From positions 930,001 through 994,000 of the forward strand of contig NC_020126.1 of the NCBI RefSeq assembly GCF_000331735.1: DNA of 64,000 bases, given 5' to 3'. Numbering within the stretch: position 1 is the stretch's first letter; every line of letters begins with the position of its first letter. The notes under the pieces were generated by a model. That model had not been told where the DNA came from, made no database searches, and saw nothing but the letters and a program-made list of their open reading frames with translations. A program made the translations under genes and the position numbers. Of the stretch, positions 1 through 64,000 are shown in pieces. This DNA is from Myxococcus stipitatus DSM 14675 (GTDB taxonomy: Bacteria; Myxococcota; Myxococcia; Myxococcales; Myxococcaceae).

Positions 1-1140
1 GTGGAGGTGCCCGTGAGCATGGCGGGAGGGACGTCGCCGCGACGCTACTTCCTGAAGATGGCCTTCAAGGACGAAGACCAGACGCTGCCGGGGGAGCAGC
101 TGGCTTCATTGCCTTTGTGGGTGAGTCAGGACGAGTCACCCGCCACGAGCAGGACCGAGACGGTGGAGACAGACACCCTCCCCTGGAGCTTCGAGCAGTC
201 CCCGCCGGGCTTGGAGTACCCGTGGCGTCGTGAGCTTCGCTCGGAGGAAGGCAACCACCTCTTCCATGCTCCCAACCTGGGGATGGGGCCCGGACTTCGG
301 ATGCTCGTCTCTCCACCGCTCCAGGTGGCCACCGACCAGCCGTTTCGTTTCGCGTTCCGGCATCGCCACGACCTCGAGATGCTCGAGGACGAGCTCACGC
401 CCCGCATGTACATGGATGGCGCGGTGCTCGAGCTGAGCGCGGATGATGGGCGGACCTGGACGGACATCGGCGAGTGGGCCACGCCGACGTACAACGCGGT
501 CATCGAAGACGAGTGGGAGTACGAGAACCCGCTCGCGCACCGTCCCGTGTATGGCGGGAAGAACCACGCGTACCCTGCGCTGGAACCCGTGAGCGTGGAC
601 CTGGGGATGCGGTACGCGGGCCAGACGGTGCGCGTGCGCTTCGTCTACGGCTCGGACTGGATAGACAGCTACTTCATCACGCCGAACGGCTGGGACGTCG
701 ACGACCTCCAGTTCGAGGGGATTGTGAACACGCCCTTCACGGCGGTGGTGGCGGATGCGGGGCTGTGTCTGAACCACGCGCCCACGGCGGAGGCGAAGGC
801 CCGCGAGTCCGTGCCCGAGGGCCACCCCGTGACGCTGAGAGGCGAAGGCCACGACGCGGACGGTGACGCGCTGACCTACGCGTGGACGCAGACGGCGGGG
901 CCCTCGGTGACGTTGAGCGACGCGGCGGCCTCGAGCCCCCGCTTCACCGCGCCGCGAGTGAGCAAGGACACGACACTCACCTTCCAGTTGGTGGTGAGCG
1001 ACGGCAAGGCGGCGAGCCCACCCGCGACAGTCTCGGTGCGCGTGCGCAACCTGGGACCGGAGGGCTGCGCGGACGGAGGCGCATGGATGTGGCTCGCCGC
1101 GGCGCTGGGGCTCGCGTTCCAGCGCCGGCGGCCCGGGTGA
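1..1140 (+). CDS. Secreted/cell-surface protein, C-terminal part, with PKD/REJ-like domain and MYXO-CTERM-like tail (5' end outside window)
   Basis: The frame is open from the first base and no ribosome binding site is visible, so the true start lies upstream. Residues about 85-250 look like a beta-rich module of the kind found after secreted metalloproteases. A PKD/REJ-like domain follows at about 260-350 (YAWTQTAG ... LVVSDGKAA). The extreme C-terminus has a single Cys (GPEGCADGG), a hydrophobic stretch (WMWLAAALGLAF) and a basic end (QRRRPG). This is the layout of the myxobacterial MYXO-CTERM sorting signal, whose Cys is the expected processing and anchoring site. Seen: domain order and tail. 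Inferred: outer-surface display. The catalytic part, if any, is not in the window. Confidence 0.7.
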   Translation: MEVPVSMAGGTSPRRYFLKMAFKDEDQTLPGEQLASLPLWVSQDESPATSRTETVETDTLPWSFEQSPPGLEYPWRRELRSEEGNHLFHAPNLGMGPGLRMLVSPPLQVATDQPFRFAFRHRHDLEMLEDELTPRMYMDGAVLELSADDGRTWTDIGEWATPTYNAVIEDEWEYENPLAHRPVYGGKNHAYPALEPVSVDLGMRYAGQTVRVRFVYGSDWIDSYFITPNGWDVDDLQFEGIVNTPFTAVVADAGLCLNHAPTAEAKARESVPEGHPVTLRGEGHDADGDALTYAWTQTAGPSVTLSDAAASSPRFTAPRVSKDTTLTFQLVVSDGKAASPPATVSVRVRNLGPEGCADGGAWMWLAAALGLAFQRRRPG

Positions 1141-2262
1141 CTAGAACCGCCCGGCCATGGCCAGACCCGCGCCATTGCGTCCCATGATGGCGGGGGTCAA
1201 CACGGCCTGGGGCAGTCTGGGGCCGTCGAAGTTGCGCGTGAGATAGGTGACCAACGCCAGTCCGCCCACGGCGCCGAGCCCCGCGCTGAACACGATGGCG
1301 TCCTCGTCGTTCTGGGTGAACATGAACATGGTGGTGGCCCCCAGCAGGCCACCGAGGACGCCGCCCGCGTCGATGAGCAGGATGCGTCCCCGTGACACCG
1401 GCAGGTCCTGGGCCAGGAAGGAGAGGCCGAGGATGCCCGCGGAGCTCGCCGCCATCCCGGCGATGAACATCTTCTCGGTGTCCACGTCGTTGAACGAGCT
1501 GATGAACAGGGCCGTCACAATCCCGGCCCACAGCCCGCCCGAGTTGACCATGGAGACCTGCCCCGAGGTCGGCTGGACGGTGGACGCGACCAGGGCTCCT
1601 ACGCCCGTGAACGCCAGGCCCCCAATCATGGCGGTGGCGAGCGCGCGCTCATCGCTCATGTTGAACCCGTAGATGGACGAGAGGCCGAACCAGAGGCCCC
1701 ACACGGTGCCGGAGTTGACGGCCGCCGCCTGTCCGGAGGTGATGCCGCCTTGCGCGAGCAGCGCCGAGCTCGTCGCTCCAAGTCCCGCCGCCAGCATGGC
1801 CGAGGTGGCGTAGCCCTGGCTCGAGCACTCCGCGATGGCGCACAGCAGGATGCCCTGGGTGGCTCCGTGCAGCGTCTGCACCACCATCAACGAGGCGGTG
1901 GCGCCGCCCGAGCGCCGCTCTCCATTCTCGGCCACGGGCGCGGCGGCTCGCGCGAGCTTCGCGCCGGGAACGAGCCGGGCCTGCGTGAGCCTCGCGAGCT
2001 CGGCGGCATGCGGGTGCTGAGGGCACATCTCGAGGACCCGGTCGAAGGCCTGTGAGGCCTCGCGGTCCTTGCCTCGGGTGAACGCGTCGAAGCCCTGGGT
2101 GTAGAGCGTCTCCGCCTCTTCGGGACACGGGTCCGGCGTGGTCATCAACGGCGGAGCGGACAGCGTGTCGACCGCGGCGGGTGCCGGCGAAGCGGGAGGC
2201 GGTGCTTCCTCCCCGACTTGGCCGGCACTGAGAGCAACGAGCAGGAGGGTGGCGAGCGTCAT
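1141..2262 (-). CDS. Exported or membrane protein with N-terminal TPR-like segment and glycine-rich internal repeats
   Basis: 373 aa from the ATG at 2262, chosen because it opens a clear signal peptide (MTLATLLLVALSAGQ); an ATG 12 codons upstream would put a basic extension before it. Residues about 35-95 resemble one or two TPR units (ETLYTQGFDAF, ASQAFDRVLEMCP). The rest is hydrophobic and Gly/Ala/Ser-rich. A motif recurs in it: TSGQAAAVNSGTVWGLWFGL, then TSGQVSMVNSGGLWAGIVTA, then a diverged SRGRILLIDAGGVLGG copy, about 60-75 residues apart. This suggests a duplicated membrane or beta structure. I do not recognise a named family. The stop lies 1 nt beyond the convergent upstream gene. Confidence 0.65.
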   Translation of the reverse strand: MTLATLLLVALSAGQVGEEAPPPASPAPAAVDTLSAPPLMTTPDPCPEEAETLYTQGFDAFTRGKDREASQAFDRVLEMCPQHPHAAELARLTQARLVPGAKLARAAAPVAENGERRSGGATASLMVVQTLHGATQGILLCAIAECSSQGYATSAMLAAGLGATSSALLAQGGITSGQAAAVNSGTVWGLWFGLSSIYGFNMSDERALATAMIGGLAFTGVGALVASTVQPTSGQVSMVNSGGLWAGIVTALFISSFNDVDTEKMFIAGMAASSAGILGLSFLAQDLPVSRGRILLIDAGGVLGGLLGATTMFMFTQNDEDAIVFSAGLGAVGGLALVTYLTRNFDGPRLPQAVLTPAIMGRNGAGLAMAGRF

Positions 2263-2328
2263 GGGGCCCCGCCACTCTATGCGACGACCCCGGCGCATCC
2301 CATGGGGGGGCCGGGGTCGTCGGGTGGG

Positions 2329-5300
2329 TCAGCGGGACGCCAGGGCGTCGACGTGTTGTCTCAGCTCGGTGTCATTGCCCAACCGGCCGGAGAGGCTCGT
2401 CCAGGGCTTCGCGGCCTGCTCGATACGTCCTCGGGTGCGAGGCCCCGCCGCGACGAGCCACGCCACGCCCAGCGCCAGCTCCGCGACCTCCGGGGCGCTG
2501 GAGAGCTGGCCGGCGAGTGAGAGCAGCGCCTCCACGGCCTTCTTCACCTGCGCGCCGTGCAGTGCGTGGCTGCTGGTGATGCCCTGGCGCAGCAACTCCA
2601 GCAGGGCCAGCGCGGTGGCTCGGGCCTGACGCACGGGCTCCGGCCCCGCACCCGACGCGGCCCACAGGCCATTGGCGAGCTGCTGTCCCAGCAGCCCCTC
2701 CGCGCCGGAGTCCGCGCGCTCCCGCTGCTTTCGAGGCGCGGGCTCCATCGCAACCTCCTCCTCCGCGCCGGAGTCCATGGCGAGATAATCCATGACGCCG
2801 GAGAAGCTCTTGGAGGACTCGGCTTCGCTGGAGCCTCCTTCGCTGAAGAGGCGATTGAGGATGCCGCCCTTCTTCTTCTCCGGCGCGGCGGCCACCTCAC
2901 GCCGAGACCTGCTGGGGGCGGCGGCCGATGCGGGCGCGGGCGCGGAGGGCCTCGGCGGCGGAGCGCCGGCGACCACGATGGGGCTGGGGGACGCTGGCAC
3001 CATGATGCCCGGAGGCGGCATCTGGGCAGGGGGCCCTCCGACGTATCCACCGCCGCCGCGTGCTCCGGGCCGAGCGACGACCCCCGTGCTCGCGGCTTCG
3101 TCCTTGGACTGGGCGCCGAACATGGCCCAGCCCGCGGGCGCATTCACCGGGACGACGCGCGTCTCGGGTTGTCCGGAGGTGCGGCGGTCTCCGGTGCGCT
3201 GCTCCACGACGACGAACGACGTGTAGCGCGTGACGAGCTGGTGGGAGACGGCGAGCTCGACGATGCGCTTCTTCATGGCGTCGGCGCGGCGGCCGGTGAG
3301 GCTTGCGTCCAGCCAGCCCTTGATGCGCTCGGCGGCCCACAACTTCTCCACCGCGGGGCGGTCCGACTCGTGGGGGAAGTGGACGTTGACGCTGAGGGCG
3401 AAGGGCTCGACGCCCGAGCGTCCTCGCAGCGTCACCTTGCCGAAGCCCGGCCTGGGGTAGCGGCCCATGAGCGTCCATGGGATGCCGTCGACCATGACAG
3501 GCAGCTCGGCGGGGGCCAGTTCCACGCCTTCGATGCCATCGAAGTAGACCTGCAACTCGGTGACGCGTGGGGCGAGCGCACGGGAGAACTGGGCCACCAC
3601 CTTCTCGTCGATGCGCTCTCCGGGGTGGATGAACTCCACGTCGCCGCGGGTCTGCCGGGCCAGGTCCCGCAGCAGCGCGTCGCTGACGTTGGTGCCGATG
3701 CCGAACGAGTACACGCGCGCCGTCTTCCGCTCGGCGAGCACGGCGCGGAGAATCTGCTCCTCGTTGCCCACCTGTCCATCGGTGAGCAGCACGAGCACGC
3801 CGTCGGGGGCGGTGCGCGCGGCGAACGTCAGGGGCTTGAGCAGCTCGGTGCCGCCGTTGGCCTGGAGGGCGTCCACCCACCGGTCCGCGTCCTCCAGCGT
3901 GCGCTGGGTGAAGGGCACGGGCTGGGGCCGGAAGGAGTGGTAGTTGCTCTCGAAGGCGATGATGTTGAAGCGGTCGGTTTCACGCAGGTGGCGCAGGCAC
4001 AGCCGGAGCGCGGCCTTGGCCTGGGGCAGGCTGTCGCCGTCCATGGAGCCGGAGACGTCGACCAGGAAGATGACCTCCTGCTTGGGAACCGCGGTGGCGA
4101 GGGACAGGAGGTCGGGCACCACGGTGAGGGCGAAGGTGCCGGGGTTGTCGCCCTGGCGGTGGGTGACGAGCGGCGTGAAGACGGCGCTTGTGTCCGGGCT
4201 GCGCAGGGAGAGGACGAGGTCTCGGTCCAGGGACACCTCTCCGCGCGAGAAGCTCACGCGGGTGCGGGTGGGGCTCTCCTTCGTGAGGGCGATGGCGTGC
4301 GAGGGGCTCTCCACGACGACCTCGCGGCCCAGGTCGACGAGCAGGTCCATCCGCAGGCCGTAATTCACCTGACCGATGGGAGGCGAGATGCGGTCCGCGT
4401 CGGGGACGCTGGAGGTGGGCTCCGCGGTGCCATGGCCGGTGCGGTCTCCGGAGGTGTCGCCGGGGATGTAGCGCGGCGCGACCAGGGTGGGGAGCATCCA
4501 CCGCACGCTGCCTTCCTCGGCGGTGACGGCCTGGAGGAACTCGACCTCGATGACGGTCTCCTCGGAGGGGAGGAGGTTGCCGACCTGGGCGGTGAAGACG
4601 TTGGAGCGCTCCTGGTCCAGCAGGGCGGCGCCGTGGCCCGCGGCGAGCGCGTCGTCGTAGGTCTGGAAGGCCTCCTCGCGCTCCTTGACGATGCCTTCGA
4701 TGCGGCGGCCCGCGCACGTCATGGTGAAGGCGGAGAGGGTGGCGTCGGAGGGGAGCGGGAAGGTGTAGATGGCCTCGACGGGGGTCGTCTCGTTGTTGCG
4801 GTAGCGCTGGCGCACGCGCACTCGCGCATGTCCGCCGAGCAGCTCGCCGGTGACTTCGACACCTTGGAGGGGAATCTGGAGGCCGCTGTTGGTCATCAGC
4901 CCTGCAGGCACCTTCGTCATGGCTTCTTCGATGAGGGCGCGAACGCGTTCCGCGAGCGCGCGAACCTTGGCATCCGCCGTGTCCGAAACATGCAGCTCCA
5001 GCCCGGGCATGAGCTCCCAGCGCTGGTAGTGGTTCATCTCCGTGGGACGTCTGCCGGGGGCTGGCGGTGCCACGGAGTGGCTCCCGGCGACGGGGGACGG
5101 GGCAAGAGGAGGGGGAGGCGGAGCCGGGGTGGGCTCTGACTCCGCGAGCGTGCGCAGCTCGTCGAGCGACAGGCGCTGCAGCTCCGCCTGGATGGCGTCC
5201 AAGGGGAGGAACCGGGCCTGGAGGACGCGGATGGCCTTGAGGCGGATGAAGTGCTCTTCGCCGTAGGCGGTGTCAGGACCCCGGAAGTTCGGGGCGGAGA

Positions 5301-5403
5301 GCAGGCCGCGCTGGACGTAGTAGCGCACCGTGCGAGGCGAGACGCCCGCCTCCTCGGCGAGCTCCGCCAGCTTCCACTCTGTCCTTGGCTTCCGAAGGCT
5401 CAT
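2329..5403 (-). CDS. MerR-type DNA-binding domain fused to VIT and von Willebrand A domains
   Basis: 1024 aa. Residues about 10-85 are a MerR winged helix (KLAELAEEAGVSPRTVRYYV, then GLLSAPN). A VIT (vault/inter-alpha-trypsin) domain follows at about 160-300 (VRQRYRNNE, YTFPLPSDA, NVFTAQVGNLLPSEE). A VWA domain lies at about 445-620 with a complete MIDAS metal site (DVSGSMDG, GGTELL, LLTDGQVG). A Pro/Ala-rich linker and a helical tail end the protein. There is no signal peptide or membrane segment, so it should be cytoplasmic, unlike most VIT-VWA proteins. I start at 5403 rather than at an upstream ATG at 5466 because the promoter (-10 at 5411-5416) lies between them. The message would be nearly leaderless. 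Function unknown; presumably a regulator whose VWA domain binds a protein partner. Confidence 0.85.
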   Translation of the reverse strand: MSLRKPRTEWKLAELAEEAGVSPRTVRYYVQRGLLSAPNFRGPDTAYGEEHFIRLKAIRVLQARFLPLDAIQAELQRLSLDELRTLAESEPTPAPPPPPLAPSPVAGSHSVAPPAPGRRPTEMNHYQRWELMPGLELHVSDTADAKVRALAERVRALIEEAMTKVPAGLMTNSGLQIPLQGVEVTGELLGGHARVRVRQRYRNNETTPVEAIYTFPLPSDATLSAFTMTCAGRRIEGIVKEREEAFQTYDDALAAGHGAALLDQERSNVFTAQVGNLLPSEETVIEVEFLQAVTAEEGSVRWMLPTLVAPRYIPGDTSGDRTGHGTAEPTSSVPDADRISPPIGQVNYGLRMDLLVDLGREVVVESPSHAIALTKESPTRTRVSFSRGEVSLDRDLVLSLRSPDTSAVFTPLVTHRQGDNPGTFALTVVPDLLSLATAVPKQEVIFLVDVSGSMDGDSLPQAKAALRLCLRHLRETDRFNIIAFESNYHSFRPQPVPFTQRTLEDADRWVDALQANGGTELLKPLTFAARTAPDGVLVLLTDGQVGNEEQILRAVLAERKTARVYSFGIGTNVSDALLRDLARQTRGDVEFIHPGERIDEKVVAQFSRALAPRVTELQVYFDGIEGVELAPAELPVMVDGIPWTLMGRYPRPGFGKVTLRGRSGVEPFALSVNVHFPHESDRPAVEKLWAAERIKGWLDASLTGRRADAMKKRIVELAVSHQLVTRYTSFVVVEQRTGDRRTSGQPETRVVPVNAPAGWAMFGAQSKDEAASTGVVARPGARGGGGYVGGPPAQMPPPGIMVPASPSPIVVAGAPPPRPSAPAPASAAAPSRSRREVAAAPEKKKGGILNRLFSEGGSSEAESSKSFSGVMDYLAMDSGAEEEVAMEPAPRKQRERADSGAEGLLGQQLANGLWAASGAGPEPVRQARATALALLELLRQGITSSHALHGAQVKKAVEALLSLAGQLSSAPEVAELALGVAWLVAAGPRTRGRIEQAAKPWTSLSGRLGNDTELRQHVDALASR

Positions 5404-5410
5404 GGTCCTG

Positions 5411-5439
5411 ACAGTATGACTCGACACTTTAAGTGTCAA
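5411..5439 (-). promoter_or_regulatory. Sigma-70-type promoter of the MerR-VIT-VWA gene
   Basis: On the minus strand, TTGACA (5439-5434) and TACTGT (5416-5411) are separated by exactly 17 nt. The expected transcription start is at about 5404, at or next to the ATG at 5403, giving a leaderless or nearly leaderless mRNA. Confidence 0.7.
5423..5437. promoter_or_regulatory. Palindromic operator inside the promoter spacer
   Basis: GACACTTTAAGTGTC is a perfect 7-bp inverted repeat around one central base. It overlaps the end of the -35 box and fills most of the -35/-10 spacer, where MerR-family dimers bind. Autoregulation by the adjacent MerR-domain protein is the natural inference. Confidence 0.7.
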
Positions 5440-5564
5440 GTCGTCACTGTCGGATTGTCGGGCCACTGGGGAGATAGGACAGTGGTGGTGTCGAGATGAG
5501 GGAGGAGCAGGCGAGTGGTGGGGAGGTTGCGTGGGGAGGGGCGGGGTGGAACAGAAGGGGGATG

Positions 5565-6050
5565 ATGAACGGAGTGTCGGAAGGGTTGGACCTGTCGTCG
5601 ATTCGGCTGATTGGGACCGCGGTGACGCCGGCGGTGATGGTGTCGGCGTGCGGAATCGTGGCGACGGGGTTGGACAATCAGATTGCGCGGATGACGACGC
5701 GGATGCGGGAGATGTTGAAGGAGGGGCGGCAGTTGCCGGAGGGGGATTCGCGGCGGGAGATGTTGTGCCAGGAGGTGGGCATCCTCGACCGGCGGCACGC
5801 GATACTCGCGAGGGCCATCACGTTGGCGTACACGGCGCTGTTGTCGTTCGTGGTGACGTCGCTGCTGTATCTGACGAAGCGGCAGCTCGACATCCCGGAG
5901 TCCTTGCCGGTGGTGTCGTTCGCCGTCGGCGTGTGTCTGCTGGGCGCCGTGGCACTGCTCGCCCTGGCCTCGCTGCGGCTGAGCCGGTTGGCCATCAAGC
6001 TGGAGCGCGACGAACTCTTCGGCAGCACCCGCCGTCCCCCGTCGGTGTAG
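5565..6050 (+). CDS. DUF2721 family membrane protein
   Basis: 161 aa. Matches the DUF2721 pattern: an N-terminal hydrophobic helix (IGTAVTPAVMVSACGIVATGL), a charged central segment (MTTRMREML ... ILDRRHAILARAI) and two further membrane helices (about 85-108 and 118-142). Of the paired ATGs at 5562 and 5565, the second is better spaced behind AGAAGGGG. Codons upstream of this point do not look coding. Function of the family is unknown. It diverges from the MerR-VIT-VWA gene, so the intergenic operator could affect both. Confidence 0.7.
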   Translation: MNGVSEGLDLSSIRLIGTAVTPAVMVSACGIVATGLDNQIARMTTRMREMLKEGRQLPEGDSRREMLCQEVGILDRRHAILARAITLAYTALLSFVVTSLLYLTKRQLDIPESLPVVSFAVGVCLLGAVALLALASLRLSRLAIKLERDELFGSTRRPPSV

Positions 6051-6056
6051 CGCGAG

Positions 6057-6899
6057 TCAGGAGAGGCCCCCCGCGGGCGGGCCCTCCTCCTCGCCGTGGC
6101 CGTTGTGGCGGTGCTCATCCTCGGGTGCGCCGAAGCCGCTGCGTGAGGCCGCGGCGCCCACGGCGCGCAGGATGTCGAGGGGGATGGGGAGGATGGTGTG
6201 ATTGCCTCCCGTGGTGATCTCCACGAGCGTCTGCAGGTAGCGCAGTTGCAGCGTGGCCGGGTTGCGGCTGAGCACGTCCGCCGCCATCGAGAGCTTCTCC
6301 GCGGCCTGGTGCTCACCCTCGGCGGCGATGATCTTCGCCCGACGCTCGCGCTCGGCTTCCGCCTGTCGGGCGATGGCCCGCTGCATCTCGAGCGGCAGGT
6401 CGATGTGCTTCACCTCGACGTTGGAGACCTTGATGCCCCAGGGGTCGCTGTGCGCATCGAGCACGCGCTGGATGTCTCGATTGACGCGCTCCCGCTCGCT
6501 GAGCAACTGGTCCAGCTCCACCTGCCCCAGGATCGCGCGCAGCGTCGTCTGCGCGAGCTGGCTCGTCGCGTAGAGATAGTCCTCCACCTGGAGCACGGCC
6601 TTGTCGGCCTGGATGACGCGGAAGTAGACGACGGCGCTGACCTTCACGCTCACGTTGTCTCGAGTGATGACGTCTTGCGGCGGCACATCCCGAGCCACCG
6701 TGCGCAGGTCGATGATGACCATGCGCTCCACGAAGGGAATCAGCCACCGGAAGCCCGCGCGCTTGAGGCCCACGTAGCGCCCCAGCCGGAACACCACGCC
6801 GTTCTGGTACTCGTTGACGATGCGCACGCCGGAGAGGAACAGCAGCAGGAGGATGCCCAGTGGGATGAGGAACCCGAGCAGTCCGAACAGGTCGGTCAT
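6057..6899 (-). CDS. Slipin/stomatin (SPFH, band 7) membrane protein
   Basis: 280 aa. One N-terminal membrane helix ([19 protein letters not shown]), then the SPFH/band 7 domain ([20 protein letters not shown] ... [20 protein letters not shown] ... [20 protein letters not shown]) and a charged coiled-coil ([20 protein letters not shown]). Its ATG overlaps the NfeD stop by 4 nt (ATGA). Known of the family: prokaryotic slipins oligomerise in the membrane and are cleaved by, and co-inherited with, NfeD proteases. The context here fits that pairing exactly. The acidic, His-rich C-terminal tail ([13 protein letters not shown]) is unconserved-looking. Confidence 0.9.
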
Positions 6900-8257
6900 G
6901 GCTTCACCTCGTCGACGAACAGCGTGAGTCCTTCCACACGGCGCACCACCACGTGGGCACCGCGCTGGATGTTCGAGGGAGACGTCGCGCGCCAGCGCTC
7001 GCCATGGACGAACACCTCCCCGCTCTCGGGAGTGACGGGCGCGAGTGTCGTCCCCTCCTCACCCACGAGCCCCGCGTCTCCACCGCGTTGAGGCAGCCGC
7101 CGGGTCTGCGCGCTTCTCCACGCGACATACGCCGCCGCTCCCGCGACCACCACCGTGGTGGGAATCAACCAGGCCCAGCTCACGCGGAAGGAGCGGTCCA
7201 CGAACCAGTGCGGATTGAACTCATCCACGAGGAACAGGCCCCCCAGCCCCAGCAGCACCACCCCCGCGAGTCCCAGCAACCCACTGGTGACGAACAGCTC
7301 CGCGGCGATGAACATCGCGCCCAGCAGCAACAACACCAGGGCCCCCGTGCGCACCGGCAACACCGATGAAGCGATGAGCGCGAGCACCAGCGCCACCGCG
7401 CCCATGACCCCCGGAGCGATGCCGCCCGGATGCGACAGCTCGACGACCAGGCCCAGCGCGGCCATGAGGAACAGCAGGTAGACCCAGGCCGGATGCGCGA
7501 GCGCATGAATCAGGCGCTGCGAGAGCCCCGGCGCCAGCTCCACGAGCCGTGCATCGCGCGTCGACAGCCGCACGCTGTCTCCACCCGCCACCTCCACGGA
7601 GCGCCCATCCGCCCAGGCGAGGAACTCCGTTTCGCTCGGAGCCAGATGGTCCACCACGTGCGCCGCGAGCGCCGCCTCCGCGCTGGCGGCGACACTGTCC
7701 TTCACGGCGGACGCGGCCCACTCGGCGTTGCGCCCGCGTTGGTGGGCGATGCTCTCCGCGAAGGCGACCGCATCGTTCTCCACCTTGCGCGCGAACTGGG
7801 AGCCACCCGCGGTCTCCGGGTCCGCCCCCGTGCCGCCGATGACCGGATGGGCCGCGCCCAGGTTGGTGCCCGGTGCCATGGCGACCAGGTTCGAGGCCAA
7901 CGTGATGAACACCCCCGCGCTGCCGGCGCGTGCGCCCGATGGCCCCACCCAGACGAGCACCGGCACCGTCGAGCCGAGGAACGCACGGACGATGGTGCGC
8001 GTGGCCTCCAGCGAGCCTCCTGGCGTGTCCAGTCGAACGAGCAGCGCGGAGTAAGCCCCTTGCTCCGCGCGCTTCACACAGTCAGCCAGGTAGGCCCCCG
8101 AGCCCGTGTCCACCACGCCCTCCAGCTCACACCGGGCCACGGACGGAGCCCCCGCTGTGGCGCGCGTGGGGACCGTCGCCGCGAGCAGCCCCAGGGCGAA
8201 CATCGGCAGGAGCACCAGCGCTGCCCACTTCCCCGTGCGGCGCGAGTCCACGGTCAC
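6896..8257 (-). CDS. nfeD: NfeD-type membrane serine protease (ClpP class) with C-terminal OB-fold
   Basis: 453 aa from a GTG that overlaps the upstream stop by 4 nt. A signal or anchor helix is followed by a ClpP-like periplasmic domain. The Ser nucleophile lies in [13 protein letters not shown] downstream Lys in [11 protein letters not shown] fits the Ser-Lys dyad described for the archaeal homologue. Then come four or five membrane helices (about 255-375) and a soluble NfeD OB domain ([20 protein letters not shown] ... [19 protein letters not shown]). This is the full-length NfeD form. Expected role: cleaving the partner slipin and membrane quality control. The middle position in a three-gene overlapped operon implies co-translation. 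Confidence 0.9.
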
Positions 8258-9558
8258 ACCCCCTGAATCGCGGTGAGAGGAGAGGGGACGATGTCGCGCG
8301 AAGGCAGAGGCCGGGCGCTGCTCAAGGTGTCCATCAAGTGCAGGTGGTCCAGCAGCAGGCGCGGCATGAGGAAGTGCTGGCGCACGTGCTCCCGTCCGCG
8401 CTCACCCAGGAGCCGAGCCTCCTCGGGCTGACGCAGCAGGTGGAGCATCGCCTCGGCGCACTCCTCCACGGAGTCCACGAGGATTCCGCCCGAGTCCTCG
8501 CGGAGCTGGAGGGGAATGCCGCCCACGCGTCCGCCGACGACGGGAGTGCCTTTCCAGAGCGCCTCGGACACGACGAGGCCGAAGCCCTCGCGCAGCGACT
8601 TCTGCACGACGACGTCCGAGTAGGTCTGGAGCGCGTTGACCTCGATGTTGCCCACGCCGACCAGGTTGGTGAGCACGTGGATGAGGCTGTCGTGGGCGGT
8701 GGCGGCGCGCACCTCCTCGTAGCAGTCCCAGCCCTCCGGGTCGTCCATCGCGAGCGAGCCGACCAGCGCGAGCTGCAGGTCCGGGACATGGGGGCGCACG
8801 CGCTGATAGGCGCGGACGACGCCCATCGGGTCCTTCCACCGGTCGAACCGGCTGACCTGGGTGACGAGGGGGCGGTGGGTGCGGATGCCAATCCACTCGA
8901 GCACATCGCGCGCGAGCGGCTGAGGCAGCGGGTGGTTCTTGGGGCTGAGCGGGTCGATGGCGGGCGCGTAGACGCGCACATGCTCGATGGGCAGCGCGGG
9001 AGGGATGAACTCCTGGAGGGTGAAGATGGCGGCGTCGTAGTCGAGCAGGTAGGGCGCCAGCAGCTCCCAGAAGGAGGGGTTGGGGCGGGACGTGTCGATG
9101 TGGCAGCGCCATATCCAACGCGCATCGCGGTTGCCGCTGAGGGACGCGAGCACGAGCGGCTGCGGGTCATGGACGAAGATGAAGTCGTAGTCCTCCGAGT
9201 CGGCGATGAGCCGGCGGGCGTTGAGCTGTGAGTTGGCCAGGTAGATGGCCTTCTCGGACTCGGTGAGCGCGCCGGGGGCTCCTTGCAGGCCGTTGTGGAT
9301 GCGCTTGGTGACCTGGAAGAACGTGTCATCGCCGTGGATGAGCTTCCAGTCGGCGACGATGCCCAGGTCGTTGTAGAGCGGCACCAACGAGCGGAGGATT
9401 TCGGAGACGCCGCCGCCGTAGGGCGTGGCGCTCAGGTGCAGGCAGCGCGCGCCGCGCAGGCGCTCGGCACTGCGGAAGAGTGCGTCGAGTTGCTCGTCAG
9501 GCGCGACGCCACGGTAGGTGGCGAGTGAACGCTTGCCGATGTCCACGACATCCAGCAT
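8254..9558 (-). CDS. GT4 family glycosyltransferase, trehalose synthase (TreT)-like
   Basis: 434 aa. The two-domain GT-B fold is visible: an N-terminal half with HLSATPYGGGVSEILRSLVP and KLIHGDDTFFQVTKRIHN, and a C-terminal half with VTQVSRFDRWKDPMGVVRAY, YSDVVVQKSLREGFGLVVSE and KGTPVVGGRVGGIP. These are the hallmarks of retaining GT4 enzymes of the TreT/trehalose phosphorylase-synthase group. TreT joins a nucleoside-diphosphate glucose to glucose. Start at 9558 is set by GGGAG nine bases upstream and by where homology begins; upstream codons look non-coding. It heads a glycosyltransferase-NfeD-slipin operon, an unusual partnership. Exact substrate is inferred. Confidence 0.8.
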   Translation of the reverse strand: MLDVVDIGKRSLATYRGVAPDEQLDALFRSAERLRGARCLHLSATPYGGGVSEILRSLVPLYNDLGIVADWKLIHGDDTFFQVTKRIHNGLQGAPGALTESEKAIYLANSQLNARRLIADSEDYDFIFVHDPQPLVLASLSGNRDARWIWRCHIDTSRPNPSFWELLAPYLLDYDAAIFTLQEFIPPALPIEHVRVYAPAIDPLSPKNHPLPQPLARDVLEWIGIRTHRPLVTQVSRFDRWKDPMGVVRAYQRVRPHVPDLQLALVGSLAMDDPEGWDCYEEVRAATAHDSLIHVLTNLVGVGNIEVNALQTYSDVVVQKSLREGFGLVVSEALWKGTPVVGGRVGGIPLQLREDSGGILVDSVEECAEAMLHLLRQPEEARLLGERGREHVRQHFLMPRLLLDHLHLMDTLSSARPLPSRDIVPSPLTAIQGV

Positions 9559-9756
9559 GGCTTCAGGCTCCCAGCATGTGAGGGCGCTTCCGAGGCAACG
9601 GTGCGCACGCGTGTCCCGGGCTTCCCGAGGGGGCTCTTGCGTGTCCGGTATCCGGCATCGGAAGGAGGCGCCTGCACGTCGGGATGCTCCACCGGTGGTG
9701 AGCAGGCGAGGCGAGGCGCAGATTGCTCCGGTGCCAAACCTCGAAGGGGAGGACTC

Positions 9757-9969
9757 ATGCGCCGTCTCATCCTCGTGGCCCTGTGCCTGGCCGCCGTGCC
9801 GTTGGCGTGCAAGACGCCACCGCCACCCCAGGCGGAGAACCAGATGCCCATCGGAGGGCCGGATGAGGTGAGGGCGACCGGGCAGACCGTCCCCGATGAC
9901 CCGCCCGGTCCCGCCACGCCCGTGCCCGCGGTTCCCGACGCCGGAGTGGACGCGGGCACGGAAGGCTAG
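9757..9969 (+). CDS. Small Pro-rich lipoprotein
   Basis: 70 aa with a textbook lipoprotein signal: MRRLILVALCLAAVPLAC, lipobox Cys at 18. After it comes a Pro/Asp/Ala-rich tail (GPATPVPAVPDAGVDAGTEG) with no recognisable domain. The ATG at 9757 is preceded by GAAGGGGAGG, a strong ribosome binding site. It diverges from the glycosyltransferase operon. Function unknown; this kind of short acidic Pro-rich lipoprotein is common in myxobacteria. Confidence 0.7.
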   Translation: MRRLILVALCLAAVPLACKTPPPPQAENQMPIGGPDEVRATGQTVPDDPPGPATPVPAVPDAGVDAGTEG

Positions 9970-10044
9970 CGGCATGGGAGGACAGTCCGGGTGACACGGG
10001 CCCGCGGCTCGCGCACAGTTCGCGCGAGCACGCGGAGGAGCCTC

Positions 10045-11634
10045 GTGGAGACCACGGTCTATCTGGCGGAGCGCATCTGGACGTTGGACGCGGAGCGCCC
10101 CCGGGCCCAAGCCCTGGCGGTCCAGTCAGGGCGCGTGGTGGCGGTGGGCACGCGCGAAGAGGTCCGCTCCCAGGCGAAGGGCGCGCGCGAGGTGGACCTG
10201 GGGCCCGCCACGGTGGTGCCGGGACTCGTGGATGCACACGCGCACCTGCACGGCTTGGGGCGAGCGTTGACCACGGTGCGACTGGAGAAGGCGCCCTCGG
10301 TGGAGGCCGTGCTGCTCCGGCTCATCCAGGCCCCCGCCTCCAGCTTCCAGGGAGACTGGTTGTTGGGACGAGGGTGGGACCAGAACGAGTGGCCCGGCGG
10401 AGCCTTCCCCGGGCGTGTCGAGCTGGATGCGCGCTTCCCATCGACACCGGTGTTCCTCACCCGCGTCGACCACCATGCGGCCTGGGTGAATGGGGAGGCC
10501 CTGCGGCGCGCGGGAATCTCGAAGGACACTCCCGACCCCGAAGGAGGCCGCGTCCTCCGGGACACGAGAGGCGAGCCCACCGGCGTGCTCGTGGACAACG
10601 CGATGGACGTCGTGGCGGCGGCGATGCCTCCGCCCACGCGTGTCCAACTCGAGACGCGACTGCGCGCGGCGCTGGAGCGCTGTGCCCACGTGGGGCTGAC
10701 CGGAGTCCACGACGCGGGCATGGACCTGGACGCGTTCCGAGTGCTCCAGACCTGGGACGCGGAGGGCACCTTGCCGCTGCGCATCTACGCGATGGCGGCG
10801 GGGCAGGGAGAGGAGCGGCACGCCTATCTGGAGCAGGGCCCGTGGTCGGGGCGGATGCTCACGATGCGAGCGGTGAAGTTCCTGGCGGACGGCGCACTCG
10901 GAAGCCGAGGTGCGGCGCTGCACGAGGACTACTGCGACGAGCCAGGACAGCGCGGCCTGCTGTTGATGTCGCCCGAGGAACTCCACGCAAGGGCCCGCGC
11001 CTTCATGTCCAGGGGCTTCCAGGTCTGCATCCACGCCATTGGAGACCGTGCCAATACGTTGGTGCTGGACGTGTTGCTGAGCGGCGCGGAGGAGACGGGC
11101 ACGAAGGCGCTGAGGCACCGCGTGGAGCACGCGCAGATACTGCGGCGCGCGGACATCCTCCGGCTGGGCGCCGCTGGACTGGTGGCGAGCGTGCAGCCCA
11201 CGCATGCGACCAGCGACATGCCCTGGGCGGAGGCGCGGCTGGGCCGAGAGCGGCTGAAGGGCGCCTATGCGTGGCGCGGCTTGAAGGACGCGGGAGCGAA
11301 CCTCGCGCTGGGCAGCGACTTCCCCATCGAGAGTCCGGATGTCCTAGCGGGCCTGTACGCGGCGCGCACTCGGAGGGATGCCCTGGGGAGACCGGAAGGG
11401 GGCTGGTTTCCGGAGGAGGCGCTGTCGGGGCGCGAAGCGCTGGAGGGCTTCACGCGGGGGCCCGCGTGGGCGTCCTTCGATGAAGCCCGGCGCGGCATGC
11501 TGGCGCCGGGCCAGGACGCGGACTTCGTGGCGCTGTCCGTGGATCCGGTGGAGGGCCCGGCGGAAGCACTCGTCGACGCGCGCATCCTGGCCACGGTGGT
11601 GGCGGGCGTGGAGGTGTTCCGCGCCGCGCCGTGA
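10045..11634 (+). CDS. YtcJ-like metal-dependent amidohydrolase
   Basis: 529 aa. Amidohydrolase family 3 features: an N-terminal urease-alpha-type strand region (AERIWTLDAERPRAQALAVQ), the HxH metal site in VDAHAHLHGLG, HHAAWVNGEAL, CIHAIGDRAN, VEHAQIL and the Asp of LALGSDFPIE. It ends with the usual PGQDADFVALSVDP. The GTG at 10045 is chosen over one at 9991 because GGAGGAG sits seven bases upstream and coding character begins here. Family members hydrolyse imides and amides or cyclic compounds, but the substrate cannot be read from sequence. It converges on the NhaR-like gene with an 18-bp gap. Confidence 0.8.
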   Translation: METTVYLAERIWTLDAERPRAQALAVQSGRVVAVGTREEVRSQAKGAREVDLGPATVVPGLVDAHAHLHGLGRALTTVRLEKAPSVEAVLLRLIQAPASSFQGDWLLGRGWDQNEWPGGAFPGRVELDARFPSTPVFLTRVDHHAAWVNGEALRRAGISKDTPDPEGGRVLRDTRGEPTGVLVDNAMDVVAAAMPPPTRVQLETRLRAALERCAHVGLTGVHDAGMDLDAFRVLQTWDAEGTLPLRIYAMAAGQGEERHAYLEQGPWSGRMLTMRAVKFLADGALGSRGAALHEDYCDEPGQRGLLLMSPEELHARARAFMSRGFQVCIHAIGDRANTLVLDVLLSGAEETGTKALRHRVEHAQILRRADILRLGAAGLVASVQPTHATSDMPWAEARLGRERLKGAYAWRGLKDAGANLALGSDFPIESPDVLAGLYAARTRRDALGRPEGGWFPEEALSGREALEGFTRGPAWASFDEARRGMLAPGQDADFVALSVDPVEGPAEALVDARILATVVAGVEVFRAAP

Positions 11635-11652
11635 GCTGCGAGGGCCGAGGCC

Positions 11653-12552
11653 TCAGACGCTGAAGATCTGCGAGCGAGCCGCCTCGGCGATGGCGACGAC
11701 GGCGGGGTGGCGCAGGCGGCGCTCGACGGTGATGGCGTAGAAGCACGTCTCGATTTCATCGGTGCGGCCGATGACGGAGCAGTTGTAGTCGCGCTCCACC
11801 TGCGACTCGATGACGGAGGGCAGGGCGAAGACACCGTGACCGCTCTGCCCGAAGGCCTGGAGCAGGGCGCTGTCGTCGAAGTCTCCGGCGATGAGGGGGC
11901 GCAGGTTCTGCCGCTCGAACCAGAGGTCCAGCGAGCGGCGCACGGAGGACTCATCCGAGGGGAGCAGCACGGGGGCGCCGTCGAGCGAGCGCGGGAAGTC
12001 CTTCTGGAGATGGCTCAGCTGCTTGGCGGCGAAGAACGACACGCCGCACTTGCCCAGCAAGTGGTTGAAGGAGCGGACGCTGACCGGCTCGGAGCTGGGC
12101 GCATCGGCGAGCACCACGTCCAGCTCATGCAGCGCGAGCGAGGCCAGCAGCTGCGGCAGCGGACCTTCGCGGCAGATGATGCGCAGCGACGGCCCCGCTT
12201 CGAGCGCGGGCTTGAGCAGCTGCTCCGCCACCAGCTTGGGGATGACGTCGAGGATGCCGACGTTGAGCCGGAGCTGCTGGCCCGTGGGCATGCCCGCGAC
12301 CACGTTCTTCAGCTCGTTGCCCAGGCGGAAGATTTCGTCCGCGTAGCGCATGACGGTGCGGCCCACGTCCGTGAGGACCAGCTTGCGGCCCTGTCGCTCG
12401 AAGAGCTTGTGCCCCAGCGACTCCTCCAGCAGCTTGAGCTGGCTGCTGATGGTCGGCTGGGCCAGGTGGAGCTCCTCGCCCGCCTTGGCGATGCTCCCCG
12501 CCCGCGCAACCGTCCAGAAATACAGGAGATGGTGGTAGTTGAGCCAGCTCAT
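11653..12552 (-). CDS. nhaR: LysR-family regulator, NhaR-like
   Basis: 299 aa from the ATG at 12552 (another lies two codons upstream). The opening SWLNYHHLLYFWTVARAGSI is close to the NhaR type of LysR protein (helix-turn-helix about 15-65). An effector-binding domain follows (LRLNVGILDVIPKLVAEQLL, LDVVLADAPSSEP, CGVSFFAAKQLS). In enterobacteria NhaR activates the Na+/H+ antiporter gene nhaA in response to sodium. No antiporter is nearby, so the target here is unknown. The upstream 100 bp is the most AT-rich stretch of the neighbourhood, consistent with a promoter, but I see no confident boxes. Confidence 0.8.
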   Translation of the reverse strand: MSWLNYHHLLYFWTVARAGSIAKAGEELHLAQPTISSQLKLLEESLGHKLFERQGRKLVLTDVGRTVMRYADEIFRLGNELKNVVAGMPTGQQLRLNVGILDVIPKLVAEQLLKPALEAGPSLRIICREGPLPQLLASLALHELDVVLADAPSSEPVSVRSFNHLLGKCGVSFFAAKQLSHLQKDFPRSLDGAPVLLPSDESSVRRSLDLWFERQNLRPLIAGDFDDSALLQAFGQSGHGVFALPSVIESQVERDYNCSVIGRTDEIETCFYAITVERRLRHPAVVAIAEAARSQIFSV

Positions 12553-12672
12553 GACCATAGAGATAACCTATGGGTTGCGTTCAAACTACCTAATTTTTTT
12601 AAGAATGCCGGTGCCTTATCTCTTGGGGGGTCCGCGGGCGAGTGTGTTGCCGCGGTGAATCGGAGGAGGTCC

Positions 12673-13467
12673 ATGGAAGCCGTCACGGAGAACATGTCCT
12701 GCGAGTCCCCTGAGCTTGAGATTCCCGGCGCGGTGGTTGAGGCGCGAGTGAGGGATCACCTCGATTTGGTGGAACGGCTGGCGTGGAAATACCGGTGGAC
12801 GGGCTTGCCGCAGGACGAGCTGGTCGCGGAAGGCAACGTCGGGCTGATGGAGGCGGCCGGCCGGTTCGAGGACCGGGGGATTCCGTTCGGGGTGTACGCC
12901 AGCCAGTGGATCCGGGCGCGCATCCGGGCCTACGTCGGGCGCAACTGGAGCATGGCGGGTGGGCGTGCGCCCTGGGTGGTGTTCCAGCTGCGGCGGGAGC
13001 GGGCGCGGCTGGAGGCCCGGTGGGGGGAGGGGCACCCGGAGGTGGTGCGCCGGCTGGCGGACGCCCTGGGCAAGAAGGAGGAGGACGTGGCCAAGGCGTC
13101 GGAGTCGCTGGCTCGGGACCTGTCGCTGGACGCGCCGGTGACGCAGGACGGGGAGGTGACGCGGCTGGAGGTGCTGGAGGGGCACGAGGTCTCGCAGGAG
13201 GACGTGGTCGACCAGGCCCAGTGGGCGGCGCGCCTGCGGGCGAGCGTGGAGGCGGCGTGGCCGGAACTGGACGCTCGGGAGCGGGCGCTGGTGGAGGAGC
13301 GGATGCTGGTGGAGGAGGGGGCGAGCGCGGAGCTCCTGGCGCGCCGCTTCGGCGTGACGGCGGTGCGTATCCGGCAGATCGAACAGGGCCTGAGGGCGAA
13401 GCTGAAGCGCAGGCTCACCGCGAGTCTGACGCCCTGGGACGCGGAGGCGATGCCGCGGGCGGCGTAA
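12673..13467 (+). CDS. RpoH/SigB-SigC-like alternative sigma factor
   Basis: 264 aa. Sigma-70 region 2 (LVERLAWKYRWTGLPQDELVAEGNVGLMEAAGRF, then IPFGVYASQWIRARIRAYV) and region 4 with helix-turn-helix (LDARERALVEERML ... GVTAVRIRQIEQGLRAKLKRRL). There is no region 1.1, and the family is that of RpoH and the stationary-phase/development sigma factors of Myxococcus. The ATG at 12673 follows a perfect GGAGGAGG. Positions 2.3-2.4 look diverged (GRAPWVVFQLRRERARL), so its promoter sequence is probably not the standard heat-shock one. No anti-sigma gene is adjacent. Confidence 0.8.
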   Translation: MEAVTENMSCESPELEIPGAVVEARVRDHLDLVERLAWKYRWTGLPQDELVAEGNVGLMEAAGRFEDRGIPFGVYASQWIRARIRAYVGRNWSMAGGRAPWVVFQLRRERARLEARWGEGHPEVVRRLADALGKKEEDVAKASESLARDLSLDAPVTQDGEVTRLEVLEGHEVSQEDVVDQAQWAARLRASVEAAWPELDARERALVEERMLVEEGASAELLARRFGVTAVRIRQIEQGLRAKLKRRLTASLTPWDAEAMPRAA

Positions 13468-13497
13468 GGCGGAGAACGGGGGCCGGCAAATGGGAGC

Positions 13498-13527
13498 TTG
13501 ACGGCCCCGGGACGGGCTCGATATGAG
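13498..13527 (+). promoter_or_regulatory. Promoter of tRNA-Phe
   Basis: TTGACG at 13498-13503, an 18-nt spacer, then TATGAG at 13522-13527. Initiation would fall about 20 nt before the mature tRNA. Confidence 0.5.
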
Positions 13528-13554
13528 GGCGCGGCTTCTCGCGGCAACCCGTAC

Positions 13555-13627
13555 GCCCAGGTAGCTCAGTCGGTAGAGCAGGGGACTGAAAATCCCCGTG
13601 TCGGTGGTTCGATTCCGCCCCTGGGCA
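13555..13627 (+). tRNA. tRNA-Phe (anticodon GAA)
   Basis: The cloverleaf folds completely. The acceptor stem is GCCCAGG with CCTGGGC, and the D arm is GCTC/GAGC. The anticodon stem GGGGA/TCCCC closes loop CTGAAAA with anticodon GAA. The T arm GGTGG/CCGCC closes TTCGATT. The discriminator base is A and the CCA end is not encoded. Confidence 0.95.
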
Positions 13628-13648
13628 CATCGCAGTTGAAGAGATTTC

Positions 13649-13689
13649 AGGGCCTTCGAGGAACTCCTCGAGGGCCCTTTCTCTTTTCC
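13649..13689 (+). terminator. Rho-independent terminator after tRNA-Phe
   Basis: A 13-bp stem (AGGGCCTTCGAGG with CCTCGAGGGCCCT, one G-T wobble) closes loop AACT and is followed by TTTCTCTTTT. Confidence 0.85.
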
Positions 13690-13734
13690 GGGGTCCGGGG
13701 GTGCGGTGTCCGACAGCACCTCGGTTCTCGCGCT

Positions 13735-13763
13735 GGGAACTTTTCGGTGCGGCCGATGTGTCC
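13735..13763 (+). promoter_or_regulatory. ECF-type promoter 1 (sigma gene autoregulation)
   Basis: GGGAACTT, 15 nt, GTGTCC. This is identical in both boxes and spacing to the elements at 15064 and 16830. A -35 core GGAAC is the hallmark of ECF sigma promoters. It ends 9 nt before the sigma start codon. Confidence 0.8.
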
Positions 13764-13772
13764 CCGGTGGGC

Positions 13773-14291
13773 GTGAGTCCCCGGTCCTTCATCGAACGTG
13801 CCCTGGAGCACCTGCCTGCCCTGCGGCGGGTGGGCCGCCGGCTGACGGGCAGCTCGGCCGAGGCGGATGACCTGGTCCAGGAGACGGTGGCCCGCGCCCT
13901 GGAGCGGCGGGGTGAGGTGAGGGAGCCGGAGCGCCTCAAGGGCTGGCTGCTCGCCGTGCAGCGCACCGTGTACCTCAACTCCCGTCGAGGGCTGCGGCCT
14001 CGGCTGGAGGTGCTGGAGGGTGGGTTGGGGAAGGAAGTCGCGGAGCCTTGCGCGGACCTGGAGGCGGAGCTGCACGCGCGCTCGCTCAGCGCGGGGATGC
14101 AGAAGGCCTTGGACTCACTGGCCCCGGATTGGCGCGACGCGCTGTGGCTGAGGGAAGTCGAGGAGCTGAGCTACGAGGAGATTGCCCAGGTGCAGGGCTG
14201 CCCCGTGGGGACGGTGCGCTCGCGTCTGGCGAGGGCTCGACTGGCGATGCTCGAGGTCCTCGAGAAGGAGAAGGCACATGGAAGCCTGTAG
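13773..14291 (+). CDS. ECF sigma factor of the sulfur/thiol locus
   Basis: 172 aa. Sigma region 2 (ALRRVGRRLTGSSAEADDLVQETVARAL, LKGWLLAVQRTVYLNSRR) and region 4 (LDSLAPDWRDALWLREVEELSYEEIAQVQGCPVGTVRSRLARARL) without region 3, the ECF layout. I choose the GTG at 13773 because the upstream candidate GTG at 13758 lies inside the -10 element. The resulting message is nearly leaderless and the protein has normal ECF length. The stop overlaps the anti-sigma start by 14 nt. The element GGGAACTT-N15-GTGTCC precedes this gene and two downstream transcription units, so the protein most likely recognises it and drives its own expression. Confidence 0.88.
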   Translation: MSPRSFIERALEHLPALRRVGRRLTGSSAEADDLVQETVARALERRGEVREPERLKGWLLAVQRTVYLNSRRGLRPRLEVLEGGLGKEVAEPCADLEAELHARSLSAGMQKALDSLAPDWRDALWLREVEELSYEEIAQVQGCPVGTVRSRLARARLAMLEVLEKEKAHGSL

Positions 14292-15045
14292 CCTGGAGTG
14301 GCAGGAGCGGCTCTCCGCGGCGTTCGACGGGGAGAATCCGGCGCATGAGCAGCGGGCCCTGGAGCAGCACCTCGCGCGATGCGCGGGCTGTGCCCGGGAG
14401 CTGGCTCGCTATGACTCGCTGCGCGTCGCGCTGAGGGCGCAGGCCGTGGACCCAGGTGTGTCTCCCGAGTTGGAGGCGCGGGTCCACCGGTTGGCCATGC
14501 GTCCTCGCTGGGCCCTCTCCAGGGGCGCGCTCGCGGCGGGAGGCGCCATCGCGGCGCTGTTGGCTGTCGGCGTGTTCTGGACGTCGCGGACGGGCCTCGT
14601 GGGAGGCATGAACGACGCGCTCGCGATGGACCTGGAGCGGCATCACCTCAAGGCGTTCTCGCGCGCGGCGCCGTGTGAGTTCGAGTCCTCGAATCCGGAG
14701 GACGTCAAGGCGTGGGTGGAGCGGGAGGTCGGCTACGCGGTGGACGTGCCGTCGGTGCCGGGGGCGGAGCTGCTGGGGGCTCGCCGCTGCCAGCTGCATG
14801 GCGAGGTCTCCGCTTCGCTGCTGTACAGGCATGGGGACAAGGCGATGACCCTCTTCCTGCCGGAGCCGGGCTCGCCCGTCGCGAAGGCCGCCGCGCGCTT
14901 CGCGGGGGACGGGACTCGCTGCACACAGGGGCCGGTGGGCGAGCGCATCTGCGTGGCTCCTCGGGGAAGCGGGCACGCGGCCCTGGCTGTTTCGGAGGCG
15001 GAGTCACCGGTGCTTCTCGAGGCCCTGGCTCGCTTGTCTCCTTGA
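14278..15045 (+). CDS. Membrane anti-sigma factor with zinc-binding N-terminus and four-Cys extracytoplasmic domain
   Basis: 255 aa. The N-terminal cytoplasmic part carries the ZAS motif H-x3-C-x2-C (LEQHLARCAGC) that holds ECF sigma factors. One membrane helix follows at about 85-104 (LAAGGAIAALLAVGVFW). The outer domain has four Cys, in PCEFESS, RRCQLHG, TRCTQG and ERICVAP. That is enough for two disulfides, so redox sensing is an attractive inference given the CcdA-thioredoxin gene next door. The start at 14278 lies behind GAGAAGGAGAAGG and overlaps the sigma gene. Confidence 0.85.
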   Translation: MEACSLEWQERLSAAFDGENPAHEQRALEQHLARCAGCARELARYDSLRVALRAQAVDPGVSPELEARVHRLAMRPRWALSRGALAAGGAIAALLAVGVFWTSRTGLVGGMNDALAMDLERHHLKAFSRAAPCEFESSNPEDVKAWVEREVGYAVDVPSVPGAELLGARRCQLHGEVSASLLYRHGDKAMTLFLPEPGSPVAKAAARFAGDGTRCTQGPVGERICVAPRGSGHAALAVSEAESPVLLEALARLSP

Positions 15046-15063
15046 ACCCTTCGTCGAGTGGCC

Positions 15064-15092
15064 GGGAACTTTCGAGGGTTCCCGCCGTGTCC
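15064..15092 (+). promoter_or_regulatory. ECF-type promoter 2 (CcdA-thioredoxin gene)
   Basis: GGGAACTT-N15-GTGTCC, the second copy of the element, about 58 nt upstream of the ATG at 15151. Confidence 0.8.
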
Positions 15093-15150
15093 TCGCGCGC
15101 ATGAGTGATTGTCTTCAGCGGTTGTTCCGCCACGGTGTGGGAGGTTCGCG

Positions 15151-16341
15151 ATGAGCCTGGGCCTTCCCGGCATCTTCCTCGCGGGGCTGCTGACGTTCCT
15201 GTCCCCCTGCATCCTCCCGCTGGTCCCCTTCTACCTGTCGTTCCTCGCGGGCGTGTCCCTGTCTCAGTTGCGAGAGACGGGCGGCACCGCGCGACGTCCC
15301 TGGGGCGTGGCGCTGGCGTTCTCGCTGGGGCTCGCGACGGTGTTCATCGCGCTGGGGATGGCGGCCACCGCCGTGGGCGGGGCGCTCTCGGAGCACCGCG
15401 ACTGGCTCCTGCGCTTGGGTGGCGTCGCGCTGCTCCTGCTCGGACTCAAGCAGCTGGGGCTCATCAAGCTTCCCTGGGTGGACCGGGAGTCGCGGCCGTG
15501 GCTGGACCGCGTGCGCAAGGGGGGCAGTGTCGCGGGGGCCTTCTTGTTCGGCGGCGCCTTCGCGCTGGGCTGGACGCCGTGCATCGGCCCCGTGCTCGGG
15601 GCGGTGCTCACGTACACCGCCGCCTCCACCTCCGAGCCGCTGATGGGCGCGCTCTATCTGGGCACCTATGCCGCGGGACTGTCCGTCCCCCTGGTGCTCA
15701 CGGCGGCCATCGCGCCCTTGGCGCTGAAGTGGATGGAGCGCGCGAAGCGCCACCTGCGCAAGTTCGAGATGGCCACGGGCGTGCTGCTCGTCGGCGTGGG
15801 GGTGTTGCTCTTCACTGACTCGCTGCAGAAGCTGGTGCCCTCGGTCCAGGCGGTGGAGGTCGCCGCTCCCGTGCAGTCGTCGGCGCCCGTGACGGCGGAG
15901 GCGGCGGTGTGTGGCACGGAGTCGGAGGGCGCGTGTGCGCTTCCGGAGCAGGGCTTTGTTCCCTCGAGCGACGCCCCCTCCGTGCTGGCTGGCGTCAAGC
16001 GCCCGACGATGGTGGAGTTCGTGAGCCAGAGCTGCCCCGTGTGTCAGCGGATGGAGCCCGTGGTGGCCATGGCGGCGCAGGTGTGCTCACACGAGGGAGT
16101 TGACGTCCTGCGTCTGGATGTCGGCACCGCGGAGGGGCGGCAGGCCGCGAACCGCCATGGCGTGCGAGGGGTGCCCACGTTCCTCTTCCTGGACGGTGCT
16201 GGCCAGGAGGTCGCGCGGCGGGTGGGCGAGCAGCCCCTGACCTCGCTCCGTGAGGGGCTGGAGACGATTGCCGGCGTGCGTTGTGCCGGCCTCCTCCCGA
16301 CGGAGGCTCCCACGGCGCCCCAGGGGAGCGCCGGCACCTGA
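15151..16341 (+). CDS. CcdA/DsbD-like thiol transporter fused to thioredoxin domain
   Basis: 396 aa. The N-terminal two thirds is CcdA: GLLTFLSPCILPLVPFYLSF with the first redox Cys, GAFLFGGAFALGWTPCIGPV with the second, and six membrane helices. The C-terminal domain (about 285-385) is thioredoxin-like with active site SCPVC, and GVRGVPTFLFLDG supplies the cis-Pro. CcdA moves electrons from cytoplasmic thioredoxin across the membrane. The fused domain is a DsbD-gamma-like acceptor that would pass reducing power to periplasmic thiols. The start at 15151 follows GGGAGG. Two further Cys in the linker (AAVCGTESEGACAL) are notable. It has its own ECF promoter. Confidence 0.88.
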   Translation: MSLGLPGIFLAGLLTFLSPCILPLVPFYLSFLAGVSLSQLRETGGTARRPWGVALAFSLGLATVFIALGMAATAVGGALSEHRDWLLRLGGVALLLLGLKQLGLIKLPWVDRESRPWLDRVRKGGSVAGAFLFGGAFALGWTPCIGPVLGAVLTYTAASTSEPLMGALYLGTYAAGLSVPLVLTAAIAPLALKWMERAKRHLRKFEMATGVLLVGVGVLLFTDSLQKLVPSVQAVEVAAPVQSSAPVTAEAAVCGTESEGACALPEQGFVPSSDAPSVLAGVKRPTMVEFVSQSCPVCQRMEPVVAMAAQVCSHEGVDVLRLDVGTAEGRQAANRHGVRGVPTFLFLDGAGQEVARRVGEQPLTSLREGLETIAGVRCAGLLPTEAPTAPQGSAGT

Positions 16342-16450
16342 TGGCCGGTGTCCAGGGGGTGAATCCTTTCGCCCCCTTCGTGACTCTCACCTCGCTGAAT
16401 CATCACCTGCTGGAGGCCCTCGAGGCTCCGGCGCGGGTTGGAGTCACGCC

Positions 16451-16795
16451 ATGAAGCTCGTTCTCGTTGCTGTCGCAGTGCTCGCGGGTGTGCTGGGAGT
16501 CGCATGTACGCGCGAGCGGCCGGAAGTCCGTGCCGAGGCCCACAAGTGGGTGGAGTCCGGCGCCCTGCTGGTGGACGTTCGCACGCCGGAGGAGTTCGCG
16601 GACGGCCACCTGCCCGGTGCGTTGAACATCCCGGTGGACCAGCTCTCGGAGCGGCTGGGGGAGCTCGGCTCGCCCGAGAAGCCCGTGGTCGTCTATTGCC
16701 GCAGCGGCAAGCGCAGCACCCGTGCGGAGACGATGCTGAAGGAGCGAGGCTTCCAGCAGGTCCTCAACCTGGGGCCCATGTCGGCCTGGGAGTGA
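16451..16795 (+). CDS. Rhodanese-domain lipoprotein (sulfurtransferase)
   Basis: 114 aa. Signal peptide with lipobox VLGVAC, then a single rhodanese domain: LLVDVRTPEEFADGHLPGALNIPVD and the active-site loop YCRSGKRS with catalytic Cys. It should sit in the periplasm tethered to a membrane. Rhodaneses move sulfane sulfur, for example between thiosulfate, persulfides and sulfite or thiols. Lying between a thiol-reductant exporter and a SoxB-like enzyme supports a periplasmic sulfur role. The small basic active loop is of the single-domain PspE/GlpE kind. Likely transcribed with the upstream CcdA gene (109-bp gap). Confidence 0.85.
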   Translation: MKLVLVAVAVLAGVLGVACTRERPEVRAEAHKWVESGALLVDVRTPEEFADGHLPGALNIPVDQLSERLGELGSPEKPVVVYCRSGKRSTRAETMLKERGFQQVLNLGPMSAWE

Positions 16796-16829
16796 TGGCG
16801 CGGTGCGCTGCCGGCCGTGAGTCCCTGAC

Positions 16830-16858
16830 GGGAACTTCGCGCGGCGGGCCTGGTGTCC
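16830..16858 (+). promoter_or_regulatory. ECF-type promoter 3 (SoxB-like gene)
   Basis: GGGAACTT-N15-GTGTCC, the third copy of the element, 37 nt upstream of the ATG at 16896. Confidence 0.8.
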
Positions 16859-16895
16859 TGCGAGGGCTCTCTTTCCCCTTCCAAGGTGCTTCACG

Positions 16896-18494
16896 ATGAT
16901 TCGTCTCCTCCGCGCGCCCGCTGTCTGTCTGGCCCTGTGGGCCCTGGCTTCGGGCTGTGCGACCTCGCGGGCCGGTGTCGACACGACGGCCTCCGCGCGT
17001 CAGCAGCTCACCGTGCTCTATGTCGCGGACCTGCATGCCCAGCTCCGCGCTCATCCCGAGCTCTTCTGGCGGGATGGTCAGGAGCGCATCGAGGAGGCCG
17101 GCGGCTTCGCGCGTGTGGCCGCCGCCATCCAGCGGATTCGCGCGGAGCGCGGCGGTGAGGTGCTGGTGCTCGACGCGGGGGACACGATTCAGGGCTCGGG
17201 CGCGGCCGCGCTCACCGAGGGTCGTGCGCTCATCGCGCCGCTCAACGCGCTGGGCCTGGACGGCGCGGTGCCGGGCAACTGGGAGGTGGTGTATGGCCCC
17301 GCGGTATTGCGGGAGCGTGCGCGGGAGATGAAGCATCCGCTGTTCGCCGCGAACCTGCGGGATGCGAGCAGCGGTGAGCGCCTCTTCCCGCCGTACCTGG
17401 TGAAGGAGGTGGGCGGAGTGAAGGTCGCGGTGGTGGGGTTCACGGACCCGGATGTTCCGCGCCGTCAGCCACCGGGCTACAGCCAGGGCCTGCGCTACGA
17501 CGGTCCCGAGGAGCTGCCTTCGCTCGTGCGCAAGGTCCGCGAGCGCGAGGGCGCGCAGGTGGTGTTGTTGATGTCGCACGTGGGGTTGGCCAAGGCGGTG
17601 GGGCTCGCGGCGCGGGTTCCCGGGGTGGATGTCCACCTGTCCTCGGACACGCATGAGCGCACCTATGAGCCCGTGGTGGAGAGCGGGAGCTGGGTGGTGG
17701 AGCCGGGAGCGTTCGGTTCGTTCCTCGGGCGGCTGGATGTGTGGGTGGAGGGAGGGCGGGTGGTGGACCGCCGCTGGGAGCTCATCGAGCTCACCGCCTC
17801 GCGCTTCCCCGAGGACCCCCAGGTGGCGCGTCTGGTGGACGCGGCGCTGGCTCCGCATGAGGAGACGCTGTCGGCTCCCGTGGGCCATACCGACGTCACG
17901 CTCGCGCGGTACGCGGTGGTGGAGAACCCGCTCGACAACGTGCTGGCGGATGCGATTCGGGTCGCGGGCGGCACGGAGATTGGGTTGTCCAACGGCTTCC
18001 GCTTCGGCACGCCGCTGCTGCCTGGGCCGGTTCGTGAGGCGGACTTGTGGAACATGTTCCCCATCGTGAACAAGCTGAAGACGGGGAAGGTGAGCGGGCG
18101 TCAGCTTCGGGCGTTCTGGGAGCAGGAGCTGGAGAACGTCTTCGCGAAGGACCCGGAGAAGCGCTTTGGCGGGTGGTTGCCGCGTCCCTCGGGGATGACG
18201 CTGCGGTTCAAGGCGGATGCGCCGAAGGGACAGCGCCTCCTCGCGCTGGAGGTGGGTGGTGTTCCGGTGGAGGCCGAGCGGCTCTACACCGTGACGGCGT
18301 GTGAGCGGGAAGGGGATGCGCCGGACATGGTGTGCCGCATCCCGGGCATCCAGGAGCCGCGTGTCCTGGAAGTGGATGCACACGAGGCGGTGCGCCGCTT
18401 CCTCGCCGGAAAGCCTCGTCTCCAGTCGGAGCTGCAGGGCCGCGCGGTGGGCGAGGACCTTCCCGCGGTGCTGCGAACCCAGCAGGTCCAGTAA
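16896..18494 (+). CDS. SoxB-like / 5'-nucleotidase family metallohydrolase, lipoprotein
   Basis: 532 aa. Lipobox ALASGC at the N-terminus. Metallophosphatase motifs: YVADLHAQL, DAGDTIQGSG, GNWEVVYG, MSHVGLAK and SSDTHE. The 5'-nucleotidase C-terminal domain contains PLDNVLADAIR and NGFRFGTPLLPG. Several of these, especially QGSG, the Trp in GNWE, and GFRFGTPLLPG, resemble thiosulfohydrolase SoxB (GHWEFTYG, GFRWGTTLLPG) more than UshA (GNHE). The usual GNHE His is Trp, and the first His of GHTH is Asp, so the metal site is altered. SoxB releases sulfate from thiosulfonate. With rhodanese and persulfide dioxygenase as neighbours, a sulfur substrate is more likely than a nucleotide. That substrate call is inference. 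Confidence 0.72.
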   Translation: MIRLLRAPAVCLALWALASGCATSRAGVDTTASARQQLTVLYVADLHAQLRAHPELFWRDGQERIEEAGGFARVAAAIQRIRAERGGEVLVLDAGDTIQGSGAAALTEGRALIAPLNALGLDGAVPGNWEVVYGPAVLRERAREMKHPLFAANLRDASSGERLFPPYLVKEVGGVKVAVVGFTDPDVPRRQPPGYSQGLRYDGPEELPSLVRKVREREGAQVVLLMSHVGLAKAVGLAARVPGVDVHLSSDTHERTYEPVVESGSWVVEPGAFGSFLGRLDVWVEGGRVVDRRWELIELTASRFPEDPQVARLVDAALAPHEETLSAPVGHTDVTLARYAVVENPLDNVLADAIRVAGGTEIGLSNGFRFGTPLLPGPVREADLWNMFPIVNKLKTGKVSGRQLRAFWEQELENVFAKDPEKRFGGWLPRPSGMTLRFKADAPKGQRLLALEVGGVPVEAERLYTVTACEREGDAPDMVCRIPGIQEPRVLEVDAHEAVRRFLAGKPRLQSELQGRAVGEDLPAVLRTQQVQ

Positions 18495-18541
18495 CGCAAC
18501 TTTTGTCTCAACCGAGTCCTGTACTCAGAAAGGCACTCCAC

Positions 18542-19252
18542 ATGCTCTTCCGACAACTCTTCGACTCAGAGTCCTCGACGTACACCTATCTGCTGGCGGA
18601 CGAGCGGACGCGAGAGGCGCTGCTCATCGACCCCGTCATCGAGCAGGTGGACCGCGACATCAAGCTGCTGGGCGAGCTGGGGCTCACGCTGCGCTTCGTG
18701 CTGGAGACCCACGTCCACGCCGACCATGTGACGGCGGCGGGCGTGCTGCGGCAGCGCATGGGGGCACAGGTCGTGGCGAGCCGCCTGGGGGCGCCGTGTG
18801 TCGACCGGCAGGTGTCACACGGTGACGTCGTCGAGATGGGGTCGCTGCGCCTCGAGGTGCTCGAGACGCCGGGCCACACCGACGACAGCGTGAGCTACCG
18901 GATGGAGGACCGGGTCTTCACGGGAGACACCTTGCTGGTGCGCTCGGCCGGGCGGACGGACTTCCAGAACGGGAGCGCGAGCGCGCTGCATGACTCCCTC
19001 ACGCGAGTCCTCTTCGCGCTCCCCGCGGGCACCCTGGTGTATCCCGGCCATGACTACAAGGGGCACTCGGTGAGCACCATCGACGAAGAGATGCGCCACA
19101 ACGCGCGTGTGGCGGGACGCAACCGCGAGGACTTCATCCAGTTGATGAACGGCCTCCAGTTGCCGCCGCCCAAGAAGCTCTCCGTGTCCGTGCCCGCCAA
19201 CCTCGCTTGTGGGGTGGTCGAGCCGGCGCGGATGCCCTCCGTGAAGGCGTGA
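18542..19252 (+). CDS. ETHE1-type persulfide dioxygenase (MBL fold)
   Basis: 236 aa. Metallo-beta-lactamase fold with THVHADH and the distal metal residues in GHTDDS and FTGDTL. The ETHE1 signatures RTDFQNGS and YPGHDYKG set it apart from glyoxalase II. ETHE1 enzymes use mononuclear iron to oxidise glutathione or other low-molecular-weight persulfide to sulfite. A Myxococcus xanthus homologue is a known persulfide dioxygenase. The ATG at 18542 is 47 bp after the SoxB-like stop, so it is probably co-transcribed from promoter 3. No signal peptide: cytoplasmic. Confidence 0.9.
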   Translation: MLFRQLFDSESSTYTYLLADERTREALLIDPVIEQVDRDIKLLGELGLTLRFVLETHVHADHVTAAGVLRQRMGAQVVASRLGAPCVDRQVSHGDVVEMGSLRLEVLETPGHTDDSVSYRMEDRVFTGDTLLVRSAGRTDFQNGSASALHDSLTRVLFALPAGTLVYPGHDYKGHSVSTIDEEMRHNARVAGRNREDFIQLMNGLQLPPPKKLSVSVPANLACGVVEPARMPSVKA

Positions 19253-19319
19253 AACGACATCGCGCCGGGAGTGCACAGGGCCTCGGGCCCGTGCCTTCTG
19301 GACAGGAACGACAAACACG

Positions 19320-20414
19320 ATGACTGCTCCACTAGCGACACCCGACACGACGGTCTCCGCGCCTGGCAGTGGTGCGGCGGCGGGCCCGGTGACACCTGCT
19401 GCTTCGCCCTCCACGGGGGAGGTCTGGAGGAGGCGTCTGCCGGGGTTGGTGCTGGCCGCGGCGTTGGCGGTGGGGAGCTATTGGCTCGCCACGTTGCCGG
19501 GGCTGAAGGTGGTGGGGCCGCTGACGGTGGCGTTGTTGGTGGGCATCGCGCTGCGCTCGACGATGGCGGCGGGGATTCCCTCGGTGTGGGTGGAGGGGCA
19601 GCGCTACTCGGCGCGCACGGTGTTGCGGTTGGGCATCGTGCTGATGGGGGCGCGGCTGGACTTCGCGCTCGTGGCGAAGGTGGGGCCGAGGGTGCTGGTG
19701 TTGGCGATGGCGGTCATCGTCGGAGGCATCCTGGGCATCCGGTGGGTGACGCAGCGCTTCGGTGTGCCGGAGAAGCTGGGGACGTTGCTGGCGGTGGGGA
19801 CGTCCATCTGTGGTGCGAGCGCGGTGGTGGCGGCGAGCTCCGTCACGCGAGCGGAGGAGGAGGACACCACGCTGGCGGTGGGGCTGTGCGGGATATTGGG
19901 GACGATGGGCGTGCTGTTCTACGTCTTCGTGGGCCCGTTGCTGGGGTTGACCACGGCGCAGCTCGCGATTCTCTCGGGGGCCACGTTGCACGAGGTGGCG
20001 CAGGTGATGGCGGCGGCGTTCACCTGGGGGACCACGGCGGGGGATTTGGGGACGCTGGTGAAGCTGACGCGGGTGGTGTTGTTGGCGCCGGCGCTGGTGG
20101 TGCTGGGGTTGGTCTCTGGCTCGGGCGGGAAGGTGCGCTACTCGTGGAAGGAGCCGCCGATTCCGTGGTTCGTGCTGGGGTTCCTCGCGGTGGGGGTGCT
20201 CGGCTCGGTGGGAGTGGTGCCCGCGGCGGGGAAGGCCGCGCTCTCCACGGCGAGCGTCTTCCTCATGGTGATGGCCATGGGGGCGATGGGAATGGGGACA
20301 CACATCAGCATGCTGCGCCGTGCGGGCATGCGAGTGGTCTACGCGGGCCTCGTGGGCTTCGCGGCCCTGGCGCTGTCGGCCTGGGGCCTCATCCACCTGC
20401 TGTCGATTCAGTAG
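19320..20414 (+). CDS. YeiH/UPF0324 family putative sulfate/sulfur-oxyanion exporter
   Basis: 364 aa with about ten membrane helices. Family motifs: GIALRSTM, ARTVLRLGIVLMGARLDF, VGTSICGASAVVAASSV and the conserved TLHEVAQVMAAAF. The family (TC 2.A.98) is annotated as putative sulfate exporters because members sit in sulfonate and sulfur catabolic loci; transport has rarely been measured. It ends the plus-strand sulfur locus, where the logical cargo is sulfite or sulfate made by the dioxygenase and SoxB-like enzymes. Its last 26 bp overlap the tail of the convergent McrC-like gene. Confidence 0.85.
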   Translation: MTAPLATPDTTVSAPGSGAAAGPVTPAASPSTGEVWRRRLPGLVLAAALAVGSYWLATLPGLKVVGPLTVALLVGIALRSTMAAGIPSVWVEGQRYSARTVLRLGIVLMGARLDFALVAKVGPRVLVLAMAVIVGGILGIRWVTQRFGVPEKLGTLLAVGTSICGASAVVAASSVTRAEEEDTTLAVGLCGILGTMGVLFYVFVGPLLGLTTAQLAILSGATLHEVAQVMAAAFTWGTTAGDLGTLVKLTRVVLLAPALVVLGLVSGSGGKVRYSWKEPPIPWFVLGFLAVGVLGSVGVVPAAGKAALSTASVFLMVMAMGAMGMGTHISMLRRAGMRVVYAGLVGFAALALSAWGLIHLLSIQ

Positions 20415-22005
20415 CGAGGAGTGTGTGACGGAGCCACTCGATGAGCTCCGGGGGCGGTGGTTGCCCGGGCGTCAGGCAGAAGACGCCCACGTGGTGCTCG
20501 TCGCGGAAGGACTTCTCGAACCAGGGCTCCGTCTGGGGGAGCCGGGTGGGAACGAGCAGCACCGCGCCCGCGCAGCGTCCTTGCTCGCCCAGGTCTCGCC
20601 AGCGGAGTGAGTCGCGGTAGATGTGCGCGGACTCGAAGGCGTCGGCGATGCCTCGGGTGTCGGTGCGGTACTTCGCGTCGAGGCACAGCCAGCGCGCGGG
20701 CCCCTCTTCTGGATGCCACGTCACGACGAGGTCCGGACGCCTCGTCTTCGAGATGCTCCAGCGTGAGCTCCGCTTTCGCTCTCGCGTGAGGAACCCTGGG
20801 AACGAGAGGTTGAAGTGGAGGGTCAGGGTCCCGTGGCCCGGCCATCGCGCGGTGTAGCTGGCGCCATGTGGTGACTCGTCGAAGAGTCGAAGGGTGTCGG
20901 TGTTGTCTTCGCTCCACCGGGCCTCGGGGAGGAGCTCCTCCAGCAGTCGTCGCAGCGCGAGGAACGTCCAGAGCTCATAGAGCTCGTAGGACGGCCGCAC
21001 GGGGGCGGCGAGGTGTGCATCGTCGGCGGGGAGCTGGAACCGGGGGGAGAGGAAGAGCTGGCCGAAGGCGTGGACCCGCGCATAGAGCGGGTCATCGACG
21101 AAGGTGAGGATCGCCGAGTCCGACGCGTACTCGGGAGTCATCGCGCCCAGGGGTGTTTCGAGCAGGAGCGCCTCGAGGTCATCGGCTCCTCGAGCCAGGT
21201 GCCGGACGCGGCCCTTGCACCACTCTTCGAGGTCCGGGTCCAGTGACTGCGTCTTCTGGAGCCCTCGCTGGACACACTCCACGGTGTCGCGAAGCTTGAG
21301 GACCACTTGCCGCGTCAGCCACGCGACGTGGCGATTGGCTGCGTGGTCCAGGGCGCCTTGCCATGCTCGACTGGGGACTCGCGGGACCGGGCCCGTGCCG
21401 AAGCTCTCCGCGTAGCCTCGGACACCTTGGTAGGTGTTCGGATGGCTGGCCAGCCAGCGCAAGGTGCCTCGGTCCGCTTGTTTGACCGAGTGGATGGGGA
21501 CCTCGGTCCAGAGCTCGACGGACTGCTCCTTGGGGGAACGGAGCACGGACATCAGCGCGGTCTCGAACGCGGGCACCAGGTCGCCGAGCACCGAGGCCAC
21601 TCCCGCGATGTCGCAGCCCTGGTGACTCACGCGGCCGTGCCGGCCTCCTTCCTGGCCGACGGTGGTGCCGGGCATCCACGCGTCCAGGTCGCGCAGCAGA
21701 TGGGCCCAGGCTTCGCTCCGGAGCTTGTTCTTGTGAGGGAGTACCTCGACGGAGAGGTGTTGCTCTCCCTGGGGGCCCTGGATGCGCAGGGATTGCGTCC
21801 CGACCCAGTAGCTCGTCCGAAGGGTGAAGCTCGCGGAGGCGGAGTCCCACTCCAGCTCCAGCTCGCCGAGCCAGCCGCGACACTCCACCCGCGCGGCTTG
21901 GTTCAGCTGAAGGGCGAGCCTGTAGGTCCGGTCCTCTTCCAGGACGACGACACCATCCTGGATGATTCCTTCGAGGTGACGACCTTTCGCATCCCGGAAG
22001 TGCAT
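20389..22005 (-). CDS. mcrC: McrC-like nuclease subunit (DUF2357/PD-(D/E)xK)
   Basis: 538 aa. An N-terminal beta-rich part is followed by a helical region and a C-terminal PD-(D/E)xK nuclease: RRPDLVVTWHPEEG, then LCLDAKYRTD, giving the D ... DAK catalytic set at about 425-445. This is the arrangement of McrC, the endonuclease partner of the McrB motor in modification-dependent (type IV) restriction. The ATG at 22005 is 1 nt beyond the stop of the McrB-like gene, so the two are translationally coupled. The long N-terminal half matches DUF2357-type variants rather than the short E. coli McrC. Confidence 0.78.
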   Translation of the reverse strand: MHFRDAKGRHLEGIIQDGVVVLEEDRTYRLALQLNQAARVECRGWLGELELEWDSASASFTLRTSYWVGTQSLRIQGPQGEQHLSVEVLPHKNKLRSEAWAHLLRDLDAWMPGTTVGQEGGRHGRVSHQGCDIAGVASVLGDLVPAFETALMSVLRSPKEQSVELWTEVPIHSVKQADRGTLRWLASHPNTYQGVRGYAESFGTGPVPRVPSRAWQGALDHAANRHVAWLTRQVVLKLRDTVECVQRGLQKTQSLDPDLEEWCKGRVRHLARGADDLEALLLETPLGAMTPEYASDSAILTFVDDPLYARVHAFGQLFLSPRFQLPADDAHLAAPVRPSYELYELWTFLALRRLLEELLPEARWSEDNTDTLRLFDESPHGASYTARWPGHGTLTLHFNLSFPGFLTRERKRSSRWSISKTRRPDLVVTWHPEEGPARWLCLDAKYRTDTRGIADAFESAHIYRDSLRWRDLGEQGRCAGAVLLVPTRLPQTEPWFEKSFRDEHHVGVFCLTPGQPPPPELIEWLRHTLLATESTAGG

Positions 22006-22006
22006 G

Positions 22007-24286
22007 TCACGACCAGAACCGGATGATGCCCGTGCGGGGGTTGTTGGCCTCCATCTGGCTCAGCTTCTCTCCACACCGCTCGAGGGACTCTGTTTCGCAG
22101 AGCTTCTTGAGGACGGTGAAGGCGTTGCGCAGCTCAGGACTCGATTCGCCTCGGAGGCGAGGGAGGACCTTGGAGAAGATTCCCTGGTCCAGCAGGCGCA
22201 CACGCTCCTCGGGGAGCGCTTCGGAGCCGGCTGCTTCCACGAAGGAGAGGAGCTCGCCCGCGGTGCGGTAGCCGAAGTGCCGGCGAATGGGCCGCAGGGC
22301 TTGGTGGAACGACTCGATGGTGCGCTCCAGCGCGGGCTGGCGTTCGACCTGTCGAGCCTCGAAGAAGGCGCGGAGATTGACGTCCCAGAACTCCAGGGTG
22401 AAGGCGCGGTCCAGCACCTTGTCGCTGAAGGGGAAGGTGGTCTCGTCCATGTTCACCGTGCCCGCGATGAACAGGTTTCGCGGCCATGCGAGCCGATGCG
22501 GGACGCCGTTGACGGGCGAGTCCTGGCCATGCAGCGCGATGGGAAGCCCGGACTCCATCGACGAGAGGAAGGGGGCGAAGTACTGCTCGACCCGTGCGAG
22601 GTTCATCTCATCCAAGAGCAGGAAGTAGGGCTTGGATGGGTTCCGCGCGGCGCTGAGCAACAGGCGGAGTGTGGGCTCCACCTGGAACGTCGGCGTCTCA
22701 TGCAGGGCGTTGTAGTAGCCCAGCAGTCCGGTGGGGTCCTTCCAGTCGGGAGAGACGGCCACGACCTCCAGGTGCTTCTCCAGGTCCAGGTCCAACGCCG
22801 CGCAGTAGACGCGCGCATAGTGCCGGACGAGCGCCGTCTTCCCGGTCCCGGAGAGCCCCGCGAGGATGACGAAGCGCTTGTGGGGATGGCAGTGCCACGC
22901 ATGGTGGAGCGCGCTGAGCTGGGAGTCGTCGAGCACGAACCCCTGGGTCTGTGGATCCTCCTGGAACCCCTGACGCAGCTCGGGCAACCCGGGCCATGGA
23001 CGGGTGGGAGGCTCGATGGCTTTCAGCTCTTGGGCCACCTCCGCCACCACGTCCGCGAGCAGGTCCGCGGAGACAGTGGCTTCGGGCGGGAGCATCGGCA
23101 GCTCCTGTGGCAGCCGTGCTTCCCATTCGGCGCCATACTCGCTGAGCTGGTACTTCCCGTCCGCTTGATGCTCCACCAGACCGAGTGCCTTGACCCACGT
23201 CAGGTTCGCGGTGGGGGCCATGGTGGCCGTCCAGCGAGGGTAGATCTGCTGCTGGTAGGTGATGATCTCTGGGGTGGTGCGTGGCTCGGCCTTGACGAAT
23301 CGCAAGATGGCCGCGATGGGGAAGACCCGCTCGAGCATCCGATGAACCAAGATGTCGGGCGCGTCGCACTCCACGAGCTCGAACCCATCCCAGGTGGGGG
23401 AGATGACTTTGTTGCGCTCTTCGAGAAAGCCCAAGCCGATGACTCGCGCGGTGAGGCTGCGGAGCGTCGAAGGCGACAGGGCATTGTAGTCCTCGAGGCT
23501 GCCCAGCTCCTCTCGAAGCTCCTCGCGCGTGATGCCCGAGAGCGAGGTGTCAATCACATGCCGATAGGTTTCAACGAGAAGCCTGAGCGCCGCGTTGGCC
23601 TTGAACTGTCTGGCAAACGGCCACAGTGCGATGGGCTTGGGCGGACCGAGGGGCGTTGGCGTGGCCGGAAATGAATCGAACTGGCCCGCCTTGATGGCCT
23701 CGTAGTGGGCGTGGAGCCACCAGCAGAACACGGAGCGGCGGACATGCTCGTCCAGCGCTCGCTCGGTTCCGAGAATCTTCCGCAGACGGCTTCGGACGAG
23801 GACGTGACTGTGCGGACTGTTCTCGGGCAAGAGCAGGTCCGCGATGCGGAGCTGGGCCTGATAACCGAAGGCGCAGTGAAACTCCGCGGGGAGCAGCACT
23901 GCGAGCAGGCGCTCCAGTCGAGCCTCGGGGCGTCGAGGGCTGTGGCGCGGAGAAACGAGCCCGGAGAGTCGTTCGCTCTCGTCCTTCATCGCCTCGGCGC
24001 GTTCGCCAGGATCCCTGGGCCAGGTGAAGTGCCGGACGTTGATGATGGCGGCGGTGAGCTCCGGGTCGGTGAACGCCCCCGTCATGGTCCCCTTGCCGCC
24101 CGGCCCGAGAAGGCTGAGGGTGTCGGCCGACCAGAGCAGCTCCTGGTTCTCAGGGGTGGCAAGCTCCTCGTCCGAGAGGCCACGGACCTTCAGCAGCATG
24201 TCGCGGTAGTTCGCCTGCCACTGCTCCCACCCTGGGAACGGCTGGGCCTTCTCCCAGAGCTTCTTCACCTGTGCATCGGTCAGCAC
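22007..24286 (-). CDS. mcrB: McrB-like AAA+ motor protein
   Basis: 759 aa from a GTG at 24286 with GGGGGCAGG upstream; an ATG at 24409 would overlap the previous gene by 44 bp and cannot be excluded. The C-terminal AAA+ module has Walker A (AGLSGTGKTALV, about 480), Walker B (YFLLLDEMNLARVEQYF, about 560) and sensor region GTVNMDETTFPFSDKVLDRA, the McrB variant of NTAD. The N-terminal 450 residues have no domain I recognise and probably contain a DNA- or modification-reading domain plus a winged-helix region (KALGLVEHQADGKYQLSEYG). It works as a hexameric translocase with the McrC-like nuclease. Confidence 0.78.
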   Translation of the reverse strand: MLTDAQVKKLWEKAQPFPGWEQWQANYRDMLLKVRGLSDEELATPENQELLWSADTLSLLGPGGKGTMTGAFTDPELTAAIINVRHFTWPRDPGERAEAMKDESERLSGLVSPRHSPRRPEARLERLLAVLLPAEFHCAFGYQAQLRIADLLLPENSPHSHVLVRSRLRKILGTERALDEHVRRSVFCWWLHAHYEAIKAGQFDSFPATPTPLGPPKPIALWPFARQFKANAALRLLVETYRHVIDTSLSGITREELREELGSLEDYNALSPSTLRSLTARVIGLGFLEERNKVISPTWDGFELVECDAPDILVHRMLERVFPIAAILRFVKAEPRTTPEIITYQQQIYPRWTATMAPTANLTWVKALGLVEHQADGKYQLSEYGAEWEARLPQELPMLPPEATVSADLLADVVAEVAQELKAIEPPTRPWPGLPELRQGFQEDPQTQGFVLDDSQLSALHHAWHCHPHKRFVILAGLSGTGKTALVRHYARVYCAALDLDLEKHLEVVAVSPDWKDPTGLLGYYNALHETPTFQVEPTLRLLLSAARNPSKPYFLLLDEMNLARVEQYFAPFLSSMESGLPIALHGQDSPVNGVPHRLAWPRNLFIAGTVNMDETTFPFSDKVLDRAFTLEFWDVNLRAFFEARQVERQPALERTIESFHQALRPIRRHFGYRTAGELLSFVEAAGSEALPEERVRLLDQGIFSKVLPRLRGESSPELRNAFTVLKKLCETESLERCGEKLSQMEANNPRTGIIRFWS

Positions 24287-24365
24287 GACACCTGCCCCCA
24301 GCCTGTCCGCGGTTGCTGTTCTCGGACGGAAACGATGCCACGTCCATTCGGACAGCGGCAACCAC

Positions 24366-27300
24366 TCACGTCGTGAGGACTCCGAGTGTCCAGCGAGTGC
24401 GGGTGTCATCCCAGTGTGCCACGCCTTCGTATCGCCAGAGGTCTCGAGCGACTTCGCGCGTCAGCACGAAGGCTGTCTCTCCGGGTCTGCGGTCCGCGAC
24501 ACGCGCGTCGAGACGAATCCCATCAGTATCCGTTGAGACAAGGAACAGGTGTCCATCCCGTCGCCCCGTCTTGGGTGTCGTGGACAAGTCGAAGTGCTCC
24601 ATGGCCTGTGCCTCCGTCAGGCGAGCACCGCGCGGTGGCGCGAGGCTCTCGGGTGTCAGCACCTCGACCAACTGGGCGATGGGCATGACTCCTTCGTTCA
24701 CATCCTTCGTGGCGTATGCAGGATTGTCGGACCGCAACCGCCACTGATTGGCGGCACGGACCAGCCGCTTCACCTGATAGGCATATCCCGCCGCATCAGG
24801 CACCTGGATGAGCGCTACCTGGCCCTCGAGTTCCCTCGGTGAGAGATCGCGGGCGTAGCGCATCACCAGCCAGTCTCCGTCACGGATGGGATGGTCTCCG
24901 CCATTCATCGAATCGCCTGATGCGCGCACCGCGAACAGCCCTTCACCTCTCGCTTGAACCGGCAGGCGCACCCACTCCGCTTCGGGAGCTTGCTCCAGCG
25001 AGAGGGCGTGGCTCGCCGCTCCCGCTGCGGCTCGCAGCGTTGGGAAGGAGATGCAGCCCATGGGGCGCTTGAAGGCGAGCACCTCGGCGCGCGCTGGCTC
25101 GACGCTCCATCCATCGGCGCGTGGCGTGAATCGCACGCGGAAGGCCGTGCCGGGCTTCCCCGCGAAGTCCTCGAACCAACCTCTCAAGAGCTTCGGGAGC
25201 TGGTTCTTCTCCGCTCCAGCGGGCTTCGCGACGTTGACGGCGATCTTCACGAAGTGGAACTGCCACGGCTCACCCCCAGGGATGCGAACCTCGGTGATGC
25301 CTTGGGGAAGGTCGGGGCGCTGCTTCCGGTCCGGGAGCTTGAGGATCGGCTCGCGTTGGTTGGTGATGACCTGGGCCTCGAAGGGTGTCCCGGGTCCTCG
25401 CGACTGGCTGAGCTGCCGCCGGCGGTACTGCGCGAGTCGGTACTCGACCAGCTCTCGGGTCATCTCCTCGAAGGCGTCTCGGGTGTCCTCGGTCAGCGCG
25501 AAGCGCGGGACGAATCTGTCCCCCTCCACCCGGAACCACTTCCCATCCTGGGTCCACTCGCGGACAGGGAGTGAGCTGTCGAGTGCTTCGGCTCCTTCGA
25601 TGTCTCTCATCAGCTCGGGATTGCGCCGCAGGATGGACAGGCTCCGTTGCGCCAGCTCTTGCAAGGACAGTCCTTGCTCCAATGCATCCGCTTCGAGCAA
25701 TGCCTCCAGCAGCACCATCTTGAAGCACTTGCTCATGGGCGTGAGCTCGAGATTCCGGAACCACGCCGGGTCTTGCTTCAGGGCTCGGGTCTGCGCATCC
25801 GTGAGGTCCTTCTCTGCCTCCACGAACTGGAACCAGCCAGAGTGCTCTTCATGCCTGCTCAGTGACGCAGGCGCATAGCCCAGCCGGTACAGCTCTCCGA
25901 TGGTAGGCCGCTGACCTCGGCTGTCTCGCAGCTCGCGGTAGACGCGCGCAACCTCCGTCTCTCCTGTCGCCAGGAAGTGGCGCAGCATCTCCTTCGCTTC
26001 GACCTCCACCTGCACGGAACAACCCGGTGGCAGCTCGGGCTGCTTGCCGTGCACCAGGAAGTCCCGGAGCGACATCGCCCCTCGCCCCAGTGCCAGCAGC
26101 GTGCGCACCCGGTCGAGGAACAACCGATGGTTGCCCACGAAGTCGATGACCGTGACGCGGGTCTTCCCCTCGGACTTGCGCAGCCCTCGGCCCAGCTGCT
26201 GAAGGAAGACGACGGGGGACTCCGTGGGGCGCAGCATCACCACGCGGTCGATGCTCGGCACATCCACACCCTCGTTGAAGAGGTCCACCGAGCACACCGC
26301 GTCCAGCGTCCCCGCCGCCAGCTCTCGCAGCGCCTGCGCCCGGTCCGCCGAGCCCGGCCCCGAGTAGACGGCCGCGGCCCTCACTCCCTTCTCCTCCAGC
26401 CACCGCTGGACGTAGTTCGCATGGGACACCGAGACACAGAACACGAGCGTCCTGCTCGCCGCGTGCTCCTCCCAGGCTCGCCACAGCGTCCGCATCCGCG
26501 CTTCCGTCTGGACCGCTTGCGCCAGCGCCTCCGGCTCGAAGCTCCGGCTTCGCCAGGGGAGGTTCTCGTAGGGCACGTCATCCTTGAGCCCCAGGTACGC
26601 GAACGGCGTCAGCAGCCCCGCTTCGATGCCTTCTCCCAGGTCCGCCCGATAAGCGAGGTGGTCATCGAACAGCCCCAGGATGTCGCCATCATCCGCGCGC
26701 TCGGGCGTCGCCGTCAGGCCCAGCAGGAACGCCGGCTCCAGCCGCGAGAGAATCACCCGGTAGCTCGCCGCCGCGGCGTGATGCACTTCATCCACGATGA
26801 CGTAGTCGAAGCGGGCCGCTGCTCGCAGCGCCTCCAACCCATCGCGATTCGACAGCTTCTGCACCGAGGCGAACACCACATCGCCCTCGAGCGAAGACTT
26901 CGAGCCCACGTACCAACCAAAGCGCCGCCGAGGAAACTGGCGGCGAAAGGTCTCCGCCGCTTGGACCAACAGCTCCTCGCGATGGGCCAGGAAGAGGACG
27001 CGCGGCTGGACCTCTTGCTCTGCCTGAAAGGCAGCCACATCCCATGCGGCCAGCAACGTCTTCCCCAACCCCGTCGCCAACACCACCAGCGCACGCCGCC
27101 GACCTTCCTCCCGGCTTCGCGCGAGGGCTCGCAATGCCTCTCGCTGGAGCACGTGTGGCTCGCGAGGCGGAACCACCGACTCCGCTTCAACGGGGGCGCG
27201 CGTCCGCTGCGTGAGGCTCGCGCGGCGCGCATAGGCCTCCACCCAGTCCGCCTCCAGCGGCGTGGCTCGCTCCCACCAGTCCTCGAAGGCCTCGACCACT

Positions 27301-28148
27301 TCCCCCCAGGCCCGAGGGTCCCGGTCCTGCTCGACACGCAGGTTCCACTCGATGCCTGTCTTCAGCGCGGACCGGGAGATGTTGCTCGAGCCCACGTACG
27401 CCACCGCGAGCTCCTCCCCTTTGAACCGCCAGGACTTGGGATGGAACGAGGACACCCGCTCCTTCTCCACCTCCACGATGCGGGCCTCGAAGTGTCCTCG
27501 GCTTCCGCCCTGGAGCACGCTGTCCTCGTCCATCCAATCCAGCAGGCGTCGCAGCGCCTCCGCCTGGGTGATGGTCAGATAGTCCCCCGTGAGGATTCGC
27601 ACCCGCGCTCCTCGCAAGAGGGCCGCGTCCACGGACTGCCGCAGCACGTCCAACCCGCTGTCCTGCACGAACGCCGCGAGCACCGCGATATCCGTCGCAC
27701 GCGAGAACAGCGGCTCCAGGTGCGAGAGGAACGGGTCACCCAGTCCACCCGTGGCGAGCGGCTTCGCCTGTGGCGCGGCCAGGTGGTTCCCCTTGTGCGG
27801 AATGACATGCCGGACGCCACCGCGTGCGTCTCCGACGTCCCCCTGGAAGCGGGGAATGACATGCACATGCAGGTGGAACACCGTCTGCCCGGCCGCCGCG
27901 CCCACGTTGATGCCCAGGTTGTACCCATCCGGGCGCAGCTCCGCGTCCAGACCCCGCTTCACCTCGTCCACCAGCTCGAAGAGGGCGCGCTGCTCCTCGG
28001 CCGTGGCGTCGAACCAGGTGGCGACCGGGCGACGCGGAATCACCAGGGTGTGTCCCGGGCTCACCGGGAAGCCGTCTCGGATGGCGAAGGCCAGCGTGTT
28101 CGAGGCGACCCACCGGGATTCAGGAATCAGCAGGAAAGGGGAGGACAC
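24366..28148 (-). CDS. HIT-PLD-SF2 helicase-S24 multidomain protein, probable defence effector
   Basis: 1260 aa. Domain order: HIT nucleotide-binding domain (1-110, His triad FHLHVHVIP at 92-96); a phospholipase-D-like nuclease (about 150-290, HPK at 236-238 and GSSN with Asn 256); an SF2 helicase (Walker A ATGLGKT at 358-364, DEVHH at 453-457, LTATPERADD, QQLGRGLRKSEGKT). A large uncharacterised region with a DUF3427-like feel follows. Last is a LexA/UmuD-type S24 peptidase with GDSM (Ser 1080) and YQVK (Lys 1127). PLD-helicase fusions include the modification-dependent nuclease SauUSI. Placement 79 bp before McrB- and McrC-like genes on the same strand suggests one restriction-like system. 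The S24 part could allow self-cleavage on DNA damage; that is inference. Confidence 0.82.
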   Translation of the reverse strand: MSSPFLLIPESRWVASNTLAFAIRDGFPVSPGHTLVIPRRPVATWFDATAEEQRALFELVDEVKRGLDAELRPDGYNLGINVGAAAGQTVFHLHVHVIPRFQGDVGDARGGVRHVIPHKGNHLAAPQAKPLATGGLGDPFLSHLEPLFSRATDIAVLAAFVQDSGLDVLRQSVDAALLRGARVRILTGDYLTITQAEALRRLLDWMDEDSVLQGGSRGHFEARIVEVEKERVSSFHPKSWRFKGEELAVAYVGSSNISRSALKTGIEWNLRVEQDRDPRAWGEVVEAFEDWWERATPLEADWVEAYARRASLTQRTRAPVEAESVVPPREPHVLQREALRALARSREEGRRRALVVLATGLGKTLLAAWDVAAFQAEQEVQPRVLFLAHREELLVQAAETFRRQFPRRRFGWYVGSKSSLEGDVVFASVQKLSNRDGLEALRAAARFDYVIVDEVHHAAAASYRVILSRLEPAFLLGLTATPERADDGDILGLFDDHLAYRADLGEGIEAGLLTPFAYLGLKDDVPYENLPWRSRSFEPEALAQAVQTEARMRTLWRAWEEHAASRTLVFCVSVSHANYVQRWLEEKGVRAAAVYSGPGSADRAQALRELAAGTLDAVCSVDLFNEGVDVPSIDRVVMLRPTESPVVFLQQLGRGLRKSEGKTRVTVIDFVGNHRLFLDRVRTLLALGRGAMSLRDFLVHGKQPELPPGCSVQVEVEAKEMLRHFLATGETEVARVYRELRDSRGQRPTIGELYRLGYAPASLSRHEEHSGWFQFVEAEKDLTDAQTRALKQDPAWFRNLELTPMSKCFKMVLLEALLEADALEQGLSLQELAQRSLSILRRNPELMRDIEGAEALDSSLPVREWTQDGKWFRVEGDRFVPRFALTEDTRDAFEEMTRELVEYRLAQYRRRQLSQSRGPGTPFEAQVITNQREPILKLPDRKQRPDLPQGITEVRIPGGEPWQFHFVKIAVNVAKPAGAEKNQLPKLLRGWFEDFAGKPGTAFRVRFTPRADGWSVEPARAEVLAFKRPMGCISFPTLRAAAGAASHALSLEQAPEAEWVRLPVQARGEGLFAVRASGDSMNGGDHPIRDGDWLVMRYARDLSPRELEGQVALIQVPDAAGYAYQVKRLVRAANQWRLRSDNPAYATKDVNEGVMPIAQLVEVLTPESLAPPRGARLTEAQAMEHFDLSTTPKTGRRDGHLFLVSTDTDGIRLDARVADRRPGETAFVLTREVARDLWRYEGVAHWDDTRTRWTLGVLTT

Positions 28149-28288
28149 CGCGACACCCTAGCCCAGCCCCCACGCCCCTCGGGCGCACCCGCCGTGTGGA
28201 GAGGGGGCGAGCGGACGTCTTCGCACGATGCCGGGTGCATCGAGTGCCCGGGGCGGGGTACACAGGGGGCTCGGAGGGTTGAAACGAG

Positions 28289-28831
28289 ATGGACGCGAAC
28301 GCAGTGGCGGAGCTGGAGAAGGCGGGCGTGAAGGTCGATGCCCCGGACCGGCTGTTTGTCGCCGTGGAATGGGACGAGAACCAACGCGTGATTCCCGTGG
28401 GCGCCCGCGCCCAGGTCCGCGCCGGCGAGCAGCTGGCCCACGTCCACCTCCAGCCCATCTCCAAGCTGTGGACCGGCGACACGAAGCCCCCCAGCTTCGC
28501 CAAGACGCCCCCCCTCGAGTACCACCCGTTCTTCATCCTCATCGAGGCCACCGCCGCCGGCTACTGCCGCGCCGTGCGCAACACGGAGACGGACCAGGAG
28601 TTCGAGCGGCTCTACCGCCACCTGGTCCGCCGCCCCGACGGCACCGACCGCAACCCCCTGTTCTCCTACCTCCAGGGCGCCGTCCGCCTCTACATGTCCC
28701 TGCGCGACGTCAGCCAGGCCGAGTTCGAGGCCGTCGTCCTCCGCCTCCACCAGTCGGCGAAGCACCACCAGACCCACGTCGGAAGCATCAACTACTTCCA
28801 GGACGTGCTGCGCGGCGTGCTCGGCGCTTGA
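28289..28831 (+). CDS. Conserved-looking hypothetical protein
   Basis: 180 aa, soluble, no signal peptide. It opens MDANAVAELEKAGVKVDAP and has an aromatic core (YHPFFILIEATAAGYCRAV) and a helical C-terminal half (GAVRLYMSLRDVSQAEFEAV). GGAGGG ten bases before the ATG and consistent codon use support a real gene. I recognise no family. It stands between the defence-like operon (divergent) and the M16 proteases, 99 bp ahead of the latter. Confidence 0.6.
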   Translation: MDANAVAELEKAGVKVDAPDRLFVAVEWDENQRVIPVGARAQVRAGEQLAHVHLQPISKLWTGDTKPPSFAKTPPLEYHPFFILIEATAAGYCRAVRNTETDQEFERLYRHLVRRPDGTDRNPLFSYLQGAVRLYMSLRDVSQAEFEAVVLRLHQSAKHHQTHVGSINYFQDVLRGVLGA

Positions 28832-28930
28832 ATCACGGCCCACCCTCACCGGTGGGCACCCAGGCTCCCAAGTGGAATATCGTGCTCGGCCGCCCGTTCC
28901 CGGGCGCCTTCCTCCACGACAGGAGCACGG

Positions 28931-30340
28931 ATGTTCCGTCAGTCCCTCCTCTGGACGTCGTGCCTGACGCTGCTGGCGGCCCCCGCCGCCATCGCCCAGG
29001 CACCCGCCAAGGCGGCCGCTCAACCCGCCGCCACCTCCACCCAGAAGCTCGGCTCCAACGTCGAGAGCCGCACCTTCAAGAATGGTCTCAAGGTCATCGT
29101 CTGGCCTGACCACGACATTCCGAACGTCACCCTCAACAACTGGTTCCGCGTCGGAAGCCGCAACGAATACCCAGGCATCACCGGCCTGTCCCACTTCTTC
29201 GAACACATGATGTTCAACGGCGCCAAGAAGTACGGCCCCGGTGAGTTCGACCGCGTGATGGAGGCGAACGGCGGCGCCAACAACGCCTTCACGTCCGAGG
29301 ACGTCACCGTCTACCAGGACTGGTTCCCGCGCACCGCGCTCGACCTCATCTTCCAGCTCGAGGCCGACCGCCTCCAATTCCTCTCGTTCGACCCCAAGGT
29401 CATCGAGTCCGAGCGCGGCGTCGTCTACTCGGAGCGCCGCTCCAGCGTGGACAACAACAACATGGTCGCGCTCATGGAGCAGGTCCAGGCGACCGCCTTC
29501 GTGGCCCACCCCTACCAGTTCCCCGTCATCGGCTGGCCTTCCGACATCGAGTCGTGGCGCATGGAGGACCTCCAGCGCTACTTCAAGACGTACTACGCCC
29601 CGAACAACGGCACCCTCGTCTTCACCGGCGCCGTCACCCCGGCGGAAGTCTTCGCCCTCGTCGAGAAGTACCTGGAGCCCATCCCCTCGCAGCCTCCGCC
29701 GGAGCCCGTCCGCACGAAGGAGCCGGAGCAGCAGGGCGAGCGGCGCATCGTCCTCCAGAAGCTCGCCCAGTCCCCGCTCCTCCAGCTCGCCTACCAGGGC
29801 ATGGCCGCGAAGGACGCCGACGTCGAGGCCCTCACCCTCCTGCTCAACATCCTGGGCGACGGTGACTCCTCGCGACTCCACCGCCGCCTCGTCGAGGAGG
29901 AGCGCGCCGCCATCAACGTGGCCACCTACTTCAGCCCCGGCTTCGACCCGTCCCTCGTCTGGGTGACCGCGGACCTGCCCCCCAAGGGCAACCTGGCGCG
30001 CGTCGAGGCCCTCATCACCGAGGAGCTCGCCCGTGTCGTGAAGAGCGGCGTCACCGAGGCCGAGCTGACCAAGGCGCGCAACATCACCCTGGCCACCTTC
30101 TGGCGCTCCCTGGAGACCATCAACACCCGCGCCTACGCGCTGGGCGCCGCGGAGACCTTCCGAGGCGACTACCGCCAGCTCTTCGAGGCCCCCGCCCGCT
30201 ACGAGCGCGTCACCCGCGAGGACCTGCGCAAGGTCGCCGCCCGCATCTTCGCCACCCAGCGCCGCACCGTCGGCTGGCTCGTCCCCACCGAGGAAGCCGC
30301 CGCCTCCCCCACCGCCGCCACCAAGGATGCCAAGCGATGA
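28931..30340 (+). CDS. M16 family zinc protease, catalytic subunit
   Basis: 469 aa with signal peptide ([24 protein letters not shown] cleavage region). The inverted zinc motif HFFEH is at residues 88-92, and the downstream Glu lies in [13 protein letters not shown], so the active site is complete. The two halves of the clam-shell fold are present. AGGAG is six bases before the ATG. Its stop overlaps the next gene by 4 nt (ATGA). Known of the family: M16B enzymes in such pairs form heterodimers with a non-catalytic partner and degrade short peptides in the periplasm. Confidence 0.92.
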
Positions 30341-31797
30341 TTGCCCCCCTCTCCTGGAAGACAGTCATCGCCACGGTCCTGCTCTCCTCGGGCCCGGCCC
30401 TGGCCCAGAGCGTCGCGAAGCCGACCCAGCCGGCCACCGCTCCCTCCACGCAAGGCGTCACCCTCCCCAAGCCCACCACGCTCACGCTCGCGAACGGCGC
30501 GCGCCTGCTCCTGGTCGAGCGCAGGGACGTCCCGCTCATCTCCTTCAGCGCGTGGGTGCGCGGCGGAGCGCTCGCGGACCCCGCGGGCAAGGAGGGCCTG
30601 GCGGCGCTCACCGCGGAGCTGCTCCAGCGCGGCGCCGGTTCGCGTGACGCGCGCCAGTTCGCCGAGGCCGTGGACGGCGTGGGCGCCACGCTCAAGACGC
30701 ACGCGGACCTGGAGCACCTGGCCGTCACCGGCCAGTTCATGTCCCGAGACAGCGCGCTGATGGTGGAGCTGCTGTCGGACCTGCTCACCCGCCCGCGCTT
30801 CGCCCAGGACGAGCTGAAGAAGACGCGCGAGCGCATGGCGTCCGAAATCATCGCCGCGAAGGACGGAGACCCGCGCGCCCTCATCAACACCTACTTCGAG
30901 GCGTTCCAGTTCTCCGGCCACCCCTACGGTACCCCCGTGGGCGGCACCGAGGCCTCCCTGCCCACGCTGAGCCGCAAGGACGTGCTCGCCTACGCGAAGA
31001 ACCAGCTCGGCGGAGACCGGCTCATCCTCTCCGTCGTCGGTGACTTCGACACGAAGGAGCTCGCCGAGAAGCTGGGCGCCGCGCTGGGCGGCTGGGCCAA
31101 GGCCGCGAGCCCCGCGCCGCAGGCCCCCGTCACCACCGTCACCAAGGGCCGCCGCGTCCTGCTGGTGGACAAGCCCGACGCCACCCAGACGTACTTCTCC
31201 GTCGGCAACACGGGCATCTCCCGGAGCGACGCGGACCGCGTCACGGTGGACCTGGTGGGCACGGTGCTGGGCGGGCGCTTCACCTCGCTGCTCAACACGG
31301 AGCTGCGCGTGAAGTCCGGCCTCACCTACGGCGCCCGCGCGGGCTTCTCGCAGAGCACCCACCCGGGGGCGTTCGTGATGTTCTCCTTCACCCAGACGGA
31401 GACGACCGAGAAGGCCCTCGACATGGCGTTGGATGTCTATTCCCGCTACCGCAAGTCTGGAATGGATGACGCGATGCTGGCGTCGGCCAAGGCCTATGTG
31501 CTGGGCCAGTTCCCGCCCGAGCTCGAGACGGGAGGGCAGGTGGCCAACAGGCTGTCGGAGCTGGCCTTCTACAGCCTGGACGCCAGCGACGTGGATGGCT
31601 TCGCCGCGGCGGTGTCGCGCGCCACCCGCGCGGATGTGTCCACCGTCATCGGGCGCACGCTGCCCGCGCCGGAGGACCTCACGTTCGTCCTCATCGGCAA
31701 GGCGGCGTCGATTCGCGAGCTGGCGCGCAAGTATGGCCCCGTCACGGAGATGAAGATCTCCGACAAGCGCTTCACCCCGGCGCCCTCCCAGCGCTGA
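30337..31797 (+). CDS. M16 family protease, non-catalytic partner subunit
   Basis: 486 aa, signal peptide, same fold as its neighbour. The zinc motif is absent: at the equivalent place the sequence is [15 protein letters not shown], with no HxxEH. It retains the substrate-gripping R/Y region of partner subunits ([20 protein letters not shown]), as in other M16B heterodimers. Start codon overlaps the upstream stop, giving equal co-translation. A GC hairpin (31811-31848) follows the stop. Confidence 0.9.
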
Positions 31798-31810
31798 CGC
31801 CGCACCGCAG

Positions 31811-31848
31811 TCCGGGCCCGCCGCCGAGCTTCACCGTTCGGGCCCGGA
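31811..31848. terminator. Strong hairpin after the M16 operon
   Basis: Perfect 10-bp inverted repeat TCCGGGCCCG ... CGGGCCCGGA with an 18-nt loop, 14 nt after the stop. There is no T tract, so it may act as a Rho-dependent pause or a 3' stabiliser. Confidence 0.5.
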
Positions 31849-31886
31849 TTGCGCGGCACCCCTCCCCCGAGTCCACGCCGTGGTCG

Positions 31887-31977
31887 CGCAACACCTGTCG
31901 CGGGTGGATTGCGCAACGCCATCCGTCTGTGAATCGCCTCCGAGGCGCCGCAACACTTGCCACGTCAGGATTGCGCA
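31887..31977. repeat. Two copies of a 29-bp composite repeat upstream of the first lipoprotein paralogue
   Basis: The half-motifs CGCAACAC (31887 and 31949) and GGATTGCGCA (31906 and 31968) recur with identical 19-nt spacing. The two units are 62 bp apart. GCGCAA and TTGCGC within the first unit form an inverted repeat with 17-nt spacing. A lone GGATTGCGC is at 31846. Split versions precede the second paralogue at 33725 and 33805. Possible operator or cruciform element. Confidence 0.6.
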
Positions 31978-32049
31978 GAAATCCACGTGTCGGGGTTTGT
32001 TGAAAGCTCCCCTGAAATCCCTTGGGGGCTCGAGTGGAGAGGGGGACGT

Positions 32050-33681
32050 GTGCGCCCGTCTGGTATCTCTTTTGCTTCAACGCTGATGTGTGTCGTGTGC
32101 TGGGTGGGGTGTAGCCCCGACCCCCGCGAGTCGGAGGGACCGCCGGCCGTGGGAGTCGAGTCACCCGGGGATGGGACGTGGATGGGAGCGCCCGTCGCGG
32201 AGGGCTGTGCGCCCGATGGGGGGCCCTCGCCGGACGCGGGGCCTCCTCCCGATGGTGGGCCCGGGTCCGAGGACAGCGTCCTCGTGACGAACACCACGCG
32301 CTTCCACACGGCGGTGGGAATCGCCGAGCGCCCCGGTGACCTGTCGACGAATCCCCCTGAGATTCTGGTGTTCGACGGCGCCCGCTTCCTGGTCATCCAG
32401 GGCACGCCGTCCCCGGAGGGCCTGCGCTTCAAGGGGGTGCCCCCGGGGCCGTACTACCTGAGCGTGGGGGGGCGCTACGTCGTCACCGACGCGAGGCAGG
32501 TGGAGGTGGGCACCAACCGCCTGGGCCGGCCGGACGCGGTCTATGCCGAGGTCGGTGGCATCCAGGCCCTGAACCTCAACCTGTCGAACCTGGAGCCGTG
32601 GAGGCGAGGCACCGTCCTGGAGCTCGCCTCGGCCCAGGTGGACATGAGCGGCGACGTATACATTCCCTCGGAGGCGGTGCCCGAGGGGGCCATCTCCCTC
32701 AACTTCGACGGGGCCTCCTATTCCTCCTACACGGGGAGCCGGTTCCCCCTTTTCGAGTCGGAGTACCGGGACCGGCTGTATGTCAATCAGCTCAGCCCGT
32801 CCTCCGCGGGAGCGCTGCCGGATGGACGGCCGCTGACGTACACGGCCCTGACGCGCTCGGTGGAGGTGGGGACGTTCGACTTCCTCCCGGACGGAGTCTC
32901 TCCCCTGCCTGTCACGGCGCGGCTGCAGCCCGCGAAGGCGCGCGAGTTCCCCCTGGAGTGGCGCCTGCCCCAGTTCACCCCCTTCGCCACCCAGGCGCAC
33001 CCGCGCGCCGAGCATTCCGCCAACACGTTCAGCCTCCTGCCGGCGGCCCATGGTGTGTCCGAGGGCTGGATTGGCTACTCCGGGACGCTGCTCACGCTGC
33101 GCCCGCCCGCGGCGCCCATGGCGGACGTCACGACGCGGCTGCGCTTCGGCAATCCCTTTCCGTCGAACTGGGGGGTCGTGGCCATCGCGAGCGCCAGCTA
33201 TCGCGTGATGGAGCCGGTGCCGGATGGCTCGGGGCGTCTGCTCCGGCTCACCGCGTCGAACGTCGTGAACGACCGTCTGGACAACGTCATCGCGGGCCCG
33301 GTGGTTCCGCGCGTGTCTCCGCCCCGGTCCCTCACCATCGACGGGGTGCCGGCGAGCACGCCACGCGTGGTGGGGACCGCCAGCCCCGTCATCGCCTGGG
33401 CGCCGCCCACGCTCGGCACGCCCTCCGTCTATCGGGTGCGTCTGGGCCGGTATGACCGGGACGCGGGCCTGGTGCTGAACGTGCGGTTCGTGGACGTGCC
33501 CGGCTCCATCACCCAGGTGCGCCTGCCTCCCGACATGCTGCTGCCCGGGAGCATCTACTACCTGGCCGTGACGGCCCTCGACGCCCCTGGGTTCGACGTG
33601 AGGCGGCGTCCTTTCAAGACGAACGAGATGCTGCCCTATCACAGCGCCGACGCCATCAGTTCCCTGTTCACGACGCCCTGA
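32050..33681 (+). CDS. Large lipoprotein, paralogue A
   Basis: 543 aa from the GTG at 32050, chosen because GGAGAGGGGG lies just upstream and the product then has a compact lipoprotein signal (MRPSGISFASTLMCVVCWVGC). After an acidic Gly/Pro linker (PDGGPSPDAGPPPDGGPG) there are repeated beta-rich modules: a carboxypeptidase-regulatory-like strand set (FKGVPPGPYYLSVGGRYVV) and a C-terminal fibronectin III-like domain (SLTIDGVPAST ... YRVRLGRYD ... IYYLAVTALD). It is clearly homologous over its whole length to the next gene, sharing GDGTWMG, RFHTAVGIAER and HSADAISSLFTTP. Function unknown; probably an outer-membrane surface protein. Confidence 0.78.
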   Translation: MRPSGISFASTLMCVVCWVGCSPDPRESEGPPAVGVESPGDGTWMGAPVAEGCAPDGGPSPDAGPPPDGGPGSEDSVLVTNTTRFHTAVGIAERPGDLSTNPPEILVFDGARFLVIQGTPSPEGLRFKGVPPGPYYLSVGGRYVVTDARQVEVGTNRLGRPDAVYAEVGGIQALNLNLSNLEPWRRGTVLELASAQVDMSGDVYIPSEAVPEGAISLNFDGASYSSYTGSRFPLFESEYRDRLYVNQLSPSSAGALPDGRPLTYTALTRSVEVGTFDFLPDGVSPLPVTARLQPAKAREFPLEWRLPQFTPFATQAHPRAEHSANTFSLLPAAHGVSEGWIGYSGTLLTLRPPAAPMADVTTRLRFGNPFPSNWGVVAIASASYRVMEPVPDGSGRLLRLTASNVVNDRLDNVIAGPVVPRVSPPRSLTIDGVPASTPRVVGTASPVIAWAPPTLGTPSVYRVRLGRYDRDAGLVLNVRFVDVPGSITQVRLPPDMLLPGSIYYLAVTALDAPGFDVRRRPFKTNEMLPYHSADAISSLFTTP

Positions 33682-33724
33682 TGCCGGAGGGCCACGGCTG
33701 TGTGGCTTCATGGCCGCGCGCTCG

Positions 33725-33814
33725 CGCAACACCTGTCGTGTCTGGGGGCACGTTGTTTGTCTCGTGGGGTGAAGGTCCGGCGCCGCGACCGCGTCGCTGG
33801 GCTTGGATTGTGCA
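33725..33814. repeat. Diverged copies of the upstream repeat before paralogue B
   Basis: CGCAACACCTGTCGTG at 33725-33740 and GGATTGTGCA at 33805-33814 match the two halves of the composite repeat found before paralogue A, but here they are 80 bp apart. They indicate that the duplication included the regulatory region. Confidence 0.55.
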
Positions 33815-33866
33815 AAGTCTTTCGCAGTGGATTCTCAGGAACGTCTCTCTTTGAGTTGGGGGTGTC

Positions 33867-35516
33867 ATGCATCTGTCGAGGAAGTCTTTTGTCTTGGGGG
33901 CAGCGTGTGTCTCGTGGCTGGTGGGGTGTGGCGCCGGCCCGGGGGAGTCGAATGAGTTCCAGGGTGGGGTGACGCCGGTGGTGACGGGCCCCAGCGCGCC
34001 TGGGGATGGGACGTGGATGGGGGAGGCCGTCACCGACGGCTGTGCGCCCGACGCGGGTCCTCCCTCGGACGGTGGCAGCCCGACGGACGCGGGCACGCCG
34101 AGCGACGTGGTCTTCGTCAAGCGCCTCACGCGCTTCCACACGTCGGTGGGCATCGCCGAGCGCGCCGAGGACCTGTCGGCGAGCCCGCCCGAAATCCTGG
34201 TGCATGACGGAGCCAACTTCCTGGTCATCCAGGGCTCCGCGGCGCCCGGAGGCTGGCGATTCTCGGGGGTGCCCGAGGGGACCTACTACCTGAGCTCCGG
34301 CTCGCGGTACGTCGTCACCGATGCGCGCGAGGTGGACATCGGCACCAACCACGTCGGCCGGCCGGACGTCGTCCACGTGGAGACGGGCACTGGCGGCTCG
34401 ATGCCGCTCCAGCTCAACCTGCTGAACCTGGCGCCGTGGCAGGCGGGGAGCCGGCTGCACCTCAACTCCACGCAGGTGGAGTTCATGGGCGAGGTCTCCC
34501 TCTTCGAGGACGTTGCTCCGGGGTCGACCTCGCTCAACACCAGCGCGGCGGACTTCTCCTCCAGCGTCGCCATGACGCTCCCCGTGCTCGAGGGGGACAA
34601 GGGAGACCGCTTCTACGTCAACCAGGTCAGCCCGTTCCCCGCGGGGCGCACGCCGGATGGCAGGGCGCTGACGTTCTACTCCGTGGAGCGTTCGCTGGAG
34701 GTGGCGTCCCTCGACTTCGTCCCGGACGGCTTCTCGCCGCTGCCCGTCACCGGTCGGCTCATGCCGGCGAAGGTGAGGGAGTTCCCCATGGAGTGGCGCC
34801 TGCCCACCTTCGCGCAGTGGACCTCGGACGTCCACCCGAACGCCACGCCCTCTTCGGCCAACTTCTACGTCTCGCCGACGCCGTATGGCGTGGATGAGAG
34901 CTGGCTGGGTTATGCCGGAGAGCTGCTCAGCCTGCGCATCCCCGCGGGCTCCATCTTCGACTACACGGGCCGGCTGAAGTTCGGCAACCCGTACCCGGCG
35001 AGCTGGGGCGTGCTGAGCAACCTGTCCTTCGGCTACCGGGTCACCGAGACGGTGCCGGATGGCTCGGGCCGCTCCGTGACGCTGTCCGCGACCAACGGAG
35101 GCTTCGACACGCTCGACAGCGCCATCGCGGGTCCGGTGGTGCCTCGGATGTCGCCGCCTCGGGTGCTCACCATCGACGGGCTGAAGGCCAGCACGCCGCG
35201 CGAGGTGGGGACCGCCAGCCCCGTCATCGCCTGGGAGCGGCCCGTGCTGGGCACGCCCGACTCCTACCGGGTGGGGCTCTTCCGATACGACACGAACCTC
35301 GGGATGACGTTGCCCGCGGGGTACATCTACATGCCGGGCTCCGTGAACCAGGTGCGGCTGCCTCCCGACATGCTGCAGCCGGACAGCATCTACTTCATCC
35401 GGGTGACGGCCGTCTCCGCGCCCCGGTACGACGTGAAGCGCAGCCCGTTCAAGTCGGCGGACCGGATGCCGCACTACAGCGCGGACGCCCTCAGCTCCCT
35501 GTTCACCACGCCGTGA
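33867..35516 (+). CDS. Large lipoprotein, paralogue B
   Basis: 549 aa with lipoprotein signal MHLSRKSFVLGAACVSWLVGC. Same architecture as the preceding gene, with shared blocks GDGTWMGEAVTDGCAPDAG, RFHTSVGIAERAEDLS, YYLSSGSRYVVTDAREVD, PLPVTGRLMPAKVREFPMEW, TIDGLKASTPREVGTASPVI and LPPDMLQPDSIYFIRVTA. The tandem pair therefore arose by duplication followed by substantial divergence. Such families of surface lipoproteins are common in Myxococcaceae. Role unknown. Confidence 0.8.
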   Translation: MHLSRKSFVLGAACVSWLVGCGAGPGESNEFQGGVTPVVTGPSAPGDGTWMGEAVTDGCAPDAGPPSDGGSPTDAGTPSDVVFVKRLTRFHTSVGIAERAEDLSASPPEILVHDGANFLVIQGSAAPGGWRFSGVPEGTYYLSSGSRYVVTDAREVDIGTNHVGRPDVVHVETGTGGSMPLQLNLLNLAPWQAGSRLHLNSTQVEFMGEVSLFEDVAPGSTSLNTSAADFSSSVAMTLPVLEGDKGDRFYVNQVSPFPAGRTPDGRALTFYSVERSLEVASLDFVPDGFSPLPVTGRLMPAKVREFPMEWRLPTFAQWTSDVHPNATPSSANFYVSPTPYGVDESWLGYAGELLSLRIPAGSIFDYTGRLKFGNPYPASWGVLSNLSFGYRVTETVPDGSGRSVTLSATNGGFDTLDSAIAGPVVPRMSPPRVLTIDGLKASTPREVGTASPVIAWERPVLGTPDSYRVGLFRYDTNLGMTLPAGYIYMPGSVNQVRLPPDMLQPDSIYFIRVTAVSAPRYDVKRSPFKSADRMPHYSADALSSLFTTP

Positions 35517-35575
35517 GGCGCGGCGGCTGAGCGCGGGTGTCTCCAGGCCTCGGCGTGCTTCCTGGCGCCGGGGCC

Positions 35576-36832
35576 TTATCGCGTGTTGGAGACGACGGGG
35601 GGCTTCGCGGGCTCCCGGGTCAGCTCCCGGTAGCGCGTCTGGCACCGCTGGAAGCGCGCGTCGACGGAGCGCGCGAACCAGGCCGTGGTGCGCTCACCCT
35701 TCAGCTTGGGGCTCTGGAGCGTCACCTGGGGGAGCTGCGCGTACGCGGGGGCCTCTCCCGTCTGGTTCGCGTAGACGCGCTTCACCGCCCGGAAGGTCTC
35801 CGTGGACTCGAAGTCCTCGCGCTTCTCCTTCTTCACGTCGCGGCGGACCTGGTTCTCGCTCAGCTCCGGCGCGTGGTGACGGCGGAAGGAGAGCAGCGCC
35901 GCCAGGGACTTGCTGTCCTCGCTCCGGGGCACGCCGTTCTTGTCATAGAGTTGCAGGTCGCCATCCAGCGTCAGCGGCACCTGGGTGAGCTGGCTCACCT
36001 GGGCCTGGAGCGCCGCGTTGCGCGAGGCGTAGAGGCCCGCGTTGTAGTCGGCGAAGCGGAAGAGGGGCTGGGGGTAGGCGGCCTCGTAGCCCATGAGGCG
36101 CGCGGTGCCGAAGCGCACGCCGCCCTCGCGCGTGTACATGGACTCGCGCACCTTCACCGGGTCCGAGTCCTCGCCTTCCTTCTCCACCGCGTAGCGGACG
36201 CTCACCTGCATGGAGCCCGCGGTGGTGACGGGGTTGAGGTCCTCCAGCCGGCGCGAGGAGAACAGGGAGCTGGCCAGGTTCATGGTGGCGAACGTCGTGG
36301 GGTACTCGGCTTCGTAGTACGCGAGCATGTCGCGGAAGAGCCGGTCCAAGTCCCGCTCGGTGCGCACGGCGCGGAGCCGGGCGTCGAAGGTGCGCTTCTG
36401 TCCGGGCGCCTTGCCCGCGAGCACCGAGGACAGCGCCTTGCGTCCCAGGGGGCCCAGCGTGTCCGCGTGGTCCTCCAGGCGCTTGCGCACCAGGCGCGAC
36501 AGGTTCGGCACGGCCGGGTCCGCCTGGAAGCCGGACTCCTGTTCGATGACCGCGAGCACCGAGCACACCGTCATGGGGGAGGGGAATACCTCCTCGGCTT
36601 CCAGCGCGGTGAGCACGTCTCGCGCCCAGCCCTCACGCTCCTTCACGTGGGGCGGGATGAGCTTGGTGACCTGCTGCTGCGTGAGGCGGGGCGGAGGCGG
36701 GACGGAGGGCGTGGGCGTGCTCACGCCGCGCGGGGTGCAGGTGGTGAGCAGTCCCAGCAGGGCCCAGAGGACGCGCCCACGGCCGCGCCACCTCGGGTGG
36801 GTTCCACCTGCCGCCGGGCCTGGGCCATCCAT
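35576..36832 (-). CDS. DUF1615 family lipoprotein (lysozyme-like fold)
   Basis: 418 aa. Lipobox LLGLLTTC after an unusually long basic n-region; AAGGAAAG precedes the ATG. DUF1615 features are seen from RLTQQQVTKLIPPHVKEREGWARDVLTALEA through VCSVLAVIEQESGFQADPAVP. The Glu in IEQESGF sits where soluble lytic transglycosylases carry the catalytic acid. NPVTTAGSMQVSV and FADYNAGLYASRNAA match the same fold's later motifs. A cell-wall-cleaving role is plausible but unproven for this family. It is cut off from upstream genes by 136 bp. Confidence 0.75.
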   Translation of the reverse strand: MDGPGPAAGGTHPRWRGRGRVLWALLGLLTTCTPRGVSTPTPSVPPPPRLTQQQVTKLIPPHVKEREGWARDVLTALEAEEVFPSPMTVCSVLAVIEQESGFQADPAVPNLSRLVRKRLEDHADTLGPLGRKALSSVLAGKAPGQKRTFDARLRAVRTERDLDRLFRDMLAYYEAEYPTTFATMNLASSLFSSRRLEDLNPVTTAGSMQVSVRYAVEKEGEDSDPVKVRESMYTREGGVRFGTARLMGYEAAYPQPLFRFADYNAGLYASRNAALQAQVSQLTQVPLTLDGDLQLYDKNGVPRSEDSKSLAALLSFRRHHAPELSENQVRRDVKKEKREDFESTETFRAVKRVYANQTGEAPAYAQLPQVTLQSPKLKGERTTAWFARSVDARFQRCQTRYRELTREPAKPPVVSNTR

Positions 36833-36968
36833 CCGCTTTCCTTTCGAGCACGACGCGAAGTCCCACGCACGTCCTTAGGGCTCTCGACGGCTGGCCCGAA
36901 AGGCCATTCAGCGCGTGACGGGGAGCGTTATCCTACCTTGCCACAGGAGTCGGAAGGGGCGGAGGTGC

Positions 36969-37787
36969 TCACTTGGGCCACGCCGTCATCGCGCGCGCCA
37001 CGGCCTTGACGTGGGAGCGCACCAGCTCGCGCGACGCGAGCAGCTCCAGGGCGTTGTCGGGCGTGTAGCCCAGGCAGAGCACCACGTCGTCCTCGGGCGC
37101 CGCGCGCATCTCCAGCTTCATGTAGTCGAGCATCCGCGGCACGGGCTCTCCCTCCGTGTCGCGCGTGAAGCGGCCGAAGACCGCCGCCTTCGGGTCCCTG
37201 CGAGGCGCCGTCTCCTTCAGCGCGAACAGGCGCCGCACCGCCGCGAGCACGTCCGGCTGTTCCAGCATCTGCTCCGGCCGCGCGGGCCCCGCGAGCTCCC
37301 ACTCCAACAGGCGCATGCAGCCGCGCACGAACTCCACGTCGGTGATGACCAGTCCGTACAGGTACCAGTCCGCGCACGCGGCCAGCACCAGTCGCGCCTG
37401 TCCATCCGAGAGCCAGCCGAAGGAGGGGCAGGTGAAGGTCTCACACACCGACGAGCGGTAGACGCCGCAGTCGCGCAGGTCCTTGCCTCCCGTCACCTTC
37501 GGGTGGCCCAGACAGCCGACCTGCTTGCGCTCCCGGTCCAGGAAGCCCAGCAGGGGACACACGCGCACCGCGGGGAACAGGGGCGCCGCGCGCCGAGCGT
37601 CCGTCAGCTCCCGTGCCGCCGCGCTCCACGCCTCGGGCTCCTGGGGGACGCGTCGCAGCCGCTCCGTCTGCATGGAGAGCTGCTCCGTCAGCGCCCCTCG
37701 GGAGTGGTCCTTGAAGTTGTAGAGGCCGCAGCAGGCGCCGCACGAAGCGCCTCCACCGGGCTGACACAGGTGGAAGGAAACCGTCAC
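36969..37787 (-). CDS. Cysteine-cluster protein (YkgJ-like metal-binding N-terminus)
   Basis: 272 aa, GTG start. Cys-rich first half: CQPGGGASCGACCGLYNF resembles the CxxCxxCC clusters of YkgJ/zinc-iron-chelating domains. VCPLLGFLDRERKQVGCLGHP and DCGVYRSSVCETFTCPSFGW follow. At least ten Cys in 120 residues imply one or more bound metals or Fe-S centres. The second half is helical without a known motif. No partner gene is adjacent. The biochemical role is unknown. Confidence 0.65.
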   Translation of the reverse strand: MTVSFHLCQPGGGASCGACCGLYNFKDHSRGALTEQLSMQTERLRRVPQEPEAWSAAARELTDARRAAPLFPAVRVCPLLGFLDRERKQVGCLGHPKVTGGKDLRDCGVYRSSVCETFTCPSFGWLSDGQARLVLAACADWYLYGLVITDVEFVRGCMRLLEWELAGPARPEQMLEQPDVLAAVRRLFALKETAPRRDPKAAVFGRFTRDTEGEPVPRMLDYMKLEMRAAPEDDVVLCLGYTPDNALELLASRELVRSHVKAVARAMTAWPK

Positions 37788-37900
37788 CCCTTCATTCTAC
37801 GGGGCTTCTCGCATCCTGCACTGGAAACGAGCCGATTCGCCCTCCAGGCGGGGGCCACCAGGCGCGGGGCCCCGTGCCTGGCCGTGCGCCTGGAGTGTCC

Positions 37901-39706
<1,806 letters not shown>

Positions 39707-39728
39707 CCCCGGCGTGTTAGCAGGCGCA

Positions 39729-39977
39729 CTACCAGGAGGCGATAGCGGCCTCGTCGTCGACGGCTTCGTCGTCGTCCAGGTGCTCGGGGAACATCCGCGT
39801 CGAGCCGCCGCGCCAGCGCTTCCCCGGGCCCCGAGGCGACGCGTGGTGTTGGCCCAGCAAGCGCAGCAGGGCGGCGGTGCGGAGCGCGCCCTCGGCGGGT
39901 GATGCGCGGCGGAGCACACCGAGGATTCGCCACCTCCTCGGGCACGGCTCCCACGATGCCGCCGATGTTCTCCACAT
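39729..39977 (-). CDS. Possible small protein with acidic C-terminus
   Basis: 82 aa. GGGGCAGGGG precedes the ATG at 39977, a plausible ribosome binding site. The product is basic at first and ends in an acidic stretch ([20 protein letters not shown]). There is no family match I know. It lies just upstream of, and on the same strand as, the acyl-CoA dehydrogenase. It could instead be chance open frame in GC-rich DNA. The rest of the gap up to 40212 shows nothing I can interpret. Confidence 0.35.
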
Positions 39978-40212
39978 GACAGACCCCTGCCCCTCGGAAG
40001 TGGCCTTATGTGCTTGCACGTCTGGAGGCTGAAACTGGGGATGGACCGAGGTCCAAGCCAGTGGGTCGAAACAGCATCCGTGGAGAGGGCGACGGATGGA
40101 GCGAGCGATTGTCTGCTCGTCTGCCTCGCTTCTCGCGACCGCTCACCGCGACGTCTCGACCGTCCAGGGCCGTCGCGCCGTGCCGCTTCGTTGGACGCCG
40201 GATACTTCAACC

Positions 40213-41370
40213 ATGCGACGCGTCTTCCTTCTGCTGTTCCTGCTCCTGGTGGCGACGGCGGTGTGGGTCCCCTCCCTGCATCTGTGGTTCCGGCCCTCGG
40301 ACGTGGAGGCGCTGGTTCCAGTCCTCGCCGCTCGTCAGCGCGGGCAGGTCTCCCAGGTGGGGGGGCCCGAGCGCGCGATGCTCCGGCACCTCAACCCCGA
40401 GTGGGACTTGATGGCGCGCACCTTCTCCGCGCTCGCCTTCGCGAACCTGGCGCTGCGGGAGCCCGAGCGGAAGGCGGAGCACCTCGCCGTCGTCGACGCG
40501 CTGGTGTCTCGCACCCTCGAGGATGAGCGGCGCGGCCCGGAGTTCTTCCTGCTGCCATATGGGCACGGCAGGCCGCTCGAGGACCCGCAGGGGCGCAGCC
40601 TCTTCATCGAGGGGGAGCTGGCCTTGATGCTGGCGGCCCGGCAGTGGGTGGAGCCTCGCGAGGACTGGGCGCCGCTGCTGCGCGAGCGGGTGGACCGCAT
40701 CGTGGCGCAAATCGAGCGCTCGCCCATCCTCGCGGCGGAGAGCTATCCGGACCAGGGCTGGACGTTCTGCAACACGATGGCGCTCGCCGCGGTGCGCATC
40801 TCGGATGCGTTGGACGGACGGGACCACTCCGCGCTTCGTGCGCGGTGGGTGGCGTCCGCGCGGGAGCACCTGGTGGATGCTCGCACCGGGTTGCTCGTCG
40901 CGGAGTTCACCTACCAGGGCCGCACGCTGGATGGGCCGGAGGGCTCCACGCTGTGGCTCGCCGCGCACATGCTCCAGCTGGTGGATGCGGACTTCGCTCG
41001 GGAGCAGTACGAGCGCGCTCGGCGGGAGCTCGTCGGAGAGCTGTGGGGCTTCGCCTGGGCGGGGGAGTGGCCGGAGGCGGCGCCCAAGTCCGTGGCCGAC
41101 GTGGACTCGGGGCCCACGATTCCGCTGGTGAACGTGAACGCGGGCTCCAGTGGCCTGGCGTTCGTGGCGGCGGGAGCATTCGAGGACACCGCGCTGATGG
41201 AGGGGCTGCTCACCAGCTTGAACTTCGCGGCCTTCCCCGTGAGGGACGACACGGGGCTGCGCTTTGCTGCGGGCAACGCGTTGTCGGACGCGGTGCTGCT
41301 GTACTCGCTCACTCAAGGGCCGCTGTGGCGGCAGGTTCAGTTCGCGCGAAAGATGGAGGCTGCTCGATGA
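40213..41370 (+). CDS. Membrane-anchored helical protein of unknown function
   Basis: 385 aa. One N-terminal membrane anchor ([19 protein letters not shown]), then a long helical domain with repeated aromatic-rich segments ([94 protein letters not shown]). Its rhythm resembles an alpha/alpha toroid such as linalool dehydratase-isomerase-like or terpene cyclase-like proteins, but the resemblance is weak. The stop overlaps the next start by 4 nt (ATGA), so it forms a pair with a small membrane protein. Confidence 0.6.
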
Positions 41371-41630
41371 TGCTCACCCGCGTGTTGCGTGCGCCCACGG
41401 TGTTGGGGGCGCTGGTGTTGTTCGCTGTCTTCCTGGTGCTGCATCTGCTCGGGGGGCGCCAGTACGTTGGAATCCTCTCCGGTACGATAGCGACGGACCG
41501 GATGGGGTTCTTCTTCGGTGTCGCCTATGCGCTGTCCTGGTTCGCGGCGGTGCTGTTGGCGCCCATCCTGCTGCTCGCCGGCGTGGCGGAGGCGTCGCTG
41601 CACGGGCGCAGGTCCGTGAAGCGGAGCTGA
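41367..41630 (+). CDS. Small membrane protein paired with the toroid-like protein
   Basis: 87 aa, two membrane helices (TVLGALVLFAVFLVLHLLGG and FFFGVAYALSWFAAVLLAPILLLAG) and a basic end (HGRRSVKRS). Begins with ATGATG overlapping the upstream stop, so it is translated with it. Probably a membrane partner. No known family. Confidence 0.65.
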   Translation: MMLTRVLRAPTVLGALVLFAVFLVLHLLGGRQYVGILSGTIATDRMGFFFGVAYALSWFAAVLLAPILLLAGVAEASLHGRRSVKRS

Positions 41631-41672
41631 ATGTCCGCGCGGGGGCGGGGCGTTCTCGTCCATCATGCGGAC

Positions 41673-42800
41673 ATGAACCGCCCCGTGCTGGGAGCCGTGT
41701 CCTTGTCCGTGCTGTGCATGCTCGTGGGGTGTGCCGCCTCCACGCCGACTGTCCGGAGGACTCCGGAGGTGGACGCGCTCTTCGCGGACTACGACAGCCC
41801 GGAGCGGCCCGGGGCCAGTGTCGTGGTGATTCACCAGGGGCAGGTGGTGCTCAGCCGCGCCTACGGGCTCGCGGACGTGGAGCACCGGACGAAGGCCACA
41901 CCCGAGAGCCACTTCCGCCTCGCGTCGCTCTCCAAGCAGTTCACCGCGATGGCGGTGCAGGTGCTGGTGAAAGACGGGAAGCTGCGGCTGGAGGACCGCG
42001 TGGTGGAGGTGCTTCCTGGGTTCCCCTCGTACCTGGGAGAGGTCCGGGTCCTCCAACTGCTCCAGCACACGTCGGGCATCTGGGACTACGAGGCGTTCGT
42101 TCCGGCGACGCAGACCGAGCAGGTGAAGGACCGCGACGTGCTCCGGCTCCTGGCTCGCGCGGACCGCACGTACTTTCCGCCGGGGAGCGCGGTTCGCTAC
42201 AGCAATTCGGGCTACGCGGTGCTGGCGCTCATCGTCGAGCAGGTGAGCGGGAAGTCCTACGCGGCCTTCTTGCGGGAGCGGGTGTTCTCACCCGGAGGGA
42301 TGGCTTCGGCGGTGGCCCATGAAGAGGGCGTCTCCACGGTGCCGCATCGCGCCTTCGGCTATGCGAGCGGGGAGGGAGGCTTCGTGCCTCGGGACCAGAG
42401 CAACACGAGCGCGGTGCTGGGGGACGGGGGCATCTATGCGTCGGTGCTGGACCTGGCCGCGTGGGACCGGGGGTTGGATGCGCATGTGCTGGTGGATGCG
42501 ACGGCGGGGGCGCGGGCGTGGGCTCCGGTGACGCTTCCGGATGGCAGCTCCGGGCGTTATGGCTTTGGCTGGTTCGTCGATGAGGACCAGGGGCGTCGGC
42601 GGCTGTCCCACCATGGCGAGACGTGTGGCTTCACCAACGCCATCGTGAAGTATCCGGAGCAGCGGCTCACGGTCATCGTGCTGACGAACCGCGCGGGTGG
42701 GACGCCGTGGTCGCTCGCGCAGCAGGTCGCGGACCTGTGGCTGGGGGTTCCAGGCACCGGGCATCCCTGGCCTTTCGAGGGCATGCCCAACGCGCGCTGA
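41673..42800 (+). CDS. Beta-lactamase/PBP-like serine hydrolase lipoprotein
   Basis: 375 aa, lipobox CMLVGC. Class C beta-lactamase/DD-peptidase fold: catalytic SLSKQF (S-x-x-K), YSNSGYAV (Y-x-N) and HHGETCG replacing the KTG box. The HxG variant is usual in esterase- and D-aminopeptidase-like members (family S12) rather than true beta-lactamases. Acts in the periplasm; substrate unknown. The ATG at 41673 is chosen because it opens the signal peptide. Confidence 0.82.
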   Translation: MNRPVLGAVSLSVLCMLVGCAASTPTVRRTPEVDALFADYDSPERPGASVVVIHQGQVVLSRAYGLADVEHRTKATPESHFRLASLSKQFTAMAVQVLVKDGKLRLEDRVVEVLPGFPSYLGEVRVLQLLQHTSGIWDYEAFVPATQTEQVKDRDVLRLLARADRTYFPPGSAVRYSNSGYAVLALIVEQVSGKSYAAFLRERVFSPGGMASAVAHEEGVSTVPHRAFGYASGEGGFVPRDQSNTSAVLGDGGIYASVLDLAAWDRGLDAHVLVDATAGARAWAPVTLPDGSSGRYGFGWFVDEDQGRRRLSHHGETCGFTNAIVKYPEQRLTVIVLTNRAGGTPWSLAQQVADLWLGVPGTGHPWPFEGMPNAR

Positions 42801-42818
42801 CGCCGGTCCTGGGAGGGC

Positions 42819-44348
42819 TCAGAAGTCCACGCGTCCTCGCTCCAGCCTGGACAGGTAGTGCTCGAAGAACTCCTCCAGCGAGTCGGTCCCGAGGCGCAGG
42901 GGGCCGCCGTGGACCTCCCACTGAATCACCTGGCCGCGTTTTCCCTGGGGGCCGGGGTCCAGGTCCACGCAGTAGAGATTCCCTCCGCTGTCCTCCGCGA
43001 GCGGAACCCAGCCCGGGTGCCACCAGGTCCACTTCACTTCCTGCTGGTCCTTGGGGAGCTCGTGGGGACGGGCCTTCTTGAACGCCCCTTCCTCGACCAG
43101 GCCCCGGAGGCCCTTCCAACGGTCCAGGACCTGCTCCACGGGCAGCACGTCGTACTCGGCGATGGACATGGGGTGGAGGCCTGGCTTCGTCTTTCCACCG
43201 AACCGAAGGAGGAACGCGCGGAGGTCCAGGGGGAGCTGCATCCCGAGGCCCTTCTCCAGCGCGTTGACCTTCGCCGTCGTCGCGGGCCGAGCGTTCGCGA
43301 GGTGCTCCGCGAAGGGCGGGTGATGGGTCTCGTACCAGGTCTGGATGCGCTTCCAGATTCGGACGAGGCGCTGGTCGGTGACGTGCTCCACCGTGGGGCT
43401 CCCCGCCGCGAGCAGTGCCTTGACCACCTTCGCGTGGCCGTGCGTGCTCGCGGTGTCGATGGGGTAGTAGCCATTCGCGTGGCCGGCCTTCGGGTCCGCT
43501 CCGCCCTCGAGGAGGACCTGGACCAGCTTCGCGTCTTCGTGGTGGGCGGCGAGGTGGAGGGGCGTCCAGCCGCCGATGTTGGGTTTGTTCGGGTCCGCTC
43601 CGGCGCGGAGGAGCTCGGCCAAGACTTTCGGGGAAGGGTCGCCGAAGAGCACGTTCGGGTTGAGCGCCAGCGTCAGCACGGTGTCGCCCTCTTCGGTCGT
43701 GTTGACGTGGTTGACGTTGGCGCCTCGCTCGATGAGGCGCTTCGCGATGGGCACGCTCGTGTACTGGATGGCCTGCATCAGCGCGGTGCGTCCGCGGAGG
43801 TCGACCGCGTCGATTTCGACGCCGTGCTTGGCCAGGAACTCGAAGAGCTCGGGTTGCTGGTGGTAGTCGACGGAGAGCATCAGCGGCGTCTCCTTCCGGT
43901 CGTTGGCGACGTTCGGGTCCGCGCCCGCTTTCAGGAGGACTCGCAGAATCTCCAGGGAAGGGGCCTCGTTGTTGTCCTTGTTCAGGAGGTCAGTGAGGAC
44001 GGTGTCGCCGGGCTCTTGCGTCCACCGGTGGTTGACGTTGGCGCCGCGGGCGATGAGCAGCTTCACCAGCGTGACGGCGGTGTCGCCGGTGTGGGCGGTC
44101 GCGAAGTTGAGGGCGGTCGCTGTCTGCGCGTCCTGTCCATCCACCTCCGCGCCCGCGTCCAGTAACAGTGTTGCGATATCGGGACGATTCTCGGCGGCCG
44201 CGAGGTGCAGCGGGCGATAGCCCTTCGGGCCGAGCACGTTGGCGTTGGCCCCTTCGGCGAGGAGCTTCGCGACGTTCCTCGCGTGGGGTTTCTCGATGGC
44301 GGCAATCAGCGCGGCGTCCCGCTGCGACAACTTCTTCTGGGGTGACAA
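42819..44348 (-). CDS. Ankyrin-repeat protein with C-terminal SMI1/KNR4-like domain
   Basis: 509 aa. About nine ankyrin repeats at 15-330 (GYRPLHLAAAENRPDIATLLLD, TPLHLAAHHEDAKLVQVLLE and others). A SMI1/KNR4-type domain follows at about 340-505 (ALEKGLGMQLPLDLRAFLLR ... WVPLAEDSGGNLYCVDLDPG ... LEEFFEHYLSRL). SMI1/KNR4 domains often occur in immunity proteins against secreted toxins; ankyrins add protein binding. I prefer the TTG at 44348 because AGGAG precedes it. An ATG at 44372 has no such site. No toxin gene is adjacent. Cytoplasmic. Confidence 0.75.
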   Translation of the reverse strand: MSPQKKLSQRDAALIAAIEKPHARNVAKLLAEGANANVLGPKGYRPLHLAAAENRPDIATLLLDAGAEVDGQDAQTATALNFATAHTGDTAVTLVKLLIARGANVNHRWTQEPGDTVLTDLLNKDNNEAPSLEILRVLLKAGADPNVANDRKETPLMLSVDYHQQPELFEFLAKHGVEIDAVDLRGRTALMQAIQYTSVPIAKRLIERGANVNHVNTTEEGDTVLTLALNPNVLFGDPSPKVLAELLRAGADPNKPNIGGWTPLHLAAHHEDAKLVQVLLEGGADPKAGHANGYYPIDTASTHGHAKVVKALLAAGSPTVEHVTDQRLVRIWKRIQTWYETHHPPFAEHLANARPATTAKVNALEKGLGMQLPLDLRAFLLRFGGKTKPGLHPMSIAEYDVLPVEQVLDRWKGLRGLVEEGAFKKARPHELPKDQQEVKWTWWHPGWVPLAEDSGGNLYCVDLDPGPQGKRGQVIQWEVHGGPLRLGTDSLEEFFEHYLSRLERGRVDF

Positions 44349-44486
44349 GGGAGCTCCTGTTCCGCGACCCATCAGGGACTGGCGATTTCCCAGGTCAACG
44401 GTCGCTGACGGACGAAGTCGCATCGCGTACTGACTCCGCTGTGGCGAAGGACCCCGAGTCATACCGGGGTCCCTTGCATGGAGGAG

Positions 44487-44882
44487 CTATGCCTGATGAA
44501 CAGCCGTCCCCCGGCGACGTGTGGGATTGCGCTGCTTGCTTGGCGCACGGGTAGGGGGGGCTTGCTGCTTGTTCAGCTTGGACTGCGGGCGCTTTCTGGT
44601 GCGCTTCTTCGTGGGATTCCCATTGCCAGGGCCTGACGGACCGCCTCGTGGCCCAGGCGGCCCACCCTTGGACTCTCGGCGACGTGCAGCCGGTGACGCC
44701 TCCCGCCCGGGGCGCCTCCAATCGACCAGGACGCCAAGGGCGTAGACGCCCAAGCTGAGCACACAAAGCGCAAAGGCTACCGCCAGCACCTTGGAGGGCC
44801 AATCCACATCGGAATTAGCCAACAAGCCCAGGACTCCATTCAGCACTTCCTCGAACACCAACATCAGTCGCATGTCAGACAT
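44487..44882 (-). CDS. Small membrane protein with long basic Pro/Arg tail
   Basis: 131 aa. A hydrophobic segment (SKVLAVAFALCVLSLGVYALGVLVDW) is followed by a strongly basic, disordered tail (GNPTKKRTRKRPQSKLNKQQ). It may bind nucleic acid or an anionic surface from the membrane. Start could also be the ATG at 44867. No family known. Upstream lies the 33-bp direct repeat and tandem array region. Confidence 0.5.
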   Translation of the reverse strand: MSDMRLMLVFEEVLNGVLGLLANSDVDWPSKVLAVAFALCVLSLGVYALGVLVDWRRPGREASPAARRRESKGGPPGPRGGPSGPGNGNPTKKRTRKRPQSKLNKQQAPPTRAPSKQRNPTRRRGTAVHQA

Positions 44883-44947
44883 GCGTTACCTGCTTTCCGC
44901 ACCGAAGTGCATGGTGAAAACAGGGCGGCCAGCGATGTTCGGGGAAT

Positions 44948-44980
44948 GGATTCCTAGGCCCCTCTCCAAACGGTCGCCGG
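44948..44980. repeat. 33-bp direct repeat, copy 1
   Basis: 29 of 33 bases match copy 2, which lies exactly 400 bp downstream. The shared core is CCTAGGCCCCTCTCCA. No promoter or terminator accompanies this copy. Confidence 0.75.
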
Positions 44981-45085
44981 TCGACCTGCGGACCTATGGC
45001 AAACCGTACTGCGGAAGCCGGACGTCGGGCAAGAGGGATAAGACGACTTGATGCTAAGTCAATACATGGCAGGAGTTGGTTTTGC

Positions 45086-45315
45086 ACGCGTAAGAGACAT
45101 GCGCGCGCACGCGTAAGAGACATGCGCGCGCACGCGTAAGAGACATGCGCGCGCACGCGTAAGAGACATGCGCGCGCACGCGTAAGAGACATGCGCGCGC
45201 ACGCGTAAGAGACATGCGCGCGCACGCGTAAGAGACATGCGCGCGCACGCGTAAGAGACATGCGCGCGCACGCGTAAGAGACATGCGCGCGCACGCGTAA
45301 GAGACATGCGCGCGC
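45086..45315. repeat. Tandem array: ten identical 23-bp units
   Basis: Units begin at 45086 and every 23 bp to 45293. Each starts ACGCGTAAGAGACATG and ends in a GC-alternating heptamer. Where units meet, 18 bases alternate perfectly between purine and pyrimidine (through TGCGCGCGCACGCGTA), a classic Z-DNA-prone sequence. Because 23 is not a multiple of 3, all minus-strand frames are open and give repetitive peptides (RAHVSYACARMSLTRA), which I regard as artefact. There are no spacers between units. Confidence 0.95.
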
Positions 45316-45316
45316 G

Positions 45317-45345
45317 TAGACACCGCGCGCGCGCGCGGATATACT
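45317..45345 (+). promoter_or_regulatory. Consensus-like promoter directly after the tandem array
   Basis: TAGACA (45317-45322), 17 nt, TATACT (45340-45345). The spacer is itself an alternating CG run closed by a C/G palindrome. Unusually good match to the housekeeping sigma consensus for this genome. Confidence 0.65.
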
Positions 45346-45347
45346 GT

Positions 45348-45380
45348 GGACTCCTAGGCCCCTCTCCATTCGGTCGCTGG
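45348..45380. repeat. 33-bp direct repeat, copy 2
   Basis: Four mismatches to copy 1. It falls at the predicted 5' end of the small RNA, so copy 1 may be a leftover of a duplicated RNA gene or one side of an old insertion. Confidence 0.75.
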
Positions 45381-45430
45381 CCGCGTGAAGAGGTTTTGCC
45401 CGGCGGGTTGTTCGCCGCCGGGCTTTTTGT
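45352..45430 (+). ncRNA. Predicted small RNA, about 75-80 nt
   Basis: A sigma-70-like promoter is followed about 50 nt later by a strong intrinsic terminator, with no open frame between. Start is placed about seven bases after the -10 box. The 5' part carries the CCTAGGCCCCTCTCC repeat, which is pyrimidine-rich and could pair with ribosome binding sites (GGAG/GAGG). Expression and target are unknown. Confidence 0.5.
45398..45430 (+). terminator. Rho-independent terminator
   Basis: Perfect 9-bp stem GCCCGGCGG/CCGCCGGGC, 8-nt loop GTTGTTCG, followed by TTTTTGTTGTT. Confidence 0.9.
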
Positions 45431-45598
45431 TGTTCATCGTCCAGTATCTCGGCCACATTGTAGGCAGATGGTGCTTCGGGTAATGTGCTGTCGGGGATGA
45501 TTCCTATAATCACGTGCCTTGAGCTTCCACGCATGGGGGACTCCTGGGTGGCCATAGGAAGGCCGTAGGTTCCCAGTGGCTACCCCTCCCCGTCCCAG

Positions 45599-45740
45599 GT
45601 GCCTTCTGTGTCGTGGCGGGCCATTCTCGCCTGCTTGGTGGGCATCCTGGGATGCGTGTGCCCATCCCCACAGGTCGATGAGCTCACTTGGTGGGTAGTG
45701 AAAGGTATGGCCTCCGGTCTGAGGCTCGAATGCATGGTGA
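45599..45740 (+). pseudogene. Truncated lipoprotein gene fragment
   Basis: A GTG-initiated frame encodes a lipoprotein-like signal (SWRAILACLVGILGCVCPSP) and about 20 further residues (VDELTWWVVKGMASG). It then runs into low-quality sequence antisense to transposase remnants. It reads as a gene interrupted by an insertion; the downstream half is not recognisable. Position of the break is approximate. Confidence 0.35.
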
Positions 45741-45754
45741 AGCGGACGACAGTC

Positions 45755-46194
45755 TCACATCACCGCATGTCCTCCATGTGCTGGACGTGCTGTGCATTCA
45801 CGTTCGGCACGCACCACCTTTGTCCCGCCACGGCCCCAGACCGTGCTGCCAAGAATCTTGGATTCGACCCCTGGCATCGAGATGCGAGGCGCGAGGCCGC
45901 GCAACAGAAGTTCCCGCCAGTTCTTCTTCGATGCATACGCCTTGTCGCCGTGAACCCTCCTGGAGCGCATCTGTCGTTGGCCCGAGGGCATCCTCATCAG
46001 TGGCATGGAGTCGACGGACGAACCTGACGCTCCTCCCACATCCCAGCCCGCGTCCACTCCTCCAGGCGGCGCCAGGCTCTCATGCCCCACAGCCCGAACT
46101 GCTTGAGGGGCAACATCTCCCGTGGGGTTCCACTCTTGAGAACGAAGGCGATGGCTTCCAATGCAGCCCCATCGTCCGCTCGTGGACGCCCCAT
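45755..46194 (-). mobile_element. IS5-family transposase remnant A (internally deleted, frameshifted)
   Basis: Minus-strand frame from 46194 gives the IS5-type N-terminus: GRPRADDGAALEAIAFVLKS, MLPLKQFGLWGMRAWRRLEE, WTRAGMWEE. It stops at 45997. A second frame (down to 45755) resumes with SGQRQMRSRRVHGDKAYASK, KNWRELLLRGLAPRI and a decayed PGVESKILGS. The catalytic middle with its first Asp is missing and the end is corrupted, so it is inactive. Terminal inverted repeats not found. Confidence 0.75.
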
Positions 46195-46335
46195 CTTCCT
46201 CCTAGGGAGAGGAGGAGGCCGCGCCGCAAGAATGTGTCGGGGACGAGTTCACAGACCATTCTCCCGACCTGCGGATGGTCCTTACCAGCCCAGCCCCTTG
46301 TTGGGACTGTAAGCGCCTTTCGGTAGGCGCGAGTG

Positions 46336-46710
46336 GAATCAGGTGATGATGCCCAGCGCGAAGTGCAGCATCTCGATGTCGGTGTCTTCTCGTTTCTCCC
46401 AGCTCACCAGCATCAGTCGGACGCGGTTGAGCCAGGAGTGAGTCCTCTCGACGACTCGTCGTGGCGAAGGGCGTCGATGCCGTACTTCCTTGGGGCTCCG
46501 CTGGGAGGGGCGTCGTCCTGGCGTCAGGAGCATGAAGCCATGCTCCTGGGGCAGCTCGCCGATGGGCCTGAAGGCGTACCCCAAATCGCCGCACAGAGTC
46601 TGACGATGGCTTCGTCTCCGCAGAGGAGGTCAAGCTGGAATCGATTCACGCGCGGAACGCGCCATCGTGAAGTCGTTCGTGGTGGCTTCAGTGACCATGA
46701 TCGCCCAGCC
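46336..46710 (-). mobile_element. IS5-family transposase remnant B (C-terminal part)
   Basis: Minus-strand pieces WAIMVTEATTNDFTMARSAR (ending 46630) and, in another frame, GDLGYAFRPIGELPQEHGFM, RRVVERTHSWLNRVRLMLVS and WEKREDTDIEMLHFALGIIT (46339-46584). RVVERTHSWLNR is the conserved C-terminal catalytic-Glu region of IS5/IS427 transposases. The N-terminus is gone and at least one frameshift is present. It belongs to a different lineage from remnant A. Confidence 0.75.
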
Positions 46711-46919
46711 GCCCCACCCTCTCTCTGAAGCGCTCATAGGCAGAGGGCTGATGGCAAGACTCAGTGGCGGACAACGCTCCCCACTGCAGCCTGGTGCACA
46801 GCACTCCCGGCTGGTGCTCGCCACGCGGTGAGCCGTGATGCCGACATTCGTGGGGACGGTAACCGACCCGTGTTCCTTTCCGTATCCGGGGGCATCGTCA
46901 CGCTCGCCTGGAGTGCGCC

Positions 46920-48213
46920 ATGTCCAAGCTCGAATCCTCCACCCGGCGACTCTCCAGCCTCGCGAGGCTCCGACGGGCACTGAAGCGGCGGCTCGGCTGA
47001 ACAACCGAAGCCAGTACCCGGGCCCCGAGGGACGCAGCAGTCGGGCGTGGGACTTCGTCGACGCGCTTCGCACACACCAGAACAACCCCGCCTATCTCAA
47101 GGAACCCTACAAGGGCTTGGGCGACGGGGAGGTCGAGCAGCTCATCAAGAATGCCTTCGCCCAGTTGGCCCATCGCAGGAGCCGGGGCGAAGGCTCTTCG
47201 GCCGCCGAACAGTCCGCCGCGCTGAGGGCCCTGGCGAAAAGCACGCAGCAGTTGCCGCCCGCCGTCGCGGACAAGCTGGCCAGGGACGCCGGGGCACAGG
47301 GCTCCGTCAACACCCGGACGGCGGTGCTCAAGCAACCCGAGGCCAGAGCGGCCATGCGCCGCACCTTCCTGGACACGGCGTCCGCGGCCTTCGACAAGAG
47401 CAAGTCCTTCATCGACGCGCAGAAGGTCGGGGACGTGCTCTCCTCCGACCCAGTGTTGCTCAAGGACTTCGCGGCCAGTGGGGGGATGACAAGGTGGCTC
47501 GTGTACTCACGAAGGCGCTGAGCCGACCACCCCTGGACCCTGCTCAGTTGAACAAGCAGGGGACCCGGCAGGATGGGGCCTTGAAGGTGCTGGGGCAACT
47601 CGCACAGCTCGAGGGGCCGCGGTACACCGACCTCAAGACGAAGGTGTTCCGCGATACGGCCTCGCTCCTCGGCGATGACCAAGCCAGTTCAGCGCGCAAG
47701 GCGCTGGTGGAGGGCCTCACCCAGCTCTTCAAGAGTGAGGCGAAGGGTCTCATCCAGCGCCTGAACACCGACCCGGTGAGGCCCGATGCTTCAGACCTGT
47801 CCCACAATGCCCTGGGCACGTCCCTGCACGCGGGGCTCTTTGATGCATCTTCGAAGAGCGAGGAGCTCAAGTCCTTCATCTCGTCAATGCTCATTCCTCG
47901 GTTTCGGAAGGAGACGCCGGGGCCCGGCACCCTGGGTGACGTCGCCGGCCCGGCGTCGCTCAACAAGGTGTCAGCGCAGATGCTTGGAGGCCTCGTGGAC
48001 ACTCTCTGCAGCACGGTGACCGCGTTGCTGCCGCTCGCGGCCGCTGGTGTCCCCGCGGCCGCGAAGAAGGTCACCGTGGATGCGCTCTCCCGCGCGACGA
48101 GTGAGGGCCCGAGCACGATGGAGGACGCGCTCCGCACCATCCGCGATACGACGAAAGCGGTCCCGTACCTCGACTCCCGAGGAGGTTCTCTCTCTAGGGT
48201 CCTCAGTGACTGA
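46920..48213 (+). pseudogene. Frameshifted gene of unknown function, helical protein of about 430 aa
   Basis: Coding-like sequence runs in two main frames. 46990-47500 encodes WDFVDALRTHQNNPAYLKEP, GEVEQLIKNAFAQLAH and DKSKSFIDAQKVGDVLSSDP. From about 47490 the other frame continues with DDKVARVLTKALSRPPLDPA, ASSARKALVEGLTQLFKSEA and SSMLIPRFRKETPGPGTL to a stop at 48213. The switch falls at a run of six G (47479-47484). Restoring one G makes a continuous protein. A good ATG at 46920 (MSKLESSTRRLSSLARLRRA) is in a third frame, suggesting a second shift near 46990. No family recognised. It lies beside IS remnants, so decay is likely; sequencing error or slippage are alternatives. Confidence 0.6.
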
Positions 48214-48763
48214 GCTGCTCCGTCAGCCACGTGCGCACATAAGACCAGTCGCGCGAGGCCGTGGCCTGGGACACGTCGAGCGCGTTCGCCGCCTCGGCGA
48301 GGCTCAGGCCCGTGAAGTAGCGCAGCTCCACCCAGCGGGCGAGCCTCGGCTGGAAGGACTCCAGCTCCACGAGGACCTCCTCCAGCCGCAGCACGTCCAG
48401 CTCCAGGCTCGCGGGGGACTCTTCGTCCGGTGGGTGCAGGCTCACCCGCTCGTGCCGCGTGCCGCTCCGCTGAAGCGCTCTCGCACGCGCGCGGTCCACC
48501 AGCACGCGCCGGATGGCTCGGGCCGCGGCTCGGAAGAAGGGGCCTCGGTCCTGGAGCGCCGCGCCGTCCTCGAGCAGCCGCGTCCAGGCCTCCTGCACCA
48601 ACGCGGTGGGTTGGAGGGACGCGTGCGTCCCGTCGTCGTCGGGCTCGACCGCCAGCGCCATCAACCGCAGCTCCTGGTAGGTCGCCGCCATCAAGGCATC
48701 CCTGGCGCTCGCGTCCCCTTCGCGTACCCCGGCCAGCAAAATCGTCAGCTCCGCCGTGCTCAT
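48203..48763 (-). CDS. ECF-like sigma factor (TIGR02999 type)
   Basis: 186 aa. Opens MSTAELTILLAGVREGDASA; region 2 is YQELRLMALAVEPD ... LQPTALVQEAWTRLLEDG ... FFRAAARAIRRVLVDRARAR; region 4 is FQPRLARWVELRYFTGLSLA and EAANALDVSQATASRDWSYV. This is the variant common in Planctomycetes and myxobacteria, usually controlled by protein kinases or unknown means rather than an adjacent anti-sigma factor. None is adjacent here. Its tail overlaps the convergent frameshifted gene by 11 bp. Upstream, 48764-49132 holds no gene I can support. Confidence 0.82.
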   Translation of the reverse strand: MSTAELTILLAGVREGDASARDALMAATYQELRLMALAVEPDDDGTHASLQPTALVQEAWTRLLEDGAALQDRGPFFRAAARAIRRVLVDRARARALQRSGTRHERVSLHPPDEESPASLELDVLRLEEVLVELESFQPRLARWVELRYFTGLSLAEAANALDVSQATASRDWSYVRTWLTEQLSH

Positions 48764-49132
48764 GTGCCCCCCTCGCGGCCTGACGCCCTCGAGGACGTCC
48801 TGGCCACCCTCTACATTAACGACGGTTTAGTCTGAAAATCTTGGGTCTCCGGAAAATGTCCTTCACGCGGCAACCTTCTCTCCTGGTGGTACGAAAGAGG
48901 GTGACCCGCACCTGGAGATGCCCCAGCGGGCCCTCCTGGCGAGGAAGGGGGCGGATACATGGAATTGATACATCGACATGGGAAAGGCAGCACATCGCCC
49001 ATGCCCTTGGGGGTGGTGTGCCATTTCGTGTTTCGTCTTGTGTCGCGGAGCGGCGTGTCTCCGAGTGAGGGCAAGCGGGGCTGAGACGACCCATTTACAT
49101 GGGCGTGTTGAAAGGCCGAGCATGGCTCATCC

Positions 49133-51298
49133 ATGAGTCTGCTCCGCGTCTCGCGCCGGGTGTCGACAGTGTGTCGTGTTTCGAGTTCCTCCCCTGGTGC
49201 CTCCCGGCGTAGGGGATTCCCGCGAGGGGCCACGTCGCTGCTCCTGCTCTGGGCCCTCATGCTGGTCCCCTCGGCGTGGGCGAGCACGGGCTCCAGCAGC
49301 GTCGAGCTGAAGGACGGGTGGCGCTATCGCTGGGGCGACTCCCCCATGAACGCGGAGGGTGTCCCCACCTGGGCGCGTGAGGTGGACGCGGAGGGCTGGG
49401 CGCCCATGGACGCGCTTCGCGAGCCGCCGGGTCGGAACGCACAGACCTTCCTCTGGCTGAGCATCCCCGTGGCCGAGGGGACCTGGCGAGAGCCCGCGCT
49501 CTACCTGGGCACCGTGGCCAACGCCTTCGAGGTCTACTCGGGAGGTCATCGCATCTTCGTGAGCGGGAAGCTGCGGCCCTCCGGCTCCGAGTCGATGGAC
49601 AGCATGGCGTGGCACCTGGTGCCGCTGCCGTCCTCGGCGGTGGGCTCGCGCGTGCTCCTGCGCATCCAGGCCAGCGGGCCGACCATCGGGGTGAGCCGAG
49701 CCGCCACCGTGGGTTCCCGGCACGAGCTGGTCTCGGAGCTGACGCGCCAGGGGCTGGCGCCCTTCGTGATGGGCGCGCTGCTGCTGGTCATCGCGGTGGT
49801 CTGCGTGGGGGCCGTGCTGGTGCGGCGCCAGGCGCGGATGCTGGTGGGATTGACGCTCTTCTCCGGAGGCTCCGGCGTGCTGCTGCTGGGCTCCAGCGGG
49901 TTGTTCGTCTCGCTGTGGGGGGCGGACCTGCTGGGCAGTCAGCTCACCCTGGTGGGGGCGTACTGCCTGCTGCCGGGCCTGGGGTGGTTCATCGCGGACA
50001 GCATCGTGGAGGACCGGCTGCGGTGGTTCCGCTGGGGCGTCGTCATCGTCTCCGTGCCCGCCGCGCTCCAGTGCGCGCTGGTGATGGTGGACCTGGGCGC
50101 GGCGAACCGGCTGCTCCAGCCCTTCACGCTCTACTCGCTGCCGTGTCTGCTCGTCTGCGTCGTCGTCGCGGCCCGCGAGGCGTGGCGAGGCAACGTCGAC
50201 GCGCGCATCTTCGTCATCGGCCTCGGGGCACTGTCCCTGGTCCTCGTGCACAGCACGCTGCCGCTGCTCGGGGTGATGGAGGCGACGGGGACGTATGTCC
50301 ACTGGGGCTTCCTGGCGCTGACGCTGTCGCTGGTGGGCGTCGTCGCGCGACGGTCCATCCGGGTGATGCGCTCGCTGGCCTCACACACGCGTCAGCTCGA
50401 GGCCCGGCACAAGGACGTGCGCGAGCTGGCCCAGGGCATGGGCAGCGGCGCGGGAGAGCTGGCGACGGTGGTGCAGCAGTTGCGCACGTCGAGCGAGGAG
50501 CAGACGGCGGGCATCAGCCGTCAGGCGGCGGCGCTGAAGGAGCTGGAGCAGACGGTGCAGGAGATTCGTCAGGGCTCGTTGGTGACGGCGGACAAGACGC
50601 GGCTGTTGGCCAGCTCCATCGTCGTCGCGGAGGAGGCGGGGCGCGACGGGGGCGCGGCCATCGACAAGACGCTGACGAACCTGGAGGCCATCCGCGACGA
50701 GGTGTCGGAGATGGCTCGGCGCATCCTCGCGCTGGATGCGCGCACGCGGGAGATTGCCGGCATCGTCGACACGGTGAAGGGGCTGGCGGACCAGTCCAAC
50801 ATCCTGGCGGTCAACGCGGCCATCGAGGCGGCGCGCAGCGGTGAGCACGGCCGAGGCTTCGCGGTGGTGTCTCGCGAGGTGCGCAGCCTGGCGGACCAGT
50901 CCATCCTGGCGACCCAGCGCATCCGCGAGGTGCTCGAAGGGGTGAGCTCCAGCATGCGCGAGGCCGCGAAGATGAGCGAGCTGGGCGAGCACCGGGTCCG
51001 GGTGAGCGTGGACGCGGTGCGCATCTCCGGCTCCCAGCTCCAGAAGCTGGCGGGCATCATCGGTGAGACGAGCACCAGCGTGCGGCAGATTTCCGCGGCC
51101 GTCGTCCAACAGGACGCGGGCACGTCCCAGATTGCCGTGGCCATCCAGGACCTCTCGGGCCAGATGCAGCAGACGCTGCGAGTCGTGGAAGAGACGCGCA
51201 AGGTGAGCCGCTCCGTGCAGACGCTCGCGGAGAGCATGTCCGGCTCGGCGCGCAAGGCGCTCGATGCGGACGTGCTGGGGGCCCGGCCGGCGAGCTGA
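49133..51298 (+). CDS. Methyl-accepting chemotaxis protein with 7TM (7TMR-DISM-like) sensor
   Basis: 721 aa. Signal peptide, then a jelly-roll-like extracellular domain (about 50-200: DGWRYRWGDSP, QTFLWLSIPVAEGTW, AFEVYSGGHRIFVSG). About seven membrane helices follow at 210-415. The MCP signalling domain (about 440-710) contains the hairpin core ILAVNAAIEAARSGEHGRGF. There is no HAMP domain between membrane and signalling parts. The arrangement matches 7TMR-DISM receptors, whose outer domain often binds carbohydrate, but here the output is a chemoreceptor. No che genes are nearby, so it is an orphan receptor that must use a remote pathway, for example a Frz- or Che-type system. The start is uncertain. 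Confidence 0.85.
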   Translation: MSLLRVSRRVSTVCRVSSSSPGASRRRGFPRGATSLLLLWALMLVPSAWASTGSSSVELKDGWRYRWGDSPMNAEGVPTWAREVDAEGWAPMDALREPPGRNAQTFLWLSIPVAEGTWREPALYLGTVANAFEVYSGGHRIFVSGKLRPSGSESMDSMAWHLVPLPSSAVGSRVLLRIQASGPTIGVSRAATVGSRHELVSELTRQGLAPFVMGALLLVIAVVCVGAVLVRRQARMLVGLTLFSGGSGVLLLGSSGLFVSLWGADLLGSQLTLVGAYCLLPGLGWFIADSIVEDRLRWFRWGVVIVSVPAALQCALVMVDLGAANRLLQPFTLYSLPCLLVCVVVAAREAWRGNVDARIFVIGLGALSLVLVHSTLPLLGVMEATGTYVHWGFLALTLSLVGVVARRSIRVMRSLASHTRQLEARHKDVRELAQGMGSGAGELATVVQQLRTSSEEQTAGISRQAAALKELEQTVQEIRQGSLVTADKTRLLASSIVVAEEAGRDGGAAIDKTLTNLEAIRDEVSEMARRILALDARTREIAGIVDTVKGLADQSNILAVNAAIEAARSGEHGRGFAVVSREVRSLADQSILATQRIREVLEGVSSSMREAAKMSELGEHRVRVSVDAVRISGSQLQKLAGIIGETSTSVRQISAAVVQQDAGTSQIAVAIQDLSGQMQQTLRVVEETRKVSRSVQTLAESMSGSARKALDADVLGARPAS

Positions 51299-51313
51299 GG
51301 GGACTGTCACGCC

Positions 51314-51347
51314 CCGCCCCAGGAGCGCTCACTGCTCCTGGGGGCGG
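51314..51347. terminator. Hairpin between convergent genes
   Basis: CCGCCCCAGGAGC and GCTCCTGGGGGCGG pair with one bulged base around a 7-nt loop. It lies between the chemoreceptor and the M28 peptidase stops, so it could serve both. No T tract. Confidence 0.55.
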
Positions 51348-51356
51348 AGTGGAAGG

Positions 51357-52355
51357 TCACTGCAGCTCGAGCATATCCACCGCCGCGCCGAGCGTCGCGC
51401 CAATGGTTTGCGCCGCGAACTCATCGTCGAGGTCGACGACGGCATCCTCGCCGTTCTCACAGTGGTAGTGAGGGTTGCGATAGTTGGCGGTGTCTCCCAG
51501 CATGATTCCCGGATAGCCAGACGCCCAGAAGGGAGCGTGGTCCGACCTGCGCAGCGCTCGCAGGAGCGGGTCTTCCATGTGAGCCGCATTGAGTTTGAAG
51601 GCCGCGGTCTCGAGTCCCAGGGTTCGGGCATGGGCCTCGAAGCGGTCGATGGCCTGATGGGAGAGCGGGTCACCGATGAGGATGATGAAGTCGCCTCGGT
51701 TCTCGTTCTGGGCGATCTTCGCCATCGGCTCGGGGAAGTAGGTGCTCAGGGCCAGCGGCAACTGCTGGCTGCCGGGCTCGCTGCTCTTGTAGCCAATCAT
51801 CTCGAAGACGAAGGACGCGGCGTAGGACTCGTCGCGCTCCTTCGCCCGAGCGACATAGGCCAACGAGCCCACCGTCGAGCCACCCGGTCCCCGCTCCTCC
51901 TGGTCCCAGCAGCCGATGACCACCGTGCGCCGGTAGCGTCCCTTGGCCAGCACCCTCGCTGCTTCGAGCGCACCCGCGACCCCACTCGCGTTGTCGTCCG
52001 CGCCCGAGCAATTCAAGGTCGAGTCGTAGTGCGCGGAGAGCATCACGCGTTCCGTCGCGAGGTCCGAGCCAGGCCGCGTGCCAATCACGTTGACTCCGGT
52101 TGCATAGGTATGGCGCTCGACGGTGTACCCCAGCTCGCTCAAGCGGGTGGCGCAGAGGTCCTGCACCTCCTGCCAGTGAGGCGAGCCCGGAGGCCGAGCC
52201 CCCGTGATGCGTTCCAGGTCCTGGTGGTATCGCTCCGAGTCGACGCAGGCGATGAGCCTCTCCGCTGACGAAGCACCGCACGCGCTCGTCTCGTCACTCT
52301 TGCGACACGCACCGGCAAAGAACAGCAGCGCGACACTGCAGAGAATGATTCGCAT
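51357..52355 (-). CDS. M28 family zinc aminopeptidase lipoprotein
   Basis: 332 aa, lipobox LFFAGAC. M28 metal ligands are all seen: SAHYDST (His, Asp), CSGADDNASGVAG (bridging Asp), DQEERG (catalytic and ligand Glu), FEMIGY (the Asp position is Glu here) and NPHYHCENG (last His). Removes N-terminal residues from peptides outside the cytoplasm. Located beside the hydroxyproline operon, it would fit as a peptide-trimming partner for the collagenase, though that link is inference. Four to six Cys may form disulfides. Confidence 0.88.
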   Translation of the reverse strand: MRIILCSVALLFFAGACRKSDETSACGASSAERLIACVDSERYHQDLERITGARPPGSPHWQEVQDLCATRLSELGYTVERHTYATGVNVIGTRPGSDLATERVMLSAHYDSTLNCSGADDNASGVAGALEAARVLAKGRYRRTVVIGCWDQEERGPGGSTVGSLAYVARAKERDESYAASFVFEMIGYKSSEPGSQQLPLALSTYFPEPMAKIAQNENRGDFIILIGDPLSHQAIDRFEAHARTLGLETAAFKLNAAHMEDPLLRALRRSDHAPFWASGYPGIMLGDTANYRNPHYHCENGEDAVVDLDDEFAAQTIGATLGAAVDMLELQ

Positions 52356-52453
52356 ACAGCTCAGCCATTTCTCCGGCCCACTGCGCGTGAGAGATTAGCG
52401 ACGCACTGTCAGCGAGACTACTGTTGTTGATTGGCTTTTCACCGCCGCGAGCG

Positions 52454-52479
52454 ACCGTTCGTTGGAGTGGACGAACGGT
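52454..52479. promoter_or_regulatory. Perfect inverted repeat upstream of the hydroxyproline operon
   Basis: ACCGTTCGT and ACGAACGGT separated by 8 nt, in the 372-bp gap between the divergent M28 peptidase and epimerase genes. Candidate operator for either gene; the factor is unknown. The remainder of the gap has no open frame that looks coding. Confidence 0.5.
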
Positions 52480-52727
52480 TGAGCGGGAGGGGAGGCGCCC
52501 ACCCTCGAAGGCCCGGACCCGTGGGGGGCTCGAACTTCAGCCGCTCGTGCAGCTCCGGGTGGGGGTGTGCCGTGGGGGAGTTCATTCTCCTTCTCTCTCG
52601 TGGCGTTGTCACTCCGTGGCCGCATTTGCGCGATTGCCTCGCGAGTGTGGTCGAATCGCTCAAGAAACCGCGCCTCGAGAATCCTAGGGTGGCAACTGGG
52701 AGGCCCGGGTTGGAGGGAGTGGTCCGC

Positions 52728-53663
52728 ATGCGGCGCATTCGAGTCATCGACAGTCATACTGGTGGAGAGCCCACGCGCGTGGTGACGGATGGAGGCCCGG
52801 AGCTGGGAGCGGGCGACCTGGCGAGCCTTCGCGAACGGTTCCGAACGAAGTTCGACGCGTTTCGCAAGGCCATCGTCTGTGAGCCTCGCGGCTCGGACGT
52901 CATGGTGGGCGCGCTCCTCTGTCCGCCCTCCAGCCCCGCGAGCGTCGCGGGCATCATCTTCTTCAACAACGTCGGCTACCTGGGCATGTGTGGCCACGGC
53001 ACCATCGGCGTGGTGAAGACGCTGGAGTACCTGGGCCGCATCGGCCCGGGGGTCCACTCGCTCGACACGCCCGTGGGCCCCGTGAAGGCCACCCTGCACC
53101 CGGACGGGCGCGTCAGCATCGCCAACGTCCCCAGCTACCGCTACGCCCATGACGTCGCCGTCAACGTGCCGGGCCATGGCGAGGTCCGTGGTGATATCGC
53201 CTGGGGTGGCAACTGGTTCTTCCTCTCCCGCGCCACGCAGCTTCCCCTGGAGTCGAAGCACATCCCCGCGCTGCTCACGTACACGTCCGCCATCAAGCAG
53301 GCGCTCGTGGACCAGGGCATCACCGGGGAGGGCGGCGCCGAGATTGACCACGTGGAGCTGTACTCGAAGTCGCCGAACCCGGGCGTGAATGCTCGCAACT
53401 TCGTGCTCTGTCCGGGGCTGGCCTATGACCGCTCGCCCTGCGGGACGGGGACGAGCGCCAAGGTGGCGTGCCTCGCGGCCGACCAGGTGCTCGCGGAGGG
53501 CGAGACCTGGGTGCAGGAGAGCATCATCGGCAGCCGCTTCGAGGCTCGGTATGTCCGGGAGGGCGACCGCATCCGGCCGACGATCACGGGCACGGCTTCG
53601 GTGAATGCCGAGGCCACGTTGCTGGTGGACTCGACGGACCCGTTCGCGTGGGGAATCGGATGA
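52728..53663 (+). CDS. 4-hydroxyproline 2-epimerase
   Basis: 311 aa of the proline racemase family. Both catalytic Cys are present: GMCGHGTIG and SPCGTGTSA. The second Cys excludes trans-3-hydroxyproline dehydratase, which has Thr there. Converts trans-4-hydroxy-L-proline to cis-4-hydroxy-D-proline, the first step of the pathway encoded by the following genes. That context makes proline racemase itself unlikely. ATG 52728 is preceded by GGAGGGAG; the open frame upstream of it is non-coding-like. Stop and next start overlap (ATGA). Confidence 0.92.
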
Positions 53664-54796
53664 GCGCGTTCGACTGCGTCATCGTGGGCGGTGGAATCGT
53701 GGGTGCGGCGCTGGCGGATGCGCTCAGCGCCGGCGGCCTGTCCGTGGCGCTGGTCGAAGCCCGCTCCATCGGCACGGGGACCACCGCGTGCGGCATGGGG
53801 CATCTGGTCGCGATGGATGACAACGCGGCGGAGCTCGCGCTCACGTCGTGGTCCGTCTCCCTGTGGCGCGAGCTGCGGGACGGACTGCCGCGCACCGTGG
53901 AGTACGACGCGTGCGGAACGCTCTGGCTGGCCGCGGATGATGAGGAGATGGCCGCCGTCCACACGAAGGTGGCCAACTACCGCGCCGCGGGGATTCGCGC
54001 GGAGGTGCTCGACAGCCGTGCGCTCTATGAGGCGGAGCCTTCGCTGGCGCCGGGGCTCGTCGGGGCGCTGCGGGTTCCGGACGATGCCGTGTTGTACCCG
54101 CCCGTCGCCGCGCGGACTTTCGCGCTCCGGGCCCAGGCGCGAGGGGCACAGCTGATGACCGGGTGTCCGGTGCGCGAGCTGCGCCCCGGGGGCGTGGTGC
54201 TCGCGAACGGGGAGGTCCTCGCGGCGCGCCAGGTGGTGCTCGCGGCGGGCGTGGCCAGTCCTTCGCTGTGCCCGGAGCTTCCGATTTCGCCTCGGAAGGG
54301 GCACCTGCTCATCACGGGCCGAGGCTCTCCCGTGGTGCATCACCAGTTGGTGGAGCTGGGCTACCTCAAGAGCGCGCATGGAACGGAAGGGGCGTCTGTC
54401 GCGTTCAACGCACAGCCGCGTGTGACGGGACAGCTCCTGCTGGGGTCATCGCGTCAGCCAGGGGAGGGGAGTCGCGAGGTGGATGCGGCCATCCTGGAGC
54501 GCATGCTGAAGCGCGCGGCGGTGTTCCTGCCGGGGCTCAATGGCTTGCAGGCCCTGCGGGTGTGGACGGGTTTGCGTCCCGCGTCGCCGGATGGATTGCC
54601 ATTGCTCGGGCCGCATCCGGAGAAGCCGTGGCTCTGGCTGGCGTGTGGCCATGAGGGGCTCGGCATCACCACGGCGACGGGCAGCGCGCGATTGGTCGCG
54701 GACCAGATGCTCGGGCGGATGAGCGCCATCGACCCGAGTCCCTATTCCCCCTCGCGCTTCCTGGCGGCGACTTCCCGTGGGGTGGCGCATGCGTGA
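53660..54796 (+). CDS. D-hydroxyproline dehydrogenase, FAD oxidase-like (beta) subunit
   Basis: 378 aa. DAO-type flavoprotein: dinucleotide fold [18 protein letters not shown] near the N-terminus, substrate-side motifs [19 protein letters not shown], and the C-terminal [19 protein letters not shown]. In the Pseudomonas alpha4-beta4-gamma4 enzyme the equivalent subunit oxidises cis-4-hydroxy-D-proline to 1-pyrroline-4-hydroxy-2-carboxylate. Start overlaps the epimerase stop. The next two flavin/iron-sulfur subunit genes are directly downstream. Confidence 0.88.
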
Positions 54797-55055
54797 GGCT
54801 TTGTCCAAGAAGGTCCCGGTCACGCTGCGCATCAACGGGCATGCCGTCACGGTTCCGGCTGGAACCTCCGTCGCCGCCGCGCTTGCGATGACGGGCCGGT
54901 TCATCAGCCGCGCGGACTTGAGCGGGCGGCCTCGGGGACCGATGTGCGGCATGGGCGTCTGCTTCGAGTGCCGCGCCACCATCGACGGCGTCGCCGAGAC
55001 GCTGACGTGCCTCGTGCCCTGCCGGGACGACCTCGAGGTGGTGACGGATGGATAG
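54789..55055 (+). CDS. D-hydroxyproline dehydrogenase, [2Fe-2S] (gamma) subunit
   Basis: 88 aa. Ferredoxin-like half-domain with C-x4-C-x2-C (PMCGMGVCFECRATI) and a fourth Cys in LTCLVPC. These small proteins shuttle electrons between the FAD subunits of hydroxyproline and opine dehydrogenases. The ATG at 54789 lies within the end of the preceding gene (8-bp overlap). The string GGTGGCGCATGCGTGAG at this start recurs at the start of the alpha subunit (55289). Confidence 0.85.
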   Translation: MREALSKKVPVTLRINGHAVTVPAGTSVAAALAMTGRFISRADLSGRPRGPMCGMGVCFECRATIDGVAETLTCLVPCRDDLEVVTDG

Positions 55056-55296
55056 GGTTCATGGCTTCGCCGCCATGGGTGCGCTGGTCGCCACCGGCTT
55101 CGCGGTGCAGGCGGCTGGTCGGCACGTGCGTGTCGCGGAGATTCGATGCCTCATGCGTGAGACATGCGAGCGGGTGGTCATCGGTGCGGGGCCCGGCGGC
55201 CTGACCGCCGCGAGTGTCGCGGTCGAGGCGGAGCTCGAGGTGAATGCGATTCATCCGCGCGTGAGCTTCGAGGAAGTGCAGGTGGCGCATGCGTGA
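55048..55296 (+). other. 82-codon frame holding a duplicated N-terminal segment of the alpha subunit
   Basis: From 55153 it encodes MRETCERVVIGAGPGGLTAA, nearly the first residues of the next gene (MRETCDLVVIGAGPGGLAAA). The DNA similarity extends over about 80 bp. It then diverges (VNAIHPRVSFEEV) and ends just past the alpha-subunit start. It overlaps the genes on both sides (ATG at 55048, stop at 55296), so ribosomes could translate it, but it lacks the rest of a flavin domain. Most likely a scar of local duplication rather than a functional protein. Confidence 0.5.
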
Positions 55297-56569
55297 GACT
55301 TGCGACCTGGTGGTCATCGGCGCGGGCCCTGGTGGCCTGGCCGCCGCGAGCGTCGCGGCCGAGGCGGGGCTCAAGGTGCTCGTGCTGGACGCTCAGCCCG
55401 AGCCGGGTGGACAGGTCTGGCGTGGTGAAGCACGCCAGGGCTCCAACCGCCTCGCGCGTCGCTGGCTCAATCGCTTCGCCGCGTCGGGTGCTCGCTTCCG
55501 TCCGGGCGCTCGGGTCATCGCGGCTCCCGAGCCCGGCGTGCTCCTGGTCGAAGAGGGCGCGTCTTCGTTCGCCGTGCGCTACGGCCGCGCGGTCCTCGCC
55601 ACGGGTGCTCGCGAGCGCTTCCTCCCGTTCCCGGGCTGGACGCTCCCCGGTGTCATGGGCGTCAGCGGGCTCCAGGTCCTCGTGAAGGACGGCTTCCCCA
55701 TCGAGGGCAAGCGCGTGGTGCTCGCGGGCACGGGGCCCTTGCTCCTCGCCGCCGCCGCCACGATTCACGCCCACGGCGGCGATGTCCTCTTCATCGCCGA
55801 GCAAGCCTCCGCCGCGAACCACTGGGCCTTCGCCCTCCAGCTCTGGCGCCACCCCTCGAAGCTGCTCCAGGGCGCCGCGCTCACCGCGAAGCTGGTCACC
55901 GTCCCCAACTCCACCGAGGCCTGGGTCCTCGCGGCCGAGGGCTCGGACCGCGTGGAGTCCGTCCGCCTGTCCGTGCGCGGCCGTGAAGAACACCTGCGCT
56001 GCGACTACCTCGGCGCGGCCTATGGCCTCGTGCCGAACCTGGAGCTGCCACGCCTCCTCGGCTGCGAGGTGTCCGACGGCGCCGTGGTCGTGAACGAGCG
56101 ACTGGAGACGCGTGTCCCCGGAGTGCACGCCGTGGGCGAACTTCTCGGCATCGGCGGCGTCGACCAGGCGCTCGTGACGGGAGAGCTGGCCGGGCTCGTC
56201 GCCGCGCAGCGCCCCGTTCCCTCCGCGCTGGAGCGCTCGCTCCAGGGCATCCGGACCTTCGCCACACACCTGGCCCGGCATGACGCGCCCCGCGAGGAGC
56301 TGCGGCGGCTGGCCACTCCCGACACGCTGCTGTGCCGCTGTGAAGACGTGCCGCTGTCCGCGCTGGAGGGCTGCACCAACCTTCGCGAAGCGCGGCTCTA
56401 CGCGCGCCTGGGCATGGGCGCCTGCCAGGGCCGCACCTGTGGCGCCGCGGCGCAGACCCTCTTCGGTTGGTCGGGTGAGGACGTGCGCCCGCCCTGCCTT
56501 CCCGCTCGCATCGGCAGCCTTCGACTTCCCCCGGACGTTTCCTCTTCTACCCCCACGAGAGAATCATGA
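55289..56569 (+). CDS. D-hydroxyproline dehydrogenase, NAD/FAD oxidoreductase (alpha) subunit
   Basis: 426 aa. N-terminal FAD motif VVIGAGPGGLAAASVAAEAG, second nucleotide-binding motif KRVVLAGTGPLLLAAAATIH, and C-terminal BFD-like Fe-S site (CRCEDVPLSAL ... GACQGRTC). This is the standard alpha subunit of heteromeric D-hydroxyproline dehydrogenases. Starts 8 bp before the end of the duplicated fragment and overlaps the next gene by 4 nt (ATGA). Confidence 0.88.
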   Translation: MRETCDLVVIGAGPGGLAAASVAAEAGLKVLVLDAQPEPGGQVWRGEARQGSNRLARRWLNRFAASGARFRPGARVIAAPEPGVLLVEEGASSFAVRYGRAVLATGARERFLPFPGWTLPGVMGVSGLQVLVKDGFPIEGKRVVLAGTGPLLLAAAATIHAHGGDVLFIAEQASAANHWAFALQLWRHPSKLLQGAALTAKLVTVPNSTEAWVLAAEGSDRVESVRLSVRGREEHLRCDYLGAAYGLVPNLELPRLLGCEVSDGAVVVNERLETRVPGVHAVGELLGIGGVDQALVTGELAGLVAAQRPVPSALERSLQGIRTFATHLARHDAPREELRRLATPDTLLCRCEDVPLSALEGCTNLREARLYARLGMGACQGRTCGAAAQTLFGWSGEDVRPPCLPARIGSLRLPPDVSSSTPTRES

Positions 56570-57456
56570 GCATCTGGACCGGTGTCCTCCCCGCCATCAC
56601 CACTCCCTTCAATGCGGACCTGTCCATCGACCACGGCGCGGTGCGCTCGCACGTGCGCTGGCTGGTGTCGCAGGGCTGCACGGGCATCATCCCCTGTGGC
56701 TCGCTGGGCGAGGGCGCCACGCTGACCTCGGCCGAGAAGGCCGACCTGATGCGCACCTGCGTGGAGGCGGTGAAGGCCCCCGTCGTCCCGGGCATCGCCG
56801 CGCTCTCCACCGACGAGGCCGTCCGCCTGGCCCGCGCCGCCGCCGATGCGGGCTGCGCCGGACTGATGGTCCTTCCCCCGTATGTCTATTCCAGCGACTG
56901 GCGCGAGATGAAGGCGCACGTGTCCGCGGTGCTCCGCGCCACCAAGCTGCCGTGCCTGCTCTACAACAACCCCGTCGCGTACAAGACGGACTTCACCCCC
57001 GCGCAGCTCGCGGAGCTGGCCGCCGAGCACGACAACGCCGTCGCCGTGAAGGAGTCCTCCACCGACGCCCGCCGCGTCACCGGCATCCGCGCGCTGCTCG
57101 GAGACCGTCTCACCCTGGGCGTGGGCGTGGACGACTGTCTCGTCGAGGGCGTCGAGGCGGGCGCCCGCTTCTGGGTCGCCGGGCTCGTGAATGCCTTCCC
57201 CGCCGAGTCGGTGCGCCTGCTCGAGCTGTCCCTCGCCGGGAAGAAGAAGGAGGCCTTCGAGCTGTACCGCTGGTTCCTCCCGCTGCTGCGGCTGGACACC
57301 GTCCCCAAGTTCGTCCAGCTCATCAAGCTGGTGCAGCAGGAGGTCGGCTGGGGTCATGAGCGCGTGCGCGGTCCTCGCATGGAGCTGGTGGGCGCCGAGC
57401 GCGAGGAGTGCCTGCGCGTGCTGCGCGAGGCCCTGACGAACCGGCCCTCGCTGTAG
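56566..57456 (+). CDS. 1-pyrroline-4-hydroxy-2-carboxylate deaminase (DapA family)
   Basis: 296 aa. DHDPS-like TIM barrel: GVLPAITTPFNADLSID, IIPCGSLGEGATLT, the Tyr in LLYNNPVAYKTDF and the Schiff-base Lys in AVAVKESSTDARR. Family members include dihydrodipicolinate synthase, but placement between the dehydrogenase and an oxoglutarate semialdehyde dehydrogenase identifies the deaminase that makes 2,5-dioxopentanoate plus ammonia. Start overlaps the alpha-subunit stop. Confidence 0.9.
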   Translation: MSIWTGVLPAITTPFNADLSIDHGAVRSHVRWLVSQGCTGIIPCGSLGEGATLTSAEKADLMRTCVEAVKAPVVPGIAALSTDEAVRLARAAADAGCAGLMVLPPYVYSSDWREMKAHVSAVLRATKLPCLLYNNPVAYKTDFTPAQLAELAAEHDNAVAVKESSTDARRVTGIRALLGDRLTLGVGVDDCLVEGVEAGARFWVAGLVNAFPAESVRLLELSLAGKKKEAFELYRWFLPLLRLDTVPKFVQLIKLVQQEVGWGHERVRGPRMELVGAEREECLRVLREALTNRPSL

Positions 57457-57513
57457 CCCCGGGAACGTCGTACGAAGCACGTCACGCATCGAAGTGAGGA
57501 GCGAGGAGTCGGC

Positions 57514-59088
57514 ATGAGTGGGTTGGGACTGTCCTTGATTGGCGCCGGACGTGGCGAGCCCGGTGGGCCGACCTTCACCGGCTGGAATCCGGCCGAGGGC
57601 GTGGCGTTGGAGCCGCGCTACCACGCGGCGCGGCCCGAAGAAGTCGAGCGGGCCTGCTCGCTCGCGGCGGCCGCGGCGCCGTCGTTCGCGGCGCTGTCCT
57701 CGCGTCAGCGCGCCGTGTTCCTGGAGCACATCGCGGAGGCGCTCCTCGCCGCCGAGGCGGACTTCCTCGCGGTGACGCCGAAGGAGACGGGCCTCCCCGT
57801 CGCCCGCATCCAGGGCGAGCTGGGCCGCGCGGCGGGGCAGTTCCGTCAGTTCGCGAAGCTGCTCGAGGAGGGGAGCTGGGTGGACGCGCGCATCGACCGC
57901 GCGATGCCCGACCGCAAGCCCCTGCCTCGCGCGGACCTGCGCTCCATGCTGCGCGCCGTGGGCCCCGTGGCCGTGTTCGGCGCGAGCAACTTCCCGCTCG
58001 CGTTCTCCGTGGCGGGAGGTGACACCGCGTCCGCGCTGGCCGCCGGTTGTCCCGTCGTGGCCAAGGCCCACCCCGCGCACCCGGCGACCTCCGAGCGCGC
58101 GGCGCTGGCCATCCGCGCCGCCGTGGCCGCGTGTGGCCTGCATGAAGGCGTGTTCTCCCTCCTCTTCGACGCGGGCACGGAGGTGGGCGCGTCCCTCGTG
58201 CGTCACCCCGCCATCCGCGCCGTGGGCTTCACGGGCTCGCGCGGTGGAGGTCAGGCGTTGATGGCGCTGGCCGCCGCCCGGCCCGTGCCCATCCCGGTCT
58301 TCGCGGAGATGGGCTCCATCAACCCCATCTTCATCCTGCCCTCCGCGCTGGCCTCGCGTCCGCAGGCGATGGCGGATGCGCTCGCGGCGTCCATCCTCCA
58401 GGGCGCCGGACAGTTCTGCACGTCGCCTGGGTTGCTCGTGGCCGTGGAGGGCCCGGGGTATGAGGCGTTCCGTGAGCGCCTGGTGGAGAAGCTCGGCGCC
58501 GCGCCCGCCGCGCCCATGCTGACGCGCACCATCGCGGAGCGCTTCCGCGAGGGCGTGGGCCGGCTCGCAGCGCGCTCGGACACGCGGACGTGTGTGAAGG
58601 GTGAGTCGCAGGCGGCGCGCGGGGCCGCGGCGCTGTTCGAGGCGGAGGCCACCCACGTCCTCGCCGAGCACGCGCTCACCGAGGAGGTCTTCGGCAGCTG
58701 CGCGGTGGTGACGCGGGCTCGCGATGTCGCGGAGCTGCTGCGCGTGGCGTCCCAGCTGGAGGGGCAGCTCACCGCGACGGTGATGATGGACGCGGCGGAT
58801 GAGTCGCTCGCGGCCGACCTGCTGCCCACGCTGACCGACCGCGTGGGGCGTGTGCTGATGAACGGCGTCCCGACGGGCGTGGAGGTCTGTCCAGCGATGG
58901 TGCATGGCGGTCCCTTCCCCGCGAGCTCCGATGGTCGCTTCACCGCGGTGGGCACCGGTGCCATCCGGCGCTTCGTGCGGCCCGTCTGCTTCCAGGATGT
59001 GCCGGACTCCCTGCTCCCACCCGAGCTGCGCGCGGAGAACCCGCTGAGCCTGTGGCGCACCGTGGACGGGGTGCTGAAGCGGGAGTGA
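57514..59088 (+). CDS. 2,5-dioxopentanoate (2-oxoglutarate semialdehyde) dehydrogenase
   Basis: 524 aa aldehyde dehydrogenase. Motifs: FGASNFPLAFSVAGGDTASA, CPVVAKAHPAHPATSE, GFTGSRGGG, the Glu in FAEMGSINPIFI and the catalytic Cys in GAGQFCTSPG. The SNFPLAFS/HPAHP pattern is typical of the hydroxyproline- and sugar-acid-linked 2-oxoglutarate semialdehyde dehydrogenases. It yields 2-oxoglutarate, the end product of the pathway. A 57-bp gap separates it from the deaminase; GAGGAGCGAGGAG upstream supplies the ribosome binding site. Confidence 0.92.
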   Translation: MSGLGLSLIGAGRGEPGGPTFTGWNPAEGVALEPRYHAARPEEVERACSLAAAAAPSFAALSSRQRAVFLEHIAEALLAAEADFLAVTPKETGLPVARIQGELGRAAGQFRQFAKLLEEGSWVDARIDRAMPDRKPLPRADLRSMLRAVGPVAVFGASNFPLAFSVAGGDTASALAAGCPVVAKAHPAHPATSERAALAIRAAVAACGLHEGVFSLLFDAGTEVGASLVRHPAIRAVGFTGSRGGGQALMALAAARPVPIPVFAEMGSINPIFILPSALASRPQAMADALAASILQGAGQFCTSPGLLVAVEGPGYEAFRERLVEKLGAAPAAPMLTRTIAERFREGVGRLAARSDTRTCVKGESQAARGAAALFEAEATHVLAEHALTEEVFGSCAVVTRARDVAELLRVASQLEGQLTATVMMDAADESLAADLLPTLTDRVGRVLMNGVPTGVEVCPAMVHGGPFPASSDGRFTAVGTGAIRRFVRPVCFQDVPDSLLPPELRAENPLSLWRTVDGVLKRE

Positions 59089-59121
59089 CTCCCAGGGGGC
59101 TCATGGGCCCACCCGGGAGTC
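59087..59121. terminator. Hairpin between convergent operon and collagenase
   Basis: GACTCCC and GGGAGTC, with extra pairing of flanking G and C, lie at the stop of the aldehyde dehydrogenase gene and just before the end of the collagenase gene. Probable bidirectional terminator; no T tract. Confidence 0.5.
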
Positions 59122-59133
59122 ACCGGTCACCGG

Positions 59134-61377
59134 TTACGGCGCCGCGTCGAAGCGAGCCTCCAGCTTCACGCCCGTGTACGGCGTGCGCGCCTTGACCATG
59201 ACGTGGAAGTAGTTGCCGGCGCGGGGCGACGGGATGGCCACCGTCTCGTCATTGCCCGCCAGGTACGGCCGGTAGTCGTACGCCGTCGTGGTGGGCCAGG
59301 ACACCGCGCGGATGTAGAGGTCCGCGTTGCCCGTGCCGCCGCTGATCTTGAAGCTCAGGTTGCGCGCGCCCTGGGGCACCCAGAGGTAGAAGTACTGCGC
59401 GTCGCCCGAGGCGAACGGGCCCCGGTAGCAGCCGTTGCCCAGCACCTGCGGGTTGGGGTCCGTGCAGGGCGTGCCCGTGCCGGGGCCCGGGTCGGTGCCG
59501 CCGCACGTGCTCGGGTCCGTGGCGGTGGCGACGCAGTCAATCCACGTGTGGAACTCCGCGTCGCGCGACGTGCCGAACGCGTCCAGCGACTGGCGGTACC
59601 CGGTGTAGTTGCCCGCGCGGAACTGGCCCAGGAAGGTGTTCACCGTGCTGGCCTGCCGCTCGAACATGAAGCGCACCGCCAGGTAGCCCCAGTAGTACAC
59701 GCGCTCCGTGCCGCTGTTGTAGTCGTTGCGCAGAATCTGGCTGAGCTGGAAGGCCTTGGTGGTGCCCAGCTCCACCGCGTCCGCGTTGTCGTTCTTCTTG
59801 GAGATGTACTCGCCCAGGCCCTCAATCCACCAGATGGTGGGCTGGCTGACGCTGTCGCCGAAGCCGCCCTTCATGTCGAAGCGGCCGTCCAGGTAGTGGA
59901 CGTACTCGTGCTCCAGGTTCCAGATCTTGAACTCGGGCCGCACCCACTCCGCCTCGTACGCGATGAAGCGCGCCTGGTTGCCGGACGCGGCCGGGTCGCC
60001 TTCCAGGTACATGCCGCCGTTGTTGGTGTCGATGCCGAACAGCGCGCCGGCGTACGTCTGGTAGTCGGAGCTGCTGTCGAAGATGACCATCTCCAGGGAC
60101 GTGTTGTTGTCGCTGGCGACGGGGATGCGGTTCGTCTTGAGCTTGTCGTGGAAGTAGGCCTCCTGCGTGGCGAGCGCGCCGCAGCTCTGCGTGAGCTGCG
60201 CGGCCGTCATGTCCTGGGCCCGCATGCGCAGCGTGGCGCCGCAGTTGTGTGTCACGCTCAGCACCGCCTGCTCCAGCGCGCGGCGGAAGTCACAGATGCC
60301 GTAGTACGTGCAGTTGCCGTTGTCGTAGTAGTCGGCCATCTCCGCCGCGCCCACCCAGACGCCCGCGGTGGGGCCCGTCATGGAGTGGTTGGCGATGAGC
60401 GCCTTCACCTTGGGACGCGTCTTGGTCTGCACCGCTCCGGGGTACTGGAGGAAGCGCGCCATCTCCCGCGCCGCGTTGATGACGAGGTACTGGTGGTCGG
60501 TGCCCAGCAGGCTCTCGTGGCGCAGGCCGAAGGAGTCCAGCGAGTCGATGACGGACGTGTCCACCTGGATGGCCGCCACGAAGTCGTCGTTGTAGTGGCC
60601 GCGGAACAGGCCGGTGAAGACGTTGTTGGTGGCGCTGCGCATGTACCAGAAGGACAGCGCGGTGGCGTTGAAGCGGTCCAGGAGCCCCTTGAAGGTGCCC
60701 AGGTGCTGCGCGTTCTCGCTGGAGCTGTCGATGAGGATGACGAACTCGCTCAACACCGCGCCGTGGTCATCATTGACATCCCGGAAGTGGCTGTTGGCGA
60801 CGAAGGCGTTCAGGGCCGGGCGGATGGCGTTGCGCAGCGCGGTGCCGTAGGCACCCACGACGTCCGGGCTGTAGTACTGGACGTAGTATCCCGCGCGCAG
60901 GAAGAGGATGAGTTGTAGGGTCTGGCTGCTGTTGTTCCCCGCATATCCCTGAGCGCTCGTGGTGAGCGCGTTGGCGATGGTGACCATCTTGCTTTCGATG
61001 AACACCTGGCGAGCGAGGGTCCCGGTGACGCTGAACAGCGTGTTGACGCAGTCGCTCGTGGAGCCCTTCACCAGGGTGACCAGCGCGTTGCCGCTGGCGG
61101 CTCCGAAGGCGGCGGTGTCACAGGCGGCCGCGAGCGAGGCACGGCGAGGCGCTGGAGGGGTCAGCGCGTCGCGGAGCTGCTCGGGGGAGAAGTGGGGTGC
61201 TCGTTCATCGGGCTGGAGCCGCTCGTGGGCGTGCGACTTCTCGACACCGTGGATGCGCCGCGCGGACTCGGAGGGAGGGGGACCACCGGGGCGAGCGTCA
61301 GCTCCCAGTGCGAACAGCGTGAGGCAAACGGCGAGGACACTATGACAGCGACACGCATCCGTGATTGGACTGTGCAT
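59134..61377 (-). CDS. Secreted M9 family collagenase
   Basis: 747 aa with an N-terminal export signal (SVLAVCLTLFALGADA) and propeptide-like region. The gluzincin site HEYVHYLDGRFDMKGGFGD, then WWIEGLGEYISKK, provides HExxH and the third zinc ligand Glu. Upstream is the collagenase activator-type helical domain of M9 (AFVANSHFRDVNDDHGAVLS, FRGHYNDDFVAAIQV). The C-terminal pre-peptidase domain (CYRGPFASGDAQYFYLWVPQ ... GTGNADLYIR) is typical of Vibrio-type collagenases. It should release collagen peptides rich in hydroxyproline. The convergent neighbouring operon catabolises exactly that amino acid. Confidence 0.92.
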   Translation of the reverse strand: MHSPITDACRCHSVLAVCLTLFALGADARPGGPPPSESARRIHGVEKSHAHERLQPDERAPHFSPEQLRDALTPPAPRRASLAAACDTAAFGAASGNALVTLVKGSTSDCVNTLFSVTGTLARQVFIESKMVTIANALTTSAQGYAGNNSSQTLQLILFLRAGYYVQYYSPDVVGAYGTALRNAIRPALNAFVANSHFRDVNDDHGAVLSEFVILIDSSSENAQHLGTFKGLLDRFNATALSFWYMRSATNNVFTGLFRGHYNDDFVAAIQVDTSVIDSLDSFGLRHESLLGTDHQYLVINAAREMARFLQYPGAVQTKTRPKVKALIANHSMTGPTAGVWVGAAEMADYYDNGNCTYYGICDFRRALEQAVLSVTHNCGATLRMRAQDMTAAQLTQSCGALATQEAYFHDKLKTNRIPVASDNNTSLEMVIFDSSSDYQTYAGALFGIDTNNGGMYLEGDPAASGNQARFIAYEAEWVRPEFKIWNLEHEYVHYLDGRFDMKGGFGDSVSQPTIWWIEGLGEYISKKNDNADAVELGTTKAFQLSQILRNDYNSGTERVYYWGYLAVRFMFERQASTVNTFLGQFRAGNYTGYRQSLDAFGTSRDAEFHTWIDCVATATDPSTCGGTDPGPGTGTPCTDPNPQVLGNGCYRGPFASGDAQYFYLWVPQGARNLSFKISGGTGNADLYIRAVSWPTTTAYDYRPYLAGNDETVAIPSPRAGNYFHVMVKARTPYTGVKLEARFDAAP

Positions 61378-61412
61378 GGCTTCGGACTCCTCGGTAGCGG
61401 GGGGCTGCTACA

Positions 61413-61472
61413 CGGTGTCGCGCCGTTACGAGACACCGACGTGGGTTTCACGTGGAGTTCACGGTATTCGTG
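61413..61472. promoter_or_regulatory. Regulatory elements between collagenase and PAS-AraC genes
   Basis: In the 136-bp divergent gap: an inverted repeat CGGTGTC (61413) / GACACCG (61432) with 12-nt spacing, and direct repeats TTCACG (61447), TTCACG (61458) with a related TTCGTG (61467). The 11-bp helical spacing of the direct repeats is what an AraC-type activator would use. Candidate sites only. Confidence 0.45.
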
Positions 61473-61513
61473 AGCAAGTTTGACGTTCTTGTGTCTTTCC
61501 TCCGTGGAGACGT

Positions 61514-62317
61514 ATGGAAACCACCAAAAAACGCGAAACCCAGGAACAATGGAGAGTTCGATTCATGGGACGCGTGGCGAATCCGCTCTTCGCGGAGGAG
61601 CTGTTCGACCGGGTGCCGGACATCGTCTTCTCGGTGAAGGACATCCAGGGCCGCTACGTGTGTATCAGCGAGGCCTGCGCCGAGCGGTGTGGGCTGAAGA
61701 ACAAGGCGGCGGCGGTGGGGCGCACCGCGCACGAGCTGTTTCCGCAGCACATGGCGGACCGGTACGTGAGACAGGACGAGAAGGTGTTCCGGACGGGACG
61801 CGCGCTCGTCGACAACCTGGACCTGACGCTGTTCAACAACCGCAAGCCGGGCTGGTGTCTGACGAGCAAGGTGCCGTTGTTCAACGCGTCGGGCGAGGTG
61901 ATGGGGCTGGCGTGCCTGTCGAAGGACGTGCATGAGCCGGGGCGCGAGGGGCTGGTGGACGAGCGCTTCGCGGCGACCATCGACCACATCCAGGCGCACT
62001 ATGGCGAACGGCTGCGCATCGACGCGCTGGCGCGCCGGGCGGGGATATCCGCGGCGCAGTTCGAGCGACGCATGCGGCGCATCTTCCAGCTGTCCGCCGG
62101 GCAGTTCATCATGAAGACGCGCATCGACGCGGCGGCGGAGCGACTGGTGGAGGACGCACAGCCCATCGCGGCCATCGCCCTGGCGGTGGGCTTCTGTGAC
62201 CAGAGTGCGCTGTCGCGACAGTTCAAGCAGGTGACAGGGTTGAGTCCCCGTCAGTACAGACAGCTCGTCCTGGAGACCCCGGGTCCGCTGGCCACTCGAC
62301 GGAAGCGGGCGGGTTGA
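61514..62317 (+). CDS. PAS-domain AraC-family transcription regulator
   Basis: 267 aa. PAS/PAC sensor at about 28-140 (LFDRVPDIVFSVKDIQGRYV ... VPLFNASGEVMGLACLSKDV). An AraC C-terminal double helix-turn-helix follows at about 155-255 (LRIDALARRAGISAAQFERR, IAAIALAVGFCDQSALSRQF, TGLSPRQYRQL). GTGGAG precedes the ATG at 61514. It diverges from the collagenase and lies beside the hydroxyproline operon, so it is the obvious candidate to activate both when collagen-derived compounds are present. That is inference. Confidence 0.85.
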   Translation: METTKKRETQEQWRVRFMGRVANPLFAEELFDRVPDIVFSVKDIQGRYVCISEACAERCGLKNKAAAVGRTAHELFPQHMADRYVRQDEKVFRTGRALVDNLDLTLFNNRKPGWCLTSKVPLFNASGEVMGLACLSKDVHEPGREGLVDERFAATIDHIQAHYGERLRIDALARRAGISAAQFERRMRRIFQLSAGQFIMKTRIDAAAERLVEDAQPIAAIALAVGFCDQSALSRQFKQVTGLSPRQYRQLVLETPGPLATRRKRAG

Positions 62318-62369
62318 AAGGAGGGGGTCCTCCCCAACGCCTCGCGGATGTGGTGCGCTCTCCGGGTCC

Positions 62370-62987
62370 ATGAGAGCGACCTCCCTTCCCATTCCTCCCG
62401 TGGTGTTCCACGTCCTGGCGCTGGTGTTCTTTGGCGGCTGTGCGGCGTGGCTCGTCCAGGAATCGCAGATGTTGGGAGGCCGCCGAGGGTGGATGGCGGT
62501 GGCCGTCGCGGTGGCCTCGGTGGGGGCCGCGCTCCTGTCGCTTTCGACGTTGGTGGCGCTCCTGCGGGCTCGGGCCCTGGTGGTGTTGGGTATCCGGGCG
62601 CCGGTGGGGGCCTATCTCCAAGCGCTCGCGGTGGTGGGGTTGCTCGTGCTCCTGGGCGTGCACCTGGTGTACTCGGGGACGCGGCCCGCGCTGGGCAGCT
62701 TCTGTCTGGGGTTGGCGGTGTGGCTGGGGGCGCTGGGCCTGCACCTGGTGCCCGGGCTGTATCTCGCGCAGGACGGTTTCATCGACCTGTTGGGCAGGCG
62801 CACGCGCTTCTCGGAGCTGGAGTGGTTCTCGCTCCAGAAGGGCGAAGGTGCGCCGCCGCGCCTGGTGCTCCAGGTGGGACGGGGCACGAGCCTGCGGCTG
62901 GAGGCGCGGCTGACGCAGGACGCGGTGGAGGGGGTGAAGGGGCGGCTCATCCAGGCGGGACTGTCCGCCAGGACGCAGGGGCGCTGA
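62370..62987 (+). CDS. Membrane protein with C-terminal PH-like domain
   Basis: 205 aa. Four membrane helices (about 8-28, 40-64, 80-103, 108-130) are followed by a soluble beta-rich tail (GFIDLLGRRTRFSELEWFSL, PRLVLQVGRGTSLRLEARL) resembling bacterial PH domains. Function unknown. 52 bp behind the regulator on the same strand. Confidence 0.6.
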   Translation: MRATSLPIPPVVFHVLALVFFGGCAAWLVQESQMLGGRRGWMAVAVAVASVGAALLSLSTLVALLRARALVVLGIRAPVGAYLQALAVVGLLVLLGVHLVYSGTRPALGSFCLGLAVWLGALGLHLVPGLYLAQDGFIDLLGRRTRFSELEWFSLQKGEGAPPRLVLQVGRGTSLRLEARLTQDAVEGVKGRLIQAGLSARTQGR

Positions 62988-62990
62988 GCG

Positions 62991-63557
62991 CTACTTCTCC
63001 TTCCACGGGTCTCCGCCCACGCCGAAGGCGACGAGGTGGAAGGGGTCCTCTCCGCTCAGGTTCACCAGCCCGAGTCCCGGCACGGCGGCGGACCACTCCG
63101 CGGTGGTGCCTCCTGGGAAGGAGTACTCCATCACCTCCAGGACCTTTCCCGAGACTGTCACTGTCTTCTTCTGGAGGAAGCGCCCCTGTCGTCGGGTGGA
63201 TGTCTCGTCCTGGAACGGACGGGAGGTGTCGCGAGGCTTCTCGCCTGGGAGCGTTGCGCGCACCAGCAGGAGACTGCTGGCGCTGAAACGTTCGCCCTCG
63301 ACGAGGAATTGGATGGAGGTGCGCCCCAGGGAGGGAACCTCCACCACCAGGTCGAACCATCGGCCGCGCTTGCCTTGGTGGCGTCCGGGTGCGCCCACCT
63401 TGATGATGAAGCGCGCGGGGCCGTCCGAGGAGACCGCCTCATAGCGGGCCCAGCCTCCCTCGCGCACCACGAGGGGCAGCTCGGGCAGCCCTTGCGGCGA
63501 GGCCACCTGGGATTGCAGCAACAAGGCAAGCAGCGAGAGCAGGGCGGTTCCCATCAT
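62991..63557 (-). CDS. Secreted protein of unknown function
   Basis: 188 aa with signal peptide MMGTALLSLLALLLQSQVAS. AAGGA lies upstream of the ATGATG start. Beta-rich with no motif I recognise (LVVREGGWARYEAVSSDGPA, FDLVVEVPSLGRTSIQFLVE, VMEYSFPGGTTAEWSAAVPG). The WARYE and EYSFPGG patterns resemble periplasmic proteins of myxobacteria that follow modified lipids or proteins, but this is only an impression. It diverges from the lipoprotein gene that follows. Confidence 0.6.
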   Translation of the reverse strand: MMGTALLSLLALLLQSQVASPQGLPELPLVVREGGWARYEAVSSDGPARFIIKVGAPGRHQGKRGRWFDLVVEVPSLGRTSIQFLVEGERFSASSLLLVRATLPGEKPRDTSRPFQDETSTRRQGRFLQKKTVTVSGKVLEVMEYSFPGGTTAEWSAAVPGLGLVNLSGEDPFHLVAFGVGGDPWKEK

Positions 63558-63616
63558 CGTCGTCCTTTTCGTGGAGGGCTTCGGCAAACCCAGACATGCC
63601 CTGATAGGATTGCGCC

Positions 63617-64000
63617 ATGCCCCGCCTCTCCACCGTCCTGGGTGTGTCGTTCCTGCTGGCCGCCGCATGCACCGACTCGCGGCGTGGTGAGAAGGACGCG
63701 GGCGCCGAGCTCGGCCTGGTTCCGCTGCCGCCTGTCGCGCCGCCCGACACCTCGCGCGCCGTCGAGGAAGACGCGGGGACGCTGGCGCCAGATGCACCTG
63801 TCGTCGTGGACCCGTCCCGACTTCAGGAGGCTCGGGCGCTGATTCCCGCGCCGCTGCTGTATGGCGAGTGGCGCCCTGTCGTGGGCACCTGGGTGGAATA
63901 CGATGTCATCCAGCACGAGCACCTGGCGCGCCTGCGGGTGGCGCTGGTGGGCGAGTCGAAGCGGCGGGATGGCACGACGCTGTACCAACTGGAAATCGAG
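63617..64000 (+). CDS. Lipoprotein, 5' part (continues past window end)
   Basis: 128 residues visible, open to the edge. Signal peptide MPRLSTVLGVSFLLAAAC with lipobox Cys at 18, an acidic Pro-rich linker, then the start of a folded domain (LLYGEWRPVVGTWVEYDVIQ). VGTWVEYDV is similar in kind to GGWARYEAV of the divergent gene, so the two may be distant paralogues placed back to back. Confidence 0.65.
   Translation, partial: MPRLSTVLGVSFLLAAACTDSRRGEKDAGAELGLVPLPPVAPPDTSRAVEEDAGTLAPDAPVVVDPSRLQEARALIPAPLLYGEWRPVVGTWVEYDVIQHEHLARLRVALVGESKRRDGTTLYQLEIE

Follow-up and report, generated by a model that had tools for sequence, protein, structure and literature searches.

Promoter analysis, comparison of relatives, and domain and structural evidence suggest that a compact locus in Myxococcus stipitatus DSM 14675 likely acts as a switch by which the cell detects reactive sulfur in its envelope and removes it. 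Specifically, we propose that an ECF sigma factor likely activates its own operon, the CcdA-thioredoxin operon and an operon for a SoxB-like protein, a persulfide dioxygenase (PDO) and a YeiH protein through three identical promoters, and that its membrane anti-sigma factor would sense oxidation or persulfidation of periplasmic thiols by means of four conserved cysteines. We put the probability of this reading at about 0.5. The locus lies in the window, that is, the whole stretch of 64,000 nucleotides analyzed (NC_020126.1, positions 930,001 to 994,000, forward strand), and its features are collected in Table 1.

Table 1. Features of the sigma factor locus, in positions of the window.
Feature	Position	Strand	Description
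Promoter 1	13735..13763	+	-35 GGGAACTT, N15, -10 GTGTCC; before the sigma gene
ECF sigma factor	13773..14291	+	172 aa, regions 2 and 4; Pfam Sigma70_r2, Sigma70_r4_2
Anti-sigma factor	14278..15045	+	255 aa; zf-HC2, Cys counts, hydropathy, structure model and fold match
Promoter 2	15064..15092	+	boxes and spacing identical; before ccdA
Putative leaderless upstream reading frame	15101..15154	+	17 codons; ATGA overlap of its stop with the ccdA start
CcdA/DsbD_TM membrane domain fused to thioredoxin domain	15151..16341	+	396 aa; Pfam DsbD_TM, Thioredoxin
Rhodanese, single-domain	16451..16795	+	Pfam Rhodanese 5.6e-20; lipobox read from sequence
Promoter 3	16830..16858	+	boxes and spacing identical; before soxB-like
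SoxB-like protein	16896..18494	+	532 aa; related to SoxB and 5'-nucleotidases; TIGR04486
Type I persulfide dioxygenase (ETHE1-like)	18542..19252	+	best solved relative 4ysb, E 4.8e-98
YeiH/UPF0324 membrane protein	19320..20414	+	PF03601 226 bits

The three copies of GGGAACTT-N15-GTGTCC agree in both boxes and in spacing and lead the sigma, ccdA-thioredoxin and SoxB-like genes, exactly as a previous sequence-only reading of this DNA had stated. The gene content which that reading gave to the units they lead also holds, with a refined placement: the rhodanese gene lies behind promoter 2, and the PDO and YeiH genes behind promoter 3. In the complete genome (one contig of 10,350,586 bases), GGGAACTT-N14-16-GTGTCC matches three times, always at the locus, as against 0.058 full-motif matches expected from base composition and none in the reversed-motif control; furthermore, the full motif was absent from every one of 100 shuffles of the window. 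The exact placement, the shuffles, the genome count and the expected number rule out a chance origin, and random occurrence throughout the genome is likewise excluded. Specificity is limited to the full motif, because the looser core GGAACTT-N15..17-TGTC gave 14 matches compared with 18 in its reversed control; a wider regulon in this genome is rejected on the same grounds.

The sigma protein scores 77.9 bits against TIGR02937 (cut-off 42.9) and thus belongs to the ECF sigma factors. Its gene, which the position of promoter 1 suggests to be autoregulated, starts with a GTG codon 10 nt 3' of the -10 box, so that the mRNA is probably leaderless. A putative upstream reading frame with geometry matching the one that precedes ccdA is present in four relatives (G009, G014, G008, and G113).

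On sequence grounds, comparison across relatives links the motif with the sigma factor. The motif precedes the sigma gene in 25 of the 26 sigma/anti-sigma loci fetched, the sole miss being L131 (G052), with two remote sigma/anti-sigma pairs that lack it; these counts exclude L137 (G077), which consists of an anti-sigma fragment alone, and G075, which was not fetched, and in G146 the sigma matches span only residues 4-56 and 114-170. The motif also stands in front of each unlinked ccdA (two genomes) and each unlinked dsrE (two genomes). A genome devoid of the sigma factor (G021) has kept rhodanese-soxB-yeiH-dsrE, and its -35 box is not intact; the loss is not confined to this box, since the sequence further upstream has diverged too. 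By itself, the relaxed form GGGAACYY-N14/15-GTGTC lacks specificity, with 36 matches in 13 sigma-less genomes of the genus compared with 6 in the reversed control.

The motif and the genes co-occur across Myxococcaceae and, in the case of sigma and ccdA, beyond the family, which supports the earlier notion of a single sigma-linked sulfur/thiol unit. Of the targets, CcdA-thioredoxin is shared most widely. PDO does not belong to the core, given that its gene is 3' of soxB in 6 of 18 soxB loci and divergent upstream of sigma in 11. Further members in Myxococcaceae, together with the unlinked dsrE, encode sulfur proteins (SoxB-like, DsrE, YeeE, rhodanese, and YeiH); a DsrE gene is absent from the M. 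stipitatus genome.

The anti-sigma factor combines an H-x3-C-x2-C motif and an upstream ligand with a zf-HC2 match of 25.5 bits (cut-off 22.2), which places it among the zinc anti-sigma (ZAS) proteins and predicts zinc binding. Hydropathy predicts one transmembrane helix, near residues 83-101. Of the seven cysteines of the protein, three belong to the cytoplasmic zinc motif (C4/H31/C35/C38) and four, C133, C171, C215, and C225, are predicted to be periplasmic, in agreement with the outer domain of four cysteines described previously. In the alignment of 49 of the 53 anti-sigma homologues (P0158, P0163, P0168, and P0172 were left out), the zinc motif is present in 47 sequences and all four periplasmic cysteines in 46. 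By comparison, none of the four cysteines occurs in the four same-genus paralogues, each with zinc-type cysteines, that were fetched from the 18 remote matches listed. Moreover, the model of the periplasmic domain adopts a fold resembling the C-terminal domain of RseB/MucB, with a best Foldseek E of 0.015 and no match under 0.001. The earlier proposal of a sensor for periplasmic thiol or persulfide stress therefore stands with regard to a candidate sensor, the four-cysteine domain, whose cysteines are conserved in the family and missing from the four paralogues, and not with regard to the identity of the signal.

With respect to the predicted enzymes, CcdA/DsbD_TM membership is clear (PF02683, 81.8 bits against a cut-off of 27.1), and the fusion protein carries redox cysteines in SPC and TPC motifs and in the CPVC motif of the thioredoxin domain. 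The rhodanese, by its lipobox, and the SoxB-like protein are both likely lipoproteins. The latter scores 276.2 bits against TIGR04486, below the equivalog cut-off of 550, and is not assigned to the SoxB thiosulfohydrolases; its structure model is equally near SoxB and 5'-nucleotidases, two folds that the model does not separate. SoxY (PF13501) was found in 7 of 146 genomes of the phylum, none of them in the genus, M. stipitatus itself included; the SoxZ search was silent in the controls too and is not counted as absence. Given a SoxB-like protein that falls short of the cut-off, and no SoxY among the searched genomes of the genus, assignment to a canonical Sox cluster is rejected and oxidation on a Sox carrier is not the obvious route, and the previously suggested oxidation of sulfane sulfur through sulfite and thiosulfate is not upheld. 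The PDO aligns with ETHE1 (4chl, E 4.4e-63) and carries the HxHxDH motif as THVHADH, which identifies it as a type I persulfide dioxygenase of predicted activity; among the 25 NCBIfam models listed, none scored above its own cut-off. The YeiH protein belongs to the wider PF03601 family and misses the TIGR00698 cut-off (164.7 against 232.6 bits); the earlier claim of product export goes no further than a database name, and the protein is likely a sulfur oxyanion exporter.

Several alternative interpretations of these observations have to be weighed. The locus could represent a general response to periplasmic disulfide or envelope stress, with CcdA-thioredoxin as its purpose, the sulfur genes as late additions, and a misfolded or over-oxidized envelope protein, rather than sulfur, as the signal. 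The likeness of the periplasmic domain to RseB/MucB, an envelope stress sensor, would fit this possibility, as would the unit shared at the locus outside the family (G034, G070, G029, and G035), which comprises sigma, anti-sigma and CcdA-thioredoxin; nevertheless, we regard it as unlikely given the sulfur proteins added in Myxococcaceae and the failure to find ccdA in 6 of the 9 searched genomes that retain sigma and soxB. It is rather improbable that the sensor is instead the cytoplasmic zinc domain (C4, H31, C35, and C38), losing zinc on thiol oxidation as RsrA does, with the periplasmic cysteines forming merely structural disulfides: zinc-type cysteines are shared by the fetched paralogues without periplasmic cysteines and hence fail to explain the four-cysteine domain.

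A response to sulfite or thiosulfate, as in the case of Sinorhizobium RpoE4, in which the cell would sense sulfite and answer with YeiH/TauE-type export or with oxidation, has published precedent, as far as excerpts of the reports go (PMC3511301, PMC6527743), and is in line with the production of sulfite by persulfide dioxygenases (PMC6060420, in excerpt), with YeiH at the locus and with the TauE gene that adjoins the locus in G006. Against it, no sulfite dehydrogenase gene was found among the locus genes, the -35 and -10 boxes are unlike the GGAAT/CGTC given in those excerpts, and PDO is not a core target; we assign it a low probability. Finally, we find it very improbable that the SoxB-like protein is a 5'-nucleotidase in a locus for nucleotide or phosphate scavenging, because it reaches at most 99 bits with nucleotidase profiles against 276 with the SoxB profile, is fused to DsrE in two relatives and is accompanied by targets that are all sulfur or thiol genes.

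The preferred reading, a sigma factor responding to envelope sulfur, has parallels in several known systems. Streptomyces sigma-R/RsrA, in which sensing is cytoplasmic and proceeds via the zinc domain, likewise couples a zinc anti-sigma factor to targets that include a thioredoxin system, so that a product of the regulon can reset the sensor. In contrast, the anti-sigma factor described here is a membrane protein with a four-cysteine periplasmic domain, and the reductase is of the CcdA type. The RseA-RseB and MucA-MucB systems of sigma-E share the fold of the modeled periplasmic domain, which here is part of the anti-sigma factor itself, follows a zinc domain and contains four cysteines. Sox clusters with SoxV/SoxW and SoxB similarly unite CcdA, thioredoxin and a SoxB relative, SoxV being, according to a title cited in PMC10451225, a CcdA orthologue that reduces SoxW; they differ from the present locus, with its SoxB-like protein below the cut-off and no SoxY detected in the genus, in which rhodanese and DsrE are possible carriers. 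The repressors CstR and SqrR/BigR and the activator FisR respond to reactive sulfur via cysteine di- or polysulfides (PMC9774590, in part) and are DNA-binding regulators, unlike a sigma/anti-sigma pair.

The closest functional analogue, by the likeness of these systems, is provided by the sulfite-activated ECF26 sigma factors RpoE4/RpoE1 of Sinorhizobium meliloti and SigE of Starkeya novella, which control sulfite oxidation and also combine an ECF sigma factor and its own anti-sigma gene with a small regulon of few operons and an output in periplasmic sulfur chemistry (PMC3511301, PMC6527743, in excerpt). Their targets are the sulfite dehydrogenases SorT/SorAB, their promoters have GGAAT at -35 and CGTC at -10, and CcdA, SoxB, rhodanese, and PDO are not among the targets described in the excerpts. 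The earlier remark that no described sigma regulon is alike must accordingly be qualified, in that these regulons resemble the present one, but it holds for the genes and promoters. Literature searches on ECF or anti-sigma factors with reactive sulfur, CcdA or rhodanese, and on myxobacterial sulfur genes, returned no description of the regulon in the titles and opening parts of abstracts listed.

We envisage that at rest the zinc domain of the anti-sigma factor would hold the sigma factor, which would be released once polysulfide, sulfane sulfur or another oxidant has generated disulfides or polysulfides within the periplasmic, RseB-like domain. CcdA-thioredoxin would then move cytoplasmic electrons outward to reduce periplasmic persulfides, and probably the sensor as well, thereby completing a loop of negative feedback. 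The rhodanese lipoprotein, along with DsrE in relatives, could carry sulfane sulfur, and the SoxB-like enzyme might hydrolyze an S-substituted carrier or small thiol; sulfur reaching the cytoplasm would be converted by PDO to sulfite, which YeiH would export. More tentatively, and with less than even odds, the locus may represent a periplasmic equivalent of the sigma-R/RsrA/thioredoxin loop, in which an RseB-type domain has become a four-cysteine persulfide sensor reset by the CcdA-thioredoxin made under sigma control, and the same sigma factor drives a SoxYZ-independent periplasmic sulfane-sulfur pathway, with rhodanese and DsrE serving a SoxB-type hydrolase as carriers in place of SoxYZ.

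The present analysis provides a compact, testable regulon for a myxobacterial sigma factor for which the literature searches yielded no description, and sets the structurally solved persulfide dioxygenase of M. xanthus (4ysb) next to this factor. Furthermore, it suggests a path by which an RseB-type domain might turn into a thiol sensor. If the SoxB-like/DsrE/rhodanese unit does operate without SoxYZ, it would give heterotrophic bacteria a new route for periplasmic sulfur.

The three promoters, which the sequence-only reading had described as identical in boxes and spacing, each indeed read GGGAACTT-N15-GTGTCC exactly, and the genome-wide search that it had proposed returned three matches to the strict pattern (N14-16), all at the locus (10,350,586 bases, one contig), with about 0.06 expected from base composition alone and none found for the reversed control at these spacings. 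Since the looser core GGAACTT-N15..17-TGTC gave 14 matches vs. 18 for its reversed control in this genome, the signal resides in the full motif. The regulon is very likely real; what is shown is the distribution of the motif and the gene anatomy.

Promoters and genes of the locus (window coordinates)
Feature	Coordinates	Placement
Site 1 (+)	13735-13763	
ECF sigma factor (sigma)	13773-14291	downstream of site 1
Anti-sigma	14278-15045	downstream of site 1
Site 2 (+)	15064-15092	
CcdA-thioredoxin	15151-16341	downstream of site 2
Rhodanese	16451-16795	downstream of site 2
Site 3 (+)	16830-16858	
SoxB-like	16896-18494	downstream of site 3
Persulfide dioxygenase (PDO)	18542-19252	downstream of site 3
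YeiH	19320-20414	downstream of site 3

A sigma ortholog (E 1e-25) is present in 14 of 27 same-genus genomes. In these 14, GGGAACYY-N15-GTGTC has 48 matches (reversed control, 3), namely 34 in the locus, four before ccdA or dsrE elsewhere and 10 in other places; the strict motif has 18 (14 in the locus, two before an unlinked ccdA, two elsewhere) and is absent from five of the 14, where the boxes are GGGAACCT or GGGAACTC, or end in GTGTCA/T. Among 11 sigma-less genus genomes, the strict motif occurs once in total. The loose GGGAACYY motif with N14-15 is not specific alone, given 36 matches in 13 sigma-less genus genomes vs. 6 controls; the other 13 genomes of that search yielded 49 vs. 4 controls, with 24 of the 49 falling in the 11 fetched loci. 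One off-locus strict match (L134, G012 contig 277, 3695-4268) is followed by a redoxin-like lipoprotein gene, whose in-frame TGA at the place of the first active-site cysteine (UxxC) suggests a selenoprotein target.

With starts set by homology, 20 of the 25 sigma promoters compared place the start of sigma 9-11 nt 3' of the -10 box, and seven of the 16 ccdA promoters place that of ccdA 9 nt 3' of it; hence both mRNAs are probably leaderless. A possible 17-codon leaderless upstream frame (window 15101-15154) overlaps the ccdA start by ATGA, with the same geometry in five genomes, the more distant G113 among them.

Of 195 phylum genomes, 27 contain a match to the anti-sigma at E 1e-20 or better. 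At the locus, G034, G070, G029 and G035, which lie outside the family, share a unit of sigma, anti-sigma and CcdA-thioredoxin; each of them carries the motif ahead of sigma, and three carry it ahead of ccdA as well; SoxB-like, rhodanese, YeiH and DsrE are additions within Myxococcaceae. In Pyxidicoccus fallax (contig 96715, L036/L046), the motif precedes a YeeE-type sulfur transporter gene. Searches of nine genomes did not find ccdA in six, and the copies in G119, G121, G095 and G146 are partial matches only. Two SoxB-like proteins (P0018, P0034) carry a fused DsrE domain, and among anti-sigma paralogues (L206-L211, L131), whose periplasmic sequences are similar, the number of the cysteines present is zero, two or three, which forms a stepwise series.

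Among 18 fetched soxB loci, PDO follows soxB in six (own, G009, G014, G008, G123, G113); in 11 it is located upstream of sigma in divergent orientation, and in G095 it was not seen. In M. xanthus AM003 (contig 83870, L040/L047), the sequence of the divergent PDO is almost the same as that of 4ysb, which is named as the persulfide dioxygenase of M. xanthus (PMC6060420, PMC12856154).

The motif also precedes members lying away from the locus, namely ccdA in G007 and G018 and dsrE in G008 and G014; a search of 19 genomes found dsrE in 15, and in 13 of these its coordinates place it within the locus. In G007, a stretch resembling the last 43 anti-sigma residues directly upstream of ccdA speaks for movement of this gene out of the locus. 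G021 has no sigma ortholog in the same-genus search (E 1e-25) but has rhodanese, soxB, yeiH and dsrE in conserved order; upstream of its soxB, GTGTCA is kept, GCGAGCCG replaces GGGAACTT, and sequence upstream of the -35 place has also diverged. In sigma-less G005, the soxB match starts only at residue 243 or 244, followed by yeiH. G035, from another family, has N14 at the sigma promoter and N15 with a weaker -35 at the ccdA promoter; GGAACTC-N14-GTGTCT upstream of its unlinked soxB-dsrE unit is only suggestive as a motif copy, because the loosened expression matched two further places within the same 19 kb.

Upstream of the locus lie a second sigma-70 family gene (window 12673-13464) and, shortly 5' of promoter 1, a tRNA-Phe gene read by eye (~13560-13634). 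The minus strand at 20392-28148 carries a DUF2357/PD-(D/E)XK gene, then a large AAA-type gene and a helicase-like gene (both by eye), and looks like an McrBC-type defence cluster. Contig BNCN01000004 (L039) bears this Myxococcus-type locus; its record title, Comamonas sp. KCTC 72670, is probably wrong.

The Streptomyces sigma-R/RsrA loop counts among the known relatives. S. meliloti RpoE1/RpoE4 (PMC3511301) and S. novella SigE (PMC6527743) are described as sulfite-responsive sigma factors that control sulfite oxidation from promoters with -35 GGAAT and -10 CGTC (PMC3511301, PMC6527743). A review of reactive sulfur sensing covers CstR, SqrR/BigR and FisR, and the terms sigma factor and anti-sigma do not occur in its main text (PMC9774590). 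A title cited in PMC10451225 presents SoxV as a CcdA orthologue reducing SoxW.

We infer that oxidation or persulfidation of the periplasmic anti-sigma cysteines would free sigma, which in turn would drive production of CcdA-thioredoxin; this protein could reduce periplasmic persulfides and reset the sensor. The SoxB-like enzyme would handle sulfane sulfur together with the rhodanese (with DsrE in relatives), and PDO and YeiH would deal with what turns into sulfite. As a regulon, the locus would fall within the ECF sigma/anti-sigma kind, with an unusual sensor and gene set.
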